Assembly: GCF_030944405.1 (NCBI RefSeq)
Contig: NZ_CP132339.1
Span: 5,704,001 to 5,768,000, forward strand
From: Janthinobacterium sp. J1-1
Lineage (GTDB): Bacteria > Pseudomonadota > Gammaproteobacteria > Burkholderiales > Burkholderiaceae_D
Length of the DNA: 64,000 bases
Direction of reading: 5' to 3'
Under the pieces are notes generated by a model. It was given only the letters and a program-made list of their open reading frames with translations, ran no database searches and was not told the origin of the DNA. Within the stretch, counting starts at the first letter, position 1. Every line of letters starts with the position of its first letter. The position numbers were made by a program, and so were the translations under genes. Positions 1 through 64,000 of the stretch are shown here, piece by piece.

Positions 1-1103
1 GGTCCCGGCACCTTGATGCCGGGGCTCCAGTAAGGCTGCAGCATCAGGCCCATGGAACCGGGCGGCACGCTGTCGACCAGGCGGTCGAACAGCGCTTCGG
101 CCGGCAAGCCCGAGCCGTTTTCGGCGGCGGCCTGGCGCTCGCGGTCGCCGAACTGCTCCTTGAACCAGTTGACCATCCAGTAGCCGCGAAAGATCTGCAC
201 CTCGGTGCTGTAGGCGCCCGGCATGGCGGCCGGATACGGCGGAATGAAGCGCGTCACTTCCAGATAACGTTGATTGGTGGTGTTGATGGTGGCCGTCGTG
301 CCGTAGCTGAGGCAGGCCACGTGCGGTTCGACGCAGCCGGCGCCCAGCACTTCGCAGGCCTTGTCGGCGGCGGCCGCCAGCAAGGGCGTGCCTTCCAGGA
401 TGCCGGTAGCCAGCGCGGCCGCGGCCGTGATGGCGCCCATGCGGCTGCCCGGCGCCACCAGTGCGGGCAGCATGGCCGGCTTGATGGCCAGCGCCTGCCA
501 CTTCCAGTCGTGGCGCCCGGCCCAGGCATGGCGCTTGTAGTCGAAGGGAATATACGCCACCTGCGAGCCGGTCGAGTCGATGAATTGCCCGCACAGGCGA
601 TGGTTCAAAAAGCCCGACAGCAGCAGGAATTTGTGGGTGCGCCGCCAGATGTCCGGTTGCTGCGCGGCGATCCAGTTGATCTCGGCCTCGCGGCGAAAAT
701 AGCCGATGGTGCCGTCCAGGCGCGCCAGGCGAAACGCCGCCCGCCACCAGGGCGCCAGCGGCGGTATCTGCCGCGTCTGGCGCTGGTCCAGCCAGGTGAT
801 GGCGGGCCGCAGCGGCACGCCCGCTTCATCGACATTGACCACCGTGCCGCGCTGGGTGGTCACCGCCACGCCTTTTACCTGCGCCCTGTCGATGGACGTG
901 GAACGCCACAGCTGCCGGCACGCCTCGCACACGGCCTGCCAGTAGCCGTCGGCGTCATGCTCGGCCCAGCCGGGATGGGTCGAAAAATACGGCTCCAAAA
1001 ACACCTGCGACTTGGCCGCCAGGTTGCCCTGCACATCGAACAGCAGCGCGCGCACGCTTTGCGTGCCGTTGTCGATCGCCAGCAGATACGGACCCGCGCT
1101 CAC
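1..1103 (-). CDS. FGGY-family carbohydrate kinase (3' end beyond window)
   Basis: ATP-dependent sugar or polyol kinase of the FGGY family, cytoplasmic. About 367 residues are visible of a family length near 500. The N-terminal phosphate-binding motif reads AIDNGTQSVRALLFD, a WLDQR segment follows near residue 100, and the visible end, LQPYWSPGIKVPG, is typical of XylB-like members. The GTG start overlaps the upstream stop codon as GTGA, so the gene is translationally coupled to the small protein before it and belongs to the leftward oxidase-glpD-unknown-kinase operon. The substrate cannot be read from sequence; glycerol, erythritol, ribulose or another polyol are all possible. The C-terminal domain lies outside the window. 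Confidence 0.9.
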   Translation of the reverse strand, partial: MSAGPYLLAIDNGTQSVRALLFDVQGNLAAKSQVFLEPYFSTHPGWAEHDADGYWQAVCEACRQLWRSTSIDRAQVKGVAVTTQRGTVVNVDEAGVPLRPAITWLDQRQTRQIPPLAPWWRAAFRLARLDGTIGYFRREAEINWIAAQQPDIWRRTHKFLLLSGFLNHRLCGQFIDSTGSQVAYIPFDYKRHAWAGRHDWKWQALAIKPAMLPALVAPGSRMGAITAAAALATGILEGTPLLAAAADKACEVLGAGCVEPHVACLSYGTTATINTTNQRYLEVTRFIPPYPAAMPGAYSTEVQIFRGYWMVNWFKEQFGDRERQAAAENGSGLPAEALFDRLVDSVPPGSMGLMLQPYWSPGIKVPG

Positions 1104-1423
1104 CGCTCGCCCGACCGCGCCAGCGCGGCACGCAGGCAGGCCAGCAGCGCCTGGGGACTCGTCGCCGGCTGTGCGCTGAATATCGGCGCCTCCCAGTCCT
1201 GGCCGCGCACCGTCACCACGCGCAGGCGGCCCGCCTCGTTCCAGGCCGGATACCAGCCGACGTCGACGATATCGCCATTGTCGCAGGCTATCTGCAGCAA
1301 GTCTTCGCCCAGGTCCTCGACGATGGCGGCCACCGGCTGCGCCAGGTCCAGCGGCGACAAAGTGTCATAGGTAATGCGGGCTTCGCCCAGTTCCAGTATT
1401 TCGCCAAACAGCAGGGTATCGAT
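1100..1423 (-). CDS. small conserved-looking protein between GlpD and FGGY kinase, non-canonical start
   Basis: About 107 residues, acidic, no signal peptide or membrane segment, not recognised. It contains IVEDLGEDLLQIACDNGDIVDVGWYP. It is supported by its place in the operon: it begins just after the glpD stop and ends overlapping the kinase start (GTGA). The start is a problem. A strong AAGGAG site is followed after 6 bases by ATC (1423-1421), and no in-frame ATG, GTG or TTG lies nearby; the only in-frame ATG upstream (1519) is deep inside glpD. ATC may be a rare start, a start-loss mutation (ATG to ATC), or CTG at 1414 may be used. It may be an accessory to the dehydrogenase or kinase, but this is a guess. 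Confidence 0.6.
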   Translation of the reverse strand: MDTLLFGEILELGEARITYDTLSPLDLAQPVAAIVEDLGEDLLQIACDNGDIVDVGWYPAWNEAGRLRVVTVRGQDWEAPIFSAQPATSPQALLACLRAALARSGER

Positions 1424-1437
1424 ATTGTTCTCCTTTT

Positions 1438-3015
1438 TTATGGTGCGGGCACGCTGTAATGCCCGCGCCACAGCGCCAGGTAGCGCGCCTGTTCTTCTTC
1501 CCAGCGTGCGTCGCTCCACCCCAGTTCATGCTGGCAGATGGCGCGCACGCCCGGCAGGATCGCCAGCGCGCCACCGGCCAGCTGCAAACCCAGCCGCGTG
1601 CGTCGCAGCAGCAAGTCGTCCAGGTGTTCCACGCATTCCATGCGCGCGCCCCAGCGCAGTTGCGCCCACACGGTCTGCGTGCCCGGGATCATCGCCAGCT
1701 CGCCGTCCTGCGCCGCGTCGCACACGGCCTGCGCCTGCGCGCCGTGGCGGCCCAGCAGGCGCAGCCGCTGGTCAAAGTCCAGCTGCATGGCCGATCCCGT
1801 CAATGGCGCCACGGCCGTAAAGACCGGCCGCTTGCGCAAATCGGCGCGCCAGTGCGGCAGCAGCGGCGCGGCCATGCGCAACGCCTGCAGCGCGATGGCA
1901 CGGAAGGTGGTCAGCTTGCCGCCGGCCACCGTCAGCAAGCCCTGCTCCACCCACAGCGCATGTTCGCGCGCTTCCCGCGACGGGTCAAGCGCGCCGCTGG
2001 CCACCACCGGCCGCACGCCGGAAAAAGTGGCGATCACGTCGTTCTCCACCAGGTCCAGCGCGGGAAACTGCCAGCGCAGCGCGGCCAGCAGATAATCGAA
2101 TTCGCCGCGCGTGATGGCCGCCTCGGCATCGAGGCCGGCGCCGTGGTCGACATCGGTGGTGCCGACCAGGGTCACGCCCTCCCACGGATAGGCGAACACG
2201 GGCCGGCCGTCCTGCGGATGCATCAGACTGACGGCCTGCGCCAGCGGCAAGCGCCAGGCCGGCAGCAGCAGATGGCTGCCGCGCAAGGGCCGCAGCCTGG
2301 GCAGGCCGCCGACCTGGCCGCGCAAGCCATCGGCCCAGGCGCCGGTGGCGCTGATCACCAGCCGCGCCCGCACGCGGTAGTCCCGATGGCCGATGGCGTC
2401 ATGCAGCAGCGCGCCGTCGACTGTGTCTTGCGTACGCAGCAAGGACGCCACGCCGAGGTAATTGACGGCCATGCCGCCATGCTGGCGCGCCTCCTGCAGC
2501 ACGCGCAGCACCAGGCGCGCGTCGTCCGTCTTGGCGTCCTGGTACAACATGCCGCCTTGCAGGCCGGCGCGCGCCACGTGCGGCGCCAGCATGGCAAATT
2601 CATCGGCCGACAGCAGGCGCCGCGTGCGCCGGCCCGCCATCCAGTCATAGAGGGCCAGCCCCAGCATGAACTGGCGCCGGCCAGGTTTACGGCCAAGGTA
2701 GTCGCCAAAGGCAAAGCCCTGCGGCTCGACCAGCCCGGCCGCGTCGCGCAGCAAGGCTTGCCGCTCGTGCACGGATTCAAAGGTCATGCCCAGCCGGCCC
2801 TGCTTCAGGTAGCGCAGGCCGCCATGCACCAGTTTCGAGGAACGGCTCGACGTGCCCCAGGCAAAATCCTTCTGCTCGACCAGCAGCGCCGCCAGCCCGC
2901 GCCGCGCCGCTTCCAGCAAGATCCCCGCGCCGGTAATCCCGCCGCCGATAATCAAGAGGTCCCACTCGCGCGCCAGCAGCGCTGGAAGTTCCTCGCGCCG
3001 CGTGTCCCCGCTCAT
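1438..3015 (-). CDS. glpD: FAD-dependent glycerol-3-phosphate dehydrogenase/oxidase family protein
   Basis: 525 residues, normal GlpD length. The N-terminal dinucleotide-binding motif is IGGGITGAGILLEAARRG, followed by the family signature SSKLVHGGLRYLKQG near residues 58-72. The central region carries LVGTTDVDH and a FSGVRP segment typical of the DAO fold, and a C-terminal GlpD cap domain follows. Homologues oxidise sn-glycerol 3-phosphate to DHAP on the inner face of the membrane; members in polyol operons act on other phospho-polyols (EryB type). The ATG overlaps the upstream oxidase stop as ATGA, showing translational coupling. The substrate is therefore likely to be the phosphorylated product of the downstream FGGY kinase rather than necessarily glycerol phosphate. 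Confidence 0.88.
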   Translation of the reverse strand: MSGDTRREELPALLAREWDLLIIGGGITGAGILLEAARRGLAALLVEQKDFAWGTSSRSSKLVHGGLRYLKQGRLGMTFESVHERQALLRDAAGLVEPQGFAFGDYLGRKPGRRQFMLGLALYDWMAGRRTRRLLSADEFAMLAPHVARAGLQGGMLYQDAKTDDARLVLRVLQEARQHGGMAVNYLGVASLLRTQDTVDGALLHDAIGHRDYRVRARLVISATGAWADGLRGQVGGLPRLRPLRGSHLLLPAWRLPLAQAVSLMHPQDGRPVFAYPWEGVTLVGTTDVDHGAGLDAEAAITRGEFDYLLAALRWQFPALDLVENDVIATFSGVRPVVASGALDPSREAREHALWVEQGLLTVAGGKLTTFRAIALQALRMAAPLLPHWRADLRKRPVFTAVAPLTGSAMQLDFDQRLRLLGRHGAQAQAVCDAAQDGELAMIPGTQTVWAQLRWGARMECVEHLDDLLLRRTRLGLQLAGGALAILPGVRAICQHELGWSDARWEEEQARYLALWRGHYSVPAP

Positions 3016-4622
3016 GGGGCCCCTTTCGCATCCTGCAGCAGTTTGCCGGGATTCATGAAGCCCTGCGGGTCGAACTGGCGCAGCAGCGCGCCCATCGCCG
3101 CCAGTCCCAGCTCGCCCTTTTCGGCCAGCAGATACGGCGCATGGTCGGTGCCCACGCCGTGCTGGTGGCTGATGGTGCCGCCATGCGCCACGATGGCGCC
3201 GCTGGCCGCGTCCTTCAAGGCGCGCCAGCGGGCCATGTTCTCTTCATACGTGGCAGCCAGGCGATACACATAGGTGGTGTACACGCTGGCGCCCTGCGCA
3301 TACAGGTGCGACAGATGCGTGTAGGCGTGCACGCGCTCGCCAAAATTTCCCAGCGCGGTGGCAGGCGCCGCTTCCAGCGCCGCCATCATGGCCGGCACGC
3401 GCGGCCAGTCGACCGCCGTTTCCACCGTGTCGATCACATAGCCGTGCTCCCAGGCCGCATTGCGCAGGTAGACATTGCGAAAGCGGCCCTGCTTCCATTT
3501 GTCGCCCATGCGGCGCCCCACATGCACGCCCTGGTGCTGGCGCGCCAGCGCCAGGGCGGCGCGCATCGCCGCACGCACGGCCGCCGCCTCGCCGCTGGCG
3601 CCGACCATCAGCATGCACTTGCCCTCGCCGCAGCCGCGCAGGGCCAGGTAGCGTTCCAGCCAATGGACCTGGCGCGCATGGCCGGCCAGCGCCAGCATGG
3701 TCTGCGTTTCGGCCGCGTTCGACAGGCGCAGCAAACTCAAAGGCAGGCGCGCCTGCGCCAATGCGCGCACGGCGGCCAGCGCCTGCGCCAGGCCGGCAAA
3801 GAACACGGCGTGAAAGGCTTCGCGGGCCGGCAGCGGAGCGACGCGCACGGTCGCTTGGGTGATGATGCCGATGCGCCCTTCCGAACCGAGCACCATTTCG
3901 CGCAGGTCGATGCCGGCCGCCGAGGCGGGAAAGGTCGGCAAGGCCAGCGTACCGGCCGGCGTTTCGACCACGCCGCCGGCAAACAGCTGCTCGATGCGGC
4001 CATAGCGCAGCGACTGCTGGCCGGACGAGCGTGTGGCGATCCAGCCGCCCAGGGTCGAATACTCGAACGATTGCGGAAAGTGGCCCAAGGTGTAGCCGTG
4101 CGCGCGCAGCTGCGCTTCCAGGTCGGGGCCAAGGATACCCGCGCCAAAGGTGGCCAGCTGCGCCTCGCGGTCCAGGCTGTACAGCGCGCACAGCCGCCGC
4201 AGGCTGAGCGACAGGACCGGGCGGTCACCGTCAGGCACGGTCAGGTGGCCGGCCACGCTGGTGCCGCCGCCGTGGGCAATGATGACGATGCCGTGCGCGC
4301 GCGCATACGCCAGCAACGCGCGCACCTGTTCCGCGCTGTCGGGAAAAGCCACGCCATCGGGCACGGCGCCGATGCGGCCATGGCGCAGCTTGAACCAGTC
4401 GGGCAGACTTTGCCCCAGCGCATGGCGCACGCGCAGCGCCGGCGCGGTATCGATCAGCGCATGCGGCGCCAGACGCGAGGCGGGCACCAGCGCGCAGACG
4501 GCCTCGAAGCTGGCGTCGGTGATCGCCTGGCCCGGCCCCAGCCTTTCGTGCAAAAAGCCCAGCGCCTCGGCATTCAAGGCATGGACGACACCATCATCGC
4601 CCCATCCATTCCAGCGTCGCAT
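3012..4622 (-). CDS. FAD-binding oxidase, alkyl-DHAP synthase (AGPS)-like
   Basis: About 536 residues from the chosen start. A FAD_binding_4 (VAO/PCMH) domain occupies roughly residues 70-250 with IAHGGGTSVAGHL as the pyrophosphate-binding loop, and the C-terminal FAD-oxidase domain ends with the usual DPQGFMNPGKLL. An ISHQHGVGTDHAPYL segment matches the His-rich active-site loop of alkyl-DHAP synthases. I chose ATG 4622, giving MRRWNGWGDDG, because GGGAGA lies just upstream; an in-frame ATG at 4694 would leave only 20 bp to the divergent araC-type gene. Animal AGPS makes ether-lipid precursors, whereas bacterial relatives near glpD and a kinase are mostly uncharacterised. First gene of the leftward operon. 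Confidence 0.82.
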   Translation of the reverse strand: MRRWNGWGDDGVVHALNAEALGFLHERLGPGQAITDASFEAVCALVPASRLAPHALIDTAPALRVRHALGQSLPDWFKLRHGRIGAVPDGVAFPDSAEQVRALLAYARAHGIVIIAHGGGTSVAGHLTVPDGDRPVLSLSLRRLCALYSLDREAQLATFGAGILGPDLEAQLRAHGYTLGHFPQSFEYSTLGGWIATRSSGQQSLRYGRIEQLFAGGVVETPAGTLALPTFPASAAGIDLREMVLGSEGRIGIITQATVRVAPLPAREAFHAVFFAGLAQALAAVRALAQARLPLSLLRLSNAAETQTMLALAGHARQVHWLERYLALRGCGEGKCMLMVGASGEAAAVRAAMRAALALARQHQGVHVGRRMGDKWKQGRFRNVYLRNAAWEHGYVIDTVETAVDWPRVPAMMAALEAAPATALGNFGERVHAYTHLSHLYAQGASVYTTYVYRLAATYEENMARWRALKDAASGAIVAHGGTISHQHGVGTDHAPYLLAEKGELGLAAMGALLRQFDPQGFMNPGKLLQDAKGAP

Positions 4623-4714
4623 CGCCTGTCTCCCAAGATATACTGTCTGACGGCCAGCATAGGCCGCCACCATCACGGGGTATTGGTTTTTCATGACAAT
4701 CGCATTGTTCCATC

Positions 4715-5782
4715 ATGCCAGGCACTGACACCGTCGCCGCCGCCTATGTGCAGCCGCTGCTGGAAGCGGCCGGCGCGCACGGCATCGACGGCGCCACGCT
4801 GGCCAGTGCCGCCGGGCTGCCGGAAAACGGCCTGTCGCCGCTGCCGGCCACCCTGCCCGCCGCCACCTATGTGCGCCTGCTCGACGCGGGCGCCATGCTG
4901 GCCGGCGATGCGCATTTCGGCCTGCATGTGGGCGAGCGCGTGCGCATGGGCACCTACAGCGCCTACGGCCTGGTGCTGCTCAGTTGTGCCAGCGTCGGCC
5001 AGGCGCTGGAACAGACGGCCCGCTATGAAGTGCTGGCGCACGACCTGGGCCGCTCGTCGCTGCGGCGCGACGGCGACCGCTTTCAATACCGCTGGATCAG
5101 CCATTATCCCGACGCCAGCCGGCACCTGGTCGACAGCGTGTTTGCCGGCATACGCGTCTGCGGCGACTGGCTGGCCGGCATGCCCCTGCCGCCCGGCGAG
5201 CTGGCGTTTGCCCACGATGGCGGCGGCGAGGCCCTGCTGCGCCATGCCGGCCACCGCGACGAATATGTGCGCGTGCTGGGCAGCCTGCCGCGCTTCAACG
5301 CGGACGCCAACACGGCCACCATGGACGCGCGGGTACTGGACTGGCCCGTGCCGAACGCCGACACCAGCCTGTATCCGCTGCTGCGCCAGCATGCCGAGCA
5401 GCTATTGGCGCAGCGCTGCAGTGTGGACGAGACAGGGACCGGGACCGGGACCGGCATCGAGGCGCAGGTACAACTAGCCATCGCGGCCGGCCTGCGCCAG
5501 GGCGCGGTGCGCCTGGCCGGCGTGGCCGGCGAGCTGGCGATGACGCCGCGCACCCTGCAAAGAAAACTCGGCGACGCCGGCACCAGTTTCCAGGCCCAGC
5601 TGGACCAGGTGCGCTACCGCCAGGCCTGCGATTATTTGCGCCAGCCCGAGCTGTCGCTGGTCGATATCGCCTTTTTGCTGGGCTACCAGGAGCAAAGCGC
5701 CTTCAACCACGCGTTTCGCGCCTGGGCCGGCACCAATCCGGGCGCCTGGCGCTTGCAGGCGCGGCTTGATGCGCGTGAATGA
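4715..5782 (+). CDS. AraC-family transcriptional regulator, OruR/ArgR-like architecture
   Basis: 355 residues. The N-terminal two-thirds is an arabinose-binding-like (PF12625) ligand domain with the typical GxxGLHVGERVRMGTYSAYG stretch, and the C-terminal AraC HTH spans about residues 255-350: MTPRTLQRKLGDAG as the first helix-turn-helix and LVDIAFLLGYQEQSAFNHAF as the second. It diverges from the FAD oxidase operon with about 90 bp between starts, so it probably controls that operon; bdhA follows on the same strand. Between residues 240 and 252 there is a low-complexity GTGTGTG run encoded by a short gggacc-type tandem repeat (5431-5456), possibly length-variable in a linker. Confidence 0.88.
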   Translation: MPGTDTVAAAYVQPLLEAAGAHGIDGATLASAAGLPENGLSPLPATLPAATYVRLLDAGAMLAGDAHFGLHVGERVRMGTYSAYGLVLLSCASVGQALEQTARYEVLAHDLGRSSLRRDGDRFQYRWISHYPDASRHLVDSVFAGIRVCGDWLAGMPLPPGELAFAHDGGGEALLRHAGHRDEYVRVLGSLPRFNADANTATMDARVLDWPVPNADTSLYPLLRQHAEQLLAQRCSVDETGTGTGTGIEAQVQLAIAAGLRQGAVRLAGVAGELAMTPRTLQRKLGDAGTSFQAQLDQVRYRQACDYLRQPELSLVDIAFLLGYQEQSAFNHAFRAWAGTNPGAWRLQARLDARE

Positions 5783-5860
5783 TCTGCGATCCTGTTTCTG
5801 GCTATACTGGCAGCGGCAAGTTAATTTGTATCCTCCCACCTGCACCGCAAAGGATGAATA

Positions 5861-6643
5861 ATGCAACTCAAGAACAAAGTCGCACTGATTACCGGCGCCG
5901 CCAGCGGCATCGGCAAGGAAATGGCCATCGAATACGCGAAACAGGGCGCGAAGGTCGTGATCGCCGACCTGGCGCTCGATGCCGCCAGCAAGACGGCCGA
6001 TGAAATCACGCAGGCCGGCGGCGAGGCGTTCGCCGTCGCCATGGACGTGTCGAGCGAAGAACAGGTCGACAAGGGCGTGGCCGACGCCGTGGCCCATTTC
6101 GGCGGCATCGACATCCTGATCAGCAACGCCGGCATCCAGATCATCAGCCCGGTGGTCGACTATCCGTTTGACCAGTGGAAGAAAATGCTGGCGATCCATA
6201 TGGACGGCGCTTTCCTGACCACCCGCGCCTGCATGCGCGCCATGATCCAGGGTGGCCGCGGCGGCGCCATCATCTACATGGGTTCGGTGCATTCACACGA
6301 AGGCTCGCCCTTCAAGAGCGCCTACGTGGCGGCCAAGCACGGCCTGGTCGGCCTGGCCAAGGTGGTGGCCAAGGAAGGCGCGAAAGACGGCATCCGCGCC
6401 AACGTGATCTGCCCCGGCTTCGTGCGCACCCCGCTGGTCGACAAGCAGATCCCGGAACAGGCTGCCCAGCTGAACATCAGCGAGGAAGACGTGATCAAGA
6501 AAGTGATGCTGAAAGACACCATCGACGGCGAGTTCACCACCACCCAGGACGTGGCGCAAACGGCAGTGTTCCTGGCGGCGTTTCCGTCGAATGCGCTGAG
6601 CGGGCAGTCGATCGTGGTCAGCCACGGCTGGCATATGCAGTAA
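5861..6643 (+). CDS. bdhA: 3-hydroxybutyrate dehydrogenase
   Basis: 260-residue classical short-chain dehydrogenase. TGAASGIG near residue 11 binds NAD, NAG at about 90 is present, and the catalytic set is Ser in [10 protein letters not shown], with YVAAK supplying Tyr and Lys. The C-terminal [14 protein letters not shown] is characteristic of D-3-hydroxybutyrate dehydrogenases, which oxidise (R)-3-hydroxybutyrate to acetoacetate during polyhydroxybutyrate turnover. The start follows AAAGGATGAATA. It lies 78 bp after the AraC gene on the same strand and could be co-transcribed. The long [16 protein letters not shown] insertion is the normal substrate-loop of the family. Confidence 0.92.
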
Positions 6644-6666
6644 CAGCTGAAACCCACCAGCAAGCG

Positions 6667-6736
6667 CCGGGGTCAGTCGCTTCGCGATCGGAATACATCC
6701 CACTGGGACGTATTCCCCCGACGAGTCTGACCCCGG
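6667..6736. repeat. nested palindromic intergenic repeat, GGGGTCAG type
   Basis: CCGGGGTCAG (6667-6676) is matched by CTGACCCCGG (6727-6736), and inside it GAATAC-A-TCCCA (6691-6702) pairs with TGGGA-C-GTATTC (6704-6715). It sits 3' of bdhA and upstream of the chemoreceptor gene. No coding sequence covers it. It has the look of a REP/MITE-like dispersed element, and no long T-run follows, so a simple terminator role is less likely. Confidence 0.7.
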
Positions 6737-6800
6737 ATTTTCTCCCGCATCCACGTAAAAGATAGCAACTTTCCAAAGCAAAAAAGAGACAAAAGCCGTT

Positions 6801-6832
6801 AGTTAACAACAGTTAACTTTTGCCGTACGGCA
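6801..6832. promoter_or_regulatory. palindrome cluster upstream of chemoreceptor gene
   Basis: AGTTAAC occurs at 6801-6807 and again at 6811-6817, exactly one helical turn apart, each containing the palindrome GTTAAC. A perfect 12-bp palindrome TGCCGTACGGCA (6821-6832) follows. The block is 86 bp ahead of the chemoreceptor start and reads like an operator or promoter region; no regulator can be assigned. Confidence 0.4.
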
Positions 6833-6917
6833 ACATCGCGTTACAATTCGGGCCATTTGTCCGATCTGGCAACATTGCTTGCCATCTACGCTTTCCTCTT
6901 CTTTCCCCGAAAACGCT

Positions 6918-8573
6918 ATGACTATACGCAATCTCCGCATAGGCGCCCGCCTCAGCCTGGGTTTTGGCCTGGTGCTGGCCCTGATGGCCCTGATGATACT
7001 GATCGGCGTGGTGCGCCTGCAGGATATCGGCAACGCCACCCACACCATGGTCGAGCGCGACCTGGTACGCGAACGCATCGCTTCCGAATGGATCGGCATT
7101 ATCGAAAGCAATGGCGCACGCAGCGCCGCCGTGGTGAAAAGCAATGACCCGGCCGTGCAGGATTATTTCAAGAAGCAGATGGCCTCGTACTCGCAGCGCG
7201 CCTCGGCGATCCAGAAGCAGCTGGAAGACAGCGTGACGGGTCCGGAAGACCGCAAGGTGCTCGATGCCATGCTGGCCCAGCGCAAAGTGTTCAACGATAT
7301 CCGCAACGACGTCTTCAAGATGAAGGAAGCGGGCAATGACGAGATGGCCAACGCGGCGTACGACAGCAAGATGGCGCCCGCCACGCAAGCGTATTCGGAC
7401 AGCATCCGCGCCCTGGTGAAATTCGAACAGGGCGTGATCGACGGCGCCGCCGCCAGCATCGACGGCAGTTTCCGCTCGGGCCGCAGCCTGCTGCTGGCCC
7501 TGGGCGCGGCCGCGCTGCTGATGGGCGTGATCGCCGCCTGGCTGATGGCGCGCAGCGTCACCGTGCCGCTGGATCACGCGGTGGAAGCGGCCAGGGCCGT
7601 CGCCAGCGGCGACCTGAGCCGTACCATCGCCATCGACAGCAGCGACGAGATCGGCCAGCTGCAGCAGGCGCTCAAGGAAATGAACCAGAGCCTGCGCAAT
7701 ACGGTGCGGGAAGTGCGCACCGGCGCCGACACCATCGCCACCGCTTCGGCCGAAATCGCCAGCGGCAACCTGGATCTGTCGTCGCGCACCGAAGAGCAGG
7801 CCAGCTCGCTGGAAGAAACCGCGTCGGCCGTCGAACAGCTGTCGTCGACCGTGCACCAGACGGCCGACAACGCGCGCCAGGCCAGCACCCTGGCGCAGTC
7901 GGCGTCAAACGTGGCGCAGGACGGCGGCGCCGTGGTGCGGCAGGTGATCGCCACCATGGGCGAGATCCATGTCGCCTCCAACCGCATCGTCGACATTATC
8001 GGCGTGATCGACGGCATCGCCTTCCAGACCAATATCCTGGCGCTGAACGCGGCCGTCGAAGCGGCGCGCGCCGGCGAGCAGGGGCGCGGCTTTGCGGTGG
8101 TGGCCACCGAAGTGCGCAGCCTGGCGCAGCGCTCGGCCGCGGCGGCGAAAGAAATCAAGACCCTGATCGGCGACTCGGTCGGCAAGGTCGGCGAAGGCAC
8201 GCAGCTGGTGGAACAGGCCGGCAAGACCATGGGGCAAGTGGTGGAAGGCGTGCAGCGCGTGACCGATATCGTCGCCGAAATCAGCTCGGCGGCGCAGGAA
8301 CAAAGCACCGGCATCGCCGAAGTCAACCATGCGATCACGCAGATGGACCAGGTGACGCAGCAGAACGCGGCGCTGGTCGAGGAAGCGGCGGCCGCCGCCA
8401 ATGCGCTGCAGGACCAGTCGGCGCGGCTGGCCGAACTGGTCAGCACCTTCAAGCTCGACGAGACCACCCAGCGCAATGTGCGGCATGCGGTGGCGCGGGC
8501 GAAGGTGGCGGTCAAGCCGGCTGCCGTGACACTGGCGCAGCGGGTCAGCAATAGTGAATGGGAAACCTTCTGA
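6918..8573 (+). CDS. methyl-accepting chemotaxis protein (4HB type) with CheR-tether tail
   Basis: 551 residues. Start ATG 6918 gives [17 protein letters not shown], an N-terminal cytoplasmic stub before TM1 (about residues 12-33). A four-helix-bundle periplasmic sensor (about 35-190) follows, then TM2 around 193-215, HAMP to about 270, and the signalling domain with the hairpin tip [20 protein letters not shown] and methylation helices on both sides. The last residues, NSEWETF, match the pentapeptide-type tether that docks CheR/CheB in Tsr/Tar-like receptors. An in-frame ATG at 6879 was rejected because it adds a non-family leader. Ligand unknown. No che genes lie nearby, so this is an orphan receptor. 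Confidence 0.93.
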
Positions 8574-8597
8574 GGCACACTACAAAGGTGCTGCCGT

Positions 8598-10289
8598 TTA
8601 CCCCGCTGCGGGATGACTGCGCGCTGCTGGCGCAATTGCCGCCCGCCTCGCCCCCGCTGGCTTTCCTGGTGCCCGCCGTGCCCTTCCTGGCCCTGTCCGA
8701 GCGGCTGTTGTAGCGCCGGCGCGCCGCTCGAGCCGGAACAGCGCCATCGCCTGTTCCAGTTGCAGCGCCTGGTCCTGCAGCGAGCTCGATGCGGCCGCCG
8801 ATTCCTCCACCAGCGCCGCGTTCTGCTGCGTCACTTCATCCATTTGCGTGACGGCCTGGTTGACCTGGCCGATGCCGTGGCTTTGCTCGCGCGAGGCCGA
8901 GGCGATTTCACCCATGATGCCGTGCACGCCCTGCACCGCGCCCAGCATGTCCTGGCTGCTGGCGCCGGCCTGCGCGGCCAGCCGCGTGCCCTCCTGCACC
9001 TGCTGCAAGGAAGCAGTGATCAGCTGCTTGATCTCGGTGGCGGCGGCCGCCGAGCGCTGCGCCAGGCTGCGCACCTCGCCCGCCACCACCGCGAAGCCGC
9101 GCCCCTGGTCGCCGGCGCGCGCCGCTTCCACGGCCGCGTTCAGCGCCAGGATATTGGTCTGGAACGCGATCCCTTCGATGATGCCGGTGATGTCGCCGAT
9201 CTTTTTCGACGAGGCGTTGATCTCGTCCATCATGGTGACCACCTGGCCCACGATCCCGCCGCCATGCCCGGCCAGTTCATGCACTTTGCCCGCCATCGCG
9301 CTGGCCTGTTCCGCGTTGCCGCTGTTCTGCTGCACGGTGGCGGCCAGCTGTTCCATGCTCGACGCCGTTTGCTGCAGGGCCGACGCCTGAGCTTCGGTGC
9401 GCCGCGACAGGTCCATATTGCCGGCCGCGATATCGGCGCTGGCCGCGCTGATGCGCAAAAAATTGCCGCGCACATCGCCGACGATGGAATGCAGGTTCAC
9501 GCGCAGCTGGCGCAAGGAGCGCAGCAACTGCCCCATTTCGTCGCGCCGCGTGGTCTCGATTTCGCCCGTCAGGTCGCCGCCCGCCATCACGTCGCAGGCC
9601 TGGCGCGCCTGCCGCAGCGGCACGATCACGGTGCGGTGCAAGATGTTCCAGAAATACAGGGTGGACAATAGCGCCAGCACCGACAGGGCCGTCAGCCAGT
9701 GCCCCGCGCTTTCCGGAAACAGCTCGGCGTGCCAGGCCAGCTGCGCCAGCAATGCCAGGCTCAATAGTCCCAGGTTCCAGGCTATGCGCTTGGCCAGCGG
9801 CAGGTCGCGCAAGTTCAGCACTTTCGCCAGCACGCCGGTGCGCACGGCCGCGCCCTGGCTGATCGCCATGCCATCGGCGTGGCCGGCCTTGATGCGCGCG
9901 TACAAGATAGAAGCCTCTGTCACTTGCTGGCGTGACGGCTTGGTGCGCACCGACATGTAGCCGATCGCCACCCCATCCTCGACCACCGGCGTGACGTTCG
10001 CCTGCACCCAATAATAGTCACCATTCTTGCAGCGGTTCTTGACCATGCCGCTCCACGACAGGCCCGAACGGATGGTGCTCCAGAAATCGGCAAAGGCCTC
10101 GGCCGGCATGTCCGGATGGCGCAGGATGTTTTGCGGCGCGCCGATCAGTTCCTCTGCCGTATAGCCGCTGATGGCGATGAAATACGGATTCGCATAGGTG
10201 ATATTGCCTTGCAAATCGGTAGTCGAGACGATGGTTTCGGTGTCGCTGAGGGTGATTTCGGTGTCGGTAACGGGAAGATTCAAGCGCAT
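8598..10289 (-). CDS. PAS-domain (Aer-like) methyl-accepting chemotaxis protein
   Basis: 563 residues. An N-terminal PAS domain (about residues 25-125) carries TDLQGNITYANPYFIAISGY and the Aer-type segment NGDYYWVQANVTPV, suggesting FAD-based redox or energy sensing. Paired hydrophobic segments around 165-185 and 190-210 form a membrane hairpin without a real periplasmic domain. HAMP and the MCP signalling domain follow, with the tip [20 protein letters not shown]. The C-terminus is a basic Ala/Arg/Pro tail without a WxxF tether. The start at 10289 follows AGGA at the expected distance; the longer frame from 10340 adds no family sequence. Convergent with the preceding receptor, ending 24 bp from it. 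Confidence 0.9.
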   Translation of the reverse strand: MRLNLPVTDTEITLSDTETIVSTTDLQGNITYANPYFIAISGYTAEELIGAPQNILRHPDMPAEAFADFWSTIRSGLSWSGMVKNRCKNGDYYWVQANVTPVVEDGVAIGYMSVRTKPSRQQVTEASILYARIKAGHADGMAISQGAAVRTGVLAKVLNLRDLPLAKRIAWNLGLLSLALLAQLAWHAELFPESAGHWLTALSVLALLSTLYFWNILHRTVIVPLRQARQACDVMAGGDLTGEIETTRRDEMGQLLRSLRQLRVNLHSIVGDVRGNFLRISAASADIAAGNMDLSRRTEAQASALQQTASSMEQLAATVQQNSGNAEQASAMAGKVHELAGHGGGIVGQVVTMMDEINASSKKIGDITGIIEGIAFQTNILALNAAVEAARAGDQGRGFAVVAGEVRSLAQRSAAAATEIKQLITASLQQVQEGTRLAAQAGASSQDMLGAVQGVHGIMGEIASASREQSHGIGQVNQAVTQMDEVTQQNAALVEESAAASSSLQDQALQLEQAMALFRLERRAGATTAARTGPGRARRAPGKPAGARRAAIAPAARSHPAAG

Positions 10290-10309
10290 GGTTGCATCCT
10301 CGAAAGGGG

Positions 10310-10330
10310 CCTGTCCCCATGGAGGACAGG
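10310..10330 (-). other. stem-loop in the 5' leader of the Aer-like receptor gene
   Basis: CCTGTCC (10310-10316) and GGACAGG (10324-10330) form a perfect 7-bp stem with a 7-base loop about 20 bases ahead of the receptor start. It could modulate access to the ribosome binding site. No further support. Confidence 0.3.
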
Positions 10331-10403
10331 CGCAATACAAGCCCCAGGCATGCCGGGGCGACGCATTTATTCTAGTATCTTCTTGTTAAGTACCAGAAAT
10401 TAA

Positions 10404-10985
10404 TTATTTGCGCGGCACATAGCGCCAGGCGCCGTTCTCGAAGGCATAGCTGAACTCGGCCTTGATATCGCCGCTCTGGCTTGGCGTGCTCAGGACGGTG
10501 TCGCACGCCAGGTGGCCCGTCTTGCGTTGGACTTCGCAATTGGCCAGCGATTTGATCTGCATGGTGGTGGCCGCTTCCTGCATCTGCTTGTCCTTGGCCG
10601 CTTCCGGGTCCCTGGCCATTTCCTCCCTGGCCCAGGCGCGCAGCAGCGCCATGGCTTCGGCCGTCGACGGGCCGGGAAATTGCGCGTCCTTGCGCTCGAC
10701 GCCCACCCACACGCCGGCGTCCTGGCGCAGCGGCAGCACCATGAAGCCATCACGCATGCCGGCGCTCATGCCGACCAGGCAGACGGTTTCCTCTTTCACT
10801 TCCGGCGACGGCAGGCAGCCCGACAGGCTGGTGACCTTGACGGCGATCGGCATGCTGGACCTGGTTTTCGCCACGCCCGCATCGACGGCGGCCTGGATCT
10901 GCTCCTGGGTCGGCGTGGTGGCGGCATGGACAGCGCCGGCGGAAAACACAGTGGCAAAGGTAAGGGCAAAAATCGTCAAACGCAT
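10404..10985 (-). CDS. small secreted protein of unknown function
   Basis: 193 residues with a clear Sec signal peptide (MRLTIFALTFATVFSAGAVHA, cleavage after AHA-like VHA about residue 21). The mature part contains four Cys: two in LSGCLPSPEVKEETVCLVG, one in NCEVQ and one in ACDTV, so two periplasmic disulfides are possible. No catalytic motif is recognised. The ending RYVPRK and the FENGAWRYVP segment look like a small beta-sheet domain. It is flanked by the Aer-like receptor and, divergently, the S9 peptidase. Confidence 0.7.
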   Translation of the reverse strand: MRLTIFALTFATVFSAGAVHAATTPTQEQIQAAVDAGVAKTRSSMPIAVKVTSLSGCLPSPEVKEETVCLVGMSAGMRDGFMVLPLRQDAGVWVGVERKDAQFPGPSTAEAMALLRAWAREEMARDPEAAKDKQMQEAATTMQIKSLANCEVQRKTGHLACDTVLSTPSQSGDIKAEFSYAFENGAWRYVPRK

Positions 10986-11195
10986 GGCGGCATACTCATA
11001 TGAAAAAAGAAACGTAGTCTAACAGCTACCCCATGTACCCCTGTTTCGATTGGCAACAGTTTCCAACAACCAAGAGGCTGAGGGCCCTCGGCCACCGGCG
11101 GTCAACTCCGGCGGCAAGCGCCGCTTTGTTGCTATCATGTCGGGCTGCCGGCGGTACTGCCGGCCAGATCGATCTTGAACATAACGGGAGTTTGA

Positions 11196-13277
11196 ATGAG
11201 TTTACGTCTGCTGCTCTTGGGAGCATTCAGTTCCGCCATGGCCACCACCGCCGCCATCCCGGCGCTGGCCGCGCCGCGCGGTTTTACCGTCGAAGACATG
11301 GTTGCCATGGAACGTGTCGGCAGCCCGGCGCTGTCGCCGGACGCCACGCGCGTGGTGTATACCGTGCGCAGCACCAACCTCGACAAAAACCGCGGCAACA
11401 CGCAGCTGTGGATGATCGACCTGCGCGCGCCGGACAGCGCGCCGCGCCAGCTCACGCGTGGCGAGGCCAGCGCCAGCGATCCGCAATGGTCGCCCAAGGG
11501 CGATGCCATCTATTTCCTGTCCGGACGCTCGGGCTCGTCGCAAGTGTGGCAGTTGCCCCTGAACGGCGGCGAAGCGTCGAAAGTCACCGACCTCGCGCTG
11601 GACGTCGACACCTACCGCCTGTCGCCGCAGGGCGACCGCCTGGCCTTCAGCATGGGCGTGTATCTCGATTGCGCCGACATCGCCTGCAGCAGGAAGCGCC
11701 TGGACGACAAGGCAAAGAACAAGGCCACCGGCATGGTCTACGACCAGCTGTTCGTGCGCCACTGGGACACCTGGGCCGATGGCCGCCGCAATGTGCTGTA
11801 CTCGGCGCCGATCGACGCGGCCGGCAAGGTCAGCGCCACGCCCGTCAGCCTGAGCGGCACGCTCGATGGCGACGCGCCGTCGAAACCGTTCGGCGACAAC
11901 GGCGAATACCATTTCAGCCCGGACGGCAAGACGGTGGCCTTCTCGGTGCGCGTGGCCGGCCGCACGGAATCGTGGTCGACCAACTTCGACGTCTACACGA
12001 TTCCCGCCATCGGCGGCGAAGCGCCGCGCAACCTGACTTCCGACAACCCGGCCTGGGATGCCAAGGCGACGTACTCACCGGACGGCCGCACGCTGGCGTA
12101 CGTGGCGATGACCAAGCCCGGTTTCGAGGCGGACCGCTTCCACCTGGTGCTGATGGATGTCGCCACCGGCAAGAAGCGCACCGTGGCCGACGACTGGGAC
12201 CGCTCGGTGGCCGATTTCCGCTGGACGCCGGACGGCAAGGCCTTCCTGGTCTCGGCCGATGACGTGGGCCAGCACCGCCTGTTCCATATCGACGCCGCCA
12301 ACGGCAAGGTGTCGGCCCTGACCGGCAAGGGCGCGGTCGGCGAGTTCGACGTGCGCGGCAATACCATCGTGCTGACGCAGGCCAACCTGGCCTCGGGCGC
12401 GCAGCTGTACCAGCGTAAACTCGACGCGAAGTCCGAATCGGCACCGATGGTGCAGCTGACGAAGCAGAATGCGGCCGCGCTGGCCGACGTGCGTTTCGGC
12501 GAATACGAGCAGTTTTCGTTTGCCGGCGCGAATGGCGAAACCGTCTACGGCCACGTGATGAAGCCGTGGAACGCCAAGGCCGGCGAAAAATATCCGATCG
12601 CCTTCCTCGTGCACGGCGGTCCGCAAGGCAGCTTCGGCAACAGCTGGAGCTACCGCTGGAATCCGCAAGTGTATGCGGGCGCCGGCTACGCCACCGTCTT
12701 CATCGACTTCCACGGTTCGACCGGCTACGGCCAGAAGTTCACCGATTCCATCAGCGGCGACTGGGGCGGCAAGCCACTGGTCGACCTGCAAAAAGGCCTG
12801 GAAGCGGCCACGCAGAAGTTCGCCTGGCTGGACCGCGAACGCAGCTGCGCGCTGGGTGCGTCGTATGGCGGCTACATGATGAACTGGATCGCCGGTAACT
12901 GGCCGGACGGCTTCAAGTGCCTGGTCAACCACGACGGCGTGTTCGACAACCGCGCCATGTACTACTCGACCGAAGAACTGTGGTTCAACGAGTGGGAAAA
13001 CGGCGGCACCTACTATGACGCGGCGGCCAGGCACGAGCAGTTCAACCCGGTCAACTACGTGAAGAACTGGAAAACACCGATGCTGGTGGTCCAGGGCGAC
13101 CTGGACTTCCGCATCCCGACCACCCAGGGCCTGGGCACCTTCACCGCGCTGCAGCGCCAGAACGTGCCGAGCAAGCTGCTGGTGTTCCCGGACGAGAATC
13201 ACTGGGTACTGAAACCGGCGAACTCGCTGCTGTGGCATCACACCGTGCTGGATTGGTTGAATACCTATACCAAATAA
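11196..13277 (+). CDS. secreted S9-family peptidase (dipeptidyl/acylaminoacyl peptidase type)
   Basis: 693 residues with an N-terminal signal peptide (to about ALAAPRG, residue 27), so probably periplasmic. Residues 40-430 form a beta-propeller with WD40-like PD40 repeats (ALSPDATRVVY, SPDGKTVAFS, SPDGRTLAYV). The C-terminal alpha/beta hydrolase domain has the nucleophile Ser at about 556 in GASYGGYM, Asp at about 637 in GDLDFRIP, and His at about 669 in DENHW. Such enzymes release dipeptides or N-blocked residues from short peptides. The start is preceded by GGGAG. A dispersed structured repeat begins at its stop codon. Confidence 0.93.
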   Translation: MSLRLLLLGAFSSAMATTAAIPALAAPRGFTVEDMVAMERVGSPALSPDATRVVYTVRSTNLDKNRGNTQLWMIDLRAPDSAPRQLTRGEASASDPQWSPKGDAIYFLSGRSGSSQVWQLPLNGGEASKVTDLALDVDTYRLSPQGDRLAFSMGVYLDCADIACSRKRLDDKAKNKATGMVYDQLFVRHWDTWADGRRNVLYSAPIDAAGKVSATPVSLSGTLDGDAPSKPFGDNGEYHFSPDGKTVAFSVRVAGRTESWSTNFDVYTIPAIGGEAPRNLTSDNPAWDAKATYSPDGRTLAYVAMTKPGFEADRFHLVLMDVATGKKRTVADDWDRSVADFRWTPDGKAFLVSADDVGQHRLFHIDAANGKVSALTGKGAVGEFDVRGNTIVLTQANLASGAQLYQRKLDAKSESAPMVQLTKQNAAALADVRFGEYEQFSFAGANGETVYGHVMKPWNAKAGEKYPIAFLVHGGPQGSFGNSWSYRWNPQVYAGAGYATVFIDFHGSTGYGQKFTDSISGDWGGKPLVDLQKGLEAATQKFAWLDRERSCALGASYGGYMMNWIAGNWPDGFKCLVNHDGVFDNRAMYYSTEELWFNEWENGGTYYDAAARHEQFNPVNYVKNWKTPMLVVQGDLDFRIPTTQGLGTFTALQRQNVPSKLLVFPDENHWVLKPANSLLWHHTVLDWLNTYTK

Positions 13278-13408
13278 CACCTGACCAAACCTACTGCGCG
13301 TTGCGCTTTGCGGCCGGCGATGCTCACCGGCTCGGCGCCCCCGTACTAAAGTACGGCTGCGCTTCTCGGCCACAAATCACTGCCGCTCGCTACGGTTTTG
13401 TCAGGTGT
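13277..13408. repeat. dispersed structured intergenic repeat, copy 1
   Basis: About 130 bp between the peptidase stop and a terminator, closely similar to 24843-24964. The outer arms ACACCTGACCAAACC (13277-13291) and GGTTTTGTCAGGTGT (13394-13408) are complementary with one mismatch. The centre has a short stem around CCGTAC...GTACGG in the CGTACTAAAGTACG region. The core shared with copy 2 includes CTACTGCGCG, GATGCTCAC, TGCGCTTCTCG and CGCTCGCTACGGTTTT. Confidence 0.75.
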
Positions 13409-13440
13409 CGAGGCATTGTGGTTTTCAGAAAAAATTAAAA

Positions 13441-13470
13441 AGCCGCGCATTCATGCTGCGCGGCTTTTTT
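13441..13470. terminator. bidirectional rho-independent terminator
   Basis: AGCCGCGCA (13441-13449) and TGCGCGGCT (13457-13465) form a 9-bp stem; T-run on the plus strand after it and A-run before it, so it can end both the rightward peptidase transcript and the leftward phytase-like gene. Confidence 0.85.
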
Positions 13471-13487
13471 TCGCCTGTCAAACTGCA

Positions 13488-15542
13488 TCAATATGTATTG
13501 AGCGCCTTGGCAAACTTCACGATCCATAACCGGGCTGGCCGTTCGCGGTCTTCGCCGCGCGCCACGCGGATGGTGTTGGCGGCGTTGCAGCCCACGGCGG
13601 TGCTGGTGACGATCACGCCATTCGCGTCCACCACGCATTTGGTCACATCGGCGCCCGCCACTTCCACGCCGGCCGCGTCAAACACCTTGGTCTTCATGCC
13701 GAAGTCGTTGTCGTTGGCCAGCGCGATGGTCGAACCGTCGACCAGGGTCAGGCCTTCGGCTTTTTCCGCCGCCCAGCCGATCGCGTTCAGGTCGAGCAGC
13801 AGGGTCTTCTTCATCGGCTTGACCTGCGCCCAGTCGGCGCCATTGACAGCCATACCGGCCATGCTGCTCTTTTCCAGGTCCGAGCTGGTGGCGTTGTAGG
13901 CGGCGGCCGAGATATCGGTGGCCGCGTTCAGGTCGACCAGCATCAGTTTGTTGAACACCTTGCCCGAGGGCGCGGCGCCCTGCTCGATCACGAGGAACTT
14001 GCCGCCGCCCAGCGCCACCACGTCGCCCAGCTTGGCGTTGCCGGTGCGTCCGTCCTGGTAGTTGGCCGCATCGAGCGGATAGGCGAAACTCCTGCCGCTG
14101 GTCCCAAGCGTCGGGTCGAATTCGATCCAGCGCGTGAAGCGCGCATAGCGCTCGATCAGTTCGGCTTTTTTGGTCACCGCATAGGTGGCGCTGCCGTCCG
14201 TCAGTGGGCTTTGCAAAAAGGCGTACAGCTTGTCGTTGGACGTGTCGAGCGTCATGCCTTCCATGCCGCGGTTGGCGCGGCGCTTGGAGAACAGCGCAGG
14301 CAGGCCCTTGCCCGGCTCATACTTGGCCTGGATCACGCCCGTGGCCGCATCGAGCTTGATGATGAAGGGGCCGTATTCATCGGAGACCCACAGCGCGTTG
14401 CGCTTCTTGTCGACCACGATGGCTTCCGAATCGAGGCCGCCCGCATTGAAGACGGCCTTGCCGCTGGCGTCATACTTCATCACGTCCATCACGGGAATTT
14501 CGGCCGAATTGCCGACCGCGCCCACCGGCACCGGCAAGCCGGAAGTATTCACCGTGGCGCTCACCTTGATCGGCGTGGAGGATGCCAGCACGGCGCCGTT
14601 CTTGCCCACGGTGATCACGCCGAACGCGGGCGCAAAGCTGGGCGACGGGAAGATCTTGCTGCCGATGGTGGCGCCCTTGACGTTCGGGTCCGGCACCAGC
14701 GGGCCGTCGCCGTTCGGGCCGCGGTCGGTCAGGCCATAGAATTCCAGGTCGCCATTGGCCGCCGTGCCCTTGAAGGCCAGGCCGGAGCCGTACGATGGCA
14801 AAAAGCCGCCCGGGAACTCGCTTTTCACCTTTGCGTTGCTGCCCTCGTACGGCACGTAGAAACTGTTGGCGGCCTGGATCTGGTAGCGCGTGACGGTGAC
14901 CTTCACTTCGCCCAGCGGGGTGGTTTGCGTCAGCGCCTCGTTGAGGGGCGTGCCCACTTTCGACGCCAGCGTGTCTTCAAAATGCTCGCGCACCAGGGCA
15001 CGGCGCTCGGTATCGACCGTGCGCGCGGCGAATGTGGCGCCCAGGGTGGCCAGTTGCGCGGACAGCGCCGTATTGAAGGCGGCGGGGGCGGCGGCAAAGT
15101 CCAGCGTCTTGCCGGCCAGCGCCGTCCTGACTTCGCTGGTGATCCTGATGCCGTTCGACGGGTCGCTGTCGTCGTCCAGCAGTTGCAGCGCCAGCAGGCG
15201 GTTGACGACCTTGTCGTCGGCCACGCTGGTGCTGGCCGCCAGCGTCAGCGGCGTGACGACGGGGTTGCACAGCGTAGAACCCAGCACCACGCCGCCGGCG
15301 CTGAAGGTGACGGTGTCGCCCGCGTTGCAAACGAATTCGCCCTTGGCATTGGTGCTGGCCTTGGCGGCGCTGCCGGCCACATACTCCAGGCCTTCGACGG
15401 CGCCGTCGAGGAACACCCCGGTCATGGCAACCGGCTTGGCGGCTTCGTCATGACTGTCGCTGCCGCCGCAGGCGGCCAGGCACAGGCCGGCGGCAAGCGC
15501 CAGCAGGCTCAGTTTCGGGAGGGTGTTCAGGGGGTGGTTCAT
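13488..15542 (-). CDS. esterase-like phytase-family lipoprotein
   Basis: 684 residues. The N-terminus is a lipoprotein signal with lipobox LAAC followed by GGSDS, placing the mature protein on a membrane facing the periplasm or the cell surface. The segment to about residue 220 is a variable N-terminal domain. The rest matches the phytase-like esterase domain (PF13449): FYGLTDRGPNGDGP near 285, GLDSEAIVVDKKRNALWVSDEYGPFI near 400, RGMEGMTLD, and a C-terminal ALANDNDFG. The real substrate of this domain is often unknown. I took ATG 15542 because the longer frame from 15620 precedes the signal peptide. It is the last gene of the leftward polyol region, 74 bp after the AraC gene. Confidence 0.83.
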   Translation of the reverse strand: MNHPLNTLPKLSLLALAAGLCLAACGGSDSHDEAAKPVAMTGVFLDGAVEGLEYVAGSAAKASTNAKGEFVCNAGDTVTFSAGGVVLGSTLCNPVVTPLTLAASTSVADDKVVNRLLALQLLDDDSDPSNGIRITSEVRTALAGKTLDFAAAPAAFNTALSAQLATLGATFAARTVDTERRALVREHFEDTLASKVGTPLNEALTQTTPLGEVKVTVTRYQIQAANSFYVPYEGSNAKVKSEFPGGFLPSYGSGLAFKGTAANGDLEFYGLTDRGPNGDGPLVPDPNVKGATIGSKIFPSPSFAPAFGVITVGKNGAVLASSTPIKVSATVNTSGLPVPVGAVGNSAEIPVMDVMKYDASGKAVFNAGGLDSEAIVVDKKRNALWVSDEYGPFIIKLDAATGVIQAKYEPGKGLPALFSKRRANRGMEGMTLDTSNDKLYAFLQSPLTDGSATYAVTKKAELIERYARFTRWIEFDPTLGTSGRSFAYPLDAANYQDGRTGNAKLGDVVALGGGKFLVIEQGAAPSGKVFNKLMLVDLNAATDISAAAYNATSSDLEKSSMAGMAVNGADWAQVKPMKKTLLLDLNAIGWAAEKAEGLTLVDGSTIALANDNDFGMKTKVFDAAGVEVAGADVTKCVVDANGVIVTSTAVGCNAANTIRVARGEDRERPARLWIVKFAKALNTY

Positions 15543-15616
15543 CGGCTTCCTCGGGGTGGGTTGGATCAGAACCGGGAAGCCTACCGTGTCGAAATGACAA
15601 GCGTATGACAGCATTG

Positions 15617-16567
15617 TCAAGAAAGATGCGCCGATGCGACAGATTGATCGGGCGGACCGCCGATACCGCCAAAACGGCCATCGGCCTGGCGCCGGAACTC
15701 CTTCGGCGTGACGCCCTTGACCTGCAAAAAGCGGCGGTTAAAATTGGCCACGTTCTGGAAACCCACGTCATAGCAGACGTTGGACACATACTGGTCGGTG
15801 TCCATCAGCAGCTGGCAGGCCTTGTTGATGCGCAGCCGGCTGATAAAGTCGGTGAAGCTGTTGCCGGTCGCCTTGCGAAAAAAGCGCGAGAATTTACTGA
15901 GCGACATGCCCACCTGCTCGGCCAGCATTTCCGCCGAAATCGGCTCGCGGTAGTTTTCCGTGATGTAGTTGAGCACCGCATTGACCTTGGCCAGGGTGGC
16001 GTCGTCGTCGTAGGAACGCAGCGAGGCGGTTGACAGCAGCCGATAATTGGCGGTGCGCGCCAGCGCCACCATCAGCTGCACGAAGTGGCCGAAGCGCTCG
16101 GCGCCGTGGGTGGCGCGGATGCAGGCCAGGTGCCGCTCGGCCTCGGTGCCCATGTCGAAGAATTCCACGCCATAGCTGGAGCGTTCCAGCAGCGGCAGCA
16201 GTTCGCGCAGCTCGGGGATCACGCGCGCGGCGCCGGCCAGCGGCGCATGCGAAAACTGCACGATCATGTCGCGCAGCGGCACCCCGCCTTCGGGCACCAC
16301 GGTCGAGATCCAGTTGTGCGGCAGGCGCGGCCCTGTCAGCACCAGGTGGCCGGGCGAGAATTCGCCGATATAGTCGCCCACGAACAGGCGCCCGCTGGTG
16401 GCGACGATCAGGTGCAGCTCGTATTCTTCATGGCAGTGCCAGCGCACGCGCGAGCTGGGATAGCCGTGTTCCAGGTAGTTGATGATGCCGTCGTAGCTTT
16501 CGCGCTCCAGCTCGGGCGGCTTGCGCTCGATCTCGCGCTGCGCGTCCTTCAGCCATGTCTGTTCCAT
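15617..16567 (-). CDS. AraC-family regulator with cupin sensor, paralogue 1
   Basis: 316 residues. The N-terminal cupin-type sensor (about 20-140) includes WHCHEEYELHLI and FVGDYIGEFSPGHLVLTGPRLPHNW. The C-terminal AraC HTH (about 205-305) includes LAEQVGMSLSKFSRFFRKATG and VSNVCYDVGFQNVANFNRRF. It lies 67 bp after a second, very similar regulator in the same orientation and probably on the same transcript as the polyol genes. Such regulators normally activate the linked sugar operon when ligand is bound. It differs from its neighbour mainly in the middle region and in a longer C-terminal tail. Confidence 0.9.
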   Translation of the reverse strand: MEQTWLKDAQREIERKPPELERESYDGIINYLEHGYPSSRVRWHCHEEYELHLIVATSGRLFVGDYIGEFSPGHLVLTGPRLPHNWISTVVPEGGVPLRDMIVQFSHAPLAGAARVIPELRELLPLLERSSYGVEFFDMGTEAERHLACIRATHGAERFGHFVQLMVALARTANYRLLSTASLRSYDDDATLAKVNAVLNYITENYREPISAEMLAEQVGMSLSKFSRFFRKATGNSFTDFISRLRINKACQLLMDTDQYVSNVCYDVGFQNVANFNRRFLQVKGVTPKEFRRQADGRFGGIGGPPDQSVASAHLS

Positions 16568-16634
16568 GCTCGTCTCGTTTTTGTATGGTCAGCTGCCAGT
16601 GCATGCAATGTACCGCAAAACGGTGGCAAAGTCG

Positions 16635-17567
16635 CTACCCCTGTTCACCGAAGCGGCCCAGCGCCTGCTGGCGGAATTCCTTCGGCGTCATGCCTTTCAG
16701 TTCCAGGAAGCGGCGGTTGAAATTGGCCACGTTGTTGAAGCCGGCCTCGTAGCAGATATTGCTGACGTAATGCTCGGTCTCCATCAGCAGCTGGCAGGCT
16801 TTGTTGATGCGCAGGCGGTTGACGAAATCGGTAAAGCTGTTGCCGGTGGCGCTGCGAAAGAAGCGCGAAAAAGTCCGCTCCGGCATGTCCACCTGTTCGG
16901 CCAGCTGCTTGAGCGAAAACTGGCTGCTGTAGTTGTGGACGATGAAGTTGATGGCCGAACTGATGCGCGCCAGCGCCGCATCGTCGTCGCTCGACTGCAT
17001 CGGAACGGTCGACAGCAGCTGGTAGTCGCTGGTCTGCGCCAGTTCACCCAGCAGTGTCAGGAACTCGATCAGGCGCGGCAGGCCGCTGCTGTCGCGGATG
17101 CGCTGGAAGCGCCGCAGCGACAGCTCGCTGACGTTGAAGAACTCGACGCCGTGCAAGGCCCGCTGCAGCAGCGGGAAGATGCCCTTCAGCTCGGGGATCA
17201 CCGCGGCCATGGCGGCCAGCGGCGGATGGGCGAACTGGATCACCATGTCGCGTAAGCGAAGCCCTTCGGGCGGCGTGTCGAGCGAGACCCAGTTGTGCGG
17301 CACGCGCGGTCCCGTCAGCACCAAGTGGCCAGGCGTGAACTGGCCGATATAGTCGCCGACGAAGACCTTGCCCGAGCTTTCCACGATCAGGTGCAGCTCG
17401 TACTCGTCGTGGTAATGCCAGCGCACCAGCGAGTTCGGAAAGCCGTGCTCCAGGTAACGGATAAAGCCATAACTGCCCTTGGGCTCGAAGCCCGGCGTGG
17501 CATCGCGCTGCTGCTCGTGCTCCATCTGCGGCAGCGGATACTCGGCCTTTTTAGGCGTGGCGCGCAC
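16635..17567 (-). CDS. AraC-family regulator with cupin sensor, paralogue 2
   Basis: 310 residues, same architecture as the adjacent downstream gene: WHYHDEYELHLIVESSGKVF in the cupin part, GHLVLTGPRVPHNWVS, and an HTH with LAEQVDMPERTFSRFFRSATG and VSNICYEAGFNNVANFNRRF. It begins 12 bp after the polyol dehydrogenase stop, so it is almost certainly in the smoEFGK-dehydrogenase operon and the best candidate for its activator. The two copies share long identical stretches (GNSFTDF, RLRINKACQLLM), which indicates local duplication followed by divergence of the sensor. Confidence 0.9.
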   Translation of the reverse strand: MRATPKKAEYPLPQMEHEQQRDATPGFEPKGSYGFIRYLEHGFPNSLVRWHYHDEYELHLIVESSGKVFVGDYIGQFTPGHLVLTGPRVPHNWVSLDTPPEGLRLRDMVIQFAHPPLAAMAAVIPELKGIFPLLQRALHGVEFFNVSELSLRRFQRIRDSSGLPRLIEFLTLLGELAQTSDYQLLSTVPMQSSDDDAALARISSAINFIVHNYSSQFSLKQLAEQVDMPERTFSRFFRSATGNSFTDFVNRLRINKACQLLMETEHYVSNICYEAGFNNVANFNRRFLELKGMTPKEFRQQALGRFGEQG

Positions 17568-17579
17568 CTTGCGGCTGCC

Positions 17580-19055
<1,476 letters not shown>

Positions 19056-19057
19056 GG

Positions 19058-20104
19058 TCAAGCTCCCTTCGCGCCGGCATAGGTCTTGCCGTCGCGGTCA
19101 AAATAATGGACAAATCCCGGTTCAAACGTCAGCTGCGTCTGCTGGCCCGGATGCAGGCTGCTGCGCTCGGCGCCGCGCGACACCACCTGCACGTTGTTGG
19201 CCAGGCGTACATAGGTCAGGGTTTCCACGCCCAGCGACTCGACCAGCTCGACGGTGACGGGCACGCTGCCCGGCTGGGCCGCGCCCAGGTGCACGTGCTC
19301 GGGGCGGATGCCGACAAAGCCGTCGGCCTTGGCCGCGCTGCCCGCCTGCGCCAGCAATTGCGGCGCGGCGTCGGCCGGCACCACGTTCATGCTCGGCGTG
19401 CCGATGAACTGGGCCACGAAGCGGTTCGCAGGCCGGTCGTACAGCTCCAGGGGCGAGCCATGCTGTTCGATCTGGCCGTCGCGCAGCACCACCACCCGGT
19501 CGGCCAGGGTCATCGCCTCGACCTGGTCGTGCGTGACATAGATGGTGGTGGCGCCCAGTTCGCGGTGCAGCTTGGCGATCTCGATGCGGGTCTGCACGCG
19601 CAGCGCCGCGTCGAGGTTCGACAGCGGTTCGTCGAACAGGAACACTTTCGGATCGCGCACGATGGCGCGGCCGATCGCCACGCGCTGGCGCTGGCCGCCG
19701 GACAGCTCTTTCGGCGTGCGTTCCAGGTAGCGGCCCAGGTCGAGGATGGCGGCCGCCTTGTCGACTTTTTCGCGGATGATCTTCGGATCGACGCCGGCCA
19801 GTTTCAGCGCGAACGACATGTTCTGGAACACCGTCATGTGCGGGTACAGCGCATACGACTGGAACACCATCGCCAGGTCGCGCTTCGACGATGGCAGGCC
19901 CGTGATGTCGCGCCCGTCGAGCGACAGCTTGCCGCCGTCGATCGGTTCCAGGCCGGCGATCAGGCGCAGCAGGGTCGACTTGCCACAGCCCGACGGGCCG
20001 ACAAACACGACGAACTCGCCCTGCTTGATTTCCAGGTCGATGCCCTTGATGGCGCGGTGCTCGCCGAAGAATTTTTCGATATTGCTCAGTTGAAGATAAG
20101 CCAT
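19058..20104 (-). CDS. smoK: polyol ABC transporter ATP-binding subunit (MalK/SmoK type)
   Basis: 348 residues. Walker A is GPSGCGKSTLL, the Q-loop is FQSYALYPHM, the ABC signature is LSGGQRQRVAIGRAI, Walker B is VFLFDEPLSNLD, and the H-loop is VTHDQVEA. The C-terminal regulatory OB/MOP-type domain (about 240-340) contains FVGIRPEHVHLG, the usual feature of CUT1 sugar-transporter ATPases. It energises uptake through the two permeases encoded just upstream and is translationally close to the dehydrogenase. The small-polyol assignment rests on the neighbouring binding protein and dehydrogenase. Confidence 0.93.
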   Translation of the reverse strand: MAYLQLSNIEKFFGEHRAIKGIDLEIKQGEFVVFVGPSGCGKSTLLRLIAGLEPIDGGKLSLDGRDITGLPSSKRDLAMVFQSYALYPHMTVFQNMSFALKLAGVDPKIIREKVDKAAAILDLGRYLERTPKELSGGQRQRVAIGRAIVRDPKVFLFDEPLSNLDAALRVQTRIEIAKLHRELGATTIYVTHDQVEAMTLADRVVVLRDGQIEQHGSPLELYDRPANRFVAQFIGTPSMNVVPADAAPQLLAQAGSAAKADGFVGIRPEHVHLGAAQPGSVPVTVELVESLGVETLTYVRLANNVQVVSRGAERSSLHPGQQTQLTFEPGFVHYFDRDGKTYAGAKGA

Positions 20105-20126
20105 GATATGTGTCTCTATTCTGTAG

Positions 20127-20945
20127 TTATTTGACTGCGCCGAAGGTCATGCCTTGTACTAACTGTTTCTGGCAGAACCAGCCGAGGGCCATGATGGGCG
20201 CGATCGCCATCAGGGACGCGGCCGACAATTTGGCCCAGAACAGGCCTTCGGGGCTGGAATACGAGGCGATCAGCCAGGCCAGGGTGCCGGCGTTCGAGGC
20301 GCCCAGGTTCAGCGACCAGAATGATTCGTTCCACGACCACACCATGCACACCAGCGCGGTCGAGGCGATGCCACCCACCGACAGCGGCAACACCACGTGG
20401 CGGAACTCGTCCCAGACGGTGGCGCCGTCCATGCGCGACGCTTCCAGGATTTCGCGCGGCAGTTCCTTCATGCTGGTGTACAGCAGCCAGATCATGATGG
20501 GCAGGTTCATCAGCATGAACATGATGGTGAGACCGACGCGGGTATCGAGCAGGCCGAAGTACTGGTAGCAGATATAGATCGGCATCAGCGCGCCCACGCC
20601 GGGCATGTAGCGCGAGCTGAGCATGAACTTCAGCAGGCCGATGGTGCCGCCGGTCGGGAAAAACGCCATCGAGTAGGCGGCGGGAATCGCGATCAGCAGG
20701 CCGATGGCGGTCGAGACCACGCTGGTAAACAGCGAGTTCCAGGCGTAGCCAAAGTAATTGTCGCGCGCCAGCACTTCGCGGAAGCTGTCCAGCGTGGGCC
20801 CGAAGAACAGCAGCGGCGGCGTGGAAATGGCCTGCCCTTCCGTCTTGAAGGCCATCAGTCCCAGCCAGAAGATGGGAAAGAACAGCAGCAGCGCGAACAG
20901 CCAGGCGGCCACCGTGCGGCCATACAAAGCAAATTTATTGTGCAT
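20127..20945 (-). CDS. smoG: polyol ABC transporter permease (MalG/SmoG type)
   Basis: 272 residues with six predicted membrane helices, the first at about residues 11-33. The EAA loop, EILEASRMDGATVWDEFRHVVLPLS, that contacts the ATPase is at about 165-190. CUT1 family inner-membrane permease paired with the gene upstream (10 bp gap) and the ATPase downstream (22 bp gap). Confidence 0.92.
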   Translation of the reverse strand: MHNKFALYGRTVAAWLFALLLFFPIFWLGLMAFKTEGQAISTPPLLFFGPTLDSFREVLARDNYFGYAWNSLFTSVVSTAIGLLIAIPAAYSMAFFPTGGTIGLLKFMLSSRYMPGVGALMPIYICYQYFGLLDTRVGLTIMFMLMNLPIMIWLLYTSMKELPREILEASRMDGATVWDEFRHVVLPLSVGGIASTALVCMVWSWNESFWSLNLGASNAGTLAWLIASYSSPEGLFWAKLSAASLMAIAPIMALGWFCQKQLVQGMTFGAVK

Positions 20946-20955
20946 GGTGGTCTCC

Positions 20956-21816
20956 TTATTTCGACAAGTTCTTGCCGATGACGCGCATCAGGAAGAAGGC
21001 GGCAATGTTAGCGATCAGCACGGCGAACAGCGCGCCGGCGGAAGCCGCTCCGATGTCGTAGGACAGCAGCGCTTGCTGGTAGATCATGAAGGTGATGGTG
21101 GTCGTGTCGAAGCCCGGCCCGCCGCCCGTGGTGGTAAAGATTTCGGCAAACACCGACAACAGGAAAATCATTTCGATCATCAGCACCACCGACACCGCGC
21201 GTCCCAGATGCGGGATGTACAGGTAGCGCAGCTGCTGCAGGTAGTTGGCGCCGTCCATGCGCGCCGCTTCCAGCTGTTCGCGGTCCATCGATTGCAGCGC
21301 CGTCATGAAGATCAGGCAGGCAAACGGCAGCCATTGCCACGACACCATCATGATGATCGACACCAGCGGATGGGCCGACAGCCAGTCGACCGGCGCGGCG
21401 CCGAAGAAGATGCTGATCTGCGCGAACAGGCCGTAGATCGGGTTGAGCAGCATGTTCTTCCACATCAGGGCATTGACCGCCGGCATTACCAGGAACGGCG
21501 AAATCAGCAGCACGCGCACGATGGCGCGGCCCGGGAACGCTTCATTGATCAGCAGCCCCAGCGCGGCGCCCAGCAGCACCGTGATCAGCATCACGGAAAA
21601 CAGCAGGGTAAACGTATTCTGCAATGCCGGCAGGAAGGCGGCATCGGTAAAGAAGAAGTGGAAATTGTCCAGGCCATGGAAAGGATGGCCGCTCGGATCG
21701 AGCATGGAATAACGCACGAAGGCGTAATACAGCGTGATCAGCAGAGGAATGACGGAAATGACGGAGACGGCAACGACTGCCGGCGTCAGCAAGGTCCGGG
21801 GGATAATGCGTTTCAT
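20956..21816 (-). CDS. smoF: polyol ABC transporter permease (MalF/SmoF type)
   Basis: 286 residues, six membrane helices, the first at about 10-32. The EAA motif, EQLEAARMDGANYLQQLRYLYIPHL, is near residues 180-205. Forms the heterodimeric channel with the downstream permease. The start is 97 bp from the binding-protein stop, the largest gap in this operon. Confidence 0.92.
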   Translation of the reverse strand: MKRIIPRTLLTPAVVAVSVISVIPLLITLYYAFVRYSMLDPSGHPFHGLDNFHFFFTDAAFLPALQNTFTLLFSVMLITVLLGAALGLLINEAFPGRAIVRVLLISPFLVMPAVNALMWKNMLLNPIYGLFAQISIFFGAAPVDWLSAHPLVSIIMMVSWQWLPFACLIFMTALQSMDREQLEAARMDGANYLQQLRYLYIPHLGRAVSVVLMIEMIFLLSVFAEIFTTTGGGPGFDTTTITFMIYQQALLSYDIGAASAGALFAVLIANIAAFFLMRVIGKNLSK

Positions 21817-21913
21817 AGGAGTTCTCTTGGGGCGTGGGAGGTGATAGCACCGGCTTGCGCCAGAGCTATCACCTCGCCTGTTTTACAAAGCAAACTACAA
21901 GACCAGGACGGTC

Positions 21914-23224
21914 TTATTTGTAGTAGCCGCCCTTGCGCATCTCACGCTCGGCTGTCTGCTGCGACAGTTCCAGCGCCTGGTCCACCGTGACCTTGCCCAG
22001 CAGGGCGGCAGCCATCTGCTGGCCGGCTGCCACGCCGATCACCTGGAATTCGGGGATCGAGGCGAACTGCACGCCCACGTAAGGCGATGGCAGCAAGGTG
22101 CTTTGCACGTTGCGGGTCGTGGTCAGGGCCTTGCCTTCGGCGGCGGCAAATTTCGCCACTTTCTGGAACTCCGGATTGGCATAGGTCGATTTGCGCGTGC
22201 CGGTCGGCACGTTGGCCCAGCTGGTTTCCTTGGCGACCAGCTTGACATAGTCAGGCGAAGTGGCCCAGTTGATGAAGCGCTGCGCTTCATTCACATGCTT
22301 GGTGCTTGCCGGAATTGCCAGCGACCAGATCCACAGCCAGTTGGCGCCGCGTTCGGTGGTGCCGACCGGCGACTGGGCAAACGCCACCTTGTCGGCGACC
22401 TTGCTCTGTTTCGGGTCGGTAATGAACGACGCGGCGATGGTGGCGTCGATCCAGATGCCGCACTTGCCCTGGTTGAACAGCGCCAGGTTTTCATTGAAGC
22501 TGTTGGCGGCGGCGCCCGGCGGACCGTATTTTTTCATCAGGTCGACATACATGGTGACCGCGTCTTTCCATGGCTTGCTGGTAAATTGCGGCTTCCATTT
22601 CATGTCGAACAGCTGGCCGCCGAACGAATTGGCCATGGTGGTGATCAGGGCCATGTTGTCGCCCCAGCCCGGTTTGCCGCGCAGGCAGATGCCATACACG
22701 CCGTTGGCCGGATCGTGGATCTTGGCGGCCACGTCGCGCAACTGGTTCCAGCTTGGACGGTCTTCGATCGTCATGCCGGCTTTTTTCACCAGGTCGCTGC
22801 GGTACATGATCATCGAGCTTTCGCCGTAGAACGGCGACGCGTACAGCTTGCCGTCGCCGGACAGGCCTTCGCGGATCGATGGCAGCAGGTCGTCGATGTC
22901 GTATTTGGCGTCAGGCTTGATCGGGATCAGCCAGTTTTTCTTGCCCCAGATCGGCGTTTCATACAGGCCGATGGTCATCACGTCGAACTGGCCGCCCTTG
23001 GTGGCGATATCGGTCGTCATGCGCTGGCGCAGGATGCCCTCTTCCAGGGTCACCCATTTCAGTTTGATATCGGGATTGGCCTGCTCGAAGAACTTGCTGA
23101 GCTTTTGCATTTCGATCATGTGACCGTTGTTGACGGTAGCGATGACGAGGTCGGTGGCGGCAGCGGCGGACGTGCTGATGGCGAAGGCGCCGGCGCACAG
23201 CGCGGCAATGGCGATACGTTTCAT
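21914..23224 (-). CDS. smoE: polyol ABC transporter substrate-binding protein (SmoE type)
   Basis: 436 residues. The start at 23224 begins a Sec signal peptide, MKRIAIAALCAGAFAISTS, cleaved after SAAAA. The mature part is a CUT1 extracellular solute-binding fold: DLVIATVNNGHMIEMQKLS at the start, QFDVMTIGLYETPIWGKKNWL, and a C-terminal YVGVQFASIPEFQVIG. The QFDVMTIGLYETPIWG stretch is typical of the sorbitol/mannitol binding proteins. It is periplasmic and the first gene of the leftward operon, so the divergent control region upstream drives the whole uptake set. Confidence 0.93.
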   Translation of the reverse strand: MKRIAIAALCAGAFAISTSAAAATDLVIATVNNGHMIEMQKLSKFFEQANPDIKLKWVTLEEGILRQRMTTDIATKGGQFDVMTIGLYETPIWGKKNWLIPIKPDAKYDIDDLLPSIREGLSGDGKLYASPFYGESSMIMYRSDLVKKAGMTIEDRPSWNQLRDVAAKIHDPANGVYGICLRGKPGWGDNMALITTMANSFGGQLFDMKWKPQFTSKPWKDAVTMYVDLMKKYGPPGAAANSFNENLALFNQGKCGIWIDATIAASFITDPKQSKVADKVAFAQSPVGTTERGANWLWIWSLAIPASTKHVNEAQRFINWATSPDYVKLVAKETSWANVPTGTRKSTYANPEFQKVAKFAAAEGKALTTTRNVQSTLLPSPYVGVQFASIPEFQVIGVAAGQQMAAALLGKVTVDQALELSQQTAEREMRKGGYYK

Positions 23225-23293
23225 GTTTGTCTCCAGTGTTTTTTGTCGTTGGTCATGCCAGGAAATCGACTGCATTGGCACCACGACCACAAT

Positions 23294-23436
23294 GTATCAC
23301 CGTACTTTGATACTTTCTGATACTCCGAAACCGCAATTCAATACTCTTTTGCAGCTTGTCAATGCGCGAGAGTATCGACATTTTCAAAAAACAACACTTT
23401 GAAAGAAAGTATCAACACTTGTAGCTTTTGTATCAG
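23294..23436. promoter_or_regulatory. symmetric array of AGTATCA sites between smoE and lamB
   Basis: Copies of AGTATCA or its complement occur at 23294-23300 (TGTATCA), 23309-23315 and 23319-23325 (TGATACT), 23340-23346 (CAATACT), 23372-23378 (AGTATCG), 23409-23415 (AGTATCA) and 23430-23436 (TGTATCA). The 23319/23340 pair points at smoE and the 23409/23430 pair at lamB, each spaced exactly 21 bp. Their distances to the two start codons are similar (about 95 and 102 bases). Two-turn direct repeats are typical of AraC-family activators, and two such regulators lie in the operon. Confidence 0.65.
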
Positions 23437-23537
23437 GGTCGCAAAAAAAGCGCTGCTAGACTTTGTTTGCGGCATGAGACCGCGCAACGTACCGGGGACA
23501 CCCCTGTCGCGTTCAACATAGTGACCTTGGAGACAGC

Positions 23538-24842
23538 ATGAATCGCACTGCAATGAAATCCCTGCCGGCCGCCCTGACCCTCGCCCTGCTGGCCATCGCC
23601 AGCGGCTCGGCCATGGCGGACCCGATGTACCCAACCGATTCCGAAGGCTTCCACGGCTACCTGCGCGCTGGCGCCGGCAGCAACACCTCCAGTGACGGCG
23701 GCTCACAAGGCTGCTTCGGCCTGGGTGGCAACACCATGAAATATCGTCTGGGCAATGAGTGCGACGCCTATACCGAATTCGGCTACACCAAAGCCATCGC
23801 CAAATCCGGCGACGTGACCTACATGGCCACCGTCTGGGTCAACGCCTACGCACCAAACTCCGATTTCGGCGACAACAAGGTCGGCATCGTCAAAGCCTAC
23901 GTCGAAGCACAGGGACTCGATTTCCTGAACGGCGGCACGGCCTGGGTCGGTAAACGTTTCTACTACCGTCCTGACATCCACATGCTGGATCTGCAGTACA
24001 TCAACATGAACGGTACCGGCGCCGGCCTGGACCGCATTCCTGCCGGCCCGGGCAAGTTCTCGTACGCCTTCTTCAAGGACAACGACATTGCCCAGTTCGA
24101 TGATGCCCAGGGTTCGAAGAGCGGCACGCCAGGTGTCTACCTTGGCAACCGTTCGGCCGTGCGCCAGAACTTCATCTACGGTGAAATTCCGGTCAACACC
24201 AACGGCACCCTGGACCTGGCCGCGACCTACATCATCGGCGAAGGCAAGGACAACGATTTCTTCGGCAAGAAAAACAACGGCTGGCAGCTGTCGGCATTCC
24301 ACCGTCAAGGCAAGGTCTACGGCGGTGGCAACACCTTCGGCGTGCAGTATGGCGTCGGTCCTGGTACCGGCAACGGCGCCCAGTTCGGCGCATCGGGCAG
24401 CACCTCGCTGGGTTCGGACGTCAAGCGTACCCGCGTGTTCAATGACATGGCGATCCAGCCGATGGAAAACTTCGGCATGGAACTGGTCGCCCTGTGGCAA
24501 AAAGACGAGTCGAAAGCTGCCGGCTCCTCGACCTGGACCTCGGTTGGCGTGCGCCCTGTCTACGCTTTCACCAACAACCTCAAGCTGATTGGCGAACTGG
24601 GCACGGACCGCGTGACGCAATCGGGCGGCCCGACCAAGCGCCTGACCAAGATCACCATCGCACCGGCGATTTCGGCAGGTCCTGGCCTGTGGTCGCGTCC
24701 TGAACTGCGCGCCTTTGTCAGCTATGGCAAATGGAACGATGCGGCCACCGCGTCGGTCAACGCGTCGAACAACGGCGGCCCGATCTACAACAACAACACC
24801 AGCGGCACCTCGTATGGCTTCCAGGTTGAAGCCTGGTTCTAA
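23538..24842 (+). CDS. lamB: maltoporin-like (LamB) carbohydrate outer-membrane porin
   Basis: 434 residues with a signal peptide (to SAMA, residue 28). The mature start, DPMYPTDSEGFHGYLRAGAG, continues with GCFGLGG and NECDAYTEFGYTKA, which match the LamB N-terminus including the conserved Cys pair. WVGKRFYYRPDIHMLDLQY is the family signature, and the protein ends in an outer-membrane type W-F (VEAWF). It forms trimeric 18-strand channels for oligosaccharides. It is divergent from the polyol importer and shares its control region, so here it probably serves polyols or glycosides rather than maltodextrins; there are no malto-oligosaccharide enzymes in the window. Confidence 0.92.
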   Translation: MNRTAMKSLPAALTLALLAIASGSAMADPMYPTDSEGFHGYLRAGAGSNTSSDGGSQGCFGLGGNTMKYRLGNECDAYTEFGYTKAIAKSGDVTYMATVWVNAYAPNSDFGDNKVGIVKAYVEAQGLDFLNGGTAWVGKRFYYRPDIHMLDLQYINMNGTGAGLDRIPAGPGKFSYAFFKDNDIAQFDDAQGSKSGTPGVYLGNRSAVRQNFIYGEIPVNTNGTLDLAATYIIGEGKDNDFFGKKNNGWQLSAFHRQGKVYGGGNTFGVQYGVGPGTGNGAQFGASGSTSLGSDVKRTRVFNDMAIQPMENFGMELVALWQKDESKAAGSSTWTSVGVRPVYAFTNNLKLIGELGTDRVTQSGGPTKRLTKITIAPAISAGPGLWSRPELRAFVSYGKWNDAATASVNASNNGGPIYNNNTSGTSYGFQVEAWF

Positions 24843-24964
24843 AACATACGATCAAACCTACTGCGCGTCGTAAGTCGTGGTCTGCGATGCTCACTGTACC
24901 TTCGTACAGTTGCGCTTCTCGACCACAACTTACTTCCGCTCGCTACGGTTTTATCGAATGTTTT
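24843..24964. repeat. dispersed structured intergenic repeat, copy 2
   Basis: Second copy of the element at 13277-13408, again starting at a stop codon (lamB) and followed by a terminator. The core is conserved, but the outer arms differ from copy 1 and are still complementary to each other: AAAACATACGATCAAACC (24841-24858) with GGTTTTATCGAATGTTTT (24947-24964), two mismatches. The inner stem reads CTGTAC...GTACAG where copy 1 has CCGTAC...GTACGG. Confidence 0.75.
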
Positions 24965-24970
24965 AAATGA

Positions 24971-25004
24971 AAAAAAGGCGGAACTTCGGTTCCGCCTTTT
25001 TTTT
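24971..25004. terminator. bidirectional rho-independent terminator with TTCG loop
   Basis: GGCGGAAC (24977-24984), TTCG tetraloop, GTTCCGCC (24989-24996), flanked by an A-run and a T-run. It serves lamB on the plus strand and the sulfotransferase on the minus strand. Confidence 0.9.
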
Positions 25005-25012
25005 GCCTGGTG

Positions 25013-25843
25013 TCAGCCCTTTGCGGCGACGCGCGGATAATACATCTCGTAAAACCAGCCGTAGGCGCTCTCGATCTGCTGCTGGATGCGCGGCGGTATC
25101 GCATGCGGCTGCGGCGCACGGATGCTGGCAAATTGCCGGTGCGTATATTTCATGCGGTAGTGACTGTCGCTTTCGCGCAAGCCCACGCGCAGATTGTCCG
25201 GATCGATCTGGAACGGCGCCAGACCCAGCCAGGCATACAGATGCGACATGCATTCGCCTGGCCGCGCCATCAAATCCTCGAAACGCACCACATACAGTTT
25301 TTGCTGCACCGCCAAAGGCAAGTCCAGCACCGCCTGCAGGGCGTTCAAGGGGGAGCCGATGGTGCGGTCCTTGGCGAACAGCATGTCGGCCCGGCCCAGC
25401 CGGTCATAGTCGCCCAGGTGATCGATAAAATCGAGCAGGATGGTGCGCTGGTGCTGGGCTTCGACCGAACCATACACCTGCCCCAGTTCACGCACGCAAA
25501 CGATCAGCTTCGCTTCCGGCGCCAGCTGCAACAGCATTTCCACCGCGTGCAGCCAGGCGCGGTTCTTGTCGACCACGGCCAGCTTGCCGCAATCCTGGTA
25601 CCAGCCCCGCAGAAAGCCTTGCATCGCCGTCTTCAGGTGGGCATAACTGGCGTCGAAAGCGGTATCGAGCTGGGACAGGAAAAACGGATCGTCGCTGATC
25701 GTGCGCCGCATGTTCTGCAGGGCACTGCATACGGGGGAACTGTTGCCTTCGCTGTGGACGTCCGGATGCTGCGCCAGCAACTGGCACATCAGGGTGGAAC
25801 CCGCACGCGGCAAGCCGCTCACGCCGATAAAATTGGGGGTCAT
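25013..25843 (-). CDS. PAPS-dependent sulfotransferase family protein
   Basis: 276 residues. The 5'-phosphosulfate-binding loop is near the N-terminus in VSGLPRAGSTLMCQLLA, and the 3'-phosphate-binding segment is in AKLIVCVRELGQVYGS (about residues 110-125). PARFED-like VVRFEDLMARP follows near 195. No signal peptide is seen, so it acts in the cytoplasm on a small molecule, sugar or protein. The acceptor is unknown. It lies downstream of the giant adhesin on the same strand, but a strong terminator separates them, so a shared role is only suggested by position. Confidence 0.82.
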   Translation of the reverse strand: MTPNFIGVSGLPRAGSTLMCQLLAQHPDVHSEGNSSPVCSALQNMRRTISDDPFFLSQLDTAFDASYAHLKTAMQGFLRGWYQDCGKLAVVDKNRAWLHAVEMLLQLAPEAKLIVCVRELGQVYGSVEAQHQRTILLDFIDHLGDYDRLGRADMLFAKDRTIGSPLNALQAVLDLPLAVQQKLYVVRFEDLMARPGECMSHLYAWLGLAPFQIDPDNLRVGLRESDSHYRMKYTHRQFASIRAPQPHAIPPRIQQQIESAYGWFYEMYYPRVAAKG

Positions 25844-25909
25844 TGCATTCCTGTCAGATTGAAGATGTCCATGGGCTGATTATAGATGGCCGGCAGATGG
25901 CGGGACGGC

Positions 25910-25946
25910 AAAAAAAATGCCGCTTCGCATGGTTCGCGAAGCGGCA
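25910..25946 (-). terminator. rho-independent terminator of the adhesin gene
   Basis: An 11-bp perfect stem, TGCCGCTTCGC (25918-25928) with GCGAAGCGGCA (25936-25946), followed on the minus strand by eight T. It lies 30 bases past the adhesin stop. Confidence 0.88.
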
Positions 25947-25976
25947 CTTCAACCGGCAAGCCCGGCTAGCCCATGC

Positions 25977-28900
25977 TTACTGGCTTTCGATGCTGGTGCT
26001 GCCAGTCTCCACCGGCAAGCGCAGGCCCGTATCGATCACATTCAGGCGCAAGCCCGGCAAGACATTGCTGTTCACCGAGGCCGTCGTCTGCACCACCGGC
26101 GCGCTGCCCTGCTGCTGCGGCTGGCTGCCCTCCACCGCCACCTGCACCGCGTCCTCCTTGCTGGTGACGGTTTCCCCTTTCGCCACCACCTCGGCCTGCA
26201 CCATATTGCCTTGCGATGGCGCCACATTGACCGCCGCGATCACGCTGGCCACCGCGCTTTGCAGCGCTTCGGTCGGATTGACCGTCAGCACGCCCGGCGT
26301 GTAGGTCAGCGCATAGTTGGTCGATGCCTGGCCGGCAGCCGACACCACATAGCTGCCCGATGGCGAGCCGGTGGTCGCCGGCGTGGTGAAGGCCAGGTTG
26401 CCGCTGACTTCGTTCGCCAGCGTGTCGCCGCCCAGCAAGCCCGTGTAGCTGGCCGTGAAGGCCGGGTTGGCGCGGCCCTGGTCTTTCTCGGCATTGTCCA
26501 CTTTGACACCCAGCCCCGCCTGCGTGATGCTGGCCGTGGTGGTCGCCGTCGTGTTGACAATATAGTTGCCCGCATCCGCGCCGCCGAGCGCAATGCCGTT
26601 CACCGTCACCGTCTTGTTGGCGCCGGCGTTCTTGTCGGCAAAGCTGGCGCCGCTGTTGCTGATGGTCAGCACGTCGCCGGCGATACGGTTGTCGCCCAGG
26701 GTCACGCTGGCGTTGGTGGTCGTGTCATACACGCGCGACGCGGCGCCCGTGGCGCGCACCAGCAGGCTGGCCGGCGTGATGCTGGCCGTCAGGCCGGTCG
26801 GATTGCTGACCGTATAGTTGCTTGCCAGGCCGGTGCTGGTATCGACCAGGGTCGTGCCGGTCACCGTCACCGCCTTGGCGGTGGCCGCGTTCTTGTCGGC
26901 AAACGTCGCCGTCTGACCCGCCAGGCCCAGGCTTTCGCCCGCCACCAGGCCCGCCAGCACGCCGCCGGACAATTGCGCCGCCGTCGTGCCGTCATACACC
27001 TTGTTGGTGGCCAATTGACCGGCCACCGTCAGGGCTTTCGGCGTGATGCTGGCCGTCAGGCCGGTCGGATTGCTGACCGTATAGTTGCTGGCCAGGCCGG
27101 TACTAGTGTCGACCAGGGTCGTGCCCGTCACCGTGACGGCCTTGGCGGTGCCGGCGTTCTTGTCGGCAAACGTTGCGTTCTGGCCACCGATCACCAGGGT
27201 TTCACCAGCGACCAGGCCGCTCAAGGCGCCGCCGGACAGGCTGGCTTGCGCCGTGCCGTCATAGACCTTGTTACCGGCCAGCTGGCCCGTCACCGTCAGG
27301 GCCTTGGCCGTAATGCTGGCCGTCAGGCCGGTCGGGTTGCTGACCGTATAGTTGCTGGCCAGGCCGTTGGCGGTATCGACCAAGGTTGTGCCAGTCACCG
27401 TCACGGTCTTGCCATTGGCCGCGTTCTTGTCGCTGAAGACGGCGTTCTGGCCGCCGAAGGCCAGCGTCTCGCCCGCCACCAGGCCGCTCAGTGTGCCACC
27501 GGACAGGCTGGCTTGCGCATTGCCGTCATAGACTTTATTGCCCGCCAACTGGCCCGTCACCGTCAGGGCCTTGGCCGTGATGCTGGCCGTCAGGCCGGTC
27601 GGGTTGCTGACCGTATAGTTGCTGGCCAGGCCGGTGGCGGTGTCGACCAGGGTGGTGCCGGTGACCATTACCGCTTTGCCATTAGCCGCGTTCTTGTCGC
27701 TGAACACGGCGTTTTGACCACCAAAGCCCAGCGTTTCGCCCGCCACCAGGCCGCTCAATGCGCCGCCGGACAGGCTGGCTTGCGTATTGCCGTCATAGAC
27801 TTTATTGCCCGCCAGTTGGCCGGTCACCGTCAGGGCCTTGGCCGTAATGCTGGCCGTCAGGCCGGTCGGGTTGCTGACCGTATAGTTGCTGGCCAGGCCG
27901 GTGGCGGTATCGACCAGGGTCGTGCCCGTCACAGTCACGGCCTTGGCGGTGCCGGCATTCTTGTCGGCAAACGTCACGTTCTGGCCACCGATCACCAGGG
28001 TCTCGCCAGCGACCAGGCCACTCAGGGTGCCACCGGACAATTGCGCCGCGGTATTGCCGTCGTAGACTTTATTGCCAGCCAGTTGGCCGGTCACCGTCAA
28101 GGCCTTGGCCGTAATGCTGGCCGTCAAGCCGGTCGGGTTGCTGACCGAGTAGTTCGATGCCAGGCCCGTGGAGGTATCGACCAGGGTCGTGCCGGTGACC
28201 GTCACGGTCTTGCCATTGGCCGCGTTCTTGTCGCTGAACACGGCGTTTTGACCACCAAAGCCCAGCGTTTCACCGGCAATCAGGCCGTTCAAGGCGCCGC
28301 CGGACAGGCTGGCGACCGTATTGCCGTCGTAGACTTTATTGCCCGCCAGTTGCCCCGTCACCGTCAGCGCCTTGGCCGTAATGCTGGCCGTCAGGCCAGT
28401 CGGGTTGCTGACCGAGTAGTTCGATGCCAGGCCCGTGGCGGTATCGACCAGGGTCGTGCCGGTCACCGTCACCGTCTTGCCATTGGCCGCGTTCTTGTCG
28501 CTGAAGACGGCGCTCTGGCCGCCAAAGCCCAGGGTTTCACCGGCCACCAGCCCGCTCAAGGCGCCGCCGGACAGGCTGGCTTGCGCATTGCCGTCATAGA
28601 CCTTGTTGCCGGCCAACTGGCCCGTCACCGTCAAGGCCTTGGCCGTAATGCTGGCCGTCAAGCCGGTCGGGTTGCTGACCGAGTAGTTCGATGCCAGGCC
28701 CGTGGAGGTATCGACCAGGGTCGTGCCGGTGACCGTCACGGTTTTGCCATTGGCCGCGTTCTTGTCGCTGAACTCGGCAGTTTGACCTGCAATGCCTAAT
28801 GTCTCACCGTCCACCAGGCCGCTCAGCGCGCCGCCGGACAGGCTGGCAACGGTATTGCCGTCATAGACCTTGTTGCCCGCCAGTTGGCCCGTCACCGTCA

Positions 28901-31900
28901 GCGCCTTGGCCGTAATGTCGGCCTTGGCGGTGGCCGTGGTGCTGTCGAGCGTGTAGTTACCCGCGTCCACGCCACCGAGCACGATGCCGCTGATATTGAC
29001 GGTCTTGCCGGCCGCCGCGTTTTTGTCGCTGAAGGCGCCACTGGCCGAGGCATTCAAGCTGTCGCCCGTGACCAGGCCGCCGAATGTCGCGCTGCCGGTA
29101 TCGAGCGCCGCAGCGGTGCCGCCATCGTAGACCTTGTTGCCTGCGGTAATACCACCGACCGTCAGCTGTTTCTGCGCGATATCGGCTTTGACGCCGGTCG
29201 CATTGCCGACCGTGTAGTTGCTGGCCAGGCCCGCCGTGGCGCCCGAGCCCGCATTGCCCAGGGTGGCGCCGCTGACCGTCACGGTCTTGCCACTGCCGGC
29301 ATTCTTGTCGCCAAACACGCCGCTCTGGCCGGAGAGGCTCAGGGTTTCCGTGCCGACCAGGCCATTCAAGGTACCACCCGACAACGAGGCCGCCCGCGTG
29401 CCATCGTAGGTCTTGTTGCCTGCCGTCACGCCGCTCACCGTCAGCGCCTTGGGCGTGATGGCCGCCGTCAGGCCGGTCGGATTGTTCAGCACATAGTTGC
29501 CGGCCAGACCGCTGCCATCGTTGAGAGCAACCGTCACGGCCTTGCCGGCCGCCGCGTTCTTATCGGCAAATGCCGCCGACAAGGCCAGGGTTTCGCCGTC
29601 CACCAGGCCATTCAGGGCGCCGCCGGCCAGCGCTGCCACCGTGTTGCCGTCATAGATCTTGTCGAGCGCTGTGGCACCGCTGACCGTCACTGCTTTCTGT
29701 GCGATATCGGCTTTGACGCCGGTCGCATTGTCGACCTTGTAATTGCTGGCCAGGCCAGCCGTGGCGCCAGAACCCGCATTGCCCAAGGTAGCGCCGTTGA
29801 CCGTCACATCCTTGCCGATGCCCACATTCTTGTCACTGAACACGCCACTCTGGCCGGACAGGCTCAAGGTTTCCGTGCCCACCAGGCCATTCAACACGCC
29901 ACCGGTCAACGTCGCCTTGTCGTTACCGTCATAGGTCTTGTTGCCTGCCGTGACACCCGTCACCGTCAGTGCTTTCTGATCGATAGTTGCCGTCAGGCTG
30001 GTTGGATTGTTCAGCACATAGTTGCCGGCCAGCCCGCTACCGTCGTTGAGGCTCACTGTCACCGCCTTGCCGGCCGCCGCGTTCTTGTCGGCAAATGCCG
30101 CCGTCAAGGCCAGGGTTTCGCCGTCCACCAGGCCATTCAGGGCGCCGCCCGCCAGCGCTGCCACCGTGTTGCCGTCATAGGTCTTGTCGAGCGCCGTGGC
30201 ACCGCTGACCGTCAGCGCTTTTTGTGCGATGTTCGCTGTCACGCCGGTCGCATTGCCGACCGTATAGTTGCTTGCCAGGCCCGCCGTGGCGCCCGAGCCT
30301 GCATCGCCCAAGGTGGCGCCGCTGACCGTCACGGTCTTGCCGATGCCGGCATTCTTGTCGCTGAAGACGCCGCTCTGGCCGGACAGGCTCAAGGTTTCCG
30401 TGCCCACCAGGCCATTCAAGGTACCACCCGACAACGAGGCCGCCAGTGTGCCATCGTAGGTCTTGTTGCCAGCCGTCACGCCACTCACCGTCAGCGCCTT
30501 GGGCGTGATGGCCGCCGTCAGGCCGGTCGGATTGTTCAGCACATAGTTGCCGGCCAGCCCGCTGCCATCGTTGAGAGCGACCGTCACGGCCTTCCCGGCC
30601 GCCGCGGCCTTGTCGGCAAATGCCGCCGACAGGGCCAGGGTTTCGCCGTCCACCAGGCCGTCCAGGGCACCGCCGGCCAGCGCTGCCGCCGTGTTGCCGT
30701 CATAGGTCTTGTCGAGCGCCGTGGCACCGCTGACCGTCAGCGCTTTTTGTGCGATGGTCGCTGTCACACCGCTCGCATTGCCGACCGTATAGTTGCTGGC
30801 CAGGCCAGCCGTGGCGCCCGTGCCCGCATTGCCCAAGGTGGCGCCGCTGACCGTCACCGTCTTGCCGATGCCCACATTCTTGTCACTGAACACGCCACTC
30901 TGGCCGGACAGGCTCAAGGTTTCCGTGCCCACCAGGCCATTCAACACGCCACCGGTCAACGTCGCCTTGTCGTTACCGTCATAGGTCTTGTTGCCTGCCG
31001 TGACACCCGTCACCGTCAGTGCTTTCTGATCGATAGTTGCCGTCAGGCTGGTTGGATTGTTCAGCACATAGTTGCCGGCCAGCCCGCTACCGTCGTTGAG
31101 GCTCACTGTCACCGCCTTGCCGGCCGCCGCGTTCTTGTCGGCAAATGCCGCCGACAGGGCCAGCGTTTCGCTGCCTACCAGGCCATTCAAGGCACCGCCG
31201 GCCAGCGCTGCCACCGTGTTGCCGTCATAGGTCTTGTCGAGCGCCGTGGCACCGCTGACCGTCAGCGCTTTCTGCGCAATATCGGCTTTGACGCCGGTCG
31301 CATTGTCGACCTTGTAATTGCTGGCCAGGCCAGCCGTCGCGCCCGAACCCGCATCGCCCAAGGTGGCGCCGCTGACCGTCACGTCCTTGTTAGTCCCCGC
31401 ATTCTTGTCGCTGAAGCGGCCGCTCTGGCCGGACAAGCTCAAGGTTTCCGTGCCCACCAGGCCATTCAAGGTACCGCCAGACAAGATAGCGGTGTCGCTA
31501 CCGTCATAGGTCTTGTTGCCTGCCGTGACACCCGTTATCGTCAACACTTTTTGGCTGATGCTGGCGCTCAGGCCGGCACTGCTGGCGACGATATAGTTAC
31601 TGGCCAGTCCGCCATTGGTACCATCGCTCAGGGTACCGCCGGTGATACTCACGTCCTTGCCGCTGCCTGCATTCTGGTCGGCAAACTTGCCGGCCAGGCT
31701 AGCCAGGCCGACCGTTTCATCCTTGACAAAGCCAGACAGGGCACCGCCCGTAAAACTGGCGCCCACCGTACCATCATAGGTTTTGTCGAGTGCCGTTACG
31801 TTACCGACCGCCAGTTCTTTCTGCGCAATGTTGGCCTTCATATCCATCGGCACGCTGACGGAATAATTGCTGGCCAATCCGGTACCGTTGGTCAATTCCA

Positions 31901-34900
31901 GGGTTTGCACGCGCACGTCTTTGCCCAAGCCGGCGTTCTTGTCGGTAAATACGCCGGTCTTGCCGGTGATGGTGATGGTTTCGTCATTCACCAGACCCTG
32001 CAAGGTACCACCCGACAAGACCGCATCGAACGTTCCGTCGTACACCTTGCCGCTGGCGCTCATGCCGCTGATCGTCAGCGCTTTTTGCGTGATATTGGCT
32101 GCCACGTTGCCCGGATTACTGACCGTGTAATTACTGGCCAGGCCGTTGGCGCCATCGGCCAACTGCGCGCCGCTGACTGTCACCACGATATTATTGCCGG
32201 CATTTTGAGTGGCAAAACTGCCGCTCAGGCCCGACAGCGTCAGGCTTTCGCCCGTCACGACGCCACTCAGGCTGCCGCCACTCAGGGCAGCGGCCTTGGT
32301 GCCATCGTAGTCGCGGCTGGCCGCCGTCACGCCCGTCACCGTCAACGCTTTCGGCGTGATATTGGCCAGCAGGCCGGTCGGGTTGCTGATCGTGTAGTTG
32401 GCCGCCAGGCCGCCGTTGACGCCGTTGACCAGGGATGCGCCGGTGGCCGTCGCCGTCTTGCCGGTGCCGGCGTTCTTGTCGTCAAACGTCGCCGACAAAC
32501 CGGTCACGCCGATGTTTTCCGAACCGACCAGGCCGACGACCGAGCCGCCCGCCAGGGTGGCCTTGGTGGTGCCGTCATAGACCTTGTTGATTACCGACAT
32601 GCCGCTGATCGTCAGTGCCTTCGGCGTGATGGTGCCGGTGCCGGTCGCCGTGCTGCTGGCCAGCAGGTAGTTGCCCGCATCAGTGCCGCCCAGGGTCAGG
32701 AAGGAGATGGTGACCGCCTTGCCGGTGCCGGCGTTCTTGTCGCTGAACGAGGCCTTGGTGGCGCCGATCGCCAGGCTGTCACCGCTGAGCATGCCGTTGA
32801 AGGTGGCCGTGGCCGAGCCGAAGGTGACAGCGGTGCCGCCATCGTAGGCCTTGCTGTCGGCCACCACATTGGTCACCGAGCTGATGGTGGCCTGGTTGAT
32901 ATTGGCCGTCACGCCGGTCGGGTTGCTGACCGTGTAGTTGCTGGCCAGACCAGTGCCGTCGGCCAGCGTCGCACCACTGATGGTGACCGCCTTGGCGGTG
33001 CCGGCGTTCTTGTCCGCAAATGTACCCGACAGGCCGGACAGGCCCAGGGTTTCGCCGCCGACCAGGCCGCTCAGCGTGCCGCCGGTGACGGTGGCCTTGG
33101 TGGTGGCGTCATACACTTTATTGGCGGCCGCCACGCCGGTGACCGTCAGCGCTTTTTGCGCGATGCTGGCTGTCAGGCCCGTGACAGGGCCGACCGAGTA
33201 GTTGCTGGCCAGGCCGCCGTTGGTGCCGTTGGACAAGGTGCCGCCGGTGATGCTGACGGCCTTGCCGCTGCCGGCATTCTTGTCGGCAAACGCGCCGGTG
33301 AGGCTGGCCAGGTTGACTGTTTCACCGCCGACAAAGCCGCTGCTGTCGAGCGTGCCGCCCGTCAAACCGGCGGCGACACTGCCGTCATAGGTTTTGTCGG
33401 CCGCCAGCGCGCCGGTGACCGTCAGGGTCTTCTGCGTAATGGTGCCGGTGACGCCGGTCGGATTGCTGACCGTGTAGTTGCTGGCCAGGCCCGTGCCGTC
33501 GGCTATGCCCACGCCCGTGACCGTCACCGCCTTGCCCGTGCCCGCGTTCTTGTCGGCGTACGCGCCGGTGCCGCCGGACACCACCAGCGTTTCACCGCTG
33601 ACCAGGCCGCTCAGGCTGCCACCCGACAGCGTGGCCGCCAGGGTGCCGTCATAAGCGCGCGTGGTGGCCGTCACGCCCGTCACCGTCAACGCTTTCGGCG
33701 TGATATTGGCAAGCAGGCCGGTCGGATTGCTGATCGTGTAGTTGGCCGCCAGGCCGCCGTTGACGCCGTCGACCAGGGACGCGCCGGTGGCCGTCGCGGT
33801 CTTGCCGGTGCCGGCGTTCTTGTCGTCAAACGTCGCCGACAAGCCGGTCACGCCAATGTTTTCCGAACCGACCAGGCCGACGACCGAGCCGCCCGCCAGG
33901 GTGGCCTTGGTGGTGCCGTCATAGACTTTGTTGATCACCGACATGCCGCTGATCGTCAGTGCCTTCGGCGTGATGGTGCCGGTGCCGGTCGCGGTGCTGC
34001 TGGCCAGCAGGTAGTTGCCCGCATCGGTGCCGCCCAAGGTCAGGAAGGAGATCGTGACCGCCTTGCCGGTGCCCGCGTTCTTGTCGCTGAACGAGGCCTT
34101 GGTGGCGCCGATCGCCAGGCTGTCGCCGCTGAGCATGCCGTTGAAGGTGGCCGTGGCCGAACCGAAGGTGACACTGGTGCCGCCATCGTAGGCCTTGCTG
34201 TCGGCCACCACATTGGTCACCGAGGAAATCGTGGCCTGGTTGATATTGGCCGTCACGCCGGTCGGGTTGCTGACTGTGTAGTTGCTGGCCAGACCAGTGC
34301 CGTCGGCCAGGGTCGCGCCGCTGATGGTGACCGCCTTGGCGGTGCCGGCGTTCTTGTTGACAAACGTACCGCTCAAGCCGGACAGGCCCAGGGTTTCGCC
34401 GCCGACCAGGCCGCTCAGGGTGCCGCCGGTGACGGTAGCCTTGGTGGTGGCGTCATACACCTTGTTGGCGGCCACCAGGCCGCTGACCGTCAAGGCCTTG
34501 GGCGTGATGTCGCCCGTCACGCCGGTCGGATTGCTGACCGAATAATTGCTGGCCAGGCCAGTGCCATCGACCAGCGTGGTGCCGGTGACCGTCACGGCCT
34601 TGCCGGTGCCGGCGTTCTGGTTGGCAAACGTGCCGGTCAGGCCGGATACGCTCAGGCTTTCGCCGCCCACCAGGCCGTTCAGGGTGCCGGCCGTCAGGCT
34701 GGCCTTGGTATTGCCGTCATACACCTTGGCGCTGGCCAGCACGCCGCTCAGCGTCAGCGCCTTGGGCGTGATGCTGGCAAGCAGGCCCGTCACGGCGCCC
34801 ACCGTATAGTTGCTGGCCAGGCCAGTGCCGTCGGACAGCGCGCCGCCGGTGACCGTCACGGTCTTGCCGCTCCCCACATTCTTGTCGCCGAATACGCCGG

Positions 34901-37900
34901 AGAGGCTGGACAGGCCCAGCGTTTCCGAGCCGACCATGCCGCTCAAGGTGCCGCCGCTCAAGACTGCCGCCAGGCCGCCATCATAGACCTTGTCGGCCGC
35001 CGTCACGCCGCCCACCGTCAGCGCTTTTTGCGTGATATTGCCGGTCACGCCGGTGGCATTGCTGACCGTATAGTTGCTGGCCAGGCCGCTGCCATCGGAC
35101 AGCGTGGCGCCGCTGACCGTCACGGCCTTGCCATTGCCCGCATTCCTGTCAATGAACACGCCCGTCTGGCCGGACAGGCCCAGCGTTTCGCCGCCGACCA
35201 GGCCGTTCAACGTGCCGCCCGACACCGTCGCGCTTGTGTTGCCGTCATAGGTTTTGCTGCCAACGGTGACGCCGGTGACCGTCAGCGCTTTTTGCGTGAT
35301 ATCGGCCGACAGGCCCGTGATGCTGCCGACCGTATAGTTGCTGGCCAGGCCGCCGTTGCTGCCGTCGCTCAAGGTGCCGCCGGTGACCGTCACGGCCTTG
35401 CCGGTGCCGGCGTTCTTGTCGCTGAAACTGCCGGACAGCGCCCCCAGGTTGATCGTTTCCGAACCGACCATGCCACTCAGGGCGCCGCCGCTGATGGTGG
35501 CGGCCGTGTTGCCGTCGTAGGCCTTGTTGCCGGCCGTCGCGCCGGTCACCGTCAAGGCTTTGGGAGTGATGCTGGCCGTCACGCCAAAATTGGCAACCGT
35601 ATAGTTCGATGCCAGGCCGCCAAAGTTGCCGTTGCTCAGGGTCGTGGAGACCGTGACGGTCTTGCCATTGGCGACGTTCTTGTCGGAAAATTCACCGCTG
35701 TTGACCGCGGTCAGCGTTTCCTTGTCGACCAGGCCACTGAGGGTGCCGCCGCCGACGATGGCGCTTGTGAGGCCGTCATAGACTTTATCACCCGCCGTCA
35801 CACCGCCCACGGTCAGGACCTTGGGCGTGACCGTGCCCGTGATGTCGGTCGGTGCGGCGAGCGTGTAATTGCTGGCCAGGCCGGTGTCGTTGCCCAGCGC
35901 GCCCAGCGTGACGGTCACCGCCTTGCCGGTGCCGGCATTCGCGTTGTCGTAGGTACCGCTGGACGTGCCGAGCGTCAGCGTTTCGCTGCCGACCAGGCCG
36001 TTCAATGTGCCGCCCGTCAGGACGGCCTGCCGGCTGGCATTGTATTGCCGGTCGGTGGCGGTCATGCCGGAGAGGGAAAGCTCCTTCGGCGTGATCGTGC
36101 CGGTCAGGCCTGCTCCGCTGGCCGTGATCGTGTAATTGCCGCCGGCGGTGCCGCTGCTAACCAAGGTCACGGTCTTGCCGGTGCCGGCGTTACTGGTGTC
36201 AAAGTTGCCGCCGGTGGCCGTGACTTTGCCTTTATCCACCGTCAGGATGCCGCTCAGTATGCCACCCTGGATAGTGGCCGTGGTGGTGCCGTCATACACG
36301 CGATCCTGAACCAGCCCGCCGTTCAGCGTCGCGGCCAGCTTGTTGATGGTCAGCGTCGCGGCGCTGCTGTTGATGGCGTAGCCGCGCTGGCCCGAATACA
36401 GGCCGCCGGCCGTAATGGCGTAAGTGCCGGCGTTGACGGCGCTGCCCGCGGCGCCATAGTTCAGGGTACCCTGCAGCGCCGCATAGGCAACCGAGTTTGA
36501 ACTGGTCACGCCCGGCGCCGTCCAGCCGGTGGTGGTGGCGTTATAGGTTTTGCTGGCGTTCGCGGCAAACGTCACCTGCAGCGGCGTCATGAAGGCGCGC
36601 AGCAAGGGATAGGTATTGGTGTCGTAGACGATCCACGTGCTGGTCAGATCCCAGCCCGCGCCGGTGTAGACGGACAGCAATTTCATTTGCGCGGTGCTCA
36701 AGCCGGTGCCGATGCCGCTGGCATTGGCGTTGGTCGCCAGGTTGCTGGTGGTGGTATCCCAGAAATTGCCGCTGGCGGTGCCGTTGTTGGAGCCCGTCAC
36801 ACCACCCAGGGTAATGCCGCCGGTGACAGTGCCGCTGGCATAGTTGTTGGTCAGCGTGCCGTTGTTCGTGCCGACCAGGCCGCCGAGAGTGCCGGTGCCG
36901 GTGACGGCGCCGCTGGCGTAGCTGTTGGTGACGGTACCTCCCGTGAGGTTCGAGCCGACCAGGCCGCCGACCTGGGTGCCGCCCGTCACGCTGGCGGTGC
37001 TGTAGCTGCCGCTGACGCGACCCAGATTGCTGCCGACCAGGGCGCCGGTGGCATCCATGCCGGTAATGCTGCCGCCTTCCAGGCCGACATTGCGCACGAT
37101 CGCGGTGCTGGACGTGGCGCCGAACAGGCCGGCGGAATTCGTGCCGGGACGGTTGATGACCAGGCCGGAAATGACATGGCCGGTGCCGTCGAAGGTGCCG
37201 GTAAACGGGGTGCCGGTGCTGGCGCCGACCGGTACAAAGGTGGCGCCGTTCCACACATCGCCGGTGGTGCCGGTGCTGGCGGCGTTGATATCCTGCTTCA
37301 GCGTGTAGTTGCCGGCCAGGTTCATCGCCATCAGCTGCAACTGGTGCGAGGAGTAGATATTGGTGCTGTACTCGGCCGACAGCATCGGCCAGGTGGCGCC
37401 GGTCTTGTTGCCCGCGCCGTTGAGCGTGCCGTCGGTATTGACCATCACCCAGTTGTTGCCGGTTGCGCCAGCCTTGGTCGTGAAATTGAAGCCCTCGAAA
37501 TTCGATCCGGTCTGCATTTCTGACGACGTCAGTCCCCTGGTCACCGAGACTGTCCCGCCGATGGTATTGGTGCCGACCTCCGCGATGGCCGGATTCACGG
37601 TCGTATTGTAAAAGCCGTTGGCGAGCGTACCCGTAGTCGCGCTGATCAAGCCGACCACGCCGCCCATCGTGCCGGTGGCGCCAGATTTCAGGCTCACTGT
37701 GCCGGACGAATACACCCTGGCGACATTGCCCGCTACGCCGAGCAAGCCGACCACCCCGCCCACCCCGCTATTGGTGCCCACCGTCGAGCCGCTGGCGCCT
37801 ATCACTGCGCCGGTCGCGTAACTGTCGGAGAGCACGCCCTTGTTGGCGCCGATCAGGCCACCGGTGGCGGTGTTGGCCGAAGAGGCGACACCCAGGCCCT

Positions 37901-40208
37901 GGGCGGTGACGGTACCGGTGGAATAACTGTTGCTGGTCACGGAAGCGGCGAACCCGCTACCGTTGGTATACGTCTGCGACACCAGCCCCCCCACAAAGGC
38001 GCCGCCGGAGACGGCGCCGGTATTGTAGCTGTTGGTAATGACGCCGCCGGCCCGATTGTGGACCACCAGTCCACCGACATCGTTTCTGCCTGTTATCACG
38101 CCGGAATTGAAACTGTTGCTGATACTGCCCTTGTTGTTGCCGACCAGCCCGCCTGTTGCGATCAGGCCGGTTACGCTGCCGCTGTTATAACTGTTGGTGA
38201 TATTGCTGGTGGCTTCGGCCTCGCCCACCAGGCCACCCAGCCAGCCACCCGTATTGGTTCCGGTCCGGGACACCGCGGCATTATTGTAGCTGTCGGTGAT
38301 GGTGCCTTGATTGAGTGCCACCAGGCCACCGGTATGTGTCCTGTCGATGCCCGATACCGTGCCGCTGCCGACAAACGCGTTGCTGATGATGCCGCTATTG
38401 ATACCCACCAGGGCCGCCGTCTGGCCATACAAGCCGCTGGCGATATTGCCGGTAATGGCAACGTTCGCCAAGCCGATGTTGCGCACGCTGGCCGTGGAGC
38501 TGGTCGCGCCGAACAGCGCGGCAATGCCGCTGGCCGTGGTATTGGTAATGCTCAGACCATGGATGGTATGGCCCAGGCCGTCGAACTGGCCGGTGAATGG
38601 CGTGGCGGCGGAGCCGATCGGCGCAAAGCCGTTGGCGCCCCAGATTCCCGTGTTCGCCGTGATGCTGGCATCGATATTCGCGCCCAGCACGATATTTTCG
38701 CCGAGTACGTTACGCAAGCCTTGCAGATCGGTGCCGGTCATGCTGCCGGCGGCGCCCAGGCTGTTGACCACCGTATACACCGTCGTCGCGCCATCGATGC
38801 CCAGCAAGGTGCTGAAGTTCTTGCCGGACGGCAGGTCAATCTCGGCCTTGACGTTATAGGTCGCCAGGTTGCCGGCAGCCGGCGCGCTCTGGCCATAGCG
38901 CAGCGCCAGGGTGGCCGTGCCCGAACCGCGCAGCGGCGCATTGATATTGATATTGTTGTGCGCCGTCAGCTTGAGCTGGTTGGCCGACCACAAAATCGTG
39001 TCGTTGACGTTGATATTGCCCAGGCCTGCGCCACTGGCGACCGTCTGGATATGCACGTCGGTAGTCTTCAGCGCATTCGTGTAGAACGCGCCGGTCTGGT
39101 CGCCGCCGGAAGCGGCAATCGTGAAGTCGGTCGGATCGATCAGCCAGGTGCCGGTCAAGCCCTTGCCTGCCACGGCCGAGGTGGTGATCTTCAGCGCATC
39201 GGCCATCTTGACCTTGGCGGCCGAGGTTTCGATAAAGCCGCCATTGCCGCCCGTCGGCGCGCTGGCGTCCAGCGTGCCGGACGCGTTCACCGTGCCGGTC
39301 TGCATATCGCCCAGCAGCTTGATGGTGCCGCTGCGCGTATCGATGGTGTGCGCCTCGATCACGCCGGTATTGTTGACCACGGTTTTCAGCAGGTCGCCGG
39401 CGGCCTGGGCCGTGAGCAGCACGCTGCCGCCATCGGCCTGGATCAGGCCGCCATTTTGCACCAGCGCGCCCACCGCCCCCTGGTCCACCGCCACGTTCAG
39501 CAAACCATCGCCGGCCACGTCCAGCGTGATGGCGCGGCCCGCCGCCAGCGCCACCGAACCGAGGCGCGCATTGATCGTGCCCTCATTCGACACATTCGCG
39601 CCCAGCAAGGCGACATAGCCGCCCGGCGCGCTGATGCTGCCCTGGTTCAATACCTTGCCCGTGCCGTTGCCGGAAAACTTATAGCTGCCCGCCATGAAGT
39701 CGGCGTTATTGATATCGAGCATGGAGGCCACCAAGCCGGCCGTATTGACGGACGCACCCTGGCCGAACAGGATGCCGTTCGGGTTGACGATAAACACCTT
39801 GCCGTTGGCCGACAGGTTGCCCAGAATCGTGGTGCCATCATTGCCCAGCACCCGGTTCAAGGCCACCGCATGGCTGTTCGGCTGCACGAACTGTACCGAC
39901 TCGCCCTGGTTGATATTGAAGTTGGCCCAGTTGATCACCGCATTCTGGCTGCCCTGCTTGATCACCGTCGAGCCCGGCGCGCCGGTAATGTTCGCCTGGC
40001 CCGCCACCACCGTGCCGCCCGTCGGCCCCGCCAGCGCCAGACTGCCGTAGCCCAGCATCAGCGCCGCCGCCATGCTGGTCAAGGCCAAATGCGCGCCGCC
40101 GCCGGCACTGCCGGGCATCGAGCGCTTCCCGGCCGATTTGACGTTTTCGGAAACAGCTGCGTAGGCACCGGTGGCCTGGTTCCAGATGGAGCGGTAGATG
40201 CGATTCAT
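25977..40208 (-). CDS. giant two-partner-secretion exoprotein (filamentous haemagglutinin-like adhesin) with YDG/MBG repeats
   Basis: 4743 residues. It starts with an extended signal peptide region (MNRIYRSIWNQATGAYAAV, then a hydrophobic segment near 43-60). A TPS secretion domain (about 60-330) has NWANFNINQGESVQF and NPNGILFGQGASVNTAGLVA. A GLUG-type repeat region (about 550-1170, GGLVGxNxGTVTNSYA) follows, then about 37 YDG-type repeats (about 1320-4510) of the form ALTVTGVTAGNKTYDGN, a single MBG-type domain and a short acidic tail. It is exported by the Sec system and the TpsB pore encoded upstream, 35 bp away, and is expected to reach the cell surface or medium. Likely a large adhesin or matrix protein; the binding target is unknown. 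No frameshift is visible through 14 kb of repeats. Confidence 0.92.
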   Translation of the reverse strand: MNRIYRSIWNQATGAYAAVSENVKSAGKRSMPGSAGGGAHLALTSMAAALMLGYGSLALAGPTGGTVVAGQANITGAPGSTVIKQGSQNAVINWANFNINQGESVQFVQPNSHAVALNRVLGNDGTTILGNLSANGKVFIVNPNGILFGQGASVNTAGLVASMLDINNADFMAGSYKFSGNGTGKVLNQGSISAPGGYVALLGANVSNEGTINARLGSVALAAGRAITLDVAGDGLLNVAVDQGAVGALVQNGGLIQADGGSVLLTAQAAGDLLKTVVNNTGVIEAHTIDTRSGTIKLLGDMQTGTVNASGTLDASAPTGGNGGFIETSAAKVKMADALKITTSAVAGKGLTGTWLIDPTDFTIAASGGDQTGAFYTNALKTTDVHIQTVASGAGLGNINVNDTILWSANQLKLTAHNNININAPLRGSGTATLALRYGQSAPAAGNLATYNVKAEIDLPSGKNFSTLLGIDGATTVYTVVNSLGAAGSMTGTDLQGLRNVLGENIVLGANIDASITANTGIWGANGFAPIGSAATPFTGQFDGLGHTIHGLSITNTTASGIAALFGATSSTASVRNIGLANVAITGNIASGLYGQTAALVGINSGIISNAFVGSGTVSGIDRTHTGGLVALNQGTITDSYNNAAVSRTGTNTGGWLGGLVGEAEATSNITNSYNSGSVTGLIATGGLVGNNKGSISNSFNSGVITGRNDVGGLVVHNRAGGVITNSYNTGAVSGGAFVGGLVSQTYTNGSGFAASVTSNSYSTGTVTAQGLGVASSANTATGGLIGANKGVLSDSYATGAVIGASGSTVGTNSGVGGVVGLLGVAGNVARVYSSGTVSLKSGATGTMGGVVGLISATTGTLANGFYNTTVNPAIAEVGTNTIGGTVSVTRGLTSSEMQTGSNFEGFNFTTKAGATGNNWVMVNTDGTLNGAGNKTGATWPMLSAEYSTNIYSSHQLQLMAMNLAGNYTLKQDINAASTGTTGDVWNGATFVPVGASTGTPFTGTFDGTGHVISGLVINRPGTNSAGLFGATSSTAIVRNVGLEGGSITGMDATGALVGSNLGRVSGSYSTASVTGGTQVGGLVGSNLTGGTVTNSYASGAVTGTGTLGGLVGTNNGTLTNNYASGTVTGGITLGGVTGSNNGTASGNFWDTTTSNLATNANASGIGTGLSTAQMKLLSVYTGAGWDLTSTWIVYDTNTYPLLRAFMTPLQVTFAANASKTYNATTTGWTAPGVTSSNSVAYAALQGTLNYGAAGSAVNAGTYAITAGGLYSGQRGYAINSSAATLTINKLAATLNGGLVQDRVYDGTTTATIQGGILSGILTVDKGKVTATGGNFDTSNAGTGKTVTLVSSGTAGGNYTITASGAGLTGTITPKELSLSGMTATDRQYNASRQAVLTGGTLNGLVGSETLTLGTSSGTYDNANAGTGKAVTVTLGALGNDTGLASNYTLAAPTDITGTVTPKVLTVGGVTAGDKVYDGLTSAIVGGGTLSGLVDKETLTAVNSGEFSDKNVANGKTVTVSTTLSNGNFGGLASNYTVANFGVTASITPKALTVTGATAGNKAYDGNTAATISGGALSGMVGSETINLGALSGSFSDKNAGTGKAVTVTGGTLSDGSNGGLASNYTVGSITGLSADITQKALTVTGVTVGSKTYDGNTSATVSGGTLNGLVGGETLGLSGQTGVFIDRNAGNGKAVTVSGATLSDGSGLASNYTVSNATGVTGNITQKALTVGGVTAADKVYDGGLAAVLSGGTLSGMVGSETLGLSSLSGVFGDKNVGSGKTVTVTGGALSDGTGLASNYTVGAVTGLLASITPKALTLSGVLASAKVYDGNTKASLTAGTLNGLVGGESLSVSGLTGTFANQNAGTGKAVTVTGTTLVDGTGLASNYSVSNPTGVTGDITPKALTVSGLVAANKVYDATTKATVTGGTLSGLVGGETLGLSGLSGTFVNKNAGTAKAVTISGATLADGTGLASNYTVSNPTGVTANINQATISSVTNVVADSKAYDGGTSVTFGSATATFNGMLSGDSLAIGATKASFSDKNAGTGKAVTISFLTLGGTDAGNYLLASSTATGTGTITPKALTISGMSVINKVYDGTTKATLAGGSVVGLVGSENIGVTGLSATFDDKNAGTGKTATATGASLVDGVNGGLAANYTISNPTGLLANITPKALTVTGVTATTRAYDGTLAATLSGGSLSGLVSGETLVVSGGTGAYADKNAGTGKAVTVTGVGIADGTGLASNYTVSNPTGVTGTITQKTLTVTGALAADKTYDGSVAAGLTGGTLDSSGFVGGETVNLASLTGAFADKNAGSGKAVSITGGTLSNGTNGGLASNYSVGPVTGLTASIAQKALTVTGVAAANKVYDATTKATVTGGTLSGLVGGETLGLSGLSGTFADKNAGTAKAVTISGATLADGTGLASNYTVSNPTGVTANINQATISSVTNVVADSKAYDGGTAVTFGSATATFNGMLSGDSLAIGATKASFSDKNAGTGKAVTISFLTLGGTDAGNYLLASSTATGTGTITPKALTISGMSVINKVYDGTTKATLAGGSVVGLVGSENIGVTGLSATFDDKNAGTGKTATATGASLVNGVNGGLAANYTISNPTGLLANITPKALTVTGVTAASRDYDGTKAAALSGGSLSGVVTGESLTLSGLSGSFATQNAGNNIVVTVSGAQLADGANGLASNYTVSNPGNVAANITQKALTISGMSASGKVYDGTFDAVLSGGTLQGLVNDETITITGKTGVFTDKNAGLGKDVRVQTLELTNGTGLASNYSVSVPMDMKANIAQKELAVGNVTALDKTYDGTVGASFTGGALSGFVKDETVGLASLAGKFADQNAGSGKDVSITGGTLSDGTNGGLASNYIVASSAGLSASISQKVLTITGVTAGNKTYDGSDTAILSGGTLNGLVGTETLSLSGQSGRFSDKNAGTNKDVTVSGATLGDAGSGATAGLASNYKVDNATGVKADIAQKALTVSGATALDKTYDGNTVAALAGGALNGLVGSETLALSAAFADKNAAAGKAVTVSLNDGSGLAGNYVLNNPTSLTATIDQKALTVTGVTAGNKTYDGNDKATLTGGVLNGLVGTETLSLSGQSGVFSDKNVGIGKTVTVSGATLGNAGTGATAGLASNYTVGNASGVTATIAQKALTVSGATALDKTYDGNTAAALAGGALDGLVDGETLALSAAFADKAAAAGKAVTVALNDGSGLAGNYVLNNPTGLTAAITPKALTVSGVTAGNKTYDGTLAASLSGGTLNGLVGTETLSLSGQSGVFSDKNAGIGKTVTVSGATLGDAGSGATAGLASNYTVGNATGVTANIAQKALTVSGATALDKTYDGNTVAALAGGALNGLVDGETLALTAAFADKNAAAGKAVTVSLNDGSGLAGNYVLNNPTSLTATIDQKALTVTGVTAGNKTYDGNDKATLTGGVLNGLVGTETLSLSGQSGVFSDKNVGIGKDVTVNGATLGNAGSGATAGLASNYKVDNATGVKADIAQKAVTVSGATALDKIYDGNTVAALAGGALNGLVDGETLALSAAFADKNAAAGKAVTVALNDGSGLAGNYVLNNPTGLTAAITPKALTVSGVTAGNKTYDGTRAASLSGGTLNGLVGTETLSLSGQSGVFGDKNAGSGKTVTVSGATLGNAGSGATAGLASNYTVGNATGVKADIAQKQLTVGGITAGNKVYDGGTAAALDTGSATFGGLVTGDSLNASASGAFSDKNAAAGKTVNISGIVLGGVDAGNYTLDSTTATAKADITAKALTVTGQLAGNKVYDGNTVASLSGGALSGLVDGETLGIAGQTAEFSDKNAANGKTVTVTGTTLVDTSTGLASNYSVSNPTGLTASITAKALTVTGQLAGNKVYDGNAQASLSGGALSGLVAGETLGFGGQSAVFSDKNAANGKTVTVTGTTLVDTATGLASNYSVSNPTGLTASITAKALTVTGQLAGNKVYDGNTVASLSGGALNGLIAGETLGFGGQNAVFSDKNAANGKTVTVTGTTLVDTSTGLASNYSVSNPTGLTASITAKALTVTGQLAGNKVYDGNTAAQLSGGTLSGLVAGETLVIGGQNVTFADKNAGTAKAVTVTGTTLVDTATGLASNYTVSNPTGLTASITAKALTVTGQLAGNKVYDGNTQASLSGGALSGLVAGETLGFGGQNAVFSDKNAANGKAVMVTGTTLVDTATGLASNYTVSNPTGLTASITAKALTVTGQLAGNKVYDGNAQASLSGGTLSGLVAGETLAFGGQNAVFSDKNAANGKTVTVTGTTLVDTANGLASNYTVSNPTGLTASITAKALTVTGQLAGNKVYDGTAQASLSGGALSGLVAGETLVIGGQNATFADKNAGTAKAVTVTGTTLVDTSTGLASNYTVSNPTGLTASITPKALTVAGQLATNKVYDGTTAAQLSGGVLAGLVAGESLGLAGQTATFADKNAATAKAVTVTGTTLVDTSTGLASNYTVSNPTGLTASITPASLLVRATGAASRVYDTTTNASVTLGDNRIAGDVLTISNSGASFADKNAGANKTVTVNGIALGGADAGNYIVNTTATTTASITQAGLGVKVDNAEKDQGRANPAFTASYTGLLGGDTLANEVSGNLAFTTPATTGSPSGSYVVSAAGQASTNYALTYTPGVLTVNPTEALQSAVASVIAAVNVAPSQGNMVQAEVVAKGETVTSKEDAVQVAVEGSQPQQQGSAPVVQTTASVNSNVLPGLRLNVIDTGLRLPVETGSTSIESQ
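26770..28900 (-). repeat. in-frame tandem repeats of 267 bp in the adhesin gene (8 units)
   Basis: Units of 89 codons encoding ALTVTGQLAGNKVYDG-type domains. A marker stretch at the tyrosine motif recurs near 27257, 27524, 27791, 28058, 28325, 28592 and 28859, exactly 267 bp apart, with high identity between units. These are the most homogeneous part of the array and are likely to vary in copy number by recombination. Confidence 0.9.
29160..31550 (-). repeat. 525-bp higher-order repeats in the adhesin gene
   Basis: Two alternating domain types (ATALDKTYDG and VTAGNKTYDG) make a 175-codon compound unit. The same marker recurs near 29226, 29751, 30276, 30801 and 31326, each 525 bp apart. This shows duplication of domain pairs rather than single domains. 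Confidence 0.88.
32339..33130 (-). repeat. segmental duplication in the adhesin gene, copy A (partner 33683-34474)
   Basis: About 790 bp that matches 33683-34474 almost base for base at an offset of 1344 bp. It covers the repeats carrying MSVINKVYDG, VVADSKAYDG and AAANKVYDA or LVAANKVYDA, a non-adjacent repeat block of about three domains. Confidence 0.85.
33683..34474 (-). repeat. segmental duplication in the adhesin gene, copy B (partner 32339-33130)
   Basis: Second copy of the 1344-bp-offset duplication; differences are scattered, mostly at third codon positions. Confidence 0.85.
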
Positions 40209-40243
40209 GGCGGGTCCTGAAGTGTGAACGTGTCGATGTTAGA

Positions 40244-41917
40244 TCAGAAATACTTGACTGCTTGCAACCAGAAGCGGCCGGCGGAATCCGGTGCGGAGGT
40301 CGCCTTGGCATTGCCCAGCTTGTGCGCGTAATACCCCTTGACGATCAGCGCATTGGCGCCGGTCCAGGAGACGCCGACGCCGGCGCCGCTCAAGGTGCGG
40401 CGGTTTTCGCCCGCGCTCCAGGCATGGCGGTTGAGCTTGACCGTGCCCGTATCGGCAAAGCCGACCAGTTGCAGCTGGCCGGCCACGGCGGTGAAGGCCG
40501 GCAGGTTTTGCCGCAGTTCCAGGTTCAGCACATAACCCTGGTCGCCATATGCCTCGCCGCCCGGATAGGCGCGCACGCCGCCGACGCCGCCCAGGCCCAT
40601 TTTTTCCGAGGCGTCGAGGTTTTTCGACGCCGTTTGCGCGTTGACGATGCCGAAGAAGCTGGTCTCGCCACCCAGGCTTTGCAGGCGCGAGGCGGTCAGG
40701 CCCAGCTTGTGGAAGCTGCCGTGGGTGTCCACCGTCAGCATGTCGATCAGGCGCGCCACCGGCGTTTCGATGTCGATCTTGCCGGTGGTATAGGTCAGCG
40801 AATAATTGCTGATGCCGCCGCCACCGAAAGCATCCTTGCTGTCGCCATTCAGATTGAACAGCCAGATCTTGGCTTTCTTGTCATTCACGCTGCCGGTCGA
40901 TTCGGTCTTGTCCTGCAAATCCTTGCTGTCGTAGTTCACTTGCGCGTACAGGCTACCGGCGCGCGCGCGGATCAAGGGGTAGCTGCCATACACGCTGGCA
41001 ATTTTTGCCGTGCCCTTCGCTTCCAGCACGGCAAATTCCTTGCCCAGTTTGTAGTCCATATGGGTGTAGGCCGTGCCCAGGCGCAGCAGGCCGGCCTGGG
41101 CCTGGTAGGCGGCGCGCACATAGTTCAGGCCGTCGGTCGAGGTAAACGCGCGCACGGTGGCGACGTCGCCGATGCCGGCCAGCTCATTGATATTGACGGT
41201 GGCGCCGATGCGGTTGCGGCCCGTGTAGCGGTTGCCCTGGTTGTCGACATCGACGCTGCCGTTGAAGCGCGCGCCGGGCTGCACGTCGACGATCAGGTCG
41301 GAAGCGCCCAAGGAGGCGCCCGGCGCCAGGGTCGAGCTGACCTGCACGCCCGGCAGGTCCGACAGCAGCAGCAAACGGCGTTCCAGCGGCGCGGTGGCGA
41401 CCACTTCGCCATCGAGGCCCGCCAGGATATTGCCGGCCAGGCCGTCGGACAGATTGCTCTTGTTACGCAGCTGCACTTGGCCGTACTGGCCCGGCATCAC
41501 GGTGATCTGCACCACGCCATCCTTGATGTCCTGCGCCGGCAAGTAGGCCTGGGCCAGGAAGTAGCCGCGCGTCTGGTAATAGCTGGCAATCTTGCTGGCC
41601 AGGCCGCGCAGTTCCGTCAGGGTCAGCTCGCTGCCCGGCACGAAGCCGCTGGCGGCGACCAGCTCGCTTTCCGCGAATACCGGCGGCGCGGCGATCTGCA
41701 GGCGCTCTACCTTGATGCGGGTGCTGTCGCCGACGATGGCGGCCGGCACATCGCCGCGCTGCACGCGGATGGCGGGCGCCGCTTTCGGCAACTGGGGCGC
41801 GACAGGAATTTGTTGCAGCTGGCTGCCGGCGGTCGGTTGCTGGGCGTAGGCGCCCTGGATCAGCAGCAGCAAGGTCAGGGGTAGAAGTTTGGAGCGCAAA
41901 AGTATCCTCTCGATCAC
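40244..41917 (-). CDS. TpsB-type outer-membrane translocator (ShlB/FhaC/HecB family)
   Basis: 557 residues with a signal peptide (to AYAQ, about 26). A POTRA_2 domain lies at about 75-150 (IKVERLQIAAPPVF, YYQTRGYFLAQAYLPAQDIKDGVV), and a second POTRA-like segment to about 225 is followed by a beta-barrel of about 330 residues. The barrel contains the conserved YPGGEAYGDQGYVLNLELRQ and FADTGTVKLN segments, and the C-terminal residue is Phe. The barrel exports the adjacent exoprotein by recognising its TPS domain. tpsB precedes tpsA on the same strand in the classical order, 35 bp apart. The AT-rich region upstream should carry the promoter of both. Confidence 0.93.
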   Translation of the reverse strand: MIERILLRSKLLPLTLLLLIQGAYAQQPTAGSQLQQIPVAPQLPKAAPAIRVQRGDVPAAIVGDSTRIKVERLQIAAPPVFAESELVAASGFVPGSELTLTELRGLASKIASYYQTRGYFLAQAYLPAQDIKDGVVQITVMPGQYGQVQLRNKSNLSDGLAGNILAGLDGEVVATAPLERRLLLLSDLPGVQVSSTLAPGASLGASDLIVDVQPGARFNGSVDVDNQGNRYTGRNRIGATVNINELAGIGDVATVRAFTSTDGLNYVRAAYQAQAGLLRLGTAYTHMDYKLGKEFAVLEAKGTAKIASVYGSYPLIRARAGSLYAQVNYDSKDLQDKTESTGSVNDKKAKIWLFNLNGDSKDAFGGGGISNYSLTYTTGKIDIETPVARLIDMLTVDTHGSFHKLGLTASRLQSLGGETSFFGIVNAQTASKNLDASEKMGLGGVGGVRAYPGGEAYGDQGYVLNLELRQNLPAFTAVAGQLQLVGFADTGTVKLNRHAWSAGENRRTLSGAGVGVSWTGANALIVKGYYAHKLGNAKATSAPDSAGRFWLQAVKYF

Positions 41918-42505
41918 ATAAGCACAATAAGCGGCACGGCAACAATGTTGCCATATAATAATTTAATAGTTTCTATATTTTAACATTGCTCATTTAAAAC
42001 TTGATTATCTTTATTTGCTTCAAGCCAAGATTTTTATAAATGAATTATTCTCTACTACGCGATATCTGGTGCAGTTAGCTTACACATTTTCCCTACAGAA
42101 TTAATCTCAGATAATCACCGCCACGCCTCGCGCAGCGCCACACAGTGGCCATCTGACGCTTACAGCATCTGAAAAGCCAGCCTTGAAATTTCCATAAGGA
42201 AACAATAAAACATTGTTTTATATTATCCAATATGTGTTCACCATTAATTTCCAGCATATTAAAAATTTTAATTAAATCATTATTTAACAATTACACCGAT
42301 AACCCGGCAGTAAAAGACACAATTACCGCGCCTTGCAAGCAAAAGCTTGCTAATCCGGCCATGGCCGGCAAAACCGTTGCCGGCACAAGCAGCAAGTCAA
42401 TCGCCGTTCAGGCTCGGCTTTACCGGCAAGAAAAACGTCGCTGAATAATTTCAGAAAACCCTGAAATTGTTGCTCCCTTACAACACCAACGCGCTCGACA
42501 TGGCG
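41918..42505. other. 588-bp AT-rich intergenic region upstream of tpsBA
   Basis: No gene is supported here. Most of 41935-42330 is strikingly AT-rich compared with the surrounding DNA. The right part contains a short stem-loop GCAAGC-AAAA-GCTTGC (42335-42350) and the palindrome CCGGCCATGGCCGG (42355-42368). It holds the promoter of the translocator/adhesin genes and the 3' end of the RNA-repair operon. No clean terminator is visible. Confidence 0.6.
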
Positions 42506-43645
42506 TCAAGCCACGTCATGGCGGACCAGGTGTGCCTCCTGCGGCAGTGGAATTTCCCAGTTCCACAACATCGTTTGCAGCTTCTTGTTACTCAAGGAGG
42601 TATCGCGCTGGCCATTGCGGCGCAGCAGTTCCTTGCGCGATTGCTCCAGGTACACCAGCTCAACCTGCGCATGGTATTTGTAGAGCAGATTGAGCGTTTT
42701 TTCGCGCATCAGCGCCGACAAATGGGTCGCGTTCCACACAAAGGGCAGGCCCTTGCGCAGCAGTTCACGCGCGCGCTCTTCCGCATAATCGCCCACCTGC
42801 CCTTCGTTCTTGCCATGGCGCAGGCCCAGCGCCTGGCGCGCATCGTCGAACGACACCACCGGCAGTTGCGGATGGTGTTTCGCCACCCAGGTATTCTTGC
42901 CCGACGCCGGCAGGCCCGACATGACGATCACCCGCGAGCCCGGCTGCTGGAACAAGGGATAGTCGGGATGCGCCTCGGCGCCGCGAAAATACCTGACGCG
43001 CGTATGATCGTCGACAAAGGCGCGCGGCCGGTCGTAACAGCCCTCCTCGCGCGCCAGTTCGCGAAACAGTTCGATCGCGTCCAGCATGCGCTGCGGATCG
43101 GGACAGATGCGGCCGCGGATATCGGCCTCGGCCAGCATGGCGAGCAGGCCGATATCGACCTGCCACGACAGTTCGCGCACGGTAAATTCGGGCGTCACGC
43201 CACGACGCGAGGTCTCCAGCGCAAAAAACGGCACCTGATGCACCTGGATCAGGCGGCAGATGGCTTCGCGCGCGGCAAACGGCACCGCGTAATCCCATAG
43301 CGCGATGCGGGCGTCGAGCGCCCCCTTGCGCGAGTGGCCGGGCTGGCCGATGGCGCCCGAGACAGGATCGATCACGGTGGTGCTGCACTTGGCCACGTCG
43401 TGCAGCAGCGCGGCCAGGAAGACGATTTCCTGCTGCGCGCGCGCGGCTTGCGCATAGGCAGGCATGGCCAGCAGCGCCTCGATGACCATCATGGTATGCG
43501 TCCAGACGTCGCCTTCGGCGTGATACACCGGATGTTGCGGCGTGGTCTTGGCCAGTTCCAGTTGTGGAAAGGCGGCCAGGCAGGCGGCGAAATCGGGCTG
43601 CCTCCCTGGCAGCGGCGCCAGTTGGCGCAGGGTGTTCCAGTTCAT
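42506..43645 (-). CDS. HD-domain/polynucleotide kinase fusion (HD-Pnk-like RNA end-healing enzyme)
   Basis: 379 residues. The N-terminal HD phosphohydrolase domain (about 35-200) has His50 in VWTH, the HD pair at 82-83 in LLHDVAK and further candidate metal ligands near 104 and 164. The C-terminal P-loop kinase domain (about 235-379) has Walker A GLPASGKNTW with Lys250 and an SFDDAR segment near 266. Characterised HD-Pnk proteins remove 2',3'-cyclic or 3' phosphates with the HD domain and phosphorylate 5'-OH ends with the kinase, preparing broken RNA for ligation. The ATG overlaps the RNA ligase stop as ATGA, so the two are made together. Assignment rests on the domain order and ligase partner. 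Confidence 0.85.
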   Translation of the reverse strand: MNWNTLRQLAPLPGRQPDFAACLAAFPQLELAKTTPQHPVYHAEGDVWTHTMMVIEALLAMPAYAQAARAQQEIVFLAALLHDVAKCSTTVIDPVSGAIGQPGHSRKGALDARIALWDYAVPFAAREAICRLIQVHQVPFFALETSRRGVTPEFTVRELSWQVDIGLLAMLAEADIRGRICPDPQRMLDAIELFRELAREEGCYDRPRAFVDDHTRVRYFRGAEAHPDYPLFQQPGSRVIVMSGLPASGKNTWVAKHHPQLPVVSFDDARQALGLRHGKNEGQVGDYAEERARELLRKGLPFVWNATHLSALMREKTLNLLYKYHAQVELVYLEQSRKELLRRNGQRDTSLSNKKLQTMLWNWEIPLPQEAHLVRHDVA

Positions 43646-44556
43646 CGGGTACTCCTTTTCTTTGTCAGTGCGGCCAGCTCGTCGAGCGAATGGCAGGTGC
43701 GCAGGCCCAGGCTTTCCCAGGTAAGCAGCGCTTGCGGCGCATACAGATCGACGCCGGGTGCCAGCTGGTTCGGGATCAAGGGCCGCGTGGCATGGTGCGA
43801 GCCGCTGTCGAGGATGGTTTGCGTAAAATCGGGCCGCACCAGCTTGTAGCGCGCCAGCACCTTGTCATCGTCTTCGACTTTCAGGTACAGGCCTTCGGCC
43901 AGGTCGGATTTGTCGGTCTGCCGCCAGCACAGGTCCAGTGGCAGCCTTTCACGCGCCACCACGGTCTCGAAGGCCCCGCGCCACAGCGTCGACTTGGCCA
44001 GCGAATGGCGCAGCAACTGCCACAGCTGCTGCGGCTTGGCCGGCATGGCGCCCGCGTACAGCACCGGCACGGACAGTACGGGCGATCCCGCCAGCAGCGC
44101 ATGCCGGCGCGCCGTCGACAAAAATGTCTGGGTGCGGCGGCAATACATGTCGAATTCGTTGAAGTAATGCGGCAGGCAATCGTAGAACACGGAATGCTTG
44201 CTGTAGGCCCATTCGCCGAACAGCACGTACCGGTCTTCCAGCAGCGCCAGCAAGGCGTGTTCATGGGCATGCGCCCACGGTTTCAACAGGTTGAACTGGC
44301 GCTCGCTGCCGCCGCCCATCAGGTAGTGGCCGCGCGACTGCAGCAGCACCTCGCCGGCCTCGCTGAACGAAACGGCGGCGTTGGCGCCATCGATTTTTTC
44401 TTCGATAACGACGTAACGATTGGCCAGCCGCTTGAGAGGCATTTGATCGGAAGCATCGTCGCCGGGCTGCAGGCGCGAGCCTTCCAGGTGCGGCGTGCGC
44501 GGGTATTTGAATAACGGTAAAGATTGCAGGTACATGGCGTCACACGCCGCGTTCAC
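43642..44556 (-). CDS. ATP-dependent RNA ligase (T4 Rnl2-like superfamily)
   Basis: 304 residues. Nucleotidyltransferase motif I is EEKIDGANA with the adenylated Lys at about 54. Motif III/IIIa region is YVLFGEWAYSKHS, motif IV is EGLYLKVED near 220, and motif V is RYKLVRPDF near 233. This set is that of Rnl-type RNA ligases that seal 3'-OH and 5'-phosphate ends. The GTG start at 44556 has AAAGGA 9-10 bases ahead; ATG 44535 is an alternative. First gene of the two-gene operon with the HD-kinase, whose products generate the ends this enzyme needs. Possible roles are tRNA or mRNA repair after ribotoxin damage. Confidence 0.87.
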   Translation of the reverse strand: MNAACDAMYLQSLPLFKYPRTPHLEGSRLQPGDDASDQMPLKRLANRYVVIEEKIDGANAAVSFSEAGEVLLQSRGHYLMGGGSERQFNLLKPWAHAHEHALLALLEDRYVLFGEWAYSKHSVFYDCLPHYFNEFDMYCRRTQTFLSTARRHALLAGSPVLSVPVLYAGAMPAKPQQLWQLLRHSLAKSTLWRGAFETVVARERLPLDLCWRQTDKSDLAEGLYLKVEDDDKVLARYKLVRPDFTQTILDSGSHHATRPLIPNQLAPGVDLYAPQALLTWESLGLRTCHSLDELAALTKKRSTR

Positions 44557-44825
44557 CGGGGCGTGTCCTTTGCAGGGTCAGGGGTGCTGACGACGGGGTC
44601 GGGCGTGGACTATTTTCAGCGCACAAAGTGTCGCGGCAATCGGGAGCGTCAACGCGCCGGCCGATACCGCACAGGGCAGTTCGTCAGCGTTAGCAGGTGA
44701 TGGCGAATTGGCGAGGCACTTTTGGCTCCAATGAGGAAGATGTTTGGGAAAGAAGCTGCAATATAACGGCAGTGCCGCTGTATTGCAAGCTTTAGGATTG
44801 CAAGCAGCTGAGGGAAAGCGTGTCC
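44557..44825. other. intergenic region upstream of the RNA-repair operon
   Basis: Nothing I would call a gene. It must carry the promoter of the ligase/HD-kinase pair and the end of the dehydrogenase transcript. No sigma-54 type or other clear promoter motif was seen. Confidence 0.4.
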
Positions 44826-45695
44826 CTACTTCTTGCCCAGGCGCGTGATCAGGCTGGAGGTGTCGTAACGGTTGCCGCCGGCCTGCTGCACTTCGCCATA
44901 GAACTGGTCGGTCAGCGTGGTGACAGGCAGCTCGCTGCCGTTGCGCTGCGCTTCGGCCAGGCAGATGCCCAGGTCCTTGCGCATCAGGTCGACGGCAAAG
45001 CCGAAGTCGAACTTGCGCTCGATCATGGTCTTGCCGCGGTTTTCCATCTGCCACGATTGCGCCGCGCCCTTGGAAATCACGTCCACCACCAGCGCCGCGT
45101 CCAAGCCCGCATTCTCGGCAAAGGCGATGCCTTCGCTGAGCGCCTGCACCAGGCCGGCGATGCAGATCTGGTTGACCATCTTGGTCAGCTGGCCCGAGCC
45201 CGATGGCCCCATGTAGGTCACGGCGCGCGCGAACAGCGCGATCACGGCTTCGGCCCGCGCATACGCTTCCGCATCGCCACCGGCCATCACCGTCAGCTTG
45301 CCGTTTTCGGCGCCTGCCTGGCCGCCCGAGACGGGCGCGTCGAGGAAGAACACGCCCCGCTCTTGCGCCGCAGCATGGATGGTGCGGGCCGCTTCGGCCG
45401 AGGCCGTTGTATGGTCGACCAGGATGCTGCCCGGCGCCATGCCGGACAGCAAGCCGCCCTCTTCCAGGATCACCTGGTACAGATCGTTGTCGTTGCCGAT
45501 GCAGGTGAAGACGAACTCGGCGCCAGCAGCCGCCGCGGCCGGCGTGGCGGCGCTGCTGCCCCGGTGCTGTTCCAGCCAGGCTTGCGCGCGTGCCGGATTG
45601 CGGTTGTAGACAGTCACCTCATGCCCGCCCGCCGCCAGATGGCCCGCCATGGGAAAACCCATCACGCCCAGTCCGATAAATGCCACTTTTGCCAT
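44826..45695 (-). CDS. beta-hydroxyacid dehydrogenase (3-hydroxyisobutyrate/tartronate semialdehyde reductase family)
   Basis: 289 residues. The N-terminal NAD(P)-binding motif is FIGLGVMGFPMAGHLA; the substrate signature DAPVSGGQAGAENG is near 120-133, and the catalytic Lys lies in GSGQLTKMVNQ near 170. These enzymes reduce or oxidise short beta-hydroxyacids such as tartronate semialdehyde, 3-hydroxyisobutyrate or gamma-hydroxybutyrate; the exact substrate is not resolved. The N-terminus MAKVAFIGLG is standard. It is leftward like hisC but 78 bp away, with no obvious functional link to the neighbours. Confidence 0.88.
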   Translation of the reverse strand: MAKVAFIGLGVMGFPMAGHLAAGGHEVTVYNRNPARAQAWLEQHRGSSAATPAAAAAGAEFVFTCIGNDNDLYQVILEEGGLLSGMAPGSILVDHTTASAEAARTIHAAAQERGVFFLDAPVSGGQAGAENGKLTVMAGGDAEAYARAEAVIALFARAVTYMGPSGSGQLTKMVNQICIAGLVQALSEGIAFAENAGLDAALVVDVISKGAAQSWQMENRGKTMIERKFDFGFAVDLMRKDLGICLAEAQRNGSELPVTTLTDQFYGEVQQAGGNRYDTSSLITRLGKK

Positions 45696-45773
45696 TTGTC
45701 CGTCCCCTTGTTATCGATTGTTATGGATGAAAGAATCCGCCGATTGTGGCACAACTTCGGCTTGTTGAAGCCG

Positions 45774-46829
45774 TCACACCAGCGACCGCAAGCCCTCCAC
45801 CAGCGCCGCGCATTCCTGCGGATTGCCGATGCTGATGCGCAAATACTGGCTGATGCGCGGCGCATTGAAATGGCGCACGATCACCGAGCGCGCACGCAGG
45901 CCGGCCGCCAGCTGTGCCGCGTCATGCTGCGGATGGCGCGCAAACACGAAGTTGGCCACCGATGGCAGCACCTCGAAACCGAGCTGCGTCAGCTGCGCCG
46001 TCAGCTGCGTGCGGCTGGCGATCACCGCCTGCCGCGTCTGCTGGAAATACGCTTCGTCGCGGAACGAGGCAACGGCGCCGGCCAGCGCCAGGCGATCGAG
46101 CGGATAGGAATTGAAGCTGTTCTTGACCCGTTCCAGCGCTTCGATCAGGTCAGGGTGGCCGATGGCAAAACCGACGCGCAGGCCGGCCAGCGAACGCGAT
46201 TTCGACAGCGTTTGTACCACCAGCAGATTCGGATACTGCTTCACCAGCGTGATGGCGCTCTCGCCGCCGAAATCGACATACGCTTCATCGACCACCACCA
46301 CTGCCTCGGGATGCGCGCGCAGCATCGCTTCCACGCCGGCCAGCGGCAGGTCGACGCCGGTCGGCGCATTCGGGTTCGGGAAGATGATGGCGCCGCACGG
46401 GCCCGTGTAATCGTCCGGGCGGATGCGCATCGCATCGTCGAGCGGCACGGTGCGGTAGTCGATGCCGTACAGCTTGCAATACACAGGATAAAAACTGTAG
46501 CTGATGTCCGGAAACAGCAGCGGCGCGTCGTGCTTGAGCAGAGCCATGAACGCCAGCGCCAGCACTTCGTCGGAGCCATTGCCGACAAATACTTCGGCGC
46601 TGCTCACGCCATGGTAATCGGCCAGCGTCTGTTTCAGTTCGCTGGCGCTGGGGTCCGGGTACAGGCGAAGGGCGTCGTTGGCCGCTTCCTTCAAGGCGGC
46701 GAGTACCTGTGGCGACGGGCCGTACGGGTTTTCATTGGTGTTCAGTTTGATCAGGCCTGGCAGTTTAGGCTGCTCGCCGGGGACGTAAGGGGTCAGCTGG
46801 GTGACGATGGAACTCCAGAATTGGCTCAT
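45774..46829 (-). CDS. hisC: histidinol-phosphate aminotransferase
   Basis: 351 residues, fold-type I PLP aminotransferase. N-terminal [15 protein letters not shown] is the substrate-binding signature; [13 protein letters not shown] holds the PLP-ring contact Asn, [11 protein letters not shown] the Asp, and [18 protein letters not shown] the Schiff-base Lys (near 215). It transfers the amino group from glutamate to imidazole-acetol phosphate in histidine synthesis. It stands alone here, apart from any other his genes in this window, so it may be a second hisC paralogue outside the main operon. Confidence 0.9.
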
Positions 46830-46893
46830 TGCTTGTGCTTGTGGTGTGGGTCAGGGATGGGAAGGGGAAACTGATGGTAGATTACCATAGTGC

Positions 46894-46927
46894 GTAGGTC
46901 GGATTGGCGCACAGCGCGTAATCCGAC
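46894..46927. repeat. short palindromic repeat, GTCGGATTA type, copy 1
   Basis: GTCGGATTGGCGC (46898-46910) pairs with GCGCGTAATCCGAC (46914-46927) around ACA. The same palindrome appears at 60780-60809. Intergenic, upstream of hisC. Confidence 0.7.
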
Positions 46928-46959
46928 ATGCTGAATGAAACCGCCTTGCGCTGCGCGCT

Positions 46960-47080
46960 TTGGGCGGGTTTTGAAACCTTCAATGGGCGATTCGGAGAGG
47001 ACTGGGCGAATACGCCCAGCCCTTCGAATCCCACACGCACGCCCCATTGGGGGCGTGCTCCTCTCCACCGCCACAAATAA
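46960..47080 (+). repeat. inverted tRNA-Ser 3'-end-like unit D
   Basis: On the plus strand this reads CTTCGAATCCCAC, then a hairpin GCACGCCCC-ATTG-GGGGCGTGC, then CTCCTCTCCACCGCCACAAATA. This resembles the 3' half of the adjacent tRNA-Ser in opposite orientation, with a hairpin inserted between T-arm and acceptor strand. An upstream stem CTGGGCG-AATA-CGCCCAG and a closing stem GGAGAGGA/TCCTCTCC (seen on the minus strand) make a three-way-junction shape. Diverged from units A-C. Confidence 0.6.
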
Positions 47081-47104
47081 AAAAAGCTCCCTTGCGGGAG
47101 CTTC
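47078..47104. terminator. terminator after tRNA-Ser copy 2
   Basis: AGCTCCC-TTGC-GGGAGCT (47085-47102), followed on the minus strand by seven T. It ends the leftward tRNA transcript. Confidence 0.85.
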
Positions 47105-47114
47105 TTTTATTTGT

Positions 47115-47206
<92 letters not shown>

Positions 47207-47322
47207 AGGTACTGCTTTGCTGTTGCGGCCTGCTCAAACTGCCGGGGCCGTTTGAGCGAGGCGCTATTCTAGCATGGGGGGCAAGAGTTTGGGGAGAGGT
47301 TTTTCACAGTTTTCATTCTTGC

Positions 47323-47437
47323 AAACCTGAATGGACGATTCGGGGAGCCTCGCGCGAAGTACGCGCTCGTCTTCGAATCCCACGCGCCTGCCCCGCAGGG
47401 GGCAGGCTCCTCTCCGCCGGCACAAATAAAAAAAGCT
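47323..47437 (+). repeat. inverted tRNA-Ser 3'-end-like unit C
   Basis: Same unit as A and B: AAACCTGAATGGACGATTCG start, GCGCG-AAGTA-CGCGC hairpin, TTCGAATCCCAC, GCCTGCCCC-GCAG-GGGGCAGGC hairpin, CTCCTCTCCGCC and CACAAATAAAA. Its terminator was split by the insertion sequence that follows. Removing the IS and one target duplication places unit C 141 bp from unit B. Confidence 0.7.
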
Positions 47438-47449
47438 CCCTTGCGGGAG
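47438..47449. repeat. target-site duplication, left
   Basis: CCCTTGCGGGAG, 12 bp, repeated at 48875-48886 on the other side of the insertion sequence. The duplicated sequence is the loop and half-stem of a terminator. Confidence 0.92.
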
Positions 47450-47450
47450 T

Positions 47451-47485
47451 AATGCCGTTCAGTTAAGACTGAACGGCATTTTTAT
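47451..47485 (+). terminator. terminator-like hairpin inside the left end of the IS
   Basis: AATGCCGTTCAGT (47451-47463) pairs with ACTGAACGGCATT (13 bp, loop TAAG) followed by TTTATTTT. The terminal repeat is part of the stem, so read-through transcription into the transposase gene would be stopped. Confidence 0.6.
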
Positions 47486-47529
47486 TTTGGGCTTGTAAAC
47501 GTCAGGGTCTGCTGTTAACCTGCCTGGCT

Positions 47530-48861
47530 ATGCTCAACGATACTCTCCACTTCCTTGCTAACCACCTTGAAGCACCTGACTGGCGCCGGCTGGGCGAACA
47601 CTTGCCGGTCGAGTGGATTGATCAAGCCGTGCAGCATACTGATGCAATGAGCATCCGCCATCGTCGCCTACCGGCCGAACAGGTAGTCTGGCTGATGGTG
47701 GCATTGGCACTATATCGCCACAAGTCCATTAGTGAGGTCCTCGATGATCTCGGCTTGGCCGTTCCAGATGCACAGACTCCTTTTGTCAGCAAGAGCGCGG
47801 CTGCCCAGGCGCGCCAGCGCCTCGGCTCAGATCCGTTGAAGTGGCTGTTCGACCACTCAGCACAGCATTGGTGCGGCCAGGATCGTCGCTCGTATCTGTT
47901 CAAAGGATTGGTACTTTTTGCAATGGATGGGACCACTTTGCGGACCCATGACAATGACGAGACCCGTGAACACTTCGGCGCACAAAATTATTCCAGTGGC
48001 GCCATCGCGAGCTACCCTCAGGTACGCGGGGTGACCGTCACTGCGTTGTCAACCCATCTTGTTCACAGCGCTGCGTTTGGGCCTTACGGCACGAACGAAA
48101 TGCTGTACGCCAAAAGGCTGATCGATGGCATACCCAACGATTCGCTGACCGTCTTCGATCGCGGATTTCTCTCAGCTGAAATTCTGTGCGCGCTAACCCG
48201 AGGCGGAAGTGAGCGCCACTTCGTCATCCCTGCCAAATCGAATACACGCTGGGAAGTGATCGAGGGCACTGAGGATGGCGACGACTTCACAGTGCGCATG
48301 CGCGTGTCACCGCAGGCGCGTGCCAAGTGTGCACAATTGCCGGAGTTTTGGGAGGCGCGTGCCATTACCGTCGTTGATGAACAAGCGCGAAGGCGTGTCC
48401 TGCTCACTTCGCTATGCGACCGACGCCGCTACAAACATGCCGATATCGAGAACTGCTACAAGCGTCGCTGGGGCATCGAAACAAGCTATCGCGAACTCAA
48501 GCAGACGATGCTTGGCGCCACGCTTACCCTGCGCTCAAAAACGGTAGATGGCGTGTACCAGGAGATCTGGGGCACCCTGATCGCCTATAACTTGATCCGA
48601 CTGGAGATCGCCAAAGCCGCCTTGGTAGTCAAATGCGCACCGACCGAAGTGAGCTTCATCCGGGCCTTCCACCTGATCCAGTTCGAACTTCACTGGGCCG
48701 CCGTCACTAGGTCGTACGGCAAGCTGCCTGCGTCAATGAAACATCTGCGCGAAAGGCTGGTTAGCCTCTTGAATGACGAACGGCCCGATCGAAAATTCGA
48801 CCGGGCCGTCAAGGCTAAACCAAAGCGTTATGCCACGCGCGTTCTACGAAAACCTGCTTAA
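47530..48861 (+). CDS. IS4-family transposase
   Basis: 443 residues. DDE catalytic core: first Asp in FAMDGTTLRTHD (near 138), second Asp in LTVFDRGFLSAE (near 213), and Glu in the YKRRWGIETSYRELK box, which shows the Y-(2)-R-(3)-E-(6)-K signature of IS4 elements. An N-terminal helical domain (about 1-110) contains RRLPAEQVVWLMVALALYR. Basic C-terminus. It mediates cut-and-paste movement of the surrounding element. Lower GC and different codon flavour than the neighbours, consistent with a mobile origin. Confidence 0.95.
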   Translation: MLNDTLHFLANHLEAPDWRRLGEHLPVEWIDQAVQHTDAMSIRHRRLPAEQVVWLMVALALYRHKSISEVLDDLGLAVPDAQTPFVSKSAAAQARQRLGSDPLKWLFDHSAQHWCGQDRRSYLFKGLVLFAMDGTTLRTHDNDETREHFGAQNYSSGAIASYPQVRGVTVTALSTHLVHSAAFGPYGTNEMLYAKRLIDGIPNDSLTVFDRGFLSAEILCALTRGGSERHFVIPAKSNTRWEVIEGTEDGDDFTVRMRVSPQARAKCAQLPEFWEARAITVVDEQARRRVLLTSLCDRRRYKHADIENCYKRRWGIETSYRELKQTMLGATLTLRSKTVDGVYQEIWGTLIAYNLIRLEIAKAALVVKCAPTEVSFIRAFHLIQFELHWAAVTRSYGKLPASMKHLRERLVSLLNDERPDRKFDRAVKAKPKRYATRVLRKPA

Positions 48862-48874
48862 CTGAACGGCATTA

Positions 48875-48886
48875 CCCTTGCGGGAG
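48875..48886. repeat. target-site duplication, right
   Basis: CCCTTGCGGGAG, identical to 47438-47449; the rest of the interrupted terminator (CTTCTTTTTCTT) continues to its right. Confidence 0.92.
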
Positions 48887-48900
48887 CTTCTTTTTCTTGA

Positions 48901-49010
48901 AAACCTGAATGGACGATTCGGGGAGCCTCGCGCAAGTACGCGCTCGTCTTCGAATCCCACGCGCCTGCCCCGCAGGGGGCAGGCTCCTCTCCGCCGCCAC
49001 AAATAAAAAA
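48901..49010 (+). repeat. inverted tRNA-Ser 3'-end-like unit B
   Basis: Tandem copy, 140 bp before unit A, with one base missing in the GCGCGAAGTACGCGC hairpin (here GCGCAAGTACGCGC). Ends in its own AGCTCCC-TTGC-GGGAGCT terminator hairpin (49011-49028). Confidence 0.7.
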
Positions 49011-49040
49011 AGCTCCCTTGCGGGAGCTCCTTTTTCTTGA

Positions 49041-49145
49041 AAACCTGAATGGACGATTCGGGGAGCCTCGCGCGAAGTACGCGCTCGTCTTCGAATCCCA
49101 CGCGCCTGCCCCGCAGGGGGCAGGCTCCTCTCCGCCGGCACAAAT
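49041..49145 (+). repeat. inverted tRNA-Ser 3'-end-like unit A
   Basis: Next to tRNA-Ser copy 1. The tRNA 3' end (minus strand CTCTCCGCC) and this unit's CTCTCCGCC (plus strand) are mirror images around the terminator, giving a palindrome much longer than the terminator itself. Confidence 0.7.
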
Positions 49146-49170
49146 AAAAAAAGCTCCCTTTCGGGAGCTC
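49146..49170. terminator. terminator after tRNA-Ser copy 1
   Basis: AGCTCCC-TTTC-GGGAGCT (49152-49169) with an A-run on the left, which is a T-run in the direction of the tRNA transcript. Confidence 0.85.
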
Positions 49171-49181
49171 CTTTTATTTGT

Positions 49182-49273
<92 letters not shown>

Positions 49274-49360
49274 AGGTACTGCGCATTGCTTGCGGTCTCT
49301 CTCGCATTGCTGCGAGAAGGCAAGATTATAGCAGCCCGCGGGAAAAAGAAAAGGACTTTT

Positions 49361-50954
<1,594 letters not shown>

Positions 50955-51105
50955 GATGTGGCTCCTGGTGATGTTGTGTGTCGTTAAGTGCTGCTGGTAT
51001 GGTGGTACTTTAGCCAGCAAACACCTGCGACACCACCGGATTGCGACCAGCGGCGAAAAACGCGGCGCGAACGGTAAAAAACAGGAACTGAGGCGAGAAT
51101 GGACG

Positions 51106-52521
51106 CTACAGCGCGTCCTTGACCAGGCCGCCCAGCCGGGCAATCGCCTGCTCGATGCGCGGCGTCCAGGCATTGCCGCAATTGAGGCGCAGATAATTGC
51201 CGAACTTGCCCGAGGCCGAGAACAGCTGGCCCGGCATATACGCCACGCCCTGCGCGATGGCCGTGCCATGCAGCGCCAGCGCATCGACCTGCGCCGGCAT
51301 CTCGACCCACAGTACAAAGCCGCCCTGCGGCTCGGACAGCCGGCACTCTGGCGGAAAACTGGCCGCCACCGCATCGGACATGCGGGCGATGCGCTGCACC
51401 AGGGTGCGCCGCATCTTGCGCAATTGCTGGTCGTAGCTGCTGCCTTCCAAAAAGTCGGCCAGCACGGCCTGGAAAAAATGGCTGGTGGCGCCGCTGGACA
51501 CGGTTTTCAGCAAGGCCACTTCCTGCGCAAAGCGTCCGGCCAGCACATAGCCGACGCGCGAGGCGGGCGTGACCGCCTTGGAAAACGACGAGCACAACAA
51601 TACGTTGCCGCTGCTGTCCCAGGCTTTCACGGGCCAGGGCCGCTGCTGGGCAAAGCACAGGTCGCCATACACGTCGTCTTCCACCAGCGGAATATTAAAT
51701 TGCGACAGCAGGCCCGCCAGGCGCTGCTTGTGCGCGTCCGGCATCACGCAGCCCAGGGGATTGTTGGCGTTCGGCACGAACAGACACGCTTGCACCAGGC
51801 CCTCGCGCAGGGCCAGTTCCAGCGCGTCCAGCGACGGCCCCGTCTTCGGATCGGTGGGAATTTCGAGCGCCTTCATGCCCAGGCTTTCGATCATCTGCAG
51901 CAGCACGAAGTAGGTGGCCGACTCGATGGCGATGGTGTCGCCCGGTTTCGCCACGGCGCGCAGGCACAGGCTGATCGCCTCGGTGCAGGAATTGGTGACG
52001 ACGATCTCGCCCGGGTCCAGCTTGCCCCAGTCCAGCGCGCGGCGCGTTACCTGGCGCAAGAAATTGCCTTCGCTGATGTCGTAGCAGCTGACCTTGCTGA
52101 GCAAGGCCGGCTCGCGCCGCGCCACCGCGCTGATGGTGCGTTGCATGCGCTTGATGGGCAGGATTTCATCGGGCGGCCAGGCCGTGCCCAGCTGCACGAT
52201 ATTCGCCGTTTCATTGTCCTTCAGCACCCGCATCAGCAGATTGTTGATGCCGACAAACGCCGGCTCCTTCAGGTGCTGGGCCTGTGCGCTGCACGGCCGG
52301 CGCGGCGCGCGATGCCGCACGAAATAGCCGGACTGCGGCCGCGCATCGACCTGGCCGCGGTCTTCCATCAGGCGCAGGGCCTGCATCACGGTACTGATGG
52401 ACAGCCGCTTTTGCTGCGCCAGATGGCGGATCGACGGCAGCCGCTCGCCGGGCGCGAACACGCGCGTGTCGATCAGCGCCCCCAGTTCGTTGGCCAGGTG
52501 TTCGTACAGATTGGTGTGCAT
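51106..52521 (-). CDS. MocR-type transcriptional regulator (GntR HTH fused to aminotransferase fold)
   Basis: 471 residues. An N-terminal GntR winged helix (about 1-75) includes LPSIRHLAQQKRLSISTVMQALRLMEDRG, and a fold-type I aminotransferase-like domain fills the rest. The PLP-binding Lys is in SSFSKAVTPASRVGYVLAG near 305, with NPLGCVMPD and VEDDVYGDL as further cofactor contacts. MocR proteins sense PLP plus an amine or amino acid and control a divergent operon; here that is the DUF2917/epimerase pair. ATG 52521 was chosen because the longer frame from 52674 adds a non-family Cys-rich leader. Confidence 0.9.
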   Translation of the reverse strand: MHTNLYEHLANELGALIDTRVFAPGERLPSIRHLAQQKRLSISTVMQALRLMEDRGQVDARPQSGYFVRHRAPRRPCSAQAQHLKEPAFVGINNLLMRVLKDNETANIVQLGTAWPPDEILPIKRMQRTISAVARREPALLSKVSCYDISEGNFLRQVTRRALDWGKLDPGEIVVTNSCTEAISLCLRAVAKPGDTIAIESATYFVLLQMIESLGMKALEIPTDPKTGPSLDALELALREGLVQACLFVPNANNPLGCVMPDAHKQRLAGLLSQFNIPLVEDDVYGDLCFAQQRPWPVKAWDSSGNVLLCSSFSKAVTPASRVGYVLAGRFAQEVALLKTVSSGATSHFFQAVLADFLEGSSYDQQLRKMRRTLVQRIARMSDAVAASFPPECRLSEPQGGFVLWVEMPAQVDALALHGTAIAQGVAYMPGQLFSASGKFGNYLRLNCGNAWTPRIEQAIARLGGLVKDAL

Positions 52522-52582
52522 GGTGTCCTTGCTTTCCTCATTCCCTGCGCCAGTATGCGGTGGGCCGGCCAGGCTGGCACAG

Positions 52583-52635
52583 ATACAGTTGCCGCATTTT
52601 TTGACAAGCACAGTGTAGCCGCGAGCGCACTGTAT
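52583..52635. promoter_or_regulatory. candidate MocR operator
   Basis: ATACAGT (52583-52589) and its complement ACTGTAT (52629-52635) flank a half-match ACAGTG (52610-52615), in the gap between the divergent MocR and DUF2917 genes. A TTGACA hexamer at 52601-52606 may be a -35 element. Confidence 0.4.
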
Positions 52636-52718
52636 GCATGACAATTTCGATTGAGTGCATCTGTTCCGGCTCATGCTGGCCGCTTAAGCTGTTCCTGTCC
52701 GCACACCAGGAGCACGCC

Positions 52719-52997
52719 ATGGCCACCGAGCACGTTTTGCACAGCAACCGACCCTTGCGGCTGGAGCACGCCAGCGCCGGCGTGATCGAATGCCTGGAAG
52801 GCCGCGCCTGGATCACCGCCTACGATCAATTCGACGACACCGTGCTGCAGCCGGGCCAGCGCTACACCATACCGAACGACGGCCTGGTGCTGGCCGAAGC
52901 GGTGGGCAGCGGGCGCATCCGTTTTCATGCGGCTGCGCCACAACGTGCCTGGTGGGCGTTACATATCCCGACATTATTGAGCACAAGGACGACATGA
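52719..52997 (+). CDS. DUF2917 domain protein
   Basis: 92 residues. Small beta-rich protein with VIECLEGRAWITAYDQFDD and LQPGQRYTIPNDGLVLAEA, the signature of the DUF2917 family (a cupin-like single domain of unknown function). Start at 52719 follows CCAGGAGCACGCC. The stop overlaps the start of the epimerase gene as ATGA, so the two are translationally coupled. Divergent from the MocR regulator. Confidence 0.8.
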   Translation: MATEHVLHSNRPLRLEHASAGVIECLEGRAWITAYDQFDDTVLQPGQRYTIPNDGLVLAEAVGSGRIRFHAAAPQRAWWALHIPTLLSTRTT

Positions 52998-53731
52998 CTT
53001 TATCTTTACCACGCGTGCTCGTCACGGGCGCGGCCGGCGTGATCGGCACCGTTTTCTGGAACAGCCGGCACGGGGAATTCTCCCTGCGCCTGGCCGACCT
53101 GCACACAAGCAGCCTGGCGCAAGCGCCCTGCCCTGTGCTCCGGCTCGATGTCAGCGACTACCAGGCCTGCCTGGCCGCCTGCGCCAATATTGACGTGGTA
53201 CTGCACCTGGCCGGTGTGCCGCATGCGGGCGCCGATTTCGATACCCAGTTGCTGCAGCCAAATATCATCGGCACGCACAATATCTTTCGCGCGGCGCAGG
53301 CGCAGGGTGTCAAGCGCGTGATATTCGCCAGCAGCGCGCAAGCGGTGGAAGGCTATCCGCTCGACATGCAGGTGTACGAACACATGCCGGCGCGGCCCGC
53401 CAATATGTACGGCGCCAGCAAGGCGTTCGGCGAAGGGGTGGCGTCGGCATTCGCGCATCAGCACGGCATGACGGCGATCGCCGTGCGCATCGCCAATCTG
53501 GCGACATTTACACCAGGGCAACAGCACAGCGCACGCGATATCGCCGCCTTTGTCAGCGAGCACGACGTGGTGCAGCTGCTGGCCTGCTGCATTACGGCCG
53601 ATGTACTGCCCGGTTATCACGTGGTGCATGGCGTGTCGGACAACCGTTACAAGCGGTTGTCGATAGATGCGACGCGCAAGCTGGTGGGATATGCGCCGCA
53701 GGATGATGGTTTTACCCTGCTGGGGCTGTAG
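52994..53731 (+). CDS. NAD-dependent epimerase/dehydratase family protein, uronate dehydrogenase-like
   Basis: 245 residues. The Rossmann motif is VLVTGAAGVIGTVFW, followed by LRLADLH, VLHLAGVPHAG and NIIGTHNIFRAA; catalytic Tyr and Lys sit in YGASKAFGE with ASSAQAV supplying Ser. The order and spacing resemble NAD-dependent uronate dehydrogenases, which oxidise glucuronate or galacturonate to the aldarolactone, but the protein is some 20 residues shorter at the C-terminus. It overlaps the DUF2917 gene and may be under the MocR regulator. Other sugar-modifying SDR functions are equally possible. Confidence 0.78.
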   Translation: MTLSLPRVLVTGAAGVIGTVFWNSRHGEFSLRLADLHTSSLAQAPCPVLRLDVSDYQACLAACANIDVVLHLAGVPHAGADFDTQLLQPNIIGTHNIFRAAQAQGVKRVIFASSAQAVEGYPLDMQVYEHMPARPANMYGASKAFGEGVASAFAHQHGMTAIAVRIANLATFTPGQQHSARDIAAFVSEHDVVQLLACCITADVLPGYHVVHGVSDNRYKRLSIDATRKLVGYAPQDDGFTLLGL

Positions 53732-53734
53732 GCG

Positions 53735-55042
53735 TCAGCCCTTGCCGACTTTCCGGTCCAGCTCGCGCAGCCAGGCCAGCTTGTCGGCAATCTTGCTTTC
53801 CAGCCCACGCGGCACGGGTTTGTACCAGCCCGGTTCGGCCATGCCGTCCGGGAAATACGTTTCACCGGCCGCATAGGCGTCGGGCTCGTCATGCGCGTAA
53901 CGATAAGCATGGCCGTAGCCCAGCTCCTTCATCAATTTGGTCGGCGCATTGCGCAGGTGCACCGGCACTTCCTTGGACTTGTCCTTTTTCACGAACGCCA
54001 TCGCCGTATTGAAGGCGTTGTAGCCGGCATTGCTTTTCGCGGCGATCGCCAGGTAGATCACGGCCTGGCCCAGTGCCAGCTCGCCCTCTGGCGAGCCGAG
54101 CCGTTCATAGGTTTCGGCCGCGTCGTTGACCATGGTCAGCGCGCGCGGGTCGGCCAGGCCGATATCTTCCCAGGCCATGCGCACGATGCGGCGCGACAGA
54201 TAACGCGGATCGGCGCCGCCGTCGATCATGCGGCAGAACCAGTACAGGGCCGCATCGGGGTTCGAGCCACGCACGGACTTGTGCAGGGCCGAGATCTGGT
54301 CATAGAAATTGTCGCCGCCCTTGTCGAAACGGCGCGAATTCAACGTCAATGCATTGTCGACAAAGGCCGCATCGATGTTCGTGGTGCCGGTCGAGCTGGC
54401 GGCCGTGTCGGCCTGTTCCAGCAAATTCAAAAAGCGCCGCGCGTCGCCGTCGGCATAGCCGATCAGGGTATCGACGGCAGCGTCCTCGAATACCAGGTGC
54501 GACAAGGCGGTGGCCTGCGCCTTGGCCAGCAATTGCTTCAGCTCGTCTTCCGTCAGCGATTTCAACACATACACTTGCGCACGCGACAGCAGCGCCGAGT
54601 TCACTTCAAAACTGGGATTTTCCGTGGTCGCGCCGATAAAGGTGACCAGGCCCGATTCCACGAAGGGCAGCAAGGCATCCTGCTGCGACTTGTTGAAGCG
54701 GTGAATCTCGTCGACAAACAGCAAGGTATGCTTGCCGAACTGGTCCAAGCTGTTGCGAGCCTGGTCCATGGCCGCGCGGATATCCTTGACGCCGGCAAAC
54801 ACGGCCGACAGCGCGATGAATTCGCTGTCAAAGGCATTCGCCATCAGCCGCGCCAGCGTTGTCTTGCCCACGCCGGGCGGACCCCACAAGATCATCGAAT
54901 GGGCCTTGCCCGCTTCGAAGGCCAGGCGCAGCGGCTTGCCCACGCCCAACAGATGGGTCTGGCCAATGACTTCGGTCAGGATTTTCGGGCGCAGCGCCTC
55001 GGCCAGCGGCTGGCGTGGTTCGGTGGAAAAAAGGTCCGCCAT
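53735..55042 (-). CDS. rarA: replication-associated recombination protein A (AAA+ ATPase)
   Basis: 435 residues. AAA+ ATPase of the RarA/MgsA/WRNIP1 family: Walker [12 protein letters not shown] (near 52-62), Walker [21 protein letters not shown] (sensor-rich), and [13 protein letters not shown] as sensor 1. The C-terminal oligomerisation and DNA-binding region includes [21 protein letters not shown]. It acts at stalled replication forks. ATG 55042 gives the usual [13 protein letters not shown] start. It ends 3 bp from the convergent epimerase gene. Upstream are lolA and ftsK in the same orientation. Confidence 0.94.
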
Positions 55043-55122
55043 AGTATTTACCAGGTAAGAATGCAAAAGCCCCGCATCGCTGCGAGGCCGGTCGACAAGG
55101 AAGCGCGACTAAAGCAATGACG

Positions 55123-55779
55123 TCAATTATTGATCACGTCCGCGCCCTTGGGCATGACAAATTTAAAGTGATTGGCCGCCAGGGACGGATTCTTCTGGAA
55201 GTTCTTGAACGACAGGATCGAGGTCTGGCCGAACGAGTCGCGCAGCTCCATCGCTTCGGGCACGCCGTTGCGCAGGCCGATAGTGATTTCGTCGAAGGTC
55301 GTGTCCTTGGCTTTCGGCGTCGCCTTCAGCCATTCCAGGCCGTCGCGCGTGCCCGCTTCGGCCAGGGTGAAATTCTTTTCCAGGTCGTTGCTTCCGAACA
55401 GGATGGCGGCTGGCGAGGAACCGAGCGCGTCGCCCAGTTTCTTGATGGTGACCTGGCTCAGGTCCTTGTCATAGATATACAGCTGCTCGCCATCGGCCTG
55501 CAGCAGTTGTTCATATGGTTTCAGATAGGTCCAGATGAACTTGCCCGGGCGGGCGAATTCAAAGGTGCCGCTGGCCGGGGTCGAGACTTTCGCCTTGCCG
55601 CCCGCCTCCGCCTTTTTCACTTGCCGCTGCACGAATTCGCCCTTGGCCGACTTGGTGCCGGCGGCGAAGCTCTTGAATTGTTCCAGCGCGCTGGCCGAGG
55701 CGCTGGCCGCGAACAGCAGGCCGCAGGCAAGGCTGGTGGCGCCGATCATGAATTTTGTTGCGATAGTCTGTTTGCTCAT
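55123..55779 (-). CDS. lolA: outer-membrane lipoprotein carrier protein
   Basis: 218 residues with a signal peptide ending in ASASA (about residue 30). The mature protein has the LolA half-barrel sequence: [63 protein letters not shown]. It carries lipoproteins released by LolCDE across the periplasm to LolB. The start is 5 bp after the ftsK stop, so it is co-transcribed with ftsK. Confidence 0.95.
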
Positions 55780-55784
55780 TCTTC

Positions 55785-58151
55785 TTATCCTGGTTCGGCA
55801 CTGGCCGCCGGCACCAGGATTTCCCGGTTGCCATTGGACTGCATGGTTGAGACGACACCGCTTTGCTCCATCTGCTCCAGCAAACGGGCCGCGCGATTGT
55901 AGCCGATGCGCAAATGGCGCTGCACCAGCGAAATCGAGGCGCGGCGGTTTTTCAAGACGACTTGCACGGCCTGGTCGTACAGGGCATCGGCCTCGCCGCC
56001 GCCCTCGCCCGGCGCGCCACCGGCTTCGCCGCCCTCGCCTTCCAGGGTGCCGCCTTCGAGGATGCCCTCGATATAGTTCGGCTCGCCCTGCAGCTTCAGG
56101 TGGCTGACCACGCGGTGTACTTCCTCGTCGGACACGAACGCGCCGTGCACCCGCATCGGCAAACCGGTGCCGGGCGGCATGTACAACATGTCGCCCATGC
56201 CGAGCAGGGTTTCCGCGCCCATCTGGTCGAGAATCGTGCGCGAGTCAATTTTGGACGACACCTGGAACGCGATACGGGTCGGGATATTCGCCTTGATCAG
56301 GCCCGTGATCACGTCTACAGATGGGCGCTGCGTGGCCAATATCAAGTGCAGGCCGGCCGCGCGCGCCTTTTGCGCGATACGGGCGATCAATTCCTCGACT
56401 TTTTTACCCACCACCATCATCAGGTCGGCCAGCTCGTCGATGATGATGACGATGGTCGGCAATTTTTCCAGCGGTTCCGGCGAATCCGGCGTCAGGCTGA
56501 ACGGATTCGGGATATGTTCTTCCCGCTTGGCCGCGTCGGCGATCTTCGTGTTGTAGCCGGCCAGGTTGCGCACGCCCATCTTGCTCATCAGCTTGTAGCG
56601 GCGTTCCATCTCGTTCACGGCCCAGTTCAGCGCATGGCCGGCCTGGCGCATGTCGGTCACCACCGGCGCCAGCAAATGCGGAATGCCTTCGTAGACCGAC
56701 ATTTCCAGCATCTTCGGGTCGATCAAAATTAAACGCACGTCGAGCGGGTCGGACTTGTACAGCAGGGAGAGGATGGTGGCGTTGATGCCCACCGACTTGC
56801 CGGAGCCGGTGGTACCGGCCACCAGCAAGTGCGGCATCTTGGCCAGGTCGGCCACCACCGGCTTGCCGGCGATATCCTTGCCCAGCGCAATCGTCAGGCT
56901 CGACACGCCATCGTTATACACCTTGGATCCGAGAATTTCCGTCAGGCGCACGATCTGGCGCTTGCTGTTCGGCAGTTCCAGCGCCATGTAGTTCTTGCCG
57001 GGAATGGTTTCCACTACCCGGATCGACGTCAGCGACAGCGAACGGGCCAGGTCGCGCGCCAGGCCCACGATCTGGCTGCCCTTCACGCCGGTGGCCGGTT
57101 CAATCTCGTAGCGCGTGACAACCGGGCCCGGGTAAGCGGCCACGACCTTGGCGTCGACGCCAAAGTCGGACAATTTCTTTTCAATCAGGCGGCTGGTAAA
57201 TTCCAGCGTTTCCACCGACACGGTTTCCACCACGGCCGGCGCTTCATCGAGCAAGGACAAGGGCGGCAGCTTGCCGTCGCCCAGGCCTTCGAACAGATAG
57301 GCCTGGCGTTCCTTTTCCACCCGCTCGGATTTCACCACGGCCACCACCTGCGGCTCGATTTTCACCGGCGGCGCGGCCACGTGTTTTTCCACATGCTTGG
57401 CGCGTTCGATCACCACCACCTCGTCGCGGCGCACGGCGGCCACTTCGCCCTGGCGGCGGTCTTCGCGGTCGCGGTAGCGCAGCACGAACCAGTTGAAGCT
57501 GTCTTCGATGGCGGCGCCGATGCGCTCGGCCACCTGCAGCCAGGAAACGTGGAAGAACAGGCTGAAACCGAGCGCGAACAGCAGCAGCAGCAGCAAGGTC
57601 GCGCCGGTGAACCCAAACGCCACGTGGCCGGAATGGCCGACCAGCTGGCCCAACACGCCACCGGGTTCGCGCGGCAGCTGCACGTGCAGGCTTTTCGCCA
57701 TGCGCAGGTATTCCAGGCCCATGCTGCCGATCAGCATGATGGAAAATCCGACGATGCGGATCAGCATCTCGACATGGTGTTCGCGCTCGACCTCGTCTTC
57801 CTGCTCCAGCAGGAAGCGCCGGCTGAGCCGGCGATAGCCGTTCCACACCGTGCGCAGCAGCCACACGCACCACCACCAGGCGGAAAAGCCGAAGATATAC
57901 AACAGCAGGTCGGACAGGGTCGCGCCCAGCTTGCCGCCCAGGTTCGCCACCTTGTCGACCGAGGTGGCGTGCGACCAGCCCGGATCGAGCTTGTTGAAGC
58001 TGGCCAGGATCAGCACGAAATACAGGGCGAAGGCGGCAAACGCGAACCAGCGCGCCTCGGACAACAGCCGTACCAGCCGGTTGGGCAGCGGGCGGCGCAC
58101 GACCGGCTTGCGGGTGTAACTGTTCTGGTTGGCCTGGGCTGGTTTAGTCAT
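55785..58151 (-). CDS. ftsK: DNA translocase FtsK
   Basis: 788 residues. Four N-terminal membrane helices (between about 28 and 210) anchor it at the division septum. A shortened linker (about 230-310) is followed by the alpha domain and the motor: Walker [13 protein letters not shown] near residue 447 and Walker [18 protein letters not shown]. The C-terminal gamma winged helix includes [27 protein letters not shown] and should recognise KOPS sites. It moves and aligns chromosome ends at cell division with XerCD. A Gly/Glu-rich insert ([15 protein letters not shown]) separates motor and gamma domain. Confidence 0.95.
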
Positions 58152-58270
58152 TCTGGGAAGCGCTGCAAGGTGAAAAATGTTTCTGTAAGGGAATTTCCCA
58201 TCATAAGCTGTATTCTAAGCCATATGTGTCTGGGACGACCCCACGATTCGTCTGTGTGGACGGCTTGGTC

Positions 58271-58297
58271 TATAATCCGGGCATAGCTTGCGCAAGC
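58271..58297 (+). promoter_or_regulatory. candidate trxB promoter with adjacent palindrome
   Basis: A perfect -10 TATAAT at 58271-58276 with TTCGTC (58247-58252) as a weak -35. The perfect 12-bp palindrome GCTTGCGCAAGC (58286-58297) lies 9 bases after the -10, where a repressor could block initiation or elongation. Confidence 0.45.
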
Positions 58298-58355
58298 ACA
58301 ACACTCCCTTGTTCTTGACGTGATTGCCCCCAATTCGGATAGACCCCATACATAG

Positions 58356-59321
<966 letters not shown>

Positions 59322-59326
59322 TCCAG

Positions 59327-60001
59327 GTGGCGTCGATGAAAGACTTTGCCGACCTGAAAGCCGTGAGCAAGCAGCTCAAGGAGCAGGCCGAAGCGCGCGC
59401 GGTGGAACAGGCCGAGCGCGCCAAAAAGGCGCAAGTGCAGGCGGTGGAAGGCAATCTGTTCAAGGCCAGCATCGGCGGCGTCAAGCGCCTGCCCGAATCG
59501 GACCGCTATGTGCCGGCGCTGCCGAAGACGCCCGCCATGACGTCGACCCAGCCGGCGCGCAAGCTGTCGCGCGAGGAAGACGATGCGGCCGTGCTGCGCG
59601 AGTCGCTGTCGGACCTGTTCGAAGTCGACCATTACCTGGAAAACGATCCGGCCCTCAATTATGCGGCGCCCGGCGTCGGTCCCGACGTGATCAAAAAGAT
59701 GCGCAAGGGCCACTGGCCGATCCAGGATGAGCTGGACTTGCACGGCCTGCGCCGCGACGAGGCACGCGACGGCATCGGCGCTTTCCTGGCCCATGCGACA
59801 CGGCGCAAGCTGCGCTGCGTACGCGTGATCCACGGCAAGGGTTTCGGTTCGAAAGGACAGGAACCGGTGCTGAAATCGATGGTGCACAGCTGGCTGGTGC
59901 AAAAGCCGGAAGTGATCGCCTTTTGCCAGTCGCGCCGCTCGGAAGGCGGCGATGGCGCCTTGACGGTGCTGCTGGCGGCGGCGCTGCAGGTGGTGCGCTA
60001 G
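59327..60001 (+). CDS. Smr-domain protein (MutS2 C-terminal-like)
   Basis: 224 residues. Helical, charged N-terminal third (KQLKEQAEARAVEQAERAKKAQ), then a linker; the C-terminal Smr domain includes DELDLHGLRRDEARDGI with the LDxHG motif and RVIHGKGFGSKGQEPVLKSM with HGxG. Smr domains nick DNA or RNA. The GTG start at 59327 has AGGAG with 8-base spacing; ATG 59336 is farther away. It is 5 bp after trxB and probably co-transcribed. Confidence 0.88.
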   Translation: MASMKDFADLKAVSKQLKEQAEARAVEQAERAKKAQVQAVEGNLFKASIGGVKRLPESDRYVPALPKTPAMTSTQPARKLSREEDDAAVLRESLSDLFEVDHYLENDPALNYAAPGVGPDVIKKMRKGHWPIQDELDLHGLRRDEARDGIGAFLAHATRRKLRCVRVIHGKGFGSKGQEPVLKSMVHSWLVQKPEVIAFCQSRRSEGGDGALTVLLAAALQVVR

Positions 60002-60035
60002 CGCTACTGCAACACTGTTAAAAGTTACTCTCATG

Positions 60036-60067
60036 CACGGCCCCGTTTGTCACCATTCGGGGCCGTG
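60036..60067 (+). terminator. inverted repeat after the Smr gene, possible terminator
   Basis: CACGGCCCCG (60036-60045) and CGGGGCCGTG (60058-60067) are a perfect 10-bp inverted repeat, but only TCATGTT follows, so it is not a classical T-rich terminator. Confidence 0.35.
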
Positions 60068-60124
60068 TCATGTTAACCTGTGGCTATTATTTTTTGCTGA
60101 GTAATAGCTCAGGCGCCGCCTCCC

Positions 60125-60754
60125 ATGATGCCACCCCAATTGCCGCCCGGCTCGCTGATCAAACTGATCGAAGTGATCGCCATCCTGGTGGGCGCGTTTT
60201 CCGGTTTTATCGAAGCGCGCCGCAAACGCATGGATCTGGTGGGCGTGTTCGTGGTGGCCTTTATCACGGCCTTTGGCGGAGGGACCTTGCGCGACATCCT
60301 GCTTGACAAGCGGCCCCTGTTCTGGGTCTCGCACCAGGAATACGCCATTTTAATCTTCGTGCTGGCGCTCACGGCCGCGCCGCTGATCCAGCATCTGCGG
60401 CAAATCGTCTCCGAACGCCTGATCGTGGTGGCCGACGCGATCGGCCTGGGCATGTTCGCGATTGCCGGCGTGGCCGAAGCGATGCGCGCGGGCATGCCGC
60501 TGTTTATCGCTTCAATGATGGGCGTGATTACGGGAATCTTTGGCGGCGTGATGCGCGACATCGTCTGCAACGAGGTGCCGATGGTGTTTCGTGATGGCAA
60601 ACCCTACGCCATCTGCGCCTTTATCGGCTGCTGGGCCTATCTGCTGCAGAAGCACTTCGGCGTCGAGCACGACTTTGCGCTGTGGACCAGCGCCAGCGGC
60701 ATTACCATCATGCGTCTGATCAGCTGGAAATTCGACATGCGGCTGGGACGGTGA
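60125..60754 (+). CDS. TRIC-type cation channel family protein (UPF0126)
   Basis: 209 residues, seven predicted membrane helices built from two similar halves. The first half has GAFSGFIEARRKRMDLVGVF and AFGGGTLRDILL; the second has IGLGMFAIAGVAEAM and IFGGVMRDIVCNEVP. These repeated Gly-Gly-x-x-RD turns mark the TRIC/YicG fold, a potassium-selective homotrimeric channel. The start at 60125 sits in a short ATGATG. No clear operon partners. Confidence 0.85.
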   Translation: MMPPQLPPGSLIKLIEVIAILVGAFSGFIEARRKRMDLVGVFVVAFITAFGGGTLRDILLDKRPLFWVSHQEYAILIFVLALTAAPLIQHLRQIVSERLIVVADAIGLGMFAIAGVAEAMRAGMPLFIASMMGVITGIFGGVMRDIVCNEVPMVFRDGKPYAICAFIGCWAYLLQKHFGVEHDFALWTSASGITIMRLISWKFDMRLGR

Positions 60755-60779
60755 GTTGCCCCGTCCTGCCAACAATGGT

Positions 60780-60809
60780 GTCGGATTACGCGCGGGGCGC
60801 TAATCCGAC
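60780..60809. repeat. short palindromic repeat, GTCGGATTA type, copy 2
   Basis: GTCGGATTACGCGC (60780-60793) and GCGCTAATCCGAC (60797-60809), nearly perfect palindrome, same family as 46898-46927. It lies between the convergent channel and PII genes. Confidence 0.75.
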
Positions 60810-60815
60810 CTCCGC

Positions 60816-61163
<348 letters not shown>

Positions 61164-61197
61164 TTAAAAATTAATGGCTGTTCGGACAGATGGCTGC

Positions 61198-62817
61198 TTA
61201 TTCGGTGAACCTGGACGTGATCGGGTAGCGCCAGTCGCGGCCAAAGCCACGGTGCGTGACACGGATGCCGACCGGCGACTGGCGCCGCTTGTATTCATTG
61301 ATCTTGATCAGGCGCGTGATGCGGGCCACGTCGGCCGGTGGGTAACCGGCTGCGATAATCTCGGCGATCGGCCGGTTTTCTTCCATGTACAGTTGCATGA
61401 TGCCGTCGAGAATGTCGTACGGCGGCAGCGAGTCCTGGTCCAGCTGGTCGGCGCGCAGTTCGGCCGACGGTCCGCGCGTCAGGATGCGCTGCGGAATCAC
61501 GTCGGACACGCTGTTACGCCAAGCACACAGGCGGTAGACCAGAGTCTTGGCGATATCCTTGATCACCGCGAAGCCGCCCGCCATGTCGCCGTACAGGGTG
61601 CAATAACCGACCGCCATCTCGCTCTTGTTACCGGTCGTCAATACGATACTGCCATGCTTGTTCGACAGGGCCATCAGCAGGGTGCCGCGGATGCGTGCCT
61701 GGATATTCTCTTCCGTCGCATCTTCGGCCAGGCCGGCGAATTCTTCAGCCAGGGTGGCGCGGAAGGCGTCGAAGGTTTGTTTGATCGGAATTTCATCGTA
61801 GCGCACATTGAGGCGTTTTACCATGTCGCGCGAGTCGATCCACGAAATATCGGCGGTAAACTGCGACGGCATCATCACGGCGCGCACCTTGTCCGCGCCC
61901 AGCGCATCGACGGCGATCGCCAGGGTCAGGGCCGAATCGACACCGCCCGACATGCCGATCAGCACGCCGGGAAAGCCGTTCTTGACTATATAGTCGCGCA
62001 CGCCCAGCACCAGCGCCTGGTAGACCTGGGCCTCGACCGCCAGGGGCAAGGGCAGCGGCTGCGGCACGGGCGCCGCACCATCGAACTCGACGATCTGCAA
62101 GTCTTCCTCGAAATGACGCAATTGCGCGCAAATGGTGCCTTCCGCGTCCATCACAAACGAATCGCCATCGAAAATCAGCTCGTCCTGGCCGCCGACCAGG
62201 TTGGCGTACACCAGCGACATGCCTTGCGCGCACACATTCTGGCGCATGGTCTCGTAGCGCAGATGCTGCTTGTTCATGTGATACGGCGAGCCATTCGGCA
62301 CCAGCAGCACCTGGGCGCCGGCCGCGCGCGCGCGTTCGGGGGCGTGGGCAAACCACGTGTCTTCGCAGATATTGATGCCGAAGCGCACGCCCTTGACGGC
62401 AAACACGAAGGCCTGGTCGCTGGATGAGAAATAGCGCTTTTCATCGAACACGGTGGTGTTCGGCAAATCGTGCTTGCGGTAGGTGCCCAGCACCTGGCCG
62501 TTGACCAGCACCGAGGCGGCGTTATGGCGCACCAGGCCGGCTTCGTCCTGCAACGGCAAGCCCACTACCACGTGCAAATCGGGGAACTGCGCCAGGTCTT
62601 GCGCCAGCGCCGCAAACGTTTGTTGGGTTTTTGCGTAGAATGCATTGCGCAGCAACAGGTCTTCCGGTGGATAGCCGACCAGCGACAGTTCCGGCGTCAG
62701 GACGATATCGGCGCCGGCGGCATGGGCGCGGCGGGCCAGGTCGACGATCTTGGCGCGGTTGCCGGCCAGATCGCCGACCGTACTATTCATTTGAGCAATT
62801 GCGACTTTGACTGTCAT
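61198..62817 (-). CDS. nadE: glutamine-dependent NAD+ synthetase
   Basis: 539 residues. An N-terminal nitrilase-fold glutaminase domain (about 1-260) has LTPELSLVGYPPEDLLLR with the catalytic Glu and GINICEDTWF with the nucleophilic Cys. A C-terminal NAD synthetase domain has the ATP-pyrophosphatase loop GMSGGVDSALTLAIAVDALG near 285. It makes NAD from deamido-NAD with glutamine as ammonia source. The start is the ATG giving MTVKVAIAQMNSTVGDLAGN. glnB follows 43 bp after its stop, so both may be linked to nitrogen regulation. Confidence 0.95.
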   Translation of the reverse strand: MTVKVAIAQMNSTVGDLAGNRAKIVDLARRAHAAGADIVLTPELSLVGYPPEDLLLRNAFYAKTQQTFAALAQDLAQFPDLHVVVGLPLQDEAGLVRHNAASVLVNGQVLGTYRKHDLPNTTVFDEKRYFSSSDQAFVFAVKGVRFGINICEDTWFAHAPERARAAGAQVLLVPNGSPYHMNKQHLRYETMRQNVCAQGMSLVYANLVGGQDELIFDGDSFVMDAEGTICAQLRHFEEDLQIVEFDGAAPVPQPLPLPLAVEAQVYQALVLGVRDYIVKNGFPGVLIGMSGGVDSALTLAIAVDALGADKVRAVMMPSQFTADISWIDSRDMVKRLNVRYDEIPIKQTFDAFRATLAEEFAGLAEDATEENIQARIRGTLLMALSNKHGSIVLTTGNKSEMAVGYCTLYGDMAGGFAVIKDIAKTLVYRLCAWRNSVSDVIPQRILTRGPSAELRADQLDQDSLPPYDILDGIMQLYMEENRPIAEIIAAGYPPADVARITRLIKINEYKRRQSPVGIRVTHRGFGRDWRYPITSRFTE

Positions 62818-62901
62818 GATATTGGATATTTCGTTTTATTAACAAAGACGGGGCCAGCCCCGAGGGGTTGCAGGTCGATGCCGGCAACCCGAGAGTGATG
62901 A

Positions 62902-64000
62902 ATGCAAACCACAACAATGAATTATCGCACGGCTATCGTCTCCACCCTGGCTGAAATTGGCGAGCCGGCATGGTCCGCGCTGCTGGCCTTGCAAGCCGAA
63001 GCCAATCCTTTCCTGTCCTACGCCTTTTTGCATGCGATGCACGAATCGGGCTGTGCAAGTGCCGACTCCGGCTGGCAGCCACAGTTCCTGGCGCTGTGGC
63101 AAGGTGACACGCTGGCCGCCGCCCTGCCCCTGTATGTCAAGCTGCATTCCTACGGCGAATATGTGTTCGACTGGGCCTGGGCCGACGCCTACCAGCAACA
63201 CGGCCTGGAATACTATCCGAAACTGCTGTCGGCCATTCCATTTACGCCCGTCAGCGGCAGCCGCTTGCTGGCCCGCGATGGCGAGGCGCGCGCGGCCCTG
63301 CTGGCCTTTCTGCAGGCGCGGCAGCAGGCCAGCCAGGTGTCGTCCACGCATATCCTGTTTCCGCCAGAGGCCGAGGCGCGCCAGCTCGAAGAGGCCGGCT
63401 TTCTGCTGCGCAGCGGCGTGCAGTTTCACTGGCTGAACCCGGGCTATGCCGATTTCGAGCAATTCCTGGCCACCCTGGAACACAAGAAACGCAAGAATAT
63501 CCGCGCCGAACGGCGCAAGGTGGCGGAGGCCGGCGTGACCATGCGCCAGGTGCGCGGTACCGACATCACACCGGCGCTGTGGCAATTCTTTCACCGCTGC
63601 TACAGCAATACCTATGCCGAGCACCGCTCCTCGCCCTACCTGAACCTGGAATTTTTCGAGCGCATCGGCGCCAGCATGCCAGGCAATATATTGCTGGTGG
63701 TGGCCGAACGCGAGGGCCGGGCGATTGCCGCCTCGCTGGTGATCCATACACACGATACTTTATATGGCCGCTACTGGGGCGCGCTCGAGCACGTGCCCTG
63801 CCTGCATTTCGAGACGGCGTATTACCAGCCGCTGGAGTTCTGCATCGCGCAGGGCATCGCCACCTTCGAAGGCGGCGCCCAGGGCGAACACAAGATGGCG
63901 CGCGGCTTCCTGCCGCAAAAGACCTGGTCGGCCCACTGGCTGGCGCACCCGTCGTTCGCCGACGCCGTACAGCGCTTCCTGGAGCGCGAGCGGGGCGGCA
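62902..64000 (+). CDS. COG3146/DUF482 GNAT-type acyltransferase (3' end beyond window)
   Basis: At least 366 residues visible. It belongs to the peptidogalycan biosynthesis/FemAB-like group: the N-terminal part has NPFLSYAFLHAMHESGCA and YGEYVFDWAWADAY, and the central part has KKRKNIRAERRKVAEAG and FEGGAQGEHKMARGF, conserved in COG3146. The reaction catalysed by the family is not firmly known; some members modify cell-surface polymers or lipids. The start could be ATG 62902 or 62917; both are in frame and neither has a strong ribosome site. It diverges from nadE with 84 bp between. Confidence 0.83.
   Translation, partial: MQTTTMNYRTAIVSTLAEIGEPAWSALLALQAEANPFLSYAFLHAMHESGCASADSGWQPQFLALWQGDTLAAALPLYVKLHSYGEYVFDWAWADAYQQHGLEYYPKLLSAIPFTPVSGSRLLARDGEARAALLAFLQARQQASQVSSTHILFPPEAEARQLEEAGFLLRSGVQFHWLNPGYADFEQFLATLEHKKRKNIRAERRKVAEAGVTMRQVRGTDITPALWQFFHRCYSNTYAEHRSSPYLNLEFFERIGASMPGNILLVVAEREGRAIAASLVIHTHDTLYGRYWGALEHVPCLHFETAYYQPLEFCIAQGIATFEGGAQGEHKMARGFLPQKTWSAHWLAHPSFADAVQRFLERERGG

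Follow-up and report, generated by a model that had tools for sequence, protein, structure and literature searches.

An HD domain fused to a polynucleotide kinase reportedly makes up the end-healing enzyme HD-Pnk of Runella slithyformis (work of Munir and Shuman in J. Bacteriol.), and many of its homologues are said to share an operon with a putative ligase; we know of no leader associated with it. To our knowledge, neither T4 Pnkp/Rnl nor the bacterial Pnkp1–Rnl–Hen1 system contains an HD phosphoesterase. Both heal and seal ribotoxin-cut RNA, as is proposed below for the present locus, and the Pnkp1–Rnl–Hen1 complex includes a methyltransferase (PMC4411300), whereas none was found next to the pair studied here. 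A published precedent for an HD-Pnk/ligase operon is DRB0098–DRB0099–DRB0100 of Deinococcus radiodurans, in which an HD and kinase protein likewise shares one operon with an ATP-dependent nucleotidyltransferase/ligase; unlike our pair, it has a macro-domain gene in between, and it was discussed as DNA repair (PMC1997131). There, HD-motif mutants retained the observed 3′-phosphatase activity and the ligase failed to join either DNA or RNA, so that HD activity and ligation were not demonstrated. By eye, the region upstream of the Deinococcus locus (L122) contains no leader of the kind described below.

For control of such enzymes, the comparison is with PA5471.1–armZ of Pseudomonas aeruginosa, in which a short uORF also precedes an RNA-ligase-like gene. 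The RtcB-like ArmZ increases when the PA5471.1 uORF is deleted or given an early stop, and the effect of losing the CCA-adding enzyme runs through PA5471.1 (PMC12057347, PMC3516279, PMC13041342). Lost or truncated uORF translation thus turns the gene on, and a tRNA-repair defect elicits a response. The switch proposed here is likened to it in its logic; PA5471.1 differs in that it encodes a 13-aa peptide, its target is RtcB-like and transcription attenuation is its proposed mode. RtcBA with RtcR resembles the proposed operon in that RNA repair responds to damaged tRNA, but it is controlled by a CARF-domain activator, RtcR, and its ligase is of another family (PMC7790460).

The window analysed is a 64,000-nucleotide stretch of Janthinobacterium sp. 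J1-1, which carries the ligase and HD-Pnk ORFs, both on the minus strand (Table 1). The gene pair is real; at E ≤ 1e-3 the two proteins have 2599 and 3926 homologues (about 8000 scored candidates each), so the two ORFs are not a product of chance. The initial annotation had read ligase motifs, ATGA coupling and an HD–kinase fusion from the DNA, and these are borne out by the ORFs, Pfam and invariant motif residues. The ligase matches RNA_ligase (PF09414, E = 1.6e-33), and K53 (in EEKIDGAN), E114, E133-F134-D135, E220-G221 and K237 are invariant among 48 aligned sequences (numbering from A1, without the first residue). We take these residues to be the named nucleotidyltransferase motifs, the motif I lysine included. 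The structural model (pLDDT 90.7) lies nearest to NgrRnl, T4 Rnl2 and archaeal Rnl, and its best 29 Foldseek matches are mostly RNA ligases at TM-scores of about 0.35–0.45. Against the PDB, single-sequence searches gave no match and the ligase profile gave chance matches only. By its motifs, with the motif I lysine, and its predicted RNA-ligase fold, the protein is classed as a putative ATP-dependent Rnl2-like ligase. Relatives suggest ATG 44535 as a possible alternative start.

In HD-Pnk, the HD domain is recognized by Pfam at E = 1e-4 with 23 bits, barely above the cut-off of 22, and Foldseek aligns this region of the model with the HD portion of an enzyme that processes tRNA. Among 36 aligned sequences, H50, D83, H104, H136 and D175 are invariant and H82 is nearly so (Q in L015); we infer that metal is bound by the H, HD, H and D residues of this set. 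In the kinase part, G244, G249, K250, D267, R314 and R343 are invariant in the same alignment, and the Walker A sequence GLPASGKNT has N or D in place of the usual S/T. A kinase from an unrelated family, which the initial annotation had named as speaking against its reading, was not what we found: profile searches match PSTK, T4 Pnk and Clostridium Pnkp kinases, and Foldseek gives PNKP kinases as well as PSTK and PFKFB3. PSTK is the first profile match, so sequence does not fix exactly which acceptor the kinase uses. With an N-terminal HD domain, a C-terminal P-loop kinase and a predicted polynucleotide-kinase-type fold bearing the P-loop, Asp and Arg, the protein has the make-up of an HD-Pnk. 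Family membership, motifs, modelled folds and the conserved adjacency of the two genes support the end healing and sealing that had been suggested for the pair. The pair is not novel: D. radiodurans DRB0098–DRB0100 precedes it, and Runella HD-Pnk is another precedent. From the families, the HD domain would remove 2′,3′-cyclic or 3′ phosphates, the kinase would phosphorylate 5′-OH ends and the ligase would seal them; the likely substrates are tRNAs, or other RNAs, that ribotoxins have cleaved.

Table 1. Features of the RNA-repair locus and its leader in the window, listed along the minus strand.
Feature	Position	Strand	Basis or remark
Promoter-like TTGCAA-N17-TATATT	44760..44788	-	By eye
Shine-Dalgarno-like GGAG of the uORF	44726..44729	-	Sequence
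uORF, 9 codons, GTG start, VPRQFAITC, stop TAA	44690..44719	-	Sequence, conservation
Stem P1, 5′ arm GCTGACGA	44681..44688	-	uORF stop codon begins 4 nt before the arm
Hairpin P2, CTGC with GCGG	44667..44679	-	By eye from alignments
Stem P1, 3′ arm TCGTCAGC	44586..44593	-	Ends 30 nt before the ligase GTG
Hairpin CACGCC/GGCGTG around the ligase start	44543..44565	-	By eye, 15 aligned Janthinobacterium loci
RNA ligase, 304 aa from GTG 44556	43642..44556	-	ORF, Pfam, alignment, model
ATGA overlap, ligase stop/HD-Pnk start	43642..43645	-	Sequence
HD-Pnk, 379 aa, HD phosphoesterase and P-loop polynucleotide-kinase-like domain	42506..43645	-	ORF, Pfam, alignment, Foldseek
HD domain, residues 47–139	43229..43507	-	Pfam PF01966, Foldseek
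Kinase domain, residues 239–359	42569..42931	-	Pfam PF13671 (AAA_33) E = 8e-18, alignment of 36

The enzyme pair is thus of a known kind, and the new part is the conserved leader upstream, which falls outside positions 42506..44556 covered by the initial annotation. This combination of a tiny gene and a folding RNA is apparently undescribed: we recognized no description of such a leader among the papers listed by targeted searches of an open-licence collection, and Rfam gave no leader family within 42300–45000. The one candidate from Rfam, BcKCsr2, was rejected as sub-threshold (E = 0.05, 21.7 bits against 40) and lies inside the ligase gene. In 27 Janthinobacterium sequences, the 50 nt from the Shine-Dalgarno sequence to the stem arm are 88% invariant, and the promoter-like stretch as a whole only 38%; within this genus the uORF is constrained at the nucleotide level, synonymous sites included. 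The same layout, in other letters, is found in Massilia, Achromobacter, Burkholderia, Pectobacterium, Roseateles, Rubrivivax, Pseudomonas and three further genera, with the uORF start, Shine-Dalgarno sequence, length (6–9 codons) and stop-to-arm distance (4–6 nt) kept while the peptide changes. The uORF codons vary from lineage to lineage and point to no one codon or tRNA, and sensing of one codon or amino acid was discarded on the variability of the peptides. A strict composite definition of the leader applies to 11 of 13 representatives and to at most 0.13% of shuffles. Across 399 genomes, strong matches to the leader model occur solely before this ligase, which does not support a general regulatory element. 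Of 108 ligase loci, 30 have no such leader. A plasmid blastn search with the window's leader as query gave no match, although a diverged version is present on two P. aeruginosa plasmids.

P1 is the sole helix of the RNAalifold consensus fold, with 97.5% of cells paired; hairpin P2 is missing from it. Three P1 pairs are changed on both sides across genera in a compensatory manner. As many doubly changed pairs arise in 30 of 500 shuffles, and a single inherited change accounts for the six Janthinobacterium cells. When the P1 5′ arm is masked, opening the ligase site costs 1.2–8.3 kcal/mol more in nine of 14 leaders; in the other five the effect is +0.2 to −1.5 kcal/mol. For the window's own leader the change amounts to +0.2 kcal/mol with the GTG start and +2.0 kcal/mol with the ATG start. 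Folding does not favour P1 unless the uORF is masked: its unmasked probability is at most 0.46 in all 14 leaders, and even with masking it stays low in L014 (0.01), L016 (0.00), L015 (0.06), L115 (0.15) and L028 (0.40). A switch would agree with predicted folding in nine of the 14 leaders and hardly in the window's own.

We give about an even chance to an accessory RNA-repair operon under a leader-peptide switch that would work, by analogy, like PA5471.1–armZ. Translation of the uORF to its stop would place a ribosome over the 5′ arm and block P1, and the free 3′ arm would extend a hairpin over the ligase ribosome-binding site, keeping expression low. If uORF translation failed or stopped early, for example when intact charged tRNA is short, the 5′ arm would be freed, P1 would form, the ligase site would open and the repair enzymes would be made. 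The step of which we are least sure is tRNA damage as the natural signal. We put forward tentatively, at somewhat less than even chances, that the leader belongs to a hitherto unrecognized attenuator family that senses translation and serves HD-Pnk/ligase operons specifically: damaged tRNA would halt or starve the uORF, P1 would form and the repair enzymes would be made. With the same input, P1 could have the opposite role: together with a U-run it would be a terminator, and a ribosome held on the uORF would mask the 5′ arm and turn the operon on. Such transcription attenuation is the mode proposed for PA5471.1, and U-runs follow the 3′ arm by eye in the Burkholderia, Pseudomonas, P. aeruginosa plasmid, Achromobacter (L017) and Pectobacterium leaders; however, none follows it in the window, other Janthinobacterium, L016, L173, L176 or L177, and loops of about 55–200 nt between the arms would be unusual for a terminator; we regard this mode as unlikely.

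The surroundings of the pair vary. HD-Pnk is present in 28 of 40 Janthinobacterium genomes and the ligase in seven of 399 genomes of the order, and this patchy distribution supports the earlier view of an accessory cargo; sampling around G643 (10 genomes) gave no further ligase locus. The nearest gene on the HD-Pnk side encodes a ShlB/FhaC-type TpsB, and the two nearest on the ligase side are a 6-phosphogluconate/hydroxyisobutyrate-dehydrogenase-like gene and hisC; for these three, the earlier statement that no toxin, CRISPR or phage gene is adjacent holds. Clustering of predicted ORFs from 31 loci, a crude measure with which antisense ORFs in GC-rich DNA interfere, gave no third gene conserved across genera. 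An RtcB RNA ligase adjoins the pair in 10 of the 28 HD-Pnk-bearing Janthinobacterium genomes, which favours RNA as the substrate, and lies near it in two Burkholderia loci. Relatives of the pair occur on megaplasmids, in one phage record and on viral contigs; one plasmid copy is near umuD and a Y-family polymerase, and another is near an SOS-associated peptidase and a 3′–5′ exonuclease.

Patchiness, changing neighbours and these mobile relatives would also suit a defence or counter-defence cargo against phage- or competitor-induced tRNA cleavage, expressed constitutively and with no switch. This explanation overlaps in function with the leader-peptide switch, but PADLOC models match neither protein of the pair and the conserved leader speaks for regulation; we judge it improbable. 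Much the same doubt attaches to a leader kept for another reason, as a site bound by the ligase or by HD-Pnk itself in autoregulation, a small RNA with a function of its own or a DNA operator of two half-sites, with the uORF incidental. The constraint on synonymous sites would fit, and paired half-sites could co-vary too; against it, uORF start, length and stop-to-arm distance are kept while the peptide varies, arm spacing varies widely, unlike in an operator, and no Rfam family matches. Repair of DNA ends, which was the original proposal for the Deinococcus operon, is quite improbable: DRB0098 phosphorylates DNA 5′-OH ends and the operon is upregulated by gamma-irradiation (PMC1997131), and the two plasmid neighbourhoods above would fit, but RNA ligases come first among the structures that the ligase model resembles, RtcB neighbours occur in two genera and DRB0100 did not join DNA (PMC1997131).

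The best clues to what the operon responds to are the leader and, in relatives, the adjacent RtcB genes, neither of which the initial annotation had noted. RNA heal-and-seal operons are widespread, and here the leader seems to link expression with the translation of a very short ORF; it may allow the repair enzymes to be produced when protein synthesis falters. The leader also makes the question of the damage signal testable. Such coupling would make RNA repair depend directly on the condition of the tRNA pool. If the leader is indeed a dedicated attenuator family, tRNA cleavage would feed back on tRNA repair with no sensor protein devoted to the task, and, together with PA5471.1–armZ, leader-peptide control would be recurrent among RNA ligases of unrelated families.

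Upstream of the ligase gene lies a leader made up of a Shine–Dalgarno sequence, a short uORF and stem P1 (see the table), which is very probably a real conserved element tied to the HD-Pnk/ligase operon. When the upstream regions of 15 Janthinobacterium loci were aligned, one block was near-invariant. Across 27 distinct Janthinobacterium sequences, 88% of this 50-nt block, from the Shine–Dalgarno sequence to the P1 5′ arm, is invariant, compared with 77, 85 and 36% at ligase codon positions 1, 2 and 3, 48% in the loop after the block and 38% in the promoter-like stretch. Other genera keep the layout with different sequence letters. The uORF has 6–9 codons and starts with GTG (ATG in loci L023 and L024), its stop begins 4–6 nt ahead of a GCYRACGA-like P1 5′ arm, and the partner arm ends about 18–36 nt upstream of the ligase start. 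The peptide is VPRQFAITC in the window, VPRFFAITC and variants in Janthinobacterium, VPVSFY in one divergent Janthinobacterium, VPRFHIITR in Massilia, VPRTFAITA, VPRTSNIIA and VPRIVAIPH in further genera, VSAIRQFA and VSAIRHLA in Achromobacter, VPAIIRPFA and VPANIRPFA in Burkholderia, VPCTSAPH and VPCTSASH in Pectobacterium, VPCTSQLA on P. aeruginosa plasmids, VPHANQHA in Pseudomonas, and MKTRTSILC and MKTRTSIPC in Roseateles/Rubrivivax. The leader occurs at 78 of 108 ligase loci (fewer than 108 genomes, many loci being included more than once). Between them, the 78 show 22 different strings from uORF to arm and 21 peptides. The leader is missing at 30: the viral-contig loci, L031, L117, L119, L120, L085/L178 (one genome) and L175.

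Coordinates of features in the window and at related loci
Feature	Location	Strand	Remark
RNA ligase	44556..43642	minus	PF09414
HD-Pnk	43645..42506	minus	HD phosphoesterase and P-loop kinase
uORF	44690..44719		
P1 5′ arm	44681..44688		
P1 3′ arm	44586..44593		
P2 hairpin	44667..44679		by-eye reading
Promoter-like stretch	44760..44788		
Kinase domain	42569-42931	minus	Walker A has GK then N or D, not S/T, in 36 aligned HD-Pnks
BcKCsr2 (Rfam) match	44000-44148		inside ligase gene; 21.7 bits, threshold 40; probably chance
TpsA-like ORF	25977-41917		repetitive, 4743 aa; together with its ShlB/FhaC-type partner (PF03865, PF08479), adjoins the pair
tRNA-Ser(CGA), two copies	47117-47206; 49184-49273		identical (90/90 bases); exact repeat extends 13 and 9 nt beyond
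IS4-type transposase gene	47530-48861		between the tRNA-Ser(CGA) copies
Second short frame, Massilia	L016:5009-5038		GTG to TGA, 9 codons; overlaps ligase ATG as ATGA (by eye)
Second RtcB gene, own genome	C1:878122-879245		split across two overlapping frames
~7-kb element, Burkholderia	L025:1-7706; L026:1-7668		splits HD-Pnk; also in L113, L114

A motif-blind stem finder listed P1 first or second among its helices at the displayed loci that carry the leader (those other than L086–L111), except L023, L024, L027 and L112. A composite feature with perfect 8-nt arms, a criterion set after the pattern had been seen, occurs in 11 of 13 leader-bearing representatives and in none of eight loci without the leader; the failures are L176 (one G-U) and L023 (6 pairs), and in 1500 shuffles of each sequence it appeared at rates of up to 0.13% (the 13) and 0.27% (the eight). 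Among loci collected after the pattern was first noticed, L173 and L174 (near copies), L176 and L177 carry the leader; it was not found in L175, and L178 comes from the same genome as L085, known earlier to be without it. RNAalifold on 20 leaders predicts P1 as the sole helix (energy −8.9, covariation term −0.6), with both sides changed in three of the eight pairs; the changes are C-G to U-A in six Janthinobacterium rows and G-C to A-U in L027 and in L115. In total, 97.5% of cells are paired, the outermost pair being partly misaligned in L015, L017 and L027. No shuffle (n = 500) equalled the real alignment in percentage paired, doubly changed cells (eight) or covariation score; the three doubly changed pairs were equalled by 30 and the number of pair types by 243 of 500, and slid versions of the alignment scored far lower. 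The doubly changed pairs and the pair counts relative to shuffles point to about three independent compensatory events for P1. Inspection by eye gave P2 as well as the hairpins spanning the ligase start.

The 5′ module was also modelled from sequence alone (22 leaders, 77 positions). Among 399 genomes of the order, searched with stricter filters, this model matched 34 at E ≤ 0.01. Just five matches exceed 40 bits, all ahead of the ligase and in five of the seven ligase-bearing genomes; the next best has 23.1 bits. The telling result is the lack of strong matches elsewhere, since four of the five belong to the training set and the other one is a near copy. Six weak matches inspected by eye (L184–L188, L192) do not show the leader layout, and the model matched none of 30 other ligase/HD-Pnk loci, finding only L019, a leader carrier.

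In a folding test on 14 leaders, the uORF was masked, then nine further nucleotides at the P1 5′ arm, and the energy needed to open the ligase ribosome-binding site was calculated. The arm mask raises this energy by 1.2–8.3 kcal/mol in nine leaders (L176, L173, L177, L015, L018, L023, L027, L028, L115), and in seven of them no other nine-nucleotide mask equals it; equally strong masks number 3/41 in L015 and 2/59 in L023. The remaining five (window, L014, L001, L016, L021) change by +0.2 to −1.5 kcal/mol; with the ATG ligase start assumed, the values are +2.0 for the window, +1.2 for L001 and 0.0 kcal/mol for L014. The P1 probability is ≤0.46 in all 14 unmasked leaders and, with the uORF masked, ≥0.74 in nine and ≤0.40 in five. 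On these results, should a ribosome at the uORF stop cover the P1 5′ arm, the ligase ribosome-binding site is predicted to close; with the arm free, P1 would open the site. The prediction is weak for the window's own leader. We lean towards the reading that ribosomes read the leader and switch a fold.

The initial annotation had placed both enzyme genes correctly, including the ATGA shared between the ligase end and the HD-Pnk start. The ligase has 304 residues counted from GTG 44556; its first seven are uncertain, since alignment with relatives puts the usual start near ATG 44535. HD-Pnk has 379 residues, and in L015 Q replaces H of its HD motif. Pfam is consistent with both identities; in NCBIfam the ligase had no match and HD-Pnk weak matches, all below the cut-off. 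AlphaFold gave confident models of both proteins, with a mean pLDDT of 90.7 for the ligase and 92.5 for HD-Pnk. Foldseek ranked Naegleria RNA ligase, T4 Rnl2 and archaeal RNA ligases at the top for the ligase model; for HD-Pnk it gave the kinases of mammalian PNKP and Clostridium Pnkp, with PSTK and PFKFB3 also among the matches and a tRNA-processing enzyme matching the HD part; whole-query TM-scores are modest (about 0.3–0.44), so the matches hold at family level. In a profile search of the PDB with HD-Pnk, PSTK scored best (E = 4e-10), ahead of T4 Pnk (7e-7) and the Clostridium kinase (5e-6); the HD part weakly matched that of the tRNA-processing enzyme (E = 0.005). The pair is of an already known kind, with the D. 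radiodurans operon as precedent and Runella HD-Pnk as a further one. For the D. radiodurans operon, just kinase and adenylyltransferase activity are reported as demonstrated, with 3′-phosphatase activity retained in HD mutants and ligation not observed (PMC1997131). The leader matched no Rfam family, and no account of such a leader was recognised among the papers that literature searches aimed at it listed from an open-licence library; with the enzymes known in kind, the novelty would rest with the leader.

Scoring about 8000 candidates for each protein gave 2599 HD-Pnk and 3926 ligase homologues at E ≤ 1e-3. Genome contigs encode a relative in 107 stretches, of which 79 loci were retained. 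In all 31 loci whose match spans most of HD-Pnk (L001–L031), a ligase match lies alongside, L025 and L026 taking in just the 3′ end of the ligase. At the remaining 48, the HD part alone is matched, with no ligase match. HD-Pnk is present in 28 of 40 Janthinobacterium genomes and 2 of 274 in the class sample, and the ligase in 7 of 399 in the order sample. HD-Pnk also occurs in 40 plasmid records (18 from Deinococcus) and one phage record; viral contigs carry an HD-Pnk relative at nine loci and a ligase relative at 20. The own genome (6.95 Mb, two contigs) has the window ligase as its single PF09414 gene, and RtcB matches at two other sites. The Burkholderia element interrupts the resident HD-Pnk after about codon 43, with the remainder past the element; within it lie genes for a PF00589 integrase and a PF13009 'Integrase_2' and, on the opposite strand, a 216-aa ORF. 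It also brings a second, complete HD-Pnk, which follows the ligase in the same orientation. The element resembles recombinase trios.

The window layout (TPS genes past HD-Pnk; dehydrogenase and hisC past the ligase) recurs in L014, and L086 shares it within the shorter flanks available there. Among 14 close-pair Janthinobacterium loci (L001–L014), six have a TpsB-type gene: in L014 on the HD-Pnk side, like the window, and in L002, L004, L007, L010 and L012 on the ligase side, just 38–39% identical to the window TpsB. A divergent RtcB lies on the ligase side in L001, L003, L006, L008 and L013; neither gene was found within the available stretch of L005, L009 and L011. One RtcB type (~312–320 bits, positions 9–425) occurs in 10 of the 40 Janthinobacterium genomes, always adjoining the pair, and is missing from all 12 without HD-Pnk; in genomes G529, G626, G643, G679 and G767 the contig with the ligase does not carry this type, and in the own genome it does not lie beside the pair. 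A different RtcB lies upstream of the pair in Burkholderia L018 and L019, and L020 is without it. Two plasmid copies of the pair are situated near DNA-repair genes. The RtcB neighbours favour RNA as the substrate class, short of proof.

The uORF-controlled PA5471.1–armZ of P. aeruginosa has a logic similar to the switch that folding predictions suggest for the leaders described here. There, uORF deletion or an early stop is reported to raise ArmZ, as is loss of the CCA-adding enzyme, via the PA5471.1 uORF (PMC12057347, PMC3516279, PMC13041342). The mechanism proposed for PA5471.1 is transcription attenuation, whereas most of the leaders folded here are predicted to close or open a ribosome-binding site. 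For the HD-Pnk/ligase operon, tRNA damage may be the signal, a possibility that we put forward tentatively.
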